Assembly (NCBI RefSeq): GCF_028688295.1 | Contig: NZ_JAQTYM010000020.1 | Span: 1-35,194 of the forward strand | From: Sulfuricurvum sp. | Lineage (GTDB): Bacteria; Campylobacterota; Campylobacteria; Campylobacterales; Sulfurimonadaceae | Direction: 5' to 3' | Length of the DNA stretch: 35,194 nucleotides | Shown here: one piece after another, positions 1 to 35,194 of the stretch | Position numbering within the stretch: position 1 is the first letter of the stretch | Layout: the number at the start of each line of letters is the position of its first letter | Translations under genes and position numbers: made by a program | The notes under the pieces: model-generated | Databases searched by the model: none | What the model was told of the DNA's origin: nothing | Seen by the model: the letters and a program-made list of their open reading frames with translations, nothing else

Positions 1-127
1 TTTCAAACTTACAGCTTTCATTTAAAAATTTACATATTTCTATACAAGAAGATAATAATCATAAAAAGTCATAAAAAAATCACAACATAGATAAATGTTA
101 AAATAGAGAATGACTCCTATCGTATAA

Positions 128-1423
128 TTACTCCTCTATCCTCTTTTCAATCCCACATCGTAAAATATCTACACCGTATTTATCCCTCAGTTTCGTCACC
201 TGTTCACTCAGTCGTCTTGACTTTTGATCTTCTTCAGCATCAAAGAGTGAGAAGGTTTTTGATTTGTGTGCAGAGATGAAATTGGAAGCGGAGATAGAGA
301 TACTGTGGATAGCGCATTGAGAGAGATTATCGATCAAAGTGAGCGTTTCTACTGCGATATTTCGCATCAAGGTTTCGCTGAAGCATCGGTCTATTGTTCT
401 GGAGATACTAGAACTTGCACCTCTATTGTATTTAATCTTGAAATGATAGGTTGTTGGGTTTACTTCGAGTTTGAGTATCGTATGGGAGAGGTGACGTGAG
501 AGAATAATGATTCGACGCTTGATCTCTTCACGATCCATTGTTGCGGTGAAGTTACGCGATATTCCGATTGATTTACGGTCATGATGAGGATTGATCGCTT
601 CTTTGTCGGTTCCGTTGATTCGCCGTAATAGGTCTTGTCCAACTCTGCCCCAAGAGAGGAGAAGATGAGAGGAATTTAATAGATCACCCAGTGTTTTAAT
701 CCCATAGTCTCCTAATCGTTTAGAAAGGGCTTTACCGATACCCGGGAAATCATTGATACTCAGAGGAGATACAAACGCTTTAATTTGCTCTTTTGGGACG
801 ATAGTAATTCCGTAGGGTTTGTTAAAGTCGGTTGCCAATTTAGCGATCCATTTAGCACTAGAAGCTCCGATAGACATCGGAAGATCGAATTTCTCCAGTA
901 TCTGCATTTGTAACTGCGCTATAAACGATGGTAATTCATCCTCGTCTACCCATCCACTCAAGTCTCCCCAAAATTCATCGATACTGTATTGCTCCAAAAC
1001 CGGTATTTTTGTTTGAAGAAATTTTCTGAGATTGCTAGAGAGGAGTTGATAAAAAAGATGATCTCCCTGCACTACACTTAGACTAGGACACATCTGGAGT
1101 GCTTCAGAAAGAGTGGTTCCTGTTTTTATCCCGTATGGTTTACACTCATAACTTTTTGCGATGACAACGCCATGTGCTCTGCCATCTTCGTCGATAAACT
1201 CTCTGCGCCATGCATGAGGGTCATATCCCCTCCATTGCTTCTCATGTTGAAAGAGTGCATTAAATCCCCCTACTCGTTCAGTCATAACGGTTCTTGTATC
1301 ACGGGATGAAAAAATGGAGCGATCACTGCTTTTTACGACAACAACAGGTTTACCCTTGAGATACGGTGTCCGTGTTCGCTCAGCAGAGACAAAATAGCAG
1401 TCTAAATCCAGATGTATTATCAC
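128..1423 (-). CDS. Y-family DNA polymerase (DinB/UmuC-like), with insertion
   Basis: Probable error-prone translesion DNA polymerase of 431 residues. The first metal-binding motif DLDCYF lies at residues 6-11 (Asp6, Asp8) and the second, SIDE, at 147-150 (Asp149, Glu150). The palm/fingers motif SYECKPYGIKTG is at 91-102 and a helix-hairpin-helix stretch, DFPGIGKALSKRL, near 225-237, followed by a little-finger domain. About 54 residues (31-84) separate the VVVV strand from GVVIAKSYE; classical DinB has only about ten there, so this protein carries an extra segment. The start codon is GTG, with AAGGAG six bases upstream. It lies 113 bases downstream of a diguanylate cyclase gene on the same strand and may have its own promoter. 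The polymerase family is secure; DinB versus UmuC assignment is not. Confidence 0.9.
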   Translation of the reverse strand: MIIHLDLDCYFVSAERTRTPYLKGKPVVVVKSSDRSIFSSRDTRTVMTERVGGFNALFQHEKQWRGYDPHAWRREFIDEDGRAHGVVIAKSYECKPYGIKTGTTLSEALQMCPSLSVVQGDHLFYQLLSSNLRKFLQTKIPVLEQYSIDEFWGDLSGWVDEDELPSFIAQLQMQILEKFDLPMSIGASSAKWIAKLATDFNKPYGITIVPKEQIKAFVSPLSINDFPGIGKALSKRLGDYGIKTLGDLLNSSHLLLSWGRVGQDLLRRINGTDKEAINPHHDRKSIGISRNFTATMDREEIKRRIIILSRHLSHTILKLEVNPTTYHFKIKYNRGASSSISRTIDRCFSETLMRNIAVETLTLIDNLSQCAIHSISISASNFISAHKSKTFSLFDAEEDQKSRRLSEQVTKLRDKYGVDILRCGIEKRIEE

Positions 1424-1480
1424 ACTGCACTCCTTGTTATAGAGTCTGAAGTGTAGTGATATTTTTACGATCAGCAGCTT

Positions 1481-1503
1481 TTTATGTCACTACGTCACAT
1501 AAA
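1481..1503. promoter_or_regulatory. Inverted repeat upstream of the Y-family polymerase
   Basis: The arms TTTATGT (1481-1487) and ACATAAA (1497-1503) are perfect 7-base complements separated by nine bases. The centre also holds the direct repeat GTCAC-TAC-GTCAC. The site lies 58-80 bases upstream of the polymerase GTG, where an operator or promoter-proximal site would be expected. A weak terminator for the diguanylate cyclase gene is an alternative, but the stem is A+T rich and no clean U-tract follows. Confidence 0.35.
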
Positions 1504-1536
1504 GGAAAAATTTTGAAAACTTAAATGGATTTTCGA

Positions 1537-2913
1537 TCAAGCATTATAGATTTCAGTTCTATTTCTACCATTTTTTTTAGCTTCATACAGTGCTTTATCG
1601 GCTTTTTCAAAAAGACTTCTTTTGGTATCCTCGGCAGAGAGTTGTGCTATTCCGAAACTGAGAGTCAAATTGTCTTCTACGTAATTAAAGTGATGTAATT
1701 GAACCAATTTTTTGAGATTTTCCGCTAAATTATAAGTACCATTGATATCCGTTGAAGGCGTTAAAATTACGAATTCTTCACCTCCCCAGCGTGCAAAAAT
1801 GTCTCCATGTTTAATATTATTTTCAATAAGAGCAACCAAATCTTTGAGGATAATATCACCGGCTTGGTGTCCATAGGTATCATTCACAAGTTTAAAATTA
1901 TCAATATCAAAAATAATAAGGCTTAACGCCTGATCATTCAATTTTGCATTAACGATCTCTATGCTAAACATATCTTCGAAATTTTCTCGATTGTTAATTC
2001 CAGTCAAGTTATCTTTGAACGCTTTTTGCTCCAAAGTATTGGTCATTGAATAGAGTTCGTCAACTTTGTTCTTCATCGCTTTGTTGATGTTTCTGAGTTG
2101 CTGTTTTGTCTCTTCGAGTTCCGTAATATCGTGTCGAATCGCTATGTATTCTACCACATCGCCATCTACGTCCAAAATCGGAATAACCGTGGTATCAACG
2201 ATGTACTGCCCACCCTCTTTTTTCATGTTGGTGACGATACCGTTCCAACTCTTTTTGGCTTTGATCGTGTCCCACAAATCTTTAAACGCTTCTCTGGGCA
2301 TATCGGGGTGCCGGATGATATTATGCGGCTTTCCTACCAGTTCGTCTCTACTGTAGCCGGAAATTTCACAAAACTTATCATTGACGTAGGTGATAACCCC
2401 TTTAGAATTCGTTTTTGAGACGATATTACTCAGATCTACCGCTTTTTTATACTCGGCTAACAGATTAGAATTTTCACTTTTATAACTTTGATTATTACTA
2501 GTGATAATGTCAAAATTTATTGCTAAATCATTAGCCATTTGCAAGGTGAGTGAGTCTATTTCATTTTGCAAAGCAAATGAGAGGTTCCCATTTTCGAAAA
2601 TAACCTCTTCAATAGCATTTTTGAGTTTATTAATCAACGTAAAAAGATCAGCCGTCGTTATGTTATAGTTATTTAAAAGTTGTAAAAAATCGATTTTAAC
2701 TTGGCATTCAGAAACCGTTGCACGCCATTCAATCACACTGATGTAACAATCACAAAACTCATAAAAAAGATAGGTATTTTTTTCGATTATAGGTAAAGAG
2801 TGGCGATGGAGGACGTTTTGGACTTCATTTTTAGCCATCCATCTTTTAATGATTTCATTTCTATTGATCCGTAAAAAATAGGAAAATTCTTCGCTGTTTA
2901 TTAACTTAATCAT
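1537..2913 (-). CDS. PAS-GGDEF diguanylate cyclase
   Basis: Predicted cytoplasmic c-di-GMP synthase of 458 residues with no membrane segment. An all-helical N-terminal region of about 150 residues is of unknown type. It is followed by a PAS domain (about 155-265) with the string IIRHPDMPREAF (199-210), typical of Aer-type redox-sensing PAS domains, which bind FAD or haem in characterised cases. A short helical linker leads to the GGDEF domain (about 295-458), with an intact GGEEF at 377-381 and the nucleotide-binding region FDIDNFKLVNDTYGH. The inhibitory-site motif RxxD reads KHGD (368-371), so its arginine is replaced. Expected activity is 2 GTP to c-di-GMP. The gene starts 43 bases after the phosphorylase gene on the same strand, so it may be read from the glycogen operon. 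The upstream SD is weak (AGTGAG). Confidence 0.93.
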   Translation of the reverse strand: MIKLINSEEFSYFLRINRNEIIKRWMAKNEVQNVLHRHSLPIIEKNTYLFYEFCDCYISVIEWRATVSECQVKIDFLQLLNNYNITTADLFTLINKLKNAIEEVIFENGNLSFALQNEIDSLTLQMANDLAINFDIITSNNQSYKSENSNLLAEYKKAVDLSNIVSKTNSKGVITYVNDKFCEISGYSRDELVGKPHNIIRHPDMPREAFKDLWDTIKAKKSWNGIVTNMKKEGGQYIVDTTVIPILDVDGDVVEYIAIRHDITELEETKQQLRNINKAMKNKVDELYSMTNTLEQKAFKDNLTGINNRENFEDMFSIEIVNAKLNDQALSLIIFDIDNFKLVNDTYGHQAGDIILKDLVALIENNIKHGDIFARWGGEEFVILTPSTDINGTYNLAENLKKLVQLHHFNYVEDNLTLSFGIAQLSAEDTKRSLFEKADKALYEAKKNGRNRTEIYNA

Positions 2914-2956
2914 ATAGGCTCACTTTATCAATTTCATCATTATACACTCTCTCTAC

Positions 2957-4600
2957 TCAATGATTATACATCTTCACATAATATTCATGGACCATACGTC
3001 CGGAATCAAAAGCAGGGATAACCTCTGACATTGCATTTTTAACGATTTGCGTCCATTGATCTACGTGATCATAGTACAACGGAATAATCTCATTTTCTAA
3101 AATATCCATCATATTTTTGTTATCTTCGTTATCTTGCTCTTCGATTGGTGTAGTATGATCGATTTCAGGTATCGTAAACGCGTTGACTCCATGCTTGGCA
3201 AATTCCGGGTGCCATCCGTCATTCGTTGAAAAGTGGATAGAACCGTTCATACTCGCAGTCATACCACTGGTTCCACTCGCTTCACGTGACACACGAGGAG
3301 TGTTGAGCCAAAGATCGGAACCTTTTTTTAAAATACGGGAGAGCTCGAGCTCATACCCAACCAAAACCGCCATGTTTTTGATTCCATGACTAATGTGGAT
3401 CAGTTCATTAAACGAGTTAACGGCATTGGTATCAAACGGATACGGTTTCCCCGCCCAAATCATCTGAATCGGCTTTTCAGTTCTCTCCAAAAGCTTTTTA
3501 AATCGGGCAAAATCATGTTTTAACAAACCCGGACGTTTGTATTCTGCAAAGCGTCTCGCCCAAACGATCGTCAAAATATCGGGATTAAACATTTTACCGG
3601 TTTGATCGGCGACAACGTTAAAGAGCTCTCTTTTGAGATGTTTTTTTCGACCGATAAGGGCATAATCTTCGTGTTCATCAAGCGCTGAAAGCATCCCGTT
3701 ATCCGTCCAAAAACGGCGATTTTGGGCGTTGGTGATATAGGTTATTTCAGAACTTCCCTCACAGGATTGCCACATGCGATTGGCCACTTCACCGTGCATT
3801 TTGGAGACGGCATTCGTTATTTTCGAAGATCTCAATGCTCCGACGGTAAGATTAAAATTGTCTTGATTATCCATTTTCATAATAATACGAACGGTCTCTA
3901 AACTTAATCCGTTAAAAAATCCAAATTTATGGAGCAAATAAATATTGTGTTGTTCATTACCGGCGTCTTCAGGAGTATGGGTTGTAAAAACAACCCGTTT
4001 TCTGACTTCATCCATTGTCTGATATTTAGAATACAATTCATACACGAGAGGAAGAGCGTGCCCTTCGTTCATGTGAAAAATATCTATTTTTTGCTTTAGA
4101 GCTTCAAGCACTTTTACCCCACCGATACCGAGGACAACCTCTTGAGAAATACGGGTCTCTTCGTTCGCATCATACAGTTTATGGGTAATTGTACGTGCCA
4201 GAAAATCATTTTCGGGGATATCGGTAGAGAGGAGAATCATTGGGGCAGAACTAAAAATGTTCGGCGGTAAATAAAATGCTTTAATATGGACGCTTTGCGC
4301 GTGAATATTAACCGTTGTTTGAATCCCAAGATCTTCAAGAAAATAGTAATGTTTTCGAATAAATTCCGCGTCCAAAGAGCGATCTTCGTGTCGAGATTGA
4401 TCGTAATAACCAAAACTCCACAAAATACCGACACCAACAACATTTTGACGGAGATCGTATGCACTGCGCATATGTGATCCTGCTAAAAATCCCAAACCGC
4501 CCGAATAAATCTTTAGAGCTTGGTGAATAGCGAATTCCATCGAAAAATAAGCAACACTGGTCGTGTACTTCGAATCAAATTCATAGTCATGTAAAATCAT
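2957..4600 (-). CDS. glgP: Short-type alpha-glucan (glycogen) phosphorylase homologue, PLP lysine replaced
   Basis: GT35-type protein of 547 residues. The family normally releases glucose-1-phosphate from glycogen or maltodextrin using PLP phosphate. It matches the short alpha-glucan phosphorylase group: VAYFSMEF near residue 16, YSGGLGFLAG (32-41), HMNEGHA (176-182), HTPEDAGNEQ (208-217), RRFAEYKRP (349-357), and the active-site stretch EASGTSGM (440-447). In classical phosphorylases the residue after this GM is the PLP-binding lysine; here it is Thr448 (codon at 3257-3259). The protein is much shorter than E. coli-type enzymes (about 800 residues), but short forms exist. The SD is GAAGAG before an ATG start. 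It is the last glycogen gene of the operon, 40 bases after glgB. Family membership is secure; phosphorylase activity is uncertain. Confidence 0.85.
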   Translation of the reverse strand: MILHDYEFDSKYTTSVAYFSMEFAIHQALKIYSGGLGFLAGSHMRSAYDLRQNVVGVGILWSFGYYDQSRHEDRSLDAEFIRKHYYFLEDLGIQTTVNIHAQSVHIKAFYLPPNIFSSAPMILLSTDIPENDFLARTITHKLYDANEETRISQEVVLGIGGVKVLEALKQKIDIFHMNEGHALPLVYELYSKYQTMDEVRKRVVFTTHTPEDAGNEQHNIYLLHKFGFFNGLSLETVRIIMKMDNQDNFNLTVGALRSSKITNAVSKMHGEVANRMWQSCEGSSEITYITNAQNRRFWTDNGMLSALDEHEDYALIGRKKHLKRELFNVVADQTGKMFNPDILTIVWARRFAEYKRPGLLKHDFARFKKLLERTEKPIQMIWAGKPYPFDTNAVNSFNELIHISHGIKNMAVLVGYELELSRILKKGSDLWLNTPRVSREASGTSGMTASMNGSIHFSTNDGWHPEFAKHGVNAFTIPEIDHTTPIEEQDNEDNKNMMDILENEIIPLYYDHVDQWTQIVKNAMSEVIPAFDSGRMVHEYYVKMYNH

Positions 4601-4640
4601 AGTGCTCTTCTCGTTATGGTATCTCTAATTGTATCAAGAG

Positions 4641-6566
4641 TTAGGCTTTTTTTTGTTTCAAAAATATTACCCCTAAAGGAGGTAACGTCAAAGTGAGCGC
4701 GTGTTGGCGTCCGTGCATCTCTTCTTCTGTCGTTATAAGTATCTCAGTGTTATCGATATTCCATCCCTCATACTCAGCTGATTGGGAGTTGAAAATTTCG
4801 ACATACTCACCTGCGTCCAATGCCCCCATTTTATAATTTTCTCGGGTAGCGTCCGCAAAATTGCAGATAACATAGATATTCTCATCAGCTTTATCGCTTT
4901 TACGGACAAAGGCTAAGCAGTTATGACCGTAATCGCGATCATCAATCCACTCGAAACCTTCCCGTTTTTCATCATACAGATGCAATGCTCTCTCACTTCG
5001 ATAAATGCGATTAAGTGCTGAAACCATTTTATTTAACCCCGCATGGAGAGGAAAATCCAGAAGATGCCAATCAAGGGAACGCTCAAAATTCCATTCCGCA
5101 TATTGGGCGATCTCTCCCCCCATAAAAAGGAGTTTTTTACCCGGATGGGCGATCATATAGGCCAACAATGAGCGGAGGTTCGCAAATTTCTGATTGGTAT
5201 CACCGGGCATTTTGTTGATGAGAGAGCCTTTCATGTGTACGACCTCATCATGACTCAGCGGGAGCATAAAATTCTCATCAAACCCGTACCACATACTAAA
5301 AGTGAGCTGATGGTGGTGGTGCTGTCGGTAGAGGGGATCATAGCTCATGTATTTGAGCGAATCGTGCATCCACCCCATGTTCCATTTGAATCCAAATCCG
5401 AGCCCTCCTACATCCACAGGTCGAGTCACCATCGGATAAGCAGTTGACTCTTCAGCGATCATGACGATATCGGGAAAGGCACCATAAAGAGAGGTATTGA
5501 GTTTTTTCAAAAACTCGATTGCTTCTAGATTCTCATTTCCTCCGTATTGGTTGGGAATCCACTCTCCCTCTTTGCGTGCGTAGTTGAGGTAGAGCATCGA
5601 GGCCACCGCATCGACACGAATACCGTCGATATGGTATTTATCAACCCAAAACATCGCAGAGCTAATCAAAAATGATTGTACTTCGTTACGCCCATAGTTA
5701 AAGATGATACTTCCCCATTCAGGATGAAACCCCTGACGCGGATCATCGTGTTCATACAAAGCAGTCCCATCGAAATTGATGAGACCGTGCATATCAACGG
5801 CAAAATGAGACGGTACCCAGTCCATAATCACCCCGATACCGTTTTGGTGAAGGGTGTCGATAAGATACATCAAATCCTGTGGTGTCCCAAATCGTGCCGT
5901 AGCGGCGAAATATCCGACAACCTGATATCCCCATGAACCGAAAAACGGATACTCGGTGAGAGGCATAAACTCGACATGGGTGTAGTTCATCTCTTTTAGA
6001 TATTCTACGAGTTCGACCGCCAATTCGCGGTAAGTGAGATAACGATTACCCTCCTCTACGTGCCTACGCCATGAACCTAAATGAACTTCATAGACACTAA
6101 TCGGGGCATCATGAGCATTGTGACGATAACGGCCATCCATCCACCCTTTATCGTCCCAACCGTAATTTTCAATATTCCAAACACGTGATGCCGATTTTGG
6201 CGGAAGTTCCGCATAAAATCCAAAAGGATCACTTTTATCATGGACAATGTTATGGAATTTGGAGACGATATGGTATTTATAAGTGAGTCCCTGCTCGACG
6301 CCCGCCACGAATCCTTCCCAAATCCCTGAATCATCAGCGCGTAATTTTAGAGGGTGAGAATCGGTGCTGTAATCATTAAAATCTCCCCGTACACTCACAT
6401 AAGCGGCATTTGGTGCCCACACAGCAAAATAGACCCCTGCATCTCCTGAATATTCCATAGCATGCGAACCGAGTTTCTCGTAGAGTTTTGAATGTGAGCC
6501 TTGCTTAAACAGATAGATATCCATTTCACTCAAACGTGAAACTTCATAGCTCATTGGATGATTCAT
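4641..6566 (-). CDS. glgB: 1,4-alpha-glucan branching enzyme
   Basis: GH13 branching enzyme of 641 residues. It cuts alpha-1,4 chains and re-attaches them through alpha-1,6 bonds to make branched glycogen. An N-terminal CBM48-type domain (YFAVWAPNA near 46) precedes the catalytic barrel. The conserved GH13 regions are present: DWVPSHF (249-255), GIRVDAV (315-321, nucleophile Asp319), AEES (371-374, acid/base Glu372) and LSHDEVVH (437-444, Asp440). The usual C-terminal beta domain ends the protein. The length fits GlgB forms with a single N-terminal domain. The ATG overlaps the stop codon of the upstream glycogen synthase gene as ATGA, which implies translational coupling. All catalytic residues are in place. 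Confidence 0.97.
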   Translation of the reverse strand: MNHPMSYEVSRLSEMDIYLFKQGSHSKLYEKLGSHAMEYSGDAGVYFAVWAPNAAYVSVRGDFNDYSTDSHPLKLRADDSGIWEGFVAGVEQGLTYKYHIVSKFHNIVHDKSDPFGFYAELPPKSASRVWNIENYGWDDKGWMDGRYRHNAHDAPISVYEVHLGSWRRHVEEGNRYLTYRELAVELVEYLKEMNYTHVEFMPLTEYPFFGSWGYQVVGYFAATARFGTPQDLMYLIDTLHQNGIGVIMDWVPSHFAVDMHGLINFDGTALYEHDDPRQGFHPEWGSIIFNYGRNEVQSFLISSAMFWVDKYHIDGIRVDAVASMLYLNYARKEGEWIPNQYGGNENLEAIEFLKKLNTSLYGAFPDIVMIAEESTAYPMVTRPVDVGGLGFGFKWNMGWMHDSLKYMSYDPLYRQHHHHQLTFSMWYGFDENFMLPLSHDEVVHMKGSLINKMPGDTNQKFANLRSLLAYMIAHPGKKLLFMGGEIAQYAEWNFERSLDWHLLDFPLHAGLNKMVSALNRIYRSERALHLYDEKREGFEWIDDRDYGHNCLAFVRKSDKADENIYVICNFADATRENYKMGALDAGEYVEIFNSQSAEYEGWNIDNTEILITTEEEMHGRQHALTLTLPPLGVIFLKQKKA

Positions 6567-8038
6567 ACTTTCCCTTTTCTCCCCTGTACGATACGATAAT
6601 AGAGTGCTTCATACTCTTGTGCAGCATGATTCCAATCGAATCGTTGACTCATTGCATTACGCTGCATTTGAACAAACCCGTTGCGGTCATTGTACCATGT
6701 ATGTACTGCCCACCCTACGGTATTGGTAAGCGCTTCAGGTGATGCATCATAAAACTTAAATCCCGTACCGTGTTCACCGTCGTTTTGATAGTTTTCAATC
6801 GTGTCATCAAGACCCCCCGTGGCGCGTACAATAGGGAGTGTTCCGTAGCGGAGTGAATAGATTTGATTCAAGCCGCAGGGCTCAAACAAAGAGGGCATCA
6901 AAAAGAGATCACTTCCTGCTTCGATTTGGTGGGCGAGATCGTTTCGATATCCGATAAAGCAACCAAATTTTTCGGGATACATGTTAGCGATATCACCAAA
7001 ATAGTGTTCTGCCCATTTTTCCCCTGCTCCGAGCATCACGATTTGTATCTCCATCTCCAAAAGAGAATGAATAGCACTGGCAATGAGTTCAATCCCTTTT
7101 TGCTCCGCCAAACGTCCCACCAGACCGATTAAGGGAACATCGTCTCTTTGGGGAAGATTAAACGTTTGTTGAAGCGCACTTTTACATAGTGTTTTACCAC
7201 CCATATCATCACACTCAAAGGTGTGAGGGATTAGAGTATCCACAGCAGGACTCCACTCTTCATAATCAACCCCGTTTAGGATACCGTGAAGTTTATAGGA
7301 GTACTTATCAATCATCCCATCTAATCCCCATCCAAATTCCGGGCTCCGTATCTCTTGGGCGTATTTACGACTTACCGTACTGATGGCGTCGGCATGTATG
7401 AGTCCCCCTTTGAGGAGATTGACGCTTCCGTGTTCTTCGAGTTCGTAATAATGTTCCCACCCGATACAGAGGAGATCCATTACCCCTTTGTAAAATTTCC
7501 CCTGATGTTGGAGATTATGGATCGTGAGCAATGAACCGGTGTGCGCAAAATCGGGATCATACGCATACAAGGTATTAAGCATCATCGGTATTGCGGCAGT
7601 ATGCCAATCGTTCGCATGGATAACGTCGGGATGAAAATGGAGTTTTTTGGCTAACTGCATAATCGCACGTGAAAAGAAAATAAAGCGGTTGTCATTATCG
7701 CTAAATCCCTCTCCGTTATCGTCGTACAACCCTGCACGTCCAAAATATCCCTCATAATCGATAAAATAGATCGGTATGTCAGTACCGGGGAGCAACCCCT
7801 CGTAAACACCTGCCCACATTTCACCCATCACTCCCATCGGAACACCCAGTTCCCCTTCGAGCAGGTGCAAGCCGTATTTTTCACGATCGACGATATAGTA
7901 ACGTGGCATCACAAGACGGACATCATGACCAAGAGCGCGAAGTGCTTTAGGTAACGCCCCTGCTACGTCGGCTAAACCTCCTGTTTTTGCAAACGGCACT
8001 ACTTCAGACGCAGCGAGGAGAATGTTTAGCTTATCCAT
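6563..8038 (-). CDS. glgA: Glycogen synthase, first copy
   Basis: GT5 glycogen synthase, which transfers glucose from ADP-glucose to the non-reducing end of alpha-1,4-glucan. I chose the ATG at 8036-8038 (491 residues) because the protein then begins MDKLNILLAASE, as family members do, and GAGGG lies about seven bases upstream. A longer reading from 8059 adds seven residues and overlaps the previous gene further. The N-terminal ADP-glucose site KTGGL is at 18-22. Further motifs are HANDWHTA, TIHNLQHQG, the GRLAEQKG loop of the second Rossmann domain, and EPCGLNQ with the catalytic Glu. The start overlaps the end of a second glycogen synthase gene by eight bases, and the end overlaps glgB by four. 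Confidence 0.95.
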   Translation of the reverse strand: MDKLNILLAASEVVPFAKTGGLADVAGALPKALRALGHDVRLVMPRYYIVDREKYGLHLLEGELGVPMGVMGEMWAGVYEGLLPGTDIPIYFIDYEGYFGRAGLYDDNGEGFSDNDNRFIFFSRAIMQLAKKLHFHPDVIHANDWHTAAIPMMLNTLYAYDPDFAHTGSLLTIHNLQHQGKFYKGVMDLLCIGWEHYYELEEHGSVNLLKGGLIHADAISTVSRKYAQEIRSPEFGWGLDGMIDKYSYKLHGILNGVDYEEWSPAVDTLIPHTFECDDMGGKTLCKSALQQTFNLPQRDDVPLIGLVGRLAEQKGIELIASAIHSLLEMEIQIVMLGAGEKWAEHYFGDIANMYPEKFGCFIGYRNDLAHQIEAGSDLFLMPSLFEPCGLNQIYSLRYGTLPIVRATGGLDDTIENYQNDGEHGTGFKFYDASPEALTNTVGWAVHTWYNDRNGFVQMQRNAMSQRFDWNHAAQEYEALYYRIVQGRKGKV

Positions 8039-9461
8039 GAATTTCCCTCTCTTTTTCATACAGCACGCTATAGGCTATAGCACTCTCACCCCAGGAAAAG
8101 TCGCATCGCATATTGTGGTTAATAATCCGCTCAAAATATTTTTTATCTTCAAATAGCTCGCACCCTTTTTTAACTGCACCCAGAAGTGCGCGCGAGGTCG
8201 GTGTGTTGAATGTCAGCCCATATCCTGAACAACTATCTTCTTGATACGTTTCCAACCGTTTCACCGTATCGACCAATCCTCCAACACGATGGACGATAGG
8301 GAGTGCTCCATAGGAAAATGCGATCATTTGGTTTAGCCCGCACGGCTCAAACAGTGAAGGCATCAGTAAAAAATCAGCCGCAGCATAGACCTGATGGGAA
8401 AATGATTCATCATAGCCAAATGTGAGATGGATATTTTTATGATTTGCACAAAGTAGCTCAAGCGCTTTATGGTATTTCTCTTCCCCCTCCCCTAATAAAA
8501 CGATGTTACACTCTAAATCAGCAATTTTTGGTAAGGCTTCGATCAAAAGATCGATCCCTTTTTGGTGGGTAAAGCGTCCGATAAATACACAGAGAGGTTT
8601 ATTGACCCCTTTGAGTTTTAATTTTTTAAGCAAATCACTTTTATTGGCTTTTTTCCCTTTTGCCTCACTGTAAGGCGCTATCAAGGCTCCATCCTCTGTA
8701 GGAGAAAAATGTTCCATGTCGATTCCGTTGATGATGCCACTCAGCTTTGCATGATGAAAATGTAAAAAACCCTCTAATCCCCATCCAAACTCGTTCGTTA
8801 AAATCTCTCGAGCGTAAGTCGGGCTCACGGTGGTCACCTCATCCGCATAGGCTATTCCCGCTTTCATAAAGTTCACTCTGCCATAAAATTCCAAAGAACC
8901 CATCGTAAAATAGGTGCGATCAATCCCAATCGTTTCTAAAATAGTCGCATCAAAAATCCCTTGATAAGCTAGATTATGAATGGTATAAATCACTTTTGGC
9001 GATAGCATCGGATCTTTGTGTATCAATAATGCCGCTAGTGCGCACTGCCAATCATTAAGGTGAAGGACATCATAATGTTTTTTCTTTAGCAGCGCGGTAA
9101 TCGCATACGAAAAAAGGGCGAATCGAAGGTCATTATCCTTGTATCCCGATTCAGGTGTTCCGTAGAGAAACTCTCTATCACACAATAGAGGCGAATAGAT
9201 AAAATAGTATTCATACCCCTCAACATTACAACCATAAAGATCGATAGGGTATTCCACTCCCCCCATCGTTATGTTCCAGCTCTCCCCTAGAGAGACAATC
9301 CCATGTTTCTCTCTATCGATACTACGGTACAGAGGCATAACGACCGTTACGTCATAAAGGTTCTTCAATGCACGCGGCAGTGCATGTGCTACATCTGCCA
9401 ACCCACCTGTTTTTGCAAAGGGATACACTTCGCTTGCAGCGAACAACACTTTTTTAACCAT
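8031..9461 (-). CDS. glgA: Glycogen synthase, second copy
   Basis: A second complete GT5 glycogen synthase of 476 residues directly upstream of the first, with eight bases of overlap. The same motifs are intact: FAASEVYPFAKTGGLADV near the N-terminus, HLNDWQCA, TIHNLAYQG, GRFTHQKG, and SLFEPCGLNQ near the C-terminus. The two copies differ at many positions, so this is an old duplication or separate acquisition rather than a recent tandem copy. GAGGAG lies six bases before the ATG, and the ATG overlaps the end of the GalT-like gene by eight bases. The two copies may differ in primer, donor (ADP- versus UDP-glucose) or chain-length preference; the sequence alone does not say which. Confidence 0.94.
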   Translation of the reverse strand: MVKKVLFAASEVYPFAKTGGLADVAHALPRALKNLYDVTVVMPLYRSIDREKHGIVSLGESWNITMGGVEYPIDLYGCNVEGYEYYFIYSPLLCDREFLYGTPESGYKDNDLRFALFSYAITALLKKKHYDVLHLNDWQCALAALLIHKDPMLSPKVIYTIHNLAYQGIFDATILETIGIDRTYFTMGSLEFYGRVNFMKAGIAYADEVTTVSPTYAREILTNEFGWGLEGFLHFHHAKLSGIINGIDMEHFSPTEDGALIAPYSEAKGKKANKSDLLKKLKLKGVNKPLCVFIGRFTHQKGIDLLIEALPKIADLECNIVLLGEGEEKYHKALELLCANHKNIHLTFGYDESFSHQVYAAADFLLMPSLFEPCGLNQMIAFSYGALPIVHRVGGLVDTVKRLETYQEDSCSGYGLTFNTPTSRALLGAVKKGCELFEDKKYFERIINHNMRCDFSWGESAIAYSVLYEKEREIHG

Positions 9462-10458
9462 GTTTTTCTCCTCGTAAAAGTTTCGCGGCCAATTCCGGTG
9501 CCACCGGATTGATTAACATTTCACTACTTACTTCAAATCCACCGAATCGATAAATACGTGGCAGGATACGGATCACTAACCGATGGGCTTCACACACACC
9601 GATATCTTCCCCAAGAGGGGGTGTTGAAATCGAAAGGTTAAAGGCAAACTCACCCAATTGCAGACGCATTTTTTGGATAATAGAGAGCAGAAGGATCGAG
9701 AGTTGCTCAATAGAGTCATCGCTGAGGGTATCGATCTCACCGACACATTTTTGCGATGAAATCATTACTTCAAAAGGATAACCGCTCGCGTAGGGGCAAA
9801 AGGCACTAAATTCACCTTGTGATTCTATCATCCTAATCCTATGATTTTCTTCATCGCGGAGTATCGACTCTATCAACGCATGATGATGCAGCTCAAAATA
9901 GTCACGCTCACGGCGGTTTAGATCTCTTTGGTGTTTTGGGATTAGAGGTAATGCGATTAGCTGTGTATGGGAATGTTCCAGTGTTGCACCCGCATCAGAG
10001 CCTTCATTTTTAAACAGTGATATATAAGTAAGGCGATGGTCACGACGTAAATCTGCTACCCTTTGGCGAAGTGTTTTAAACCATGCTACACTCTCTGCAT
10101 GACTCCAGTTACTCATCGAGAGATGATGCAGAGGTGTATCAATAATCACTTCATGAGCACCGAAACCATCCCAGTACGAAAAACTATCCGTATGATGCTG
10201 ATGAGACGCTTCGATTGCAACCGCTTTGTAGAGGTTTGGAACGACACGACTCTGCCAACCGATAGCGTTTGCAAAGCTCTCAGAGGAACGAATCGCAAAA
10301 ATCTCTTTGGGGGTCATCGCTTCGTTTCCCTCACAAAATGGACATTCTCCCTTTGTTACGCTTTCGCTCTTTTTGAGGGTAAAATCAGGCCGATGCAACC
10401 GCTCGGGAGCGATAATGACATGGGTGTCGTGTAAACGGTCATAGCGAATTTCAGACAC
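9454..10458 (-). CDS. galT: GalT-like hexose-1-phosphate nucleotidylyltransferase
   Basis: HIT-superfamily protein of 334 residues related to galactose-1-phosphate uridylyltransferase. I chose the GTG at 10456-10458: it gives the family N-terminus (SEIRYDRLHDTHVIIAPER) and GGAG lies seven bases upstream, while an ATG 24 bases earlier lies deeper in the preceding gene. A zinc-type CPFC pair is at 39-42. The catalytic motif reads HSHTQ at 162-166, where E. coli GalT has HPHGQ; His164 aligns with the nucleotidylated histidine. No galK or galE is nearby; the neighbours are glycogen synthases. It may therefore handle ADP- or UDP-glucose rather than galactose (compare ADP-glucose phosphorylase, same superfamily). 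Fold and chemistry are secure; the substrate is not. Confidence 0.85.
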   Translation of the reverse strand: MSEIRYDRLHDTHVIIAPERLHRPDFTLKKSESVTKGECPFCEGNEAMTPKEIFAIRSSESFANAIGWQSRVVPNLYKAVAIEASHQHHTDSFSYWDGFGAHEVIIDTPLHHLSMSNWSHAESVAWFKTLRQRVADLRRDHRLTYISLFKNEGSDAGATLEHSHTQLIALPLIPKHQRDLNRRERDYFELHHHALIESILRDEENHRIRMIESQGEFSAFCPYASGYPFEVMISSQKCVGEIDTLSDDSIEQLSILLLSIIQKMRLQLGEFAFNLSISTPPLGEDIGVCEAHRLVIRILPRIYRFGGFEVSSEMLINPVAPELAAKLLRGEKHG

Positions 10459-12481
10459 GCGTAATCTCCAATACACCTTCAATATTTAGGGAAGACTCAT
10501 AATCAAAGACAAAAGCGATACTGAGACCTTGGACACTTAGATCAAAACCTTGTTCACTTTGAGAGAGGGTTTGCAGTTGAAAATAGTAGGTTTTAAACGC
10601 TCTATCCATTCGGAAAGTGATTTTTTTCTTTAACACGGTATCAATAATCTCAAGACTTTGCAGAGGCTCGATACTTCCGCTGTGTTGTAATGGCATAGCA
10701 TTGATCAACAATTTATCATAATCTGAAAAGTGGAGATTGTGTTCCATGATATAGGTATAATTGTCAAATGAGGCACTCTCTAAGGCTAATGTAAAATTGA
10801 TACAATCCGAACCAAAAGAGAAGTTTTTAGTAATCCGAGCACTCGCTTTCGTATTGGCATAAATTCCTCCATCACGAACAAAGGTGAGAGTGTTTTTAGT
10901 CATTGACGATTCATAGGGCTGATTGGCAAAATCACCGTATTCGCGAAAATTACAGTGGCGAAACGTCTCAGTATCAAAACTCTCATCACTGATATGATCG
11001 ACAAACGAGTTTTTCAAATACCAATCATAAATGATCGCATCACGCAGCGTATCATCAAACGAGCCACTAGCGTGGTGAATCGTATCGATCCCCTCTTCGA
11101 TTGGAGCCGATTTTTCGCGTGGTGCTTCAAAGAGTCGTTTGTGATAAGCCTCTTTACGCCGAGTTAGCGTGTTTTGGTAGTTAAAGCACTTGTCCCGAAC
11201 ATCGAGTTCTACCATCTGTCCACCATGCGCCGCATCAAAACGGGCAATCAGCTTTGAGGTGACCGATTTGTATTTAGGGTAACCATCGAGTTCGTTGGTG
11301 TCACTGACCAATGCTTTTTTCTTACCATAGCGGATGTTTTCGCACTCGATGAGGTAGGTATACGCATTATCCCGAAGATTAGGGAGATAAAGCCCTCCAA
11401 ATACCCCATGCCAGAGCGAATCATTCGTTTGGGCTTTGTGCAACGGTAATTCAAAATCTCCCTCACCTGCATGAAAGGCACGAGAGAGCTCTATGGTTCG
11501 TTTATGAAGACGGTTGGATTCTGGATATTTGACCAAAAAGTTCTTCCATGTCCCCCCTTTGAGAAACTTTACCCCCTCACGCTCGTAACGTTCCAGTCCC
11601 ATCTCTTCTTTGAGTGCTTCAAGAGCCAGTGCATCATCAGCGCGCAAGCTCCACTCTCCCATCTCATAATAGGAGACATTTGGCAGATACGCAATACCGC
11701 GAGGATGATGTGATTTAAAATACTCACTAAAATGGGTCGTTTCAATCTCTTCATCCGCCAAAACTACCTGAACAAATTGTTCTAACCACCCTTTTTCATA
11801 CACCCATTCGTGCGTTCCCGGCCACATACCGAATTTTTCGGCATCATCAAAAATGATCGCAGCCGAATCCTCTTTGCGGTTATACGATTTAATGGCACGA
11901 ATCGCACTCTCTACATTTAAAAAGGGGATCGCATAGCGGAGTTTTTGGCTAATCGGAAACAGTCCCATCGGTACACCGCTCTCTTCGCTCATGTAATACC
12001 CATCCAACCCTTCGCTATCAAATCCTGCACATTGAAAATGGTAGTCATCCATCACGGTATAAGCAATGTCGGCTTTGTTTAAATCAGGTATTAATGCAGA
12101 TTCCCAAACACGTTCTGTCAGCCATAATCCCTGTGGTTTTTGACCAAATCGTTCTTTAATCGAATCGTTCAGCCTCTCTATCTGAGCCACCCGATCCGCT
12201 GCGGGGATAACGCTCAAAATCGGTTCATAATAGCCTGCACTGAAAAATTCGATACTCCCATTGTTCGCCAGAGTAACGATTTTTTCATACAACGTCGGTC
12301 GTAACTGCTCGATTCGCTCCATCAGCCAACCGCTGCAATGGACTGAAAATTTAAAATCGGGATAACGGCTCATCACCTCAAAAAAAGGCTCATAACAGGT
12401 TTTAATCCCCATCTCAATAACCCAATCGAAATTATCCACCGGCTGATGCATATGGATACCCAATAGCAATGATGTTTTCAT
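10451..12481 (-). CDS. GH57 4-alpha-glucanotransferase
   Basis: GH57 protein of 676 residues resembling the Thermococcus litoralis 4-alpha-glucanotransferase, which moves maltooligosaccharide segments between alpha-1,4-glucans. The N-terminal barrel has the HMHQP motif (10-14), WLTERVWE with the expected nucleophile Glu123, and FDDAEKFGMW with Asp212/Asp213 at the acid/base position, followed by the helical and C-terminal beta-sandwich domains of this family. The residue numbers nearly match the T. litoralis enzyme (Glu123, Asp214). I chose the ATG at 12479-12481: AGGAG lies five bases upstream, and this gives an eight-base gap after the previous gene. It has no signal peptide, so it should act on cytoplasmic glycogen or dextrins. 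The 3' end overlaps the GalT-like gene by eight bases. Confidence 0.92.
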   Translation of the reverse strand: MKTSLLLGIHMHQPVDNFDWVIEMGIKTCYEPFFEVMSRYPDFKFSVHCSGWLMERIEQLRPTLYEKIVTLANNGSIEFFSAGYYEPILSVIPAADRVAQIERLNDSIKERFGQKPQGLWLTERVWESALIPDLNKADIAYTVMDDYHFQCAGFDSEGLDGYYMSEESGVPMGLFPISQKLRYAIPFLNVESAIRAIKSYNRKEDSAAIIFDDAEKFGMWPGTHEWVYEKGWLEQFVQVVLADEEIETTHFSEYFKSHHPRGIAYLPNVSYYEMGEWSLRADDALALEALKEEMGLERYEREGVKFLKGGTWKNFLVKYPESNRLHKRTIELSRAFHAGEGDFELPLHKAQTNDSLWHGVFGGLYLPNLRDNAYTYLIECENIRYGKKKALVSDTNELDGYPKYKSVTSKLIARFDAAHGGQMVELDVRDKCFNYQNTLTRRKEAYHKRLFEAPREKSAPIEEGIDTIHHASGSFDDTLRDAIIYDWYLKNSFVDHISDESFDTETFRHCNFREYGDFANQPYESSMTKNTLTFVRDGGIYANTKASARITKNFSFGSDCINFTLALESASFDNYTYIMEHNLHFSDYDKLLINAMPLQHSGSIEPLQSLEIIDTVLKKKITFRMDRAFKTYYFQLQTLSQSEQGFDLSVQGLSIAFVFDYESSLNIEGVLEITRV

Positions 12482-12489
12482 GTTCTCTC

Positions 12490-14481
12490 CTAAAGATACC
12501 AATCAGTGGCAAATTTTTCACTCATATCAATCTTCAGCGGTCCAAATCCTGGCAGGGATTGCACTGTTTTCCCCTCACTGATGAGTTCAAAGCGCAGATG
12601 AACGCTCTTTAACTTTCCGAAACTGCTTCGAGGAAGTGAAAATTCGAGTCGATTGTTAATTTTATAAGGCTCAATGCTCAGTGTCGTTTTAGATTCGTCG
12701 ATTAAAACTTCTACCTTCATATCGCTTACATCACGAATATTCCCCTCACAGGCAATATAGAGGTAATTGTGATCAAACCCATAATAGAGGGTATCAATAG
12801 GACCGCGTACTCTGTCCATGGCTCCAAAAATTTTCCCCTCATCCACACTCCCAGATCCCACCCAATCAAAAAACGTACTTTTCTCTCCGTTCACTTTCGG
12901 TGAGATTGTATTGGTGGGTTTAGTCCATGCAGGTTTTTGAGACTCTTTTGAAATAATCGGGATAAAAAGATCTTGCGGAATCGGTTGGCCTAAAAGGGTG
13001 TAGATGTGAATCAGGTGTTCTCGAAAAAGTGCATCGAATTCGGCGGCAAAATCGGTATTATGATCTTCACCATACCACCAAAACCAATCACTGCATTCTG
13101 AAGCCAAAAGATGATAGTTAATTACTTCTCTCACCTCATCACTTAGTGTTGCTGAGGCAACATCGCGTTGCGTTTGAAAGATAAGTTCCCACGCACGGTT
13201 TTTTTCTCGATGTCCTACCCATGTATCAAACGTCCCGTGTATCCAACTTCCTGGTGCGAGATTCTCTAACGTACCTTGATTTCCAAGCAATGAAACTTCA
13301 TCCATCGTAAGCGTTTTACACCACGAAGAAAGAGAGAGTTCATGATACAAAGAGGTGAAAAAGTCCAATCCGTTATTGTCGTAAAATTCCCATGCATTCT
13401 CCCCATCAACGATCACAAATACACTCGGATTTAGATTGGTTTTGGCAATCTGTTCGAGTTCTTTCATAAAATGGCGACTGGCATCAGCGCCTGAACGATG
13501 ACGATATTCAAACCCGATTAAATCACTCAAACCATGATCACGAAACGCAATCGATACTCCATCGAAAATATAAGGCTTATAGCGTAATGAAGCTGTCTCT
13601 TGTTGAAGTGATTTATAAAGAATCGCTTCATCGGTAGCAATCCATTTGATCGCGTGATTTTTATAGATACGAAGACTCTTTTCATCGACCGCACCCTCAG
13701 CCGGCCAAAAACCTTTTGGCGCACACCCAAACGTTTTTTGATAGAGCTCAATCGAACGGGTAACATGTTCATTCGCATCTTCATAAAGAGGAAACGCCCC
13801 CTCGGGCAAATCGGTAGCAGCATTGGCACGTTTGGCATTTTGCATATCGAGTAAGACCGGTAAAATCGGATGAAAATACGGGGTCGTAGAGACAGAAACT
13901 ACCCCTTTATCTTGAAGAGAAGCATAAAAAGGGAGAATCTCTTGAACAAAACTGCCTAAGGTAGAGAGCAATCCTCTCTTATCCTCAGCATCAAACCCTC
14001 TCCCTTTGAGCAATAATGCTTTCACGAGGGCATTATGAAGGCGTAAATAGTTCCCGCACCATGCAAGGATGAAAACTACTTCCAAATCAATCAACTCATC
14101 ATCGCTAAAAGAAGTATGATAATAAAGCTGTGCATAACGCTCAATCGGACGAACCATTGTCTCAAACTGCATTGCGGTGATGATTTTTATGACCCATTCG
14201 CGTTGCGATTCCTCCAATTGTGAGGGGGGCATCATCCATAAAGAGAGAAAATAGTCGAATTTTAAAGGTTCACGGTAGAGTTGAAGCTGTTCTATCAGTG
14301 AAGCACTGAGATTAAACGTCGCTTTAAGATTCGGATACTCACTCAGTAGCCACGGCATCTCATAATAATCTTTAATGGCGTGTAAAAACACCCAAGGCAT
14401 ACGCATAACACCATCACTCCCCCGGTAATCAGGCTGATGCATGTGCCAAAAAAAGGAGAGATTGAGGGGATTCGTCTCCAT
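12490..14481 (-). CDS. GH57 alpha-glucan hydrolase (amylase/amylopullulanase-like)
   Basis: A second GH57 enzyme, 663 residues from the ATG at 14479-14481. That start overlaps the stop of the upstream gene (TAATG); an ATG 15 bases earlier has no usable SD spacing. HMHQPDY is at 13-19, the nucleophile motif WPAEG has Glu262, and VDGENAWEFY has the acid/base candidate Asp359. The last 120 residues or so look like a separate beta-sandwich domain, as in amylopullulanase-type GH57 proteins. With no signal peptide it is likely cytoplasmic and could cut alpha-1,4 or alpha-1,6 bonds of the stored glucan; no separate GlgX-type debranching gene is in the window, so it may fill that role. Exact bond specificity cannot be read from the motifs. 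Confidence 0.88.
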   Translation of the reverse strand: METNPLNLSFFWHMHQPDYRGSDGVMRMPWVFLHAIKDYYEMPWLLSEYPNLKATFNLSASLIEQLQLYREPLKFDYFLSLWMMPPSQLEESQREWVIKIITAMQFETMVRPIERYAQLYYHTSFSDDELIDLEVVFILAWCGNYLRLHNALVKALLLKGRGFDAEDKRGLLSTLGSFVQEILPFYASLQDKGVVSVSTTPYFHPILPVLLDMQNAKRANAATDLPEGAFPLYEDANEHVTRSIELYQKTFGCAPKGFWPAEGAVDEKSLRIYKNHAIKWIATDEAILYKSLQQETASLRYKPYIFDGVSIAFRDHGLSDLIGFEYRHRSGADASRHFMKELEQIAKTNLNPSVFVIVDGENAWEFYDNNGLDFFTSLYHELSLSSWCKTLTMDEVSLLGNQGTLENLAPGSWIHGTFDTWVGHREKNRAWELIFQTQRDVASATLSDEVREVINYHLLASECSDWFWWYGEDHNTDFAAEFDALFREHLIHIYTLLGQPIPQDLFIPIISKESQKPAWTKPTNTISPKVNGEKSTFFDWVGSGSVDEGKIFGAMDRVRGPIDTLYYGFDHNYLYIACEGNIRDVSDMKVEVLIDESKTTLSIEPYKINNRLEFSLPRSSFGKLKSVHLRFELISEGKTVQSLPGFGPLKIDMSEKFATDWYL

Positions 14482-16988
14482 TATGCTTTCGCCCATTCCT
14501 CAATTTTTGAGGTGTAGAGCTGGGTATAGTGTTCCCCTTTCTCATTGCTTTTAGCTTGAATCGTGAGATTTAAAAGATCACTATATTGATCCGGTATCAT
14601 CAGTACCCAATCATTTTTATCAAGCCAAATTTTCACCCCATCAAGGGTAGAAGACTCTTTCCCTTTTGCATCTTCGAGGAATTTACGCATCATTTTTCCC
14701 TTCAATGCCTGAGTACAAGGGACTTGGATCGTTGTGTAGAAAAACTGCGGCAATGAATCAATGATCGTAGAGAGTTTAACACCATGATTTACCATCATCT
14801 CTAAAATTTTCAAGGTGGCGTACATCGAATCTCGATGAGTTGCGAATTCACTAAAAGTAAAGTTCCCCTCACCTGTCGCGATTAAATCATACGTTTTCAT
14901 TTTAGATGATTTAAAATTCGCATACTGCCCTCGCTCAATGATCAGGTGATCAAAATAAACAATATCCGCAGCCCAAGTCGGTAAGAATACCCGTTTCTTC
15001 GTCCCATGTGCTTTTGCATCCATATTTAGAAGGTTTAAAACGACATACAGTGCTGTCTGTTTCGAGAGAGGTTTTCCTTCATCGCAAATAATATCAAGTC
15101 TCTGACCGTGTGGATAGAGGATAAATCCGGCATCGAGTTTAAGGGCATTAATAACCGCTCCCATATCCTCGTAAGAACGTTTTACCAACGTATTGATATT
15201 TGAAAGACGCTGCTCATCGGCATACGCATTGAACATAATATGTTCGATCCCCAAATCATTCAAAATACTCGGGAAAACTTCTGAAGCAAGTCCGTGTGTT
15301 AAATCTACCGCAATGCGACAATCGAGACATTTAAAACGGTGAGAATGGAGGATTGCTTCCATCCCTTTTTTATATTCATTATATTCACGTTTATGATCGA
15401 GTTCATGAATTTGTCCGATTTGTGAATAATCAACCCGTCTAAAGTTCTCTTTAAAAAAAGCTTTTTCCACTTTTTTAGCAACATCATTATTAATACGAAG
15501 GGCTTCTTGGTTATAGAAGGTAATGACGGTACTGGTCGGATCATCGATCTTTTGGTGAAAATGGACTCCGGCAGTGTATTTATCATGAAATGAGAGACTA
15601 CAACGCATCACGGCTGAGGGGATAGCATTATAATCAACAACATCGACTCCTGCTGAGAGAAGACCCCCTAAAAATGCCCGTTTCAACATCCGCGAGCTTT
15701 TATCGTAATGGCGTGAAACTAAAACCGTCGATCCGATCGGTAACTGCGATCCAAATGCTTCTGCGAGCTTGGTCGCCATTTCACACGAGAGCTCAATGTT
15801 TGATTTACCAATAACCATTCCGTCTTCAAAAATGGAATTTTTATATTTGCTCCCCAAAATTACACTTCGACTGACGATAGCTGCATCTTCGATCACTTTA
15901 TTCGGCCAAATGGTTACATCTTTTTCGATCGTAACCAACTCTCCGATTTCGCACCCTTGCGCTAAAATCAATCCCGATTTAGCGGTAACATTTTTACCGA
16001 TACGGTTGTTACAACAGATAACGCATCCATCGAGTTTAGCATTTTTACCGATCTCTACATCATCCCAGATAACCGTGTTGGCCACCTTCGAAGAGCTCCC
16101 AATTGTTACGTTGTTACCGATAACGACATTGCTGAGTTTAGAGCCTTTTTTAACCACGACATCTTTACCGATCACAACGATCCCCACCACTTCGACACTA
16201 TCATCGAGAGTATTGTCTTCTTCACAAATCAATACACCATCGGGATATTTGACCGCTTCGCCACCGATGTTAAATTTGATTTTACCGGCAAGAATATCTT
16301 CATAAACATCGCGATAACTTTCAGGATTACCGACATCGCGCCAATACCCACTGGCGTATCCTGCTATCAAATCAATCCCTTGACGCATTAAAAGAGGAAA
16401 TAAGTCTTTAGCGAAATCAAAATTTTCATTTTTCGGAATGTATTCTAAAATCTCAGGTTCGATGATGTATATTCCCGTATTTATCGTATCACTAAATACT
16501 TCACCCCAGCTCGGTTTTTCCAGGAACTTTTCAATTTTTCCCTCTTCGTTCGCGATAACTACTCCAAATTCGAGAGGATTTTCAACCGAGGTTAACGTAA
16601 TGGTTAATTTTGAGTTTTTGGCTTTGTGGTAATCAAAAATCTGTTGAAAATCAAAATCGGTTACCAAGTCCCCGCTAATGATAATAAAGTTTTCATCTCC
16701 GATAAGTTCTTGGGCTTTTTTAACCGCACCGGCAGTCCCATAATCATCATCAGGGACAACATAGGTGATATTGATCCCCCATGCACTTCCGTCTTTGAAA
16801 TAATCTTTGATGGTGTCAGGTTTAAAGTAAAGCAGAATAATAAACTCAGTGATCCCTAAATCTCTGAGACTCACGATGGTATGTTCCATCATCGGACGAT
16901 TCATAATCGGTAACATAGGTTTAGGAATAGAATTTGTAAGAGGTTGTATCCGTGTACCGAATCCACCTGCCATAACCACTGCTTTCAT
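14481..16988 (-). CDS. Sugar nucleotidyltransferase fused to degenerate phosphohexomutase domain
   Basis: Protein of 835 residues with three parts. Residues 1-235 form a nucleotidyltransferase with GGFGTR (8-13) and KPMLPI (23-28), which normally joins a sugar-1-phosphate to NTP. Residues 245-390 or so are hexapeptide repeats of a left-handed beta-helix. Residues 397-835 are a phosphoglucomutase/phosphomannomutase-like domain. In that last part the phosphoserine loop (TASHNP type) is replaced by AGVHFHQKID (473-482). The metal loop (DGDxDR) is replaced by YPHGQR (625-630), and the sugar and phosphate loops are also altered, so mutase activity is unlikely. It opens the glycogen operon where glgC might be expected, but lacks the GlgC signature after its GTR motif. 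Similar fusions are usually annotated mannose-1-phosphate guanylyltransferase. The SD AAAAGGAG precedes the ATG by four bases. Confidence 0.9.
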   Translation of the reverse strand: MKAVVMAGGFGTRIQPLTNSIPKPMLPIMNRPMMEHTIVSLRDLGITEFIILLYFKPDTIKDYFKDGSAWGINITYVVPDDDYGTAGAVKKAQELIGDENFIIISGDLVTDFDFQQIFDYHKAKNSKLTITLTSVENPLEFGVVIANEEGKIEKFLEKPSWGEVFSDTINTGIYIIEPEILEYIPKNENFDFAKDLFPLLMRQGIDLIAGYASGYWRDVGNPESYRDVYEDILAGKIKFNIGGEAVKYPDGVLICEEDNTLDDSVEVVGIVVIGKDVVVKKGSKLSNVVIGNNVTIGSSSKVANTVIWDDVEIGKNAKLDGCVICCNNRIGKNVTAKSGLILAQGCEIGELVTIEKDVTIWPNKVIEDAAIVSRSVILGSKYKNSIFEDGMVIGKSNIELSCEMATKLAEAFGSQLPIGSTVLVSRHYDKSSRMLKRAFLGGLLSAGVDVVDYNAIPSAVMRCSLSFHDKYTAGVHFHQKIDDPTSTVITFYNQEALRINNDVAKKVEKAFFKENFRRVDYSQIGQIHELDHKREYNEYKKGMEAILHSHRFKCLDCRIAVDLTHGLASEVFPSILNDLGIEHIMFNAYADEQRLSNINTLVKRSYEDMGAVINALKLDAGFILYPHGQRLDIICDEGKPLSKQTALYVVLNLLNMDAKAHGTKKRVFLPTWAADIVYFDHLIIERGQYANFKSSKMKTYDLIATGEGNFTFSEFATHRDSMYATLKILEMMVNHGVKLSTIIDSLPQFFYTTIQVPCTQALKGKMMRKFLEDAKGKESSTLDGVKIWLDKNDWVLMIPDQYSDLLNLTIQAKSNEKGEHYTQLYTSKIEEWAKA

Positions 16989-17001
16989 TAAGCTCCTTTT
17001 G

Positions 17002-17018
17002 TAATCATTTATTGATTA
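17002..17018. repeat. Inverted repeat TAATCA-N5-TGATTA in the 5' leader of the glycogen operon
   Basis: Perfect 6-base arms TAATCA (17002-17007) and TGATTA (17013-17018) lie immediately upstream of the SD (16993-17000) of the fusion gene. It may be an operator half of the divergent region or a small hairpin in the leader. It shares the GATTA/TAATC core with the other sites in this gap. Confidence 0.5.
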
Positions 17019-17036
17019 TTGTAATGCTTGTGTTTA

Positions 17037-17042
17037 ATCATA
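17037..17042 (-). promoter_or_regulatory. Candidate -10 box for the glycogen operon
   Basis: On the minus strand the sequence reads TGTTATGAT, an extended -10 (TG-N-TATGAT). Transcription would begin near 17030, giving a leader of about 42 bases that holds the inverted repeat at 17002-17018 and the SD. No convincing -35 is visible, which is usual in Campylobacterota. Prediction only. Confidence 0.45.
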
Positions 17043-17106
17043 ACATTTTTTGAATACAATTTCTCACATTACCGATAGAAGAGTTATTAACCCTCTCTAT
17101 TATGTC

Positions 17107-17126
17107 AGATTACAACACGGTAATCT
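17107..17126. promoter_or_regulatory. Candidate operator, AGATTA-N8-TAATCT, between divergent operons
   Basis: Perfect 6-base inverted repeat: AGATTA (17107-17112) and TAATCT (17121-17126), with an 8-base spacer CAACACGG. It sits roughly in the middle of the 221-base gap between the glycogen and Entner-Doudoroff operons. A fully palindromic GATTAATC follows at 17144-17151. The arrangement suggests a dimeric regulator that could control both directions; no regulator gene lies in the window. Confidence 0.5.
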
Positions 17127-17174
17127 TCTCTACAATGGTTAAAGATTAATCAATATACCGTACTATAAACTCGA

Positions 17175-17180
17175 TACAAT
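17175..17180 (+). promoter_or_regulatory. Candidate -10 box for the Entner-Doudoroff operon
   Basis: TACAAT lies 29 bases before the zwf ATG, giving a start site near 17187 and a leader of about 23 bases with a weak SD (AAAGAG). TATAAA at 17164-17169 is an alternative. The palindrome GATTAATC (17144-17151) would lie next to the -35 region. Prediction only. Confidence 0.4.
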
Positions 17181-17209
17181 GGCGATAAGAAAACACTAAA
17201 AGAGTATTT

Positions 17210-18673
17210 ATGAGCGAACTATCAAATCTATGTGATGTGATTATATTCGGCGGACACGGCGATCTTGCGTTTCGTAAGCTAATGCCGGCGTTATACCATC
17301 TCTGTAATGACGGCTATCTAAACCACAGCAGTCGTATCCTCTCGACAACAAGAGCCTCAATAACTCAAGAAGAACACATTGCCCTAGTAAAAGTAAAACT
17401 CCAAGAGTTTTTGGCTCTCGGGCAGTTTGATGAAACAAAATTTGAGACCTTTAAAGAACGTCTCCAAGTGGTCACTCTCGATTTAGGTAAAGAAGAGAGC
17501 TATAGTGAACTCAATACCCTGCTAGGTGAGCATCCCGATCGCGATCGGATCAGCTATCTCTCTACCTCACCCGATTTTTTCGGTGCTATCTGCAAAGCAT
17601 TGAGTGGTTGGAATCTCATCACCCCTCAAAGCCGTGTTGTTTTGGAAAAACCGATTGGACGCGATTTGGACTCCTCTCGGGCGATCAATGTCGAAGTGTT
17701 GAAATATTTCGAAGAATCACAGGTTTATCGTATCGATCACTATTTGGGTAAAGATACCGTCCAAAATATTATGGCGTTACGTTTTTCCAACCGTATTTTT
17801 ATGCCGCTATGGGATGCGAGTAATATCGATCATGTCCAAATCACCGTTGCTGAAGCGGTAGGAGTTGAGGGGAGATGGGGATATTATGATGATTACGGCG
17901 CAATGCGAGATATGATCCAAAACCACCTTATGCAGCTATTATGCCTTATCGCTATGGAGCCTCCATGTTCGCTCGAAGCGGACAGTGTGAGGGATGAAAA
18001 GGTAAAAGTACTCCGATCACTCCGTCCGATGAGTGCTGCGGATATTCAGCTCAAAACCGTACGTGCCCAATACACCAAAGGTTCCAGCAACGGTGAAATC
18101 GTCCCTGGATATAAAGAGGGAGAGGGTGTAGAGCACAGCAATACCGAAACCTATGCGGCGATTCGTGTCGATATCGATAACTGGCGCTGGAACGGCGTAC
18201 CCTTTTATCTTCGAAGCGGTAAACGGATGCGAAGCCGAAATTCGGAAATCGTTATCCATTTCAAATCGATCCCCTACTCTATTTTTGCCAATAAAGGGAG
18301 CTGTATTTCCGAAAACAAACTGGTTATCTCACTACAGCCTAAAGAGAGTATCGAGCTAAAACTCATGAACAAAATTCCTGGTCTTAGCGAGCAAATGCGA
18401 TTGCAACAGGTCGATTTAGAACTCAATTCTCCGATGAATGAAGAGCGCAAACCTGAGGCGTATGAGCGATTAATGCTCGATGTTATCCGCAGTAATCCAA
18501 CCCTCTTTATGCGACTCGATGAGGTCGAAGCGGCGTGGAAATGGGCCGATATCATTTTACAAGGGTGGCATGAGAACATCATCCCGATGAAAAGCTATCA
18601 AGCAGGAACCGATGGCCCTACGGCTGCGGTTGAATTGATCGCACGCGATAGCAGAAGCTGGCATGATGAGTAA
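17210..18673 (+). CDS. zwf: Glucose-6-phosphate 1-dehydrogenase
   Basis: Oxidises glucose-6-phosphate to 6-phosphogluconolactone with NAD(P), the entry step to the Entner-Doudoroff route. The 487 residues match the usual family length. The dinucleotide-binding motif reads FGGHGDLAFRKLMPALYHL near residues 13-31 (the family GxxGDLxxRK). The substrate-site motif RIDHYLGK is near residue 177. LEKPIGRDL and PFYLRSGKRM are also present. First gene of a tight plus-strand operon; the next gene overlaps its 3' end by 11 or 8 bases. The product is cytoplasmic, and cofactor choice cannot be settled by eye. ATG start with a weak upstream SD. Confidence 0.98.
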   Translation: MSELSNLCDVIIFGGHGDLAFRKLMPALYHLCNDGYLNHSSRILSTTRASITQEEHIALVKVKLQEFLALGQFDETKFETFKERLQVVTLDLGKEESYSELNTLLGEHPDRDRISYLSTSPDFFGAICKALSGWNLITPQSRVVLEKPIGRDLDSSRAINVEVLKYFEESQVYRIDHYLGKDTVQNIMALRFSNRIFMPLWDASNIDHVQITVAEAVGVEGRWGYYDDYGAMRDMIQNHLMQLLCLIAMEPPCSLEADSVRDEKVKVLRSLRPMSAADIQLKTVRAQYTKGSSNGEIVPGYKEGEGVEHSNTETYAAIRVDIDNWRWNGVPFYLRSGKRMRSRNSEIVIHFKSIPYSIFANKGSCISENKLVISLQPKESIELKLMNKIPGLSEQMRLQQVDLELNSPMNEERKPEAYERLMLDVIRSNPTLFMRLDEVEAAWKWADIILQGWHENIIPMKSYQAGTDGPTAAVELIARDSRSWHDE

Positions 18674-19358
18674 TCTCCATCTTCACCGATTTGAGAGTGA
18701 TGATCTCCTAGCTGCATCTTTGGCTGATGCCATCGCTGAAAATCTACGAGATGCCCTCTCACAAAAAGGGACTGCATCACTGATCGTATCAGGGGGAAGC
18801 ACTCCCAAAAAACTCTTTCATGCCCTCAGTCAGATAGATATTGACTGGGAAAATGTCAAAATTGGCTTGTGTGATGAGCGCTGGGTCGGAGCAGACCATA
18901 TCGATAGCAATGAGAAACTGGTGCGAGAAAATCTCATGGTAGGGCATGCGTCCAAAGCCACTTTTATCGGGATGTTTATCGAGGGAGCTGAAGCAGACGA
19001 TGCCCAAAGCGCTTGTACTCAAAACATCAAAGCATCATTGTTCCCTTTTGATGTGATCGTTTTAGGGATGGGAGAGGATGCCCATACCGCCTCTCTCTTT
19101 CCCCATAATCCAAAACTCCAAGAGGCGTATGAGAGCCATGAGCTTTGTATTTCGATTGAGCCCTCTACGGCTCCACATTTAAGAATGAGTTTAACACGGA
19201 GTGCTATACTCTCTGCAAAGCATCTCTATCTCCATTTTCAAGGGGATAAAAAGGGTGAACTCTATCATCAAGCACTTGAGGGTAACGATACTTTTGAGAT
19301 GCCGATTCGCTCTATTCTCCATCAACCATACACACCTATAGAGGTATACACCGCATGA
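18663..19358 (+). CDS. pgl: 6-phosphogluconolactonase
   Basis: Hydrolyses 6-phosphogluconolactone to 6-phosphogluconate. The protein has 231 residues, of the bacterial DevB/Pgl type. The substrate-binding motif VSGGSTPKKL lies near residue 41, LCDERWV near 69, and the C-terminal GMGEDAHTASLFP motif near 135-148. It begins with two consecutive ATG codons (18663 and 18666), either of which may be used, and it overlaps zwf. Its last codon overlaps the edd start as ATGA. Position and motifs agree on the second step of the Entner-Doudoroff pathway. Confidence 0.96.
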   Translation: MMSNLHLHRFESDDLLAASLADAIAENLRDALSQKGTASLIVSGGSTPKKLFHALSQIDIDWENVKIGLCDERWVGADHIDSNEKLVRENLMVGHASKATFIGMFIEGAEADDAQSACTQNIKASLFPFDVIVLGMGEDAHTASLFPHNPKLQEAYESHELCISIEPSTAPHLRMSLTRSAILSAKHLYLHFQGDKKGELYHQALEGNDTFEMPIRSILHQPYTPIEVYTA

Positions 19359-21184
19359 ATCCGATCATCCAACGTGTCACGGAACAGATACGAGAACGTT
19401 CACTTCATACCAGAGCTCTTTACTTACAACGTCTAGGAAAGGCAAAAACACACGGTGTCAACCGTCAAAAGCTAGGTTGCAGTAACCTCGCCCATGCGAT
19501 GGCTCCTATGGACGATGCGGGAAAAACATCCCTCTCACAACTGCATAACCCTAACATCGCAATTGTCACCGCTTACAACGACATGCTCTCCGCACATGAG
19601 CCCTATAAACTCTACCCTAGCCTCATTAAACGTACCCTCGCCGACGCGGGAGCGACGTGCCAAGTCGCCGGTGGAGTTCCTGCCATGTGCGATGGAGTGA
19701 CGCAATCTCAGCCGGGAATGGAGCTGAGCCTCTTTAGCCGTGACAATATCGCAATGGGGACCGCTATCGCCCTCTCGCATAATGTTTATGACGGCGCTCT
19801 TTATCTTGGGATATGCGATAAAATCGTACCGGGTCTCGTGATCGGAGCACTAACTTTCGGTCATCTTCCGGCTGTATTTATACCAGCCGGACCGATGCCA
19901 TCAGGGATCAGCAACGCTGAAAAAGCCCACATTCGCCAAGAGTTTGCCAAAGGAAACATCACCGAAGATGCCCTCTTAAAAGCTGAAGCCGCATCGTATC
20001 ACAGCAGTGGAACCTGTACCTTTTACGGTACGGCAAACTCCAACCAAATGCTGTTAGAGATGATGGGACTTCAACTCCCGAACAGCTCTTTTGTCAACAC
20101 CAACACACCGCTACGTGAGGCTCTTACCGCTGAAGCGGCAAAGCGAATTTTAACCATGACAGAGATCAGCGGAGATTACAAACCCATCGGGGAGATGATC
20201 GATGAGCGCAGTTTCGTCAATGCGATCATCGGGCTTATGGCGACAGGAGGCTCTACCAACCATACCCTCCACCTCATCGCTATGGCAAAAGCCGCTGGGA
20301 TACATCTCACATGGGATGATTTCGATCAACTCTCAAAAGTTACCCCTTTGCTGTGCCGTATGTATCCTAACGGAAATGCCGATGTCAATGCGTTTAGAGA
20401 TGCGGGGGGTATGTCGGTCGTGATCCATCAGCTCCTCAATGCCGGGTTAGCGCATAATGATGTTGAGACAATTATGGGGCGTGGACTGGATCGCTATAGC
20501 GTTGAACCCACCCTTTCTGAATCTGGATTTGCGTTTATTTCAGGGCCTCACCTCTCACGTGATACCTCAGTGATTTCGAGCGCCGAAACACCATTTAGTC
20601 CTGAGGGGGGTCTTAAACTTCTCGTGGGTAATATCGGGCGAAGCGTTATTAAAACCTCCGCGCTCAAAGACAAAAATCTGATCATCGAAGCCGAAGCGAT
20701 CGTATTTGATTCCCAAGAAGCACTCCAAGAGGCATTTAAACGAGGAGAACTGGAGCGAGACTTTATCGCCGTTGTCCGTTTTCAGGGACCTCGTGCCAAC
20801 GGTATGCCGGAACTTCACGGCCTCATGCCTCCTCTGGGTGTTTTACAAGAGAGAGGGTTTAATGTTGCTATCATCACCGATGGACGTATGTCGGGGGCCT
20901 CAGGTAAAGTTGCCTCAGCCATCCACATGAGTCCTGAAGCCTCTCGCGGAGGGGTATTGGCAAAAATCAACAGCGGTGATAAAATTCGATTTGATGTTCA
21001 AAAAGGGGAAATTACCCTTTTGGTTGATCCAAAAATATTAGAGGAACGATCACGACATGTAGCTGATATGGAACATAACCGCTACGGATTTGGTCGGGAA
21101 CTCTTTAGTGCGATCCGATCTTCGGTCAAAAGCGCTGAAGAGGGAGCCGGAATTTTTGAGTCCATTGGAGAAGAGCGCGCATGA
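19355..21184 (+). CDS. edd: Phosphogluconate dehydratase
   Basis: Dehydrates 6-phosphogluconate to 2-keto-3-deoxy-6-phosphogluconate, the defining step of the Entner-Doudoroff route. The 609 residues match the IlvD/Edd family. Cysteines expected to hold the iron-sulfur cluster occur in the MCDGVTQSQPGME and GICDKIVPG regions, with the HSSGTCTFYGTANSNQM motif further on and TDGRMSGASGK near the C-terminus. The KLGCSNLAHAMAP N-terminal region is typical of Edd rather than dihydroxyacid dehydratase. It overlaps pgl and eda by four bases each (ATGA), so translation is probably coupled. Confidence 0.97.
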   Translation: MNPIIQRVTEQIRERSLHTRALYLQRLGKAKTHGVNRQKLGCSNLAHAMAPMDDAGKTSLSQLHNPNIAIVTAYNDMLSAHEPYKLYPSLIKRTLADAGATCQVAGGVPAMCDGVTQSQPGMELSLFSRDNIAMGTAIALSHNVYDGALYLGICDKIVPGLVIGALTFGHLPAVFIPAGPMPSGISNAEKAHIRQEFAKGNITEDALLKAEAASYHSSGTCTFYGTANSNQMLLEMMGLQLPNSSFVNTNTPLREALTAEAAKRILTMTEISGDYKPIGEMIDERSFVNAIIGLMATGGSTNHTLHLIAMAKAAGIHLTWDDFDQLSKVTPLLCRMYPNGNADVNAFRDAGGMSVVIHQLLNAGLAHNDVETIMGRGLDRYSVEPTLSESGFAFISGPHLSRDTSVISSAETPFSPEGGLKLLVGNIGRSVIKTSALKDKNLIIEAEAIVFDSQEALQEAFKRGELERDFIAVVRFQGPRANGMPELHGLMPPLGVLQERGFNVAIITDGRMSGASGKVASAIHMSPEASRGGVLAKINSGDKIRFDVQKGEITLLVDPKILEERSRHVADMEHNRYGFGRELFSAIRSSVKSAEEGAGIFESIGEERA

Positions 21185-21813
21185 ATAGTTATGATGTAAT
21201 GAATATCTCCCCTATCGTTCCGGTGATTGCCATCGACAATGCTGATGATGCATTGAGCCTCGCTGAAGCGTTGCTAGAGGGGGGAGTTGGCCTTATGGAG
21301 ATCACTCTTCGCACCGAAGCGGGATTGAGAGCGATCGAAATTATTGCCAAAGAGTATCCGCAGATGGCGGTGGGCGCGGGAACGGTAATCAACCGAGCAG
21401 GATTTAAAAGCGCAGTCGATCACGGTGCACAGTTTGTCTTTAGTCCGGGAATTAACCAAGAGATCATGGATGCCTCATCTGAACTTAATACCCCTCTAAT
21501 CCTCGGTGTCGCTACTGCATCTGAGGTGATGTTCGCTCTTAACAACGGATTTGAATACTGTAAACTCTTTCCGGCAACCGCCGTCGGAGGGGTCGATACA
21601 CTAAACGCTCTCTACGGTCCATTTCCGAGTATGCGTTTTTGTCCTACCGGAGGGATCAATTTTAACAATATCAACGACTTTTTAAAACTCCCCAATGTAC
21701 TGTGTGCGGGGGGAAGTTGGATCGTTCCTAAGCAATCCTTGCACGTGAAAGATTTTAAACATATTACACACCTTTGCAACGAAGCCATTGCTCACATACA
21801 TAATAATCGATAA
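21181..21813 (+). CDS. eda: KDPG/KHG aldolase
   Basis: Splits 2-keto-3-deoxy-6-phosphogluconate into pyruvate and glyceraldehyde-3-phosphate. The 210-residue class I aldolase has the family motifs: the Glu-containing LMEITLRT strand, GAGTV, and the Schiff-base lysine in YCKLFPATAVGG. PTGGIN and a phosphate-binding CAGGSW follow. GGAGAAGAG lies just before the ATG. It completes the Entner-Doudoroff set directly after edd. The next gene starts 12 bases later. Confidence 0.97.
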   Translation: MNSYDVMNISPIVPVIAIDNADDALSLAEALLEGGVGLMEITLRTEAGLRAIEIIAKEYPQMAVGAGTVINRAGFKSAVDHGAQFVFSPGINQEIMDASSELNTPLILGVATASEVMFALNNGFEYCKLFPATAVGGVDTLNALYGPFPSMRFCPTGGINFNNINDFLKLPNVLCAGGSWIVPKQSLHVKDFKHITHLCNEAIAHIHNNR

Positions 21814-21825
21814 AATAGGTCCCTA

Positions 21826-24813
21826 ATGCATTCAGAACAACTCAACGCTTTACTCGAAAAACACTACCTTTCAATTGATTCGATCATCCTCTCTCGCCAA
21901 GACGCTATCACAGGTCTTTTACCTGCGAGTACAGCGATAACCGCTCATGGTGATTATACCGATGCGTGGGTGAGAGATAATGTTTACAGTATCCTATCGG
22001 TTTGGGGACTCTCTCTCTCGTATCGCAAACACAACCCTGATGATGTACGCAGTTATACCCTCAGCCAAAGCGTCGTTAAACTGATGCGCGGTCTGTTAAT
22101 GGCGATGATGCGCCAATCCAATCGTGTAGAGACCTTCAAAACCACCCTTAATCCCACCGATGCTCTCCATGCCAAATATGGAACCTCTAGCGGTTTAGCG
22201 GTTGTCGGAGATGATGAATGGGGGCATTTACAGCTTGACGCGACCTCTTTGTACCTTTTAATGATGGCGCAAATGATTGCTTCAGGACTAAAGCTCATTT
22301 ACACCATGGATGAAGTCAATTTTGTTCAAAACCTCGTCCATTACATAAGCCACACCTATTGCACTGCCGATTACGGTATTTGGGAGAGAGGAAACAAGAT
22401 CAACCATGGGACGACTGAGATCAACTGCAGTTCAGTCGGTATGGCAAAAGCAGCGTTGGAAGCGATGAGCGGATTCAACCTTTTTGGAAATGTTGCGAGT
22501 CATGAGGGGATCATTCACGTTATCCCAAGCGACATTGCACGCTCACGCTTTACCCTGCACGGATTACTCCCGCGTGAATCAAACTCAAAAGAGACCGATG
22601 CCGCCTTGCTGAGTATTATAGGCTACCCCGCTTATGCCATCGAGGATGAATCACTCATCGACCGGACACGCCACAAAATCATCAAAAAACTAGCAGGGAA
22701 CTACGGATGCAAACGATTTTTACTCGATGGACATCAAAGCAGTATTGAAGACCCTTCACGTCTTCACTACGAACCCTCCGAATTACGTGAATTTGCCGAT
22801 ATAGAGTCCGAATGGCCCCTCTTTTTCACCTATCTTCTCTTAGATGCCCACATGCGTGAAGATGCTCAAGAGGTAGAAGTATGGCGAGAGAAACTCGAAC
22901 CCCTATTTGTAGATCACCATGGACAAAAACTCTTGCCTGAGCTCTACCTCGTCCCCAAAGAGCTGATCGATGCCGAAAAAGAGAATCCAAAAAGTCAACT
23001 GAGAATTCCCAATGAAAATATCCCTCTCGTTTGGGCGCAGAGCCTTTTTATCCTTAGTGACCTTATCCAAGATTCTCTCCTTCATCCTCACGATATCGAT
23101 CCGTTGTGTCGACGCGAACGGATCGCACTAAAGAGGACCGTACACCCACTCGTTACCCTGATCGCGGAAAATGAGACGGTCAAAGAAAAACTTCTCGATA
23201 ACGGAATCTACAGCGAAACCCTCGAAGAGTTGCACCCGATACAAGTGATGCACGCAACAGAGCTCTCTAAAATCCATACCCTTCTGGGGAGAAACACAAA
23301 ACTAGGACTAAGCGGCCGTCCGATGATGGCCGCTAGAACCATCACCACGGCACGTCTCCACCTCGTTGAGCAACAAGAAATTGTATTTCTTCCTTACTAT
23401 TTCAATCCAAAAGGGTTCTATTTCAATTATGACAATACCCTATTGGTGAAACGTTTTCGTTCATCATTGAAATTTCTCGCGACCCATTGGGATCAGAACG
23501 GTCAACCTCTCCTCCCGTTTCTTGTACGTGAAGATATGCTGAGCGATAACCAAAAAGAGGTTATTTTTCAACTCCTCTATGATTTGCAAAAAGAATCATG
23601 TAACGCGATAACGATTAAAACAGGATCATTAAAGCAGATTTTATCCAATGCCAGTATTGAGAGGATCGATAATATCCATGAAGCGCAGCTGCAAAACCTG
23701 AATCTTCATCACCTAGGTAAAGAAGATTTCGCCCATCCCTACTCCAATATTATCGAACACCATTATGAATCGGTAGCGCTCAAACAAGATTGGAATAATG
23801 TCCGTAGATTTGCGGAAGTTTTGGGCAAATATGATAATAAACTCGAAGATGCTCTGCTGGATATTATCATCCACCAAAAACGCCTTGCTATCGGAAGAGC
23901 TTACAGTGAAAAAGCGACTTTTTCAAATCCACTCAAAAATGCTACTATCGTAGAGATCATCAACGAATCGTGCGGAAACAATGCGGCTGAGGGGGTCTTA
24001 ACCCAAGAGATTATGATCTATTTGGGAGAACTGATTCAGGTAGAGCCAGAGCTCTTTACCAACATGCTCACCCTTCGTACCTGGTATTTTGTTCAGCTTC
24101 TCGTCGGTCAAATTATCCGAGAAAGAGAACTCTCTATTGCCGATGCGTACGAGCATCTGATTTCTCTTGCACCGCATGATATTTATGAGCGGATACATTC
24201 GATTTTGCGCTCTTTTTCCCTCGAAGTATCGCAACTAAACTCCCAAGAAAACCTCAATGCCTCAGGGGTGTCATTACTTAATGCTACGCCGCTCCAATCC
24301 CCTTTTAGCACCTCTTTGCACAACGATGATTGGCTAGAATGGCGAGTTTTAGAGGGAATGATCAGCAGAGTTTCTAACGATTTCTATAAAGACGTATGGC
24401 ATCTTTTGCGTCAATGTAACGGGCTGGTAATCGGGGACAAATACAGTTTACAAAGTCGTATTGGCTCAGAACTCACCCTAGATTCTACCGCAGGTGAACA
24501 GAGCTTTGCCCACCGCGTTGATGATCTTTTACAAAGTATCGAAGCACCTGAGTACCGACAGCTGAACATCGAAGTGATCAAATCCCTCTCGAAACTCTCC
24601 AAACAAATGCCCGATCTTCAGATCAAGAACGACTTGGTTCTGGATGTCCTCATCGGTCATGCGGTTCGTATCGGATGGAAACAACAACACCCTCATGAAG
24701 AAAATTATGATGATTCCCGTGGTGCTGCATGGGAAGCGATGTATACGTATCCTCCTGAAAAAACGGCTGAATTGTTTATTGAAGCCTTAATGTATTTATT
24801 ATCCCCACAATAA
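21826..24813 (+). CDS. Phosphorylase kinase alpha/beta-like (GH15-related) protein
   Basis: Protein of 995 residues homologous to the regulatory alpha/beta subunits of eukaryotic phosphorylase b kinase, which themselves contain a GH15 glucoamylase-like (alpha/alpha)6 barrel. Diagnostic strings are DYTDAWVRDN (43-52), DEWGHLQLDATSLYLL (130-145), IWERGNKINHG (185-195), SSVGMAKAALEAM (202-214) and PLVWAQSLFIL (400-410). The C-terminal half ends in a region (WKQQHP, WEAMYTYPPEK) resembling the kinase subunits' C-terminal domain. Glu187 in IWERG could be the GH15 general acid and Glu397 a possible base, so glucan hydrolysis is conceivable. It lies between eda and glk, where a glucose-releasing or glucan-sensing protein would make sense. 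There is no signal peptide and no kinase gamma-type catalytic gene nearby. Homology is clear; its function in bacteria is open. Confidence 0.85.
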   Translation: MHSEQLNALLEKHYLSIDSIILSRQDAITGLLPASTAITAHGDYTDAWVRDNVYSILSVWGLSLSYRKHNPDDVRSYTLSQSVVKLMRGLLMAMMRQSNRVETFKTTLNPTDALHAKYGTSSGLAVVGDDEWGHLQLDATSLYLLMMAQMIASGLKLIYTMDEVNFVQNLVHYISHTYCTADYGIWERGNKINHGTTEINCSSVGMAKAALEAMSGFNLFGNVASHEGIIHVIPSDIARSRFTLHGLLPRESNSKETDAALLSIIGYPAYAIEDESLIDRTRHKIIKKLAGNYGCKRFLLDGHQSSIEDPSRLHYEPSELREFADIESEWPLFFTYLLLDAHMREDAQEVEVWREKLEPLFVDHHGQKLLPELYLVPKELIDAEKENPKSQLRIPNENIPLVWAQSLFILSDLIQDSLLHPHDIDPLCRRERIALKRTVHPLVTLIAENETVKEKLLDNGIYSETLEELHPIQVMHATELSKIHTLLGRNTKLGLSGRPMMAARTITTARLHLVEQQEIVFLPYYFNPKGFYFNYDNTLLVKRFRSSLKFLATHWDQNGQPLLPFLVREDMLSDNQKEVIFQLLYDLQKESCNAITIKTGSLKQILSNASIERIDNIHEAQLQNLNLHHLGKEDFAHPYSNIIEHHYESVALKQDWNNVRRFAEVLGKYDNKLEDALLDIIIHQKRLAIGRAYSEKATFSNPLKNATIVEIINESCGNNAAEGVLTQEIMIYLGELIQVEPELFTNMLTLRTWYFVQLLVGQIIRERELSIADAYEHLISLAPHDIYERIHSILRSFSLEVSQLNSQENLNASGVSLLNATPLQSPFSTSLHNDDWLEWRVLEGMISRVSNDFYKDVWHLLRQCNGLVIGDKYSLQSRIGSELTLDSTAGEQSFAHRVDDLLQSIEAPEYRQLNIEVIKSLSKLSKQMPDLQIKNDLVLDVLIGHAVRIGWKQQHPHEENYDDSRGAAWEAMYTYPPEKTAELFIEALMYLLSPQ

Positions 24814-24823
24814 AGGTAGTGAC

Positions 24824-25804
24824 ATGATATTAGCAGGTGATATTGGCGGAACCAAAACTTCTTTGGCACTGTTTGAGATTCAGGAAAACGCTCTAGAGCT
24901 CTATGCACAATACCAATTTTCCAGTCAAGCATATACCAACTTTAGCGATATCATTCGCGAATTTATGCAGATGTTTCCAGATGCTTGTATTACCTCTTCC
25001 TCTTTTGGGATAGCAGGTCCGATTATCGATGAACGGTGCCAAACTACCAATCTTCCCTGGGATATCTCAGCTGTGAATCTGAGAGAACTTTTAGGGGTAG
25101 ATCAGGTCTACCTGCTCAATGATCTTGAAGCAACCGCTTACGGAATGCTCCATTTGGAAGATAGTGCATTTGTCGATTTGAATCCCGATGCAAAACCTGC
25201 AAGAGGCAATTGTGCCGTTATCGCTGCAGGAACGGGTTTGGGCGAAGCGATCCTCTATTTTGATGGCAAAAACTACCACCCTATCGCTTCTGAGGGGGGA
25301 CATTGTGATTTTGCACCGTTAACGCCTCAGCAAGATGCCCTTTTGCTGTGGCTTCGTCAACGTTTTCCTGAGCATGTTAGTCTAGAGCGAATATTATCCG
25401 GCCCAGGGGTCTCAACACTCTATGATTATTTGAGAGAAAGCGGCTTTGCCGCTGAATCGGATTTACTTAACAATATAGGTGAGAATGAGGACAAAAGTGC
25501 CCTTATCAGCAAAGCGGCATTCGAAGAGAACGATCCCCTCTGCGTCGAAACCTTACGTCTTTTTTCTGAAATTTATGGAGCAGAAGCAGGCAATCTTGCC
25601 CTAAAGTGTCTCTGTGTTGGCGGGGTGTATCTCGGCGGAGGAATCGCGCCGAAAATATTACCGTTTTTGCAAACCGATACTTTCTTTCGTGCGTTTATTT
25701 CAAAAGGACGCTTTGAACCTATGCTACGTCAGATCCCGATCAAAGTTTCACTTAATCCTGAAACTGCCCTTTTGGGAGCAGCCCATTTTTCTAATAAAAG
25801 CTAA
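24824..25804 (+). CDS. glk: Glucokinase
   Basis: Phosphorylates free glucose with ATP to glucose-6-phosphate. The 326 residues fit the bacterial Glk family (not ROK type). The N-terminal phosphate-binding motif GDIGGTKTSLALFE is at 5-18, the LLNDLEATAYG motif near 99-109, GTGLGEA near 136, and the glucose-binding SEGGHCDFAP near 154. AAAGG lies just before the ATG, ten bases after the phosphorylase-kinase-like gene. It ends the plus-strand operon and would feed glucose from glucan breakdown straight to zwf. The stop is only 12 bases from the stop of a convergent gene, with no visible terminator. Confidence 0.96.
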   Translation: MILAGDIGGTKTSLALFEIQENALELYAQYQFSSQAYTNFSDIIREFMQMFPDACITSSSFGIAGPIIDERCQTTNLPWDISAVNLRELLGVDQVYLLNDLEATAYGMLHLEDSAFVDLNPDAKPARGNCAVIAAGTGLGEAILYFDGKNYHPIASEGGHCDFAPLTPQQDALLLWLRQRFPEHVSLERILSGPGVSTLYDYLRESGFAAESDLLNNIGENEDKSALISKAAFEENDPLCVETLRLFSEIYGAEAGNLALKCLCVGGVYLGGGIAPKILPFLQTDTFFRAFISKGRFEPMLRQIPIKVSLNPETALLGAAHFSNKS

Positions 25805-25816
25805 CTGTGGCAAGAT

Positions 25817-28162
25817 TTACAGGTGTGTATTACAACTTTGTACATCGTGGTTCAGCAACTCTTCAAAGGTTTTAACCTGAACCGGTCTACTGCATAAATA
25901 GCCTTGGAAATACTGGCATCCGTGTCTCTCCAGAAATTCAAACTGCTCAATCGTCTCAACCCCCTCGGCAATAACATCCAGTTCAAAAATAGAGGCCATT
26001 GAGAGGATTGTTTGTACCAAAACCGCATCATCAGCATCACTCATAATATCCCGTACAAAACTTCGATCGATTTTCAGTGTCGTAAACGGTAATTTTTTGA
26101 GATAAGCCAAAGAGGAATACCCGGTTCCAAAATCATCCATCGAGAGTGAAATACCAGCCCTACGGAGTCGATTCATTTTATCAATGACGATATCAACCTT
26201 ATCAATAATCATTGATTCGGTCAGTTCAAGCTCAAGCATGGAGGGGACGATCCCCGTTTCAGCCACAGTACGGATTATTTTTTCAACGAAATCACTTTGT
26301 TTGAACTGAACGGCACTTACATTGACAGCAATGCGCTGAATGTGTGATTTAGTCACATGATTAGCACGCCATTTTACAAACTGAGTACAGGCTTCACGCA
26401 GTACCCATTCGCCGATAGGGACAATCAATCCACTCTCTTCCGCGATAGAGATCATATCATCAGGCATCACCAAACCCATCTCCGGATGATTCCATCGTAA
26501 TAAGGCTTCGGCTCCGATTATTTTCTTCGTTTCGATTTCAATAACAGGCTGATAATAGAGTTCAAGTTCACTATTTTTAATCGCATTTCGAAGCGCATTT
26601 TCCATAAAAAGCCGTTTTTTGATCCATTGATCCATCTGTTCTTGATAAAAACGGGTGGTATTTCTCCCCTCTTTTTTCGCTTGATACATTGCCGTATCGG
26701 CAAATTTGAGTAAATCATCTGAGTTTTGTTCCGGTGAATTCACCAAGGCAATCCCGATACTCGAACTGGTCACTATTTCTTCCATTTCTCCAACATTGAA
26801 AGAGGCAGAGAGAATTTCATGAATTTTCTCTGCTACCATTTCCGCATGTTTTGCCGCAATATGAGGATCATTGCCAAGTTCATTGAGCAAAATAACAAAC
26901 TCATCGCCCCCTAAACGGGCGACAGTATCGCCTTCACGACATATCGATACTAAACGGAGCGCGGTTTCTACCAATAACGCATCTCCGATATGATGTCCTA
27001 GAGAGTCATTAATGCTTTTAAAATGGTCTAAATCCAAAAACATGACTGCGATTATCGCACCATGACGTCGATAATGCGCTAACGATTGCGCAATCCGGTC
27101 TTTCAAGAGAACACGATTAGGTATATCTGTCAACGCATCAAAATAGGCTTGATGCTTCATTTTCTCCTCGGCAACAATCCGATCGGTAATGTCAGAGACG
27201 ATCCCTACCCCACCGATAATCTCTCTATTCGTATCATAAATCGGAGAGGTACGTAAATTAATATGGAGACTTAGATTATTAATCATTGTCGTGTAGGGTC
27301 CCTCATAAAACCCTTTACTACCCTCAACGGCTGAGTGTAATGCACTAAATAAACAAACATCCGGTAATTTTTTTAAATCCAATCCGAGCATCTTCTCACG
27401 GCTAATTTTGAGAATTTGAAGCATCTCATTGTTCGTTTCAACAACAATCAGCTCTGTGTTATAATAAAAAATACCCGCAGGAGCCTCTTTAAAGATTGTT
27501 TCAAAGCGTTCTTCGGAAAGTTTCAGCGCTACCGTTGCTTTTTGGTGAAGAATTTTCGATATTAACGCATTCATGATGTTCATATTAATCCGCTTGGCAG
27601 CACTCACCAAAAGGATAAAGAAGATGGCAACTAAAATTCCCATCATTTGATATTCTAACCCGCCATGCAAAAACATGATTGCAAATAAAGGAATTAAAAG
27701 TAAGAGTAAAAATACCACTGCTACTAAAAACAGTGATGCCAAGGTCCCTGACGCAATCGCCGCAATACCTGCTATTAGAAAAATAAGAAAGAATTGATGG
27801 AGAGTATCAGGAGTTTGATAAATAAAGAATGCCGTAGTTCCCCACACAATAGCAGAAGAAAACATCATATATTTAAAATTTCTTTCCCATACAGCAGTAT
27901 TGTATTTCTGCGGTTTATTTTGATACTCTCTAAGGAGCCAAAGCCGCCAAACCAATGTCACTAAAACAGACAAAAACCATAGAGTTATACTCGTGAACAA
28001 AAAGGTTTGATAATACATAAAATAAACAGCAACAGAAGCAAATAGTAGTGGGTAAATCGAAGCAAAAGCTTGTTTGTAGGCGATATTGACCTGTTCACTG
28101 CGGACGCGTTCACGCTCCGATGAATCCAGCTCAGGCAAATAATCGTATCGTGTAAAAACCAT
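25817..28162 (-). CDS. Membrane PAS-GGDEF-EAL c-di-GMP enzyme
   Basis: Protein of 781 residues. The N-terminal 190 residues hold about six hydrophobic segments forming an integral-membrane sensor region of unassigned type. A PAS domain (about 215-330) and then a GGDEF domain (about 340-505) follow, with intact GGDEF at 418-422 and the full inhibitory site REGD (409-412). The EAL domain (about 515-770) has EALLRW at 552-557, DDFGTGYSS at 676-684 and IAEGVET near 731-737. Both synthesis and breakdown of c-di-GMP are possible, and which dominates cannot be told. The gene is convergent with glk and divergent from flgA, so its own promoter should lie in the 85-base gap at 28163-28247. The SD is weak. 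Confidence 0.95.
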   Translation of the reverse strand: MVFTRYDYLPELDSSERERVRSEQVNIAYKQAFASIYPLLFASVAVYFMYYQTFLFTSITLWFLSVLVTLVWRLWLLREYQNKPQKYNTAVWERNFKYMMFSSAIVWGTTAFFIYQTPDTLHQFFLIFLIAGIAAIASGTLASLFLVAVVFLLLLLIPLFAIMFLHGGLEYQMMGILVAIFFILLVSAAKRINMNIMNALISKILHQKATVALKLSEERFETIFKEAPAGIFYYNTELIVVETNNEMLQILKISREKMLGLDLKKLPDVCLFSALHSAVEGSKGFYEGPYTTMINNLSLHINLRTSPIYDTNREIIGGVGIVSDITDRIVAEEKMKHQAYFDALTDIPNRVLLKDRIAQSLAHYRRHGAIIAVMFLDLDHFKSINDSLGHHIGDALLVETALRLVSICREGDTVARLGGDEFVILLNELGNDPHIAAKHAEMVAEKIHEILSASFNVGEMEEIVTSSSIGIALVNSPEQNSDDLLKFADTAMYQAKKEGRNTTRFYQEQMDQWIKKRLFMENALRNAIKNSELELYYQPVIEIETKKIIGAEALLRWNHPEMGLVMPDDMISIAEESGLIVPIGEWVLREACTQFVKWRANHVTKSHIQRIAVNVSAVQFKQSDFVEKIIRTVAETGIVPSMLELELTESMIIDKVDIVIDKMNRLRRAGISLSMDDFGTGYSSLAYLKKLPFTTLKIDRSFVRDIMSDADDAVLVQTILSMASIFELDVIAEGVETIEQFEFLERHGCQYFQGYLCSRPVQVKTFEELLNHDVQSCNTHL

Positions 28163-28232
28163 AATTGAATCTTCTTGAGCCTAAAATATTGGCATAGGAT
28201 AACGTAAGAGAGATGAAAAACAAATTCCGTTA

Positions 28233-28241
28233 TGTTACAAT
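28233..28241 (+). promoter_or_regulatory. Extended -10 promoter for flgA, likely leaderless
   Basis: TG-T-TACAAT (hexamer 28236-28241) is an extended -10 box. A start site seven bases after the hexamer end falls on 28248, the A of the flgA ATG. No Shine-Dalgarno is visible before the ATG. No -35 match was found. Confidence 0.5.
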
Positions 28242-28247
28242 TATAAA

Positions 28248-29111
28248 ATGTATAAACTATTGCTCATATTTATCTCGTTTTTTACCCTCAACGCCTATGA
28301 ATTGGCAGAAAACTATTTTTTTGAGAACACTACTGTTTATTCCACCGATCTTTTTGAAGATTCACCCAAAAAATTCGAACTTCTCAAAATTCCTGAAGAT
28401 AAAACGCTTTATCGGGTTGATTCAAACGTTATCGTCAAAAGTTTTGAACTCAATGGTATGACCATCACCTCTGAAAACGTCCGTTTTGTCAATTTTACTA
28501 AAAAAAGTCCTATTGATTTCACCCCCCTAAAAACGCAATTGGAGACCCTGCTACGTCATCATTATCCTTCCATCACCCTAAAGGAGATCACTATAACCCC
28601 TAGAGGTTACTTACCCCCTATGACAAAAACACTAAAAGGGATTTTTGAGGATCGTTTATACTTACACTCTGTGGGAACCTTTTATGTCATTGATGACAGC
28701 GGGCTGAGACGCTATCTCGACTACTCGGTGCGTGCCACCATCAATATTCTGCACACAAGCCAAAAAATCTTACGTCGTGAACGCCTTAGCGGATTCAACA
28801 CACTACTCAAACCGACACCGTTCACAAGATTCAAGGATAAACCACTGAGCGCAATCCCCGATCAACCCTCTCGATTTCGCTCTAATCTCAGAGCTTCCCA
28901 GCTCCTAACCTCCCGTAATATTGAGACGATGCCTCTGGTATTAAAAAACGAAAAAGTGATTGTCGAGATAAAAAGTGATGGGGTTATCGTGGAGTTTGGG
29001 GCAACCGCGACGCAAGAGGGGTCACTCTATGATATTATTACGATCCAAAAAAGTGACGGCAAACGTGTCAAGTCTAAAGTTATCGGAGAAAATCGGGTGG
29101 AATTACAATGA
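28248..29111 (+). CDS. flgA: Flagellar basal body P-ring formation protein
   Basis: Periplasmic chaperone for FlgI P-ring assembly. The 287 residues begin with a short hydrophobic signal peptide (MYKLLLIFISFFTLNAYELA, 1-20), and the C-terminal 120 residues match the FlgA/SAF-type domain: TRFKDKPLSAIP, LRASQLLTSRNIE, and the glycine-rich strand region IKSDGVIVEFGATATQEGS. It is longer than E. coli FlgA (about 219), as in other Campylobacterota. The product is recognised by domain pattern plus its place upstream of ubiX-coaD-tmk, the C. jejuni order. There is no SD; the -10 box directly before the ATG suggests a leaderless transcript. It overlaps ubiX by four bases. Confidence 0.88.
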   Translation: MYKLLLIFISFFTLNAYELAENYFFENTTVYSTDLFEDSPKKFELLKIPEDKTLYRVDSNVIVKSFELNGMTITSENVRFVNFTKKSPIDFTPLKTQLETLLRHHYPSITLKEITITPRGYLPPMTKTLKGIFEDRLYLHSVGTFYVIDDSGLRRYLDYSVRATINILHTSQKILRRERLSGFNTLLKPTPFTRFKDKPLSAIPDQPSRFRSNLRASQLLTSRNIETMPLVLKNEKVIVEIKSDGVIVEFGATATQEGSLYDIITIQKSDGKRVKSKVIGENRVELQ

Positions 29112-29638
29112 AAATCGTCATAGGGATCAGTGGTGCGAGCGGAGCAGCGTTAGGACTTAAACTGGTCCATGCCCTCCCCTCTGATGTGCAAAAACACCTG
29201 ATACTCTCCGATAACGCCAATATCGTTTTAGAAAAAGAGGACAACCTCACGCTCCATAAAAATGATGAAATCTGGGCTTCAGTAGCCTCAGGATCGTATG
29301 GTGCGGATGCGATGATCATCACACCATGTAGTATGAATACCCTCGCTAAAATCGCTTGCGGCATTGCCGACAACCTGATTACCCGTGCCGCGAGCGTAAT
29401 GATAAAAGAACGACGTACCCTTGTACTGGCTCCGCGTGAGATCCCCTTTTCACCGATTGCTTTGGAAAATATGCACAAACTTTCCATGATGGGAGTCATC
29501 ATCGCCCCCCCTGTACTCGCTTATTATGGTGAACAAGAGGATTTGGAGTCGATGGAAAACTTTATGATCGGCAAATGGTTCGATCTTCTGGGTATCAAAA
29601 ACGATTTGTATAAACGCTGGAGTGACCACAATGCATAA
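29108..29638 (+). CDS. ubiX: Flavin prenyltransferase
   Basis: UbiX family enzyme that prenylates FMN to make the cofactor of UbiD-type decarboxylases. The 176 residues start with the flavin-binding motif IGISGASGA (4-12). Residues TPCSMNTLAKIACGIADN and RRTLVLAPRE are also typical, with the C-terminal part covering the substrate pocket. The family was formerly named 3-octaprenyl-4-hydroxybenzoate carboxy-lyase. The ATG overlaps the flgA stop (ATGA). No ubiD gene is in the window. In Campylobacterota its likely use is quinone (futalosine menaquinone) synthesis, an inference. Confidence 0.94.
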   Translation: MKIVIGISGASGAALGLKLVHALPSDVQKHLILSDNANIVLEKEDNLTLHKNDEIWASVASGSYGADAMIITPCSMNTLAKIACGIADNLITRAASVMIKERRTLVLAPREIPFSPIALENMHKLSMMGVIIAPPVLAYYGEQEDLESMENFMIGKWFDLLGIKNDLYKRWSDHNA

Positions 29639-30122
29639 AATCGCCCTTTATCCAGGAACATTCGATCCGATTACCAACGGCCATTACGACATTATCGAGC
29701 GGGGAATCAAACTGTTTGATGAAGTGATTATCGCCGTTGCCGATTCTCAAGAAAAAAAACCAATGTTTACCTTGCAAGAGCGCGTTGACATGGTTAAGTT
29801 GGCAGTCAAAGATTTAGAACGGGTTCAGGTCGTCGGATTTGATAATCTCACCGTCGAGCTAGCCAATACACTCGGAGCTACGGTTCTTATTCGCGGACTA
29901 CGCGCGGTGAGTGATTTCGAATTTGAACTTCAACTGGGCTATCTCAATAACTCCCTCGATCCTAACATTGAAACGGTCTATTTAATGCCGAAACTCAAAC
30001 ACGCCTTTATCAGCTCTTCCATCGTCCGAAATTTGCTAAAATTTAACGGTAAAACGGTCCATTTGCTCCCTGAGCCTGTCCAAAATGTTATCGGGAGTAT
30101 GAAATCATGTACGTTGCGATAG
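29631..30122 (+). CDS. coaD: Phosphopantetheine adenylyltransferase
   Basis: Adds AMP to 4'-phosphopantetheine, the penultimate step of coenzyme A synthesis. I chose the ATG at 29631 (163 residues): GGAG (29619-29622) lies eight bases upstream, and the protein then begins MHKIALYPGTFDPITNGH. An upstream GTG at 29622 lies inside the SD. The nucleotidyltransferase signature TNGH and the C-terminal ISSSIVRNL (ISSTxVR type) are present. It overlaps ubiX by eight bases and tmk by 16. Confidence 0.97.
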   Translation: MHKIALYPGTFDPITNGHYDIIERGIKLFDEVIIAVADSQEKKPMFTLQERVDMVKLAVKDLERVQVVGFDNLTVELANTLGATVLIRGLRAVSDFEFELQLGYLNNSLDPNIETVYLMPKLKHAFISSSIVRNLLKFNGKTVHLLPEPVQNVIGSMKSCTLR

Positions 30123-30688
30123 AGGGGATCGATACCGCCGGAAAAAGCACTCAGATTGAAGCGTTGCGCTCCCTTTTTCCGAATGCACTCATTACCAAAG
30201 AGCCGGGTGGAACCCCTGCAGGTATCGAAATCCGTAACATGGTACTGTTCGGCAATCTAAAGAGCAAAATAGCAGAGATTTTACTCTTTTTAGCCGATCG
30301 TGCCGAGCATACGGAAGAAATAATATTACCTAATATGAATAAACTCATCATCAGTGACCGCTCCGCCGTATCGGGGATGGCGTATGCGAGTGTCCAAAAC
30401 CTCTGTGATGAATCTACCCTCGTATCGCTCAATCGTCTCGCCACCAACGGAACCCTTCCCGATGTGGTGTTTATTCTCAAACTCACACCCGAAGAGCTCG
30501 CCCACCGCTTGAGCCAAAAAGAGCACGACGTTATCGAATCACGTGGAGTTGGCTATCTTCTCAGTATCCAAGACTCCCTTATCGCTTCGGCGTATGCACT
30601 CGGAATTCAAACCTATGTAATCGATGCGACACAATCTATCGATACAATTACAAAAGAAATTACAAACCTTATCAAAGGAGCCTTATGA
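30107..30688 (+). CDS. tmk: Thymidylate kinase
   Basis: Phosphorylates dTMP to dTDP. The 193 residues start with the P-loop EGIDTAGKSTQ (6-16). The DR motif reads DRSAVSGMAYA near 83-93, where many bacterial Tmk proteins have DRYxxSxxAYQ, so the tyrosine is Ser here. The KEPGGTPAG segment near 35 is the dTMP-site loop. GGGAG lies nine bases before the ATG, inside coaD. The last codon overlaps hisS (ATGA). Position between coaD and hisS is the known Campylobacter order. Confidence 0.96.
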   Translation: MYVAIEGIDTAGKSTQIEALRSLFPNALITKEPGGTPAGIEIRNMVLFGNLKSKIAEILLFLADRAEHTEEIILPNMNKLIISDRSAVSGMAYASVQNLCDESTLVSLNRLATNGTLPDVVFILKLTPEELAHRLSQKEHDVIESRGVGYLLSIQDSLIASAYALGIQTYVIDATQSIDTITKEITNLIKGAL

Positions 30689-31902
30689 TCCAATCTTTGC
30701 GCGGAATGAACGACATCCTCTCCGAGGACTATGAACGTTTTGAATACTTTATTACCACTGCCTCTACCATCGCCAAGCGATACGGATTTCATTACATTGA
30801 AACCCCCCTGCTCGAAGAGACGGCACTGTTCAAACGCTCGGTCGGAGAATCCAGTGACATCGTCGGCAAAGAGATGTATCAGTTTATTGACAAAGGTGAA
30901 AACGATGTATGTCTTCGCCCAGAGGGGACAGCAGGCGTTGTTCGGGCATTTATCCAACACAAACTCGATAAAAAAGGGGGAATCCACCGCTTTTACTATC
31001 ACGGAGCGATGTTTCGCTATGAGCGTCCCCAAAAAGGGCGCTTGAGAGAGTTTCATCAGTTCGGAGTGGAAAGTTTCGGCGTTGATTCGGTCTATGAAGA
31101 CGCATTAATGATTATGATGGTTGCCGATATCCTCAAAGCTTTGGGGATCGGATACCGCCTTAAACTCAACTCCCTAGGGGATCAAAATTGTATGCCTGCC
31201 TATCGTGAGAAACTGGTCAGTTTTATCGAGAGTTGCGGTGATAGTATCTGTGGAGATTGTGAACGTCGTAAGCTAACTAACCCTATCCGCGTCCTCGATT
31301 GTAAAAATGAAGCGTGTCAGAACCTTTACGTCAATGCACCGAAATTGATCAACAATCTCTGTGAGGGATGCCAAAGCGATTTTGATACCCTAAAAACTAT
31401 TTTGGATCAACACACTATCGCCTATGAGATCGATACGAACCTCGTACGAGGACTTGATTATTATTCTAAAACAGCATTTGAATTCGTCAGTGACAATATC
31501 GGTAGCCAAAGTGCCATTGCCGGTGGAGGACGTTATGATCGCTTGATCGAATTTTTGGATGGGAAACCTACCCCTGCCGTCGGCTTTGCCCTCGGAATTG
31601 AGCGTTTGATGGAACTCATCGTGATGCCAGAACCCGTGCGCGAGGGATACTACTTCGGGGCTATGGATGCCGAAGCCATTACCCCCCTCCTTTTGGCCGC
31701 TGAGAAAATACGCCGCACTCAAAAAGCCGTCGTCGAATACGAGCCGCGCTCACTGAAAGCGCACCTCAAGGGAGCTGATCGTATCAATGCCCGCTATTGT
31801 GCCGTCATCGGTGAAAATGAACTGGCTCAAAACAGTATTTGGGTAAAAGATTTGGTCGATAAAACCGAATCTCTTATCCCATTAAACGATTTTTTTGTAT
31901 AA
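30685..31902 (+). CDS. hisS: Histidyl-tRNA synthetase
   Basis: Class II synthetase that charges tRNA-His. The 405 residues have the LRGMNDIL N-terminus, FKRSVGESSDIVGKEMY with motif 1, LRPEGTAGVVRAF (motif 2), RGLDYYSKTAFEF, and IAGGGRYDRL. Motif 3 is in VGFALGIERLMEL, followed by the C-terminal anticodon-binding domain. A cysteine-rich stretch (near 186-228, with SCGDSICGDC and LCEGC) is a usual HisRS insertion. AAGGAG precedes the ATG by four bases, and the start overlaps the tmk stop. Confidence 0.98.
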   Translation: MIQSLRGMNDILSEDYERFEYFITTASTIAKRYGFHYIETPLLEETALFKRSVGESSDIVGKEMYQFIDKGENDVCLRPEGTAGVVRAFIQHKLDKKGGIHRFYYHGAMFRYERPQKGRLREFHQFGVESFGVDSVYEDALMIMMVADILKALGIGYRLKLNSLGDQNCMPAYREKLVSFIESCGDSICGDCERRKLTNPIRVLDCKNEACQNLYVNAPKLINNLCEGCQSDFDTLKTILDQHTIAYEIDTNLVRGLDYYSKTAFEFVSDNIGSQSAIAGGGRYDRLIEFLDGKPTPAVGFALGIERLMELIVMPEPVREGYYFGAMDAEAITPLLLAAEKIRRTQKAVVEYEPRSLKAHLKGADRINARYCAVIGENELAQNSIWVKDLVDKTESLIPLNDFFV

Positions 31903-31912
31903 AGGGGACGAT

Positions 31913-33742
31913 GTGAAAACCTATGGAATAGACATTTGGGGCGAAAATAACTTTATGATCGATCAAGGGAAGATCAAAGTTAATTATAAGAGCTCCCCTT
32001 CTTTATTAGAAATTACCCAGAAAGTTCGTAAAACGAACCTTCGCGGACCCTTGATTTTACGCTTTCCCCATTTGATCGGTAAACAAATCGATCTTTTGTA
32101 CTCTAACTTTCATCGGGCTATTTTTGAAAACGATTACACCGGTAAATTTCGGGCTGTTTTTCCTCTCAAAGTCAATCAGTTTCCCGAAGCGGTCGATGCG
32201 ATTGTGGAACATGGTGAAAAATACGGCTATGGTCTCGAAGCAGGTTCAAAAGCCGAACTGGCCATCGCTATGGCAAAAACCGCAATAGGCGCCCCGATCA
32301 CCGTTAACGGATTCAAAGACGAGGAGATGGTACGTCTTGGTTTCATGGCAGCGCAGATGGGTCATAATATTACCATTACGATCGAAGGGCTCGGTGAGCT
32401 TGAATGGATCATCGATGTCGCCCAATCGTGTAATCTCAAAATTCCCAATATCGGTATCCGTATCCGTCTCCAATCAGAAGGGAGCGGCATCTGGGCAAAA
32501 AGCAGTGGTTTAGGCTCAAAATTCGGTCTTACCTCCACCGAACTCATCGAAGCGATGAAGATGCTCCAAGAGAACAATTTGGTTGAGCATTTCACCATGA
32601 TCCATTTCCATGTCGGTAGCCAAATGGAAGATATCTCTACCCTTAAACGCGTTTTGCGAGAAGCGGGAAATATCTATGCCGAACTCAAAAAGATGGGAGC
32701 CGATAAACTCGGTGCCATCAACATCGGCGGTGGATTGGCAGTTGAGTACTCTCAACACACATCGGGGCGATTACGCAACTATACCCTCGAAGAGTTCTCC
32801 AACAGTGTTGTTTTCTTGCTTCGTGAAATCATGAACGCCAAAGGGGTATCCCATCCTGATATCTTCACCGAATCGGGACGTTTTATCGTGGCATCACACT
32901 CGGTACTGATCGCTCCGGTACTCGAACTGTTTTCACACGATTATCAAGCCAAATCGCTCAAACTCAAAGAGAACAATCCACCGCTTATCGAAGAGTTACG
33001 TGAGCTTAACTCCCTCCTCGCACCACGCACCTGCATCGAATATATGCATGATGCGCTCGATCACATGGAATCTCTCCTCACCCTCTTTAATCTCGGTCAT
33101 ATCGATCTTCAAGATCGTTCAAACGCCGAAATTTTAGTACACCAAATTATTAAAAAATCGCTCTATCTCTCTCAAGACAACCCGATGCCGGAAATCGAGC
33201 GTCTTCAGGTTAAACTCCAAGAGCGCTATTTGATCAATACCTCAATTTTCCAAAGTATCCCCGATTACTGGGGATTACAGCAACAGTTCCCGATTATGCC
33301 GCTTGATCGTCTCGATATCCCCGCTATCCGTGCCGCTTCGCTTTGGGATATTACCTGTGACAGTGACGGTGAAATCCGCTTTAAACCCGAAGCTCCACTC
33401 TACCTGCACGACATCGATTTGGATGAAGAGGAGTATTTCCTCGGCTTTTTCAACGTCGGTGCGTATCAAGAGACGTTGGGAATGAATCACAATCTCTTTA
33501 CCCATCCGAGTGAGTGTACCATTCTCATCAGTGATACCGGATATGAAATTGAAAACTTTACCGAGTCCGATAATATCCTCAATATCCTCGAAGATATTGG
33601 ATATGACGCCTCTAAACTTCTGACAAACCTTAAAAATAAACTGGCAATCACTGATTTTAGGACAGAAGAAGAAAAAAGTGATACACTTCAAAAACTCGAA
33701 ATGTACCTCTACCAAAACGGGTATCTCCGAACCACACGATAA
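31913..33742 (+). CDS. speA: Biosynthetic arginine decarboxylase
   Basis: PLP enzyme converting arginine to agmatine, first step of the plant/bacterial polyamine route. I chose the GTG at 31913-31915 (609 residues): AAGGGG sits five bases upstream, and the upstream TTG at 31895 would start inside hisS without an SD. The PLP-binding lysine lies in AVFPLKVNQ, FHVGSQ and NIGGGLAVEY form the PLP phosphate site, and DIFTESGR and GAYQETLGMNHN lie near the substrate site. Length matches SpeA (about 630). It starts ten bases after hisS and lies four bases before the first possible cysE codon. Confidence 0.95.
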   Translation: MKTYGIDIWGENNFMIDQGKIKVNYKSSPSLLEITQKVRKTNLRGPLILRFPHLIGKQIDLLYSNFHRAIFENDYTGKFRAVFPLKVNQFPEAVDAIVEHGEKYGYGLEAGSKAELAIAMAKTAIGAPITVNGFKDEEMVRLGFMAAQMGHNITITIEGLGELEWIIDVAQSCNLKIPNIGIRIRLQSEGSGIWAKSSGLGSKFGLTSTELIEAMKMLQENNLVEHFTMIHFHVGSQMEDISTLKRVLREAGNIYAELKKMGADKLGAINIGGGLAVEYSQHTSGRLRNYTLEEFSNSVVFLLREIMNAKGVSHPDIFTESGRFIVASHSVLIAPVLELFSHDYQAKSLKLKENNPPLIEELRELNSLLAPRTCIEYMHDALDHMESLLTLFNLGHIDLQDRSNAEILVHQIIKKSLYLSQDNPMPEIERLQVKLQERYLINTSIFQSIPDYWGLQQQFPIMPLDRLDIPAIRAASLWDITCDSDGEIRFKPEAPLYLHDIDLDEEEYFLGFFNVGAYQETLGMNHNLFTHPSECTILISDTGYEIENFTESDNILNILEDIGYDASKLLTNLKNKLAITDFRTEEEKSDTLQKLEMYLYQNGYLRTTR

Positions 33743-33751
33743 GGATTGAAT

Positions 33752-34453
33752 TTGGGACTTTTTTCTGAAATAGCCGAAGATTTTTCGAACGTTTATAAAA
33801 ATGATCCCGCTATCAGTTCTCGCATTGAACTCTTTTTCAACTATCCGGGTGTGTGGGCTATCTTTTGGTACCGTATCTCGAATCGCCTCTATCGAGGAGG
33901 ATTCCGATCCATCGCTCGTATCATCATGGGACTCAATCAAATCTTTACCAATATCGATATCCACCCAGGGGCAACGATCGGACGACGTGTTTTTATCGAT
34001 CACGGATTCGGTGTCGTTATCGGTCAAACCACGGTTATCGAAGATGATGTCCTAATCTATCAGGGGGTTACGCTAGGCGGAGTAAGCCTAGTAGCGGGCA
34101 AACGCCACCCTACAATCCGTAGCGGCGTTGTTATCGGTGCAGGGGCCAAAGTTTTGGGCAATATCACCATCGGTGCCAACTCTAAAATCGGAGCCAACTC
34201 CGTCGTTGTCCGCGAAGTTCCCGACAACAGCACCGCTATCGGTATCCCCGCTCACGTTATCCAAAAAGGGCGCGACAAAGATCCGTTCAGCCATAACAAA
34301 CTTCCCGATATTAACAAAGAGATGTTTGAGTATCTCCTCCGACGTGTTGCCGTATTGGAACACTATATGGTTCAAGATAACACCGAAATACTTGAACAAG
34401 ATCTCCAACTCGAAAATATCTATGAATCGTTTATCAAGGCGATGAAAAATTGA
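33752..34453 (+). CDS. cysE: Serine O-acetyltransferase
   Basis: Acetylates serine with acetyl-CoA, the first committed step of cysteine synthesis. I chose the TTG at 33752-33754 (233 residues, MGLFSEIAEDF): AAGGA (33741-33745) lies six bases before it but directly abuts the alternative TTG at 33746. Hexapeptide repeats of the left-handed helix start near DIHPGATIGRRVF; DHGFGVVIGQT holds the catalytic His, and GKRHPTI the second active-site His. The N-terminal helical domain is short, as in the compact form of the family. No cysK is adjacent. It overlaps the next gene by four bases. Confidence 0.95.
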   Translation: MGLFSEIAEDFSNVYKNDPAISSRIELFFNYPGVWAIFWYRISNRLYRGGFRSIARIIMGLNQIFTNIDIHPGATIGRRVFIDHGFGVVIGQTTVIEDDVLIYQGVTLGGVSLVAGKRHPTIRSGVVIGAGAKVLGNITIGANSKIGANSVVVREVPDNSTAIGIPAHVIQKGRDKDPFSHNKLPDINKEMFEYLLRRVAVLEHYMVQDNTEILEQDLQLENIYESFIKAMKN

Positions 34454-34806
34454 TTTTTTTCTTTCGCACTCTTTTTTTTAGTGCCCTTATCTCCATCTCT
34501 GTTTTAGCCTTCCTCCCCGATTATAATGATCTCCCTCGAATCGTCTCCTTAAGCGATCTACTCAACCATGCTGTAGCATTTAGTGTATTATCGATTCTCT
34601 ATACATTCGCCTATTCCCACACTCCTAAACGTATCACACTCACCCTCATCGCGTATGGCGTCCTCATTGAAGTAGTACAAGCATTTCTACCGACACGCTA
34701 CCCCTCATTCGAAGATATCATTGCCGATTCCGTCGGGATATTTTTAGGATTAGCCCTCAGAAACTTGATCAAATCCTCAACTCTTTTTAAACCTAAACCC
34801 CTATAA
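34450..34806 (+). CDS. VanZ-like family membrane protein
   Basis: Small membrane protein of 118 residues with about four hydrophobic segments and a positively charged tail. The FLPDYNDLP, SLSDLLNHAVAF and VVQAFLPTRYPSFEDIIADSVGIFLG motifs are those of VanZ-like proteins, named after a teicoplanin-resistance gene but of unknown role in most bacteria. There is no ATG: the only fitting start is TTG at 34450, overlapping the cysE stop as TTGA. AAGG about ten bases upstream is a weak SD. No resistance function is implied. Confidence 0.8.
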   Translation: MIFFFRTLFFSALISISVLAFLPDYNDLPRIVSLSDLLNHAVAFSVLSILYTFAYSHTPKRITLTLIAYGVLIEVVQAFLPTRYPSFEDIIADSVGIFLGLALRNLIKSSTLFKPKPL

Positions 34807-34807
34807 T
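34802..34807 (+). promoter_or_regulatory. Consensus -10 box for the last gene
   Basis: TATAAT matches consensus and ends seven bases before the ATG at 34815, so the start site should fall at about 34813-34815. The following gene would then be leaderless or nearly so. A T-rich tract lies upstream, as in Campylobacterota promoters. Confidence 0.55.
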
Positions 34808-34814
34808 TTAACAC

Positions 34815-35194
34815 ATGACTCACCTGCATAAAATTATTTTCTTTACACTCATTTGCTTTGAGATATCTACGTTTGCCGCTTCACTCACGTCACCTCAATT
34901 GAGAAACTCCCTTTCTGAAAACACTTTTCCTATGACGCTCGCTACCCTCACAAATGAGACCGATGATGATGAAGAGATGTGGCACTGGCTTAATCTTGCC
35001 AGACTTCAGCAGGTCAACGGTGATTTTAATGCCTCCATACGCTCTTTTGAAAATGCGTATGCCATTCTCGATGAATACGAAAACCGTGCCACGGTTAGCC
35101 TACGAAACATCGGATCGTTTTTGGGTTCTTCACTCCTTACAAAAGGCTCTGAACACTACCATGCAAAAGGGTATGAACGCTCTCTCATGCATAC
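34815..35194 (+). CDS. Secreted TPR-like protein, 5' part only
   Basis: Open reading frame from an ATG at 34815 that runs off the window end; 126 complete codons are visible. A signal peptide (MTHLHKIIFFTLICFEISTF) is followed by TPR-like helices: WHWLNLARLQQVNGDFNASI and an AYAILDEYENRA stretch. The YHAKGYERSLMHT ending recalls the COG3014 type of secreted repeat protein (recall, unconfirmed). Location is probably periplasmic or lipid-anchored; no lipobox was clearly seen. It begins eight bases after the VanZ-like gene but seems to have its own promoter. Function unknown. Confidence 0.75.
   Translation, partial: MTHLHKIIFFTLICFEISTFAASLTSPQLRNSLSENTFPMTLATLTNETDDDEEMWHWLNLARLQQVNGDFNASIRSFENAYAILDEYENRATVSLRNIGSFLGSSLLTKGSEHYHAKGYERSLMH

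Follow-up and report, generated by a model that had tools for sequence, protein, structure and literature searches.

A phosphorylase kinase alpha/beta homologue beside glucokinase in Sulfuricurvum: a candidate GH15-type alpha-glucan glucosidase

What is a homologue of the alpha and beta subunits of animal phosphorylase kinase (PhK) doing in a bacterium, between the genes of the Entner-Doudoroff pathway and a glucokinase gene? The question is raised by a gene in a 35,194-nt stretch of Sulfuricurvum sp. DNA (contig NZ_JAQTYM010000020.1; the whole stretch analysed is called the window here). Six genes read in the same direction here, zwf-pgl-edd-eda-[gene]-glk, and the gene in question, the fifth of them, lies 12 nt after eda and 10 nt before glk, with a glycogen cluster on the other strand:

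2957-16988 (-), divergent glycogen cluster: short alpha-glucan phosphorylase, glgB, two glgA, galT-like, two GH57 genes and a nucleotidyltransferase/phosphomutase fusion (profile matches)
17210-18673 (+), zwf, glucose-6-phosphate dehydrogenase (TIGR00871 above cut-off)
18663-19358 (+), pgl, 6-phosphogluconolactonase (TIGR01198 above cut-off)
19355-21184 (+), edd, phosphogluconate dehydratase (TIGR01196 above cut-off)
21181-21813 (+), eda, KDPG aldolase (TIGR01182 above cut-off)
24824-25804 (+), glk, glucokinase (PF02685, E 6e-99; TIGR00749 above cut-off)

One of the two GH57 genes carries 4-alpha-glucanotransferase domains. The fusion at 14481-16988 (-), which heads the glycogen cluster, encodes 835 aa and joins a nucleotidyltransferase to a phosphoglucomutase/phosphomannomutase-like half. 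The two glgA (starch/glycogen synthase) paralogues at 6563-9461 (-) are adjacent and overlapping.

The initial annotation had described a 995-residue PhK alpha/beta homologue between eda and glk, opposite glycogen genes and with no kinase subunit near. Its position is confirmed by the ORFs and profile matches, the homology by Pfam (GH15 and KPBB_C) and PDB matches, and a Pfam scan of 19 window proteins (ORFs up to 29638) found no protein-kinase domain. Four Hanks-type kinase matches over the cut-off lie on other contigs of the same genome. The genes for animal PhK subunits are likewise unlinked, so the lack of a kinase gene nearby says little.

The reading frame runs uninterrupted through 995 codons from an ATG, and the strand opposite 21826-24813 holds no ORF of at least 100 aa within the gene. 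Two Pfam domains pass their cut-offs, Glyco_hydro_15 over residues 15-752 (E 1.1e-77) and KPBB_C, the phosphorylase b kinase C-terminal domain, over residues 765-993 (E 1.7e-78). The top PDB sequence matches are human PhK alpha (E 4.9e-203; 47% identity over 595 residues) and then beta (E 3.9e-165; 43% over 404 residues), which share with the window protein the order of a GH15-like D1 followed by KPBB_C (PDB 8JFK, 8Z5M); alpha is longer, at 1223 residues. Searched against PDB at an E limit of 10, a profile of 39 homologues returned PhK alpha/beta and two chains with E >1, and nothing else. The sole NCBIfam match was to a trehalase model, at 26.9 bits against a cut-off of 820. With both domains and homology over its full length, the protein belongs to the PhK alpha/beta family, and since the domain pair is present in Pfam and in many bacteria the gene is a further member of a known family. 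Its closest relatives among the matches listed are Sulfuricurvum MAGs, one of which (L022) shares the gene order from zwf to glk. A viral or plasmid origin was rejected, as none of the three stretches in viral_contigs that matched six patterns encodes a relative, and plasmids gave just two distant matches, both within chromosome-sized E. coli records. The gene and the parts of it discussed below are:

21826-24813 (+), PhK alpha/beta-type protein with GH15-like D1, D2, short D3 and KPBB_C (Pfam and PDB matches, models)
21826-23115 (+), D1, GH15-like barrel domain, residues 1-430, the boundary being our choice (model and Foldseek)
21955-21957 (+), Tyr44, proposed base-positioning tyrosine, role by analogy (invariant in the bacterial alignment)
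21967-21978 (+), Trp48-Val49-Arg50-Asp51, GH15 substrate-pocket motif (alignment)
22384-22386 (+), Glu187, proposed general acid, equivalent to human alpha Glu185 (alignment)
22939-22941 (+), Glu372, proposed general base, in LLPELY, equivalent to human alpha Glu371 (alignment)
24118-24804 (+), KPBB_C domain, residues 765-993 (Pfam)

The full-length structure model (mean pLDDT 83.9, pTM 0.83) matched PhK alpha/beta over the whole length, with a TM of 0.70-0.74 by query and an rmsd of about 15, so the domain packing either differs from that of PhK or is unsure. The D1 model (pLDDT 85.3, pTM 0.90) aligned with eight PhK chains at TM 0.85-0.91 in Foldseek, and the remaining matches under E 0.001 were the Glycosidase entries 7c24, 7c25 and 5z3c only (TM 0.62 by query, 0.70-0.71 by target). 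Structure comparison against GH15 and PhK alpha, a check proposed at the outset, thus puts PhK first and a true GH15 enzyme as the next family, the 5Z3A series being an isomaltose glucohydrolase (PMC12446779, in the part available). By our assignment the D1 model contains twelve long barrel helices, as in the (alpha/alpha)6 barrel of GH15. Helices 161-174 and 201-214 flank Glu187, and helices 347-360 and 402-415 flank Glu372. By our own helix numbering, the two residues fall in the alpha5-alpha6 and alpha11-alpha12 loops, the GH15 places for acid and base. Residues 37-43 and 187-192 were modelled at pLDDT <50. The Kribbella flavida isomaltose glucohydrolase (5Z3A series; 5z3c, 7c24) has in common with window D1 the barrel, the two-Glu layout, Pro-Glu at the base and a Tyr in the alpha1-alpha2 loop, but differs in its low identity (~17%, 371 residues), in having no D2-D5 and in carrying Gln, not Leu, after the base.

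Conservation of the putative active site was read from an alignment of 84 bacterial rows: the window protein, three further relatives (L007-L009) and the best 80 of at least 556 relatives. The 80 come from a scan of genome_contigs with at least 594 pattern matches, 556 of those listed encoding relatives; duplicates (L010, L011) and cut loci (L001-L006, L012-L021) were left out. Because the best 80 were used, the sample leans towards the window's kin. Within it, Trp48, Arg50, Asp51, Asp138, Glu187, Pro371 and Glu372 are present in 84/84 rows, as are Tyr44 and its loop-mates His41 and Gly42. The catalytic glutamates of human alpha are Glu185 and Glu371, according to the accessible text of PMC10978961. 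The initial annotation had pointed to Glu187, which indeed occupies the acid position, and with less assurance to Glu397. The latter was rejected as the general base, since alignment with human alpha Glu371 places the base at Glu372; Glu397 is Glu in 76 of the 84 rows and Gly in human alpha.

Tyr44 is where bacterial and human proteins part. GH15 enzymes have a tyrosine in their alpha1-alpha2 loop that bonds to the general base (PMC12446779, in the part available), a role which Tyr44 would play by analogy. Human alpha, which keeps both catalytic Glu, has Gln at this position and lacks six residues before Asp43, whereas human beta has Asp and lacks four; the HMMER alignment shows the same gaps. 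At Trp48, Arg50, Asp51, Asp138, Glu187, Pro371 and Glu372, human beta reads Lys, Gln, Asp, Asn, Glu, Pro and Lys, so that Trp48, Arg50, Asp138 and the base are lost. Since human alpha has lost Tyr44 and part of its loop, while Tyr44, His41 and Gly42 are invariant in the bacterial rows, its two Glu may make the human site look better preserved than it is; the bacterial site may be better preserved than the Glu pair alone would indicate. Directly after the base, 79 of the 84 rows (best 80 of at least 556 relatives included) have Leu, four have Val and one has Ile. Bacterial rows therefore lack the Gln found after the base in inverting GH15 hydrolases, a rule which rests on three enzymes in the available part of PMC12446779; the same source states that sequence cannot separate inverting from retaining enzymes.

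Across these rows, again including the best 80 of at least 556 relatives, D1 is far more conserved than the remaining domains. One residue fills at least 97% of rows in 166 of 421 D1 columns, compared with 15/195 in D2, 9/140 in the D3 region and 19/230 in KPBB_C. Compared with human alpha D1, six cyanobacterial rows are 60-64% identical and the window protein 54%, with values up to 65% in a wider set. D2-D5 are kept across phyla and probably serve assembly or regulation. The D3 stretch measures 29-45 residues in the window protein and six long-enough rows (L022, L032, L033, L037, L039, L041), and 106-111 residues in L040, L052 and L055. Unlike human alpha, the bacterial proteins lack the kinase-docking features sought: at the alpha-gamma docking positions, Lys588 is Lys and Tyr593 is Tyr in 1/84 rows each (Asp and Ser in the window protein), and the CaaX tail is missing, with a Cys among the last eight residues in 0/84 rows (L023 and L048 end prematurely), both counts including the best 80 of at least 556. 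The window protein thus has neither the gamma contacts nor the CaaX of a PhK regulatory subunit, nor a kinase gene nearby among the 19 proteins scanned.

The gene keeps close company with glk. KPBB_C was found in 6/298 genomes drawn from the window's phylum and in 15/100 near relatives. Among the latter, glk occurs in 17, comprising 15/15 carriers and 2/85 non-carriers (Fisher p 5e-16, kinship ignored), and in all 15 carriers it is the next gene on the same strand, with 15 to 75 nt between the matched regions as read from coordinates; in carrier G310 the gene is split across two contigs and glk follows the second piece. The corresponding figures are 16/100 for edd over the cut-off (12/15 carriers, 4/85 others; p 7e-10) and 49/100 for glgB (14/15 carriers, 35/85 others; p 2e-4), kinship again ignored; the one carrier without glgB over the cut-off is a genome 57% complete. 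All three p values overstate the independent evidence, because kinship is ignored and because the gene and glk may move as one cassette. The Entner-Doudoroff operon of the initial annotation stands as a gene order in the window, but a specific tie to those genes was set aside as weaker than that to glk, 3/15 carriers having no edd.

Loci of the best 80 of at least 556 relatives extend this picture. There, glk lies within 2.5 kb downstream, on either strand, in 24 of the 26 Campylobacterota-type loci with room (the misses are L035 and L041), in 4/7 gammaproteobacterial-titled loci and in 0/1 from Lentisphaerales. The Campylobacterota-type group numbers 29 loci, two of them without a phylum in the title; a glgP, glgA, glgB or GH57 homologue is present in 9, and a zwf, pgl, edd or eda homologue in 10, room being unequal. 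At L009, which is not one of these 80, glk is absent from the 3.9 kb after the gene. Genome-wide, glk was matched in 29/33 carrier genomes searched (L065 and L098 outside the count), with no match in those of L034, L035, L041 and L096.

Cyanobacterial copies are another matter. KPBB_C is over the cut-off in 59/244 genomes drawn from the cyanobacterial phylum, or 60 including one weak match. Synechococcus elongatus, a laboratory strain whose genome served as a control, has a KPBB_C match as well. The proteins are full-length homologues, 43-47% identical to the window protein and with the key residues kept, but glk lies within 2.5 kb downstream of 0/39 copies, and none of 13 window-neighbour homologues sought was found in 41 cyanobacterial loci (both among the best 80 of at least 556). 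All 22 cyanobacterial carrier genomes searched have glk somewhere. The neighbourhood survey suggested by the initial annotation therefore upheld the association with glk among near relatives and also turned up, in part, the occurrence elsewhere that was named as a point against. One genome of the cyanobacterial phylum, G592, has two KPBB_C matches over the cut-off (374 and 312 bits), a possible alpha/beta-like two-copy duplication. A tree built on D1 from 57 rows unites the Campylobacterota copies in a single group with support 100/100. Copies from three MAG contigs titled Gammaproteobacteria (L034, L042, L081) fall inside this group, either through transfer or because the contigs were misbinned. 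Branches leading to the human pair are very long, the tree has a midpoint root only, and its bootstrap values had not settled; placing the pair by tree was dropped, and we make no claim on the direction of transfer.

The reading we find most likely on this evidence, though at even odds, is that this member of the PhK alpha/beta family is a cytoplasmic alpha-glucan glucosidase of GH15 type, acting without a kinase partner and feeding Glk. D1 would bind glycogen or maltodextrin by a non-reducing end. Protonation of the glycosidic oxygen would fall to Glu187 and activation of water to Glu372, which Tyr44 would hold in place, and free glucose would leave. Glk would then phosphorylate it, and Zwf, Pgl, Edd and Eda would pass glucose-6-phosphate on. 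In a narrower form, the enzyme would act on alpha-1,6 glucose stubs that remain after the short phosphorylase and the GH57 glucanotransferase have worked, clearing them much as the eukaryotic debranching enzyme does; this would account for the need of a glucokinase. Since the window's genome has no GH77 match and no GH15 match besides this gene, its product is a candidate source of intracellular free glucose. The GH57 enzymes could be another, and glucose import is possible too, with two partial Sugar_tr matches (44 and 38 bits) above the family cut-off. The branching-enzyme model matches only glgB in the window's genome, which is weak evidence that a second GH13-type protein such as GlgX is missing there; among the 15 carriers, second matches of this type occur in four at 247-275 bits, with one further match at 18.8 bits.

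A glucoamylase supplying Glk had been suggested from the start. In its favour are the intact GH15 residues in 84/84 rows (best 80 of at least 556 included), glk in 15/15 carriers and GH15 as the next structural family; against it stand the loss of Glu397 as base, the link being tighter to glk than to the Entner-Doudoroff genes, and the cyanobacterial copies away from glk. Other points tell against hydrolysis. Maltose, isomaltose and glycogen gave no detected activity with human alpha, although it has both Glu (PMC10978961, in the part available), Leu follows the base, loop 187-192 is of low model confidence, 3/15 carriers have no edd, 4/33 carrier genomes have no glk match, and with a phosphorylase in the same cluster hydrolysis looks wasteful. 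The human pocket has stayed very similar although no activity was detected, which makes a glucan sensor or scaffold without turnover the main rival. In it, D1 would bind chain ends and D2-D5 would signal to an enzyme such as Glk or phosphorylase, PhK alpha/beta having kept the sensing role and gained a kinase; an ancestral glucan sensor was the alternative that the initial annotation had offered. The conservation of D2-D5 across phyla fits, as does the statement in the accessible text of PMC10978961 that acarbose binds and activates PhK. We think this rather unlikely, since the bacterial rows keep every catalytic and base-positioning residue without variation, the human subunits have lost Tyr44, and a glucokinase partner suggests glucose as product.

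Hydrolysis of another alpha-glucoside, such as trehalose or isomalto-oligosaccharide, would also feed Glk. The nearest GH15 structures are the isomaltose glucohydrolase series and the single NCBIfam match, though far below its cut-off, is a trehalase; the divergent glycogen genes of the window and the glycogen-gene homologues in 9/29 Campylobacterota-type loci (best 80 of at least 556) make such a substrate unlikely. Still less probable is a retaining transglucosidase that shifts glucosyl units between glucans in the manner of dextran dextrinase, in which loss of the Gln after the base accompanies the retaining mechanism (PMC12446779, as far as available); Leu at this position agrees with it, but the tight glk link would be left without a reason. 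A role like that in animals, as regulatory subunit of a protein kinase, would fit the full-length homology with PhK alpha/beta, and Hanks-type kinase domains do lie elsewhere in the genome. Given the near-complete absence of the gamma contacts and the CaaX cysteine, and no kinase among the 19 scanned window proteins, we judge it very improbable.

We also put forward, tentatively and as doubtful on balance, an evolutionary view: the bacterial proteins would be still-active intracellular alpha-glucan (maybe alpha-1,6 stub) glucosidases coupled to glucokinase, and the animal subunits derived pseudoenzymes. The base-positioning loop would have been trimmed, alpha losing Tyr44 and beta losing Tyr44, Trp48, Arg50 as well as the base; the animal subunits would have gained the kinase dock and CaaX tail, the old pocket staying as a sensor of glucans or drugs. 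The cryo-EM study of human PhK, in its available part, leaves unexplained how the seemingly intact glucoamylase site of alpha goes with absent activity (PMC10978961). The Tyr44 loop is a candidate explanation for this silence, and the question of the PhK glucoamylase fold becomes testable with a bacterial relative that is encoded by one gene, has all the residues and sits in an operon from which its product can be predicted. The gene further suggests, for sulfur-oxidising Campylobacterota, a hydrolytic route leading from glycogen to the Entner-Doudoroff pathway.

The Tyr44-loop contrast does not appear in the accessible parts of PMC10978961 and PMC12446779. No study of a bacterial member was found in the titles and abstract openings of the open-licence literature, and in the visible part of a Synechocystis paper glucoamylase appears as an assay reagent only. 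As far as the literature searches reach, this contrast and the near-strict glucokinase linkage in Campylobacterota are new within the open-licence literature searched.

One distant relative may be added. It is a distant GH15-like protein of 550 aa encoded by L108 (NZ_CP134663.1), an E. coli record of 4.9 Mb that is listed among plasmids and is probably a chromosome; PhK subunits are its sole PDB sequence matches at E up to 1. In the distant GH15-like protein of the E. coli record, Tyr, Trp, Arg, Asp and Glu align with Tyr44, Trp48, Arg50, Asp51 and Glu187.
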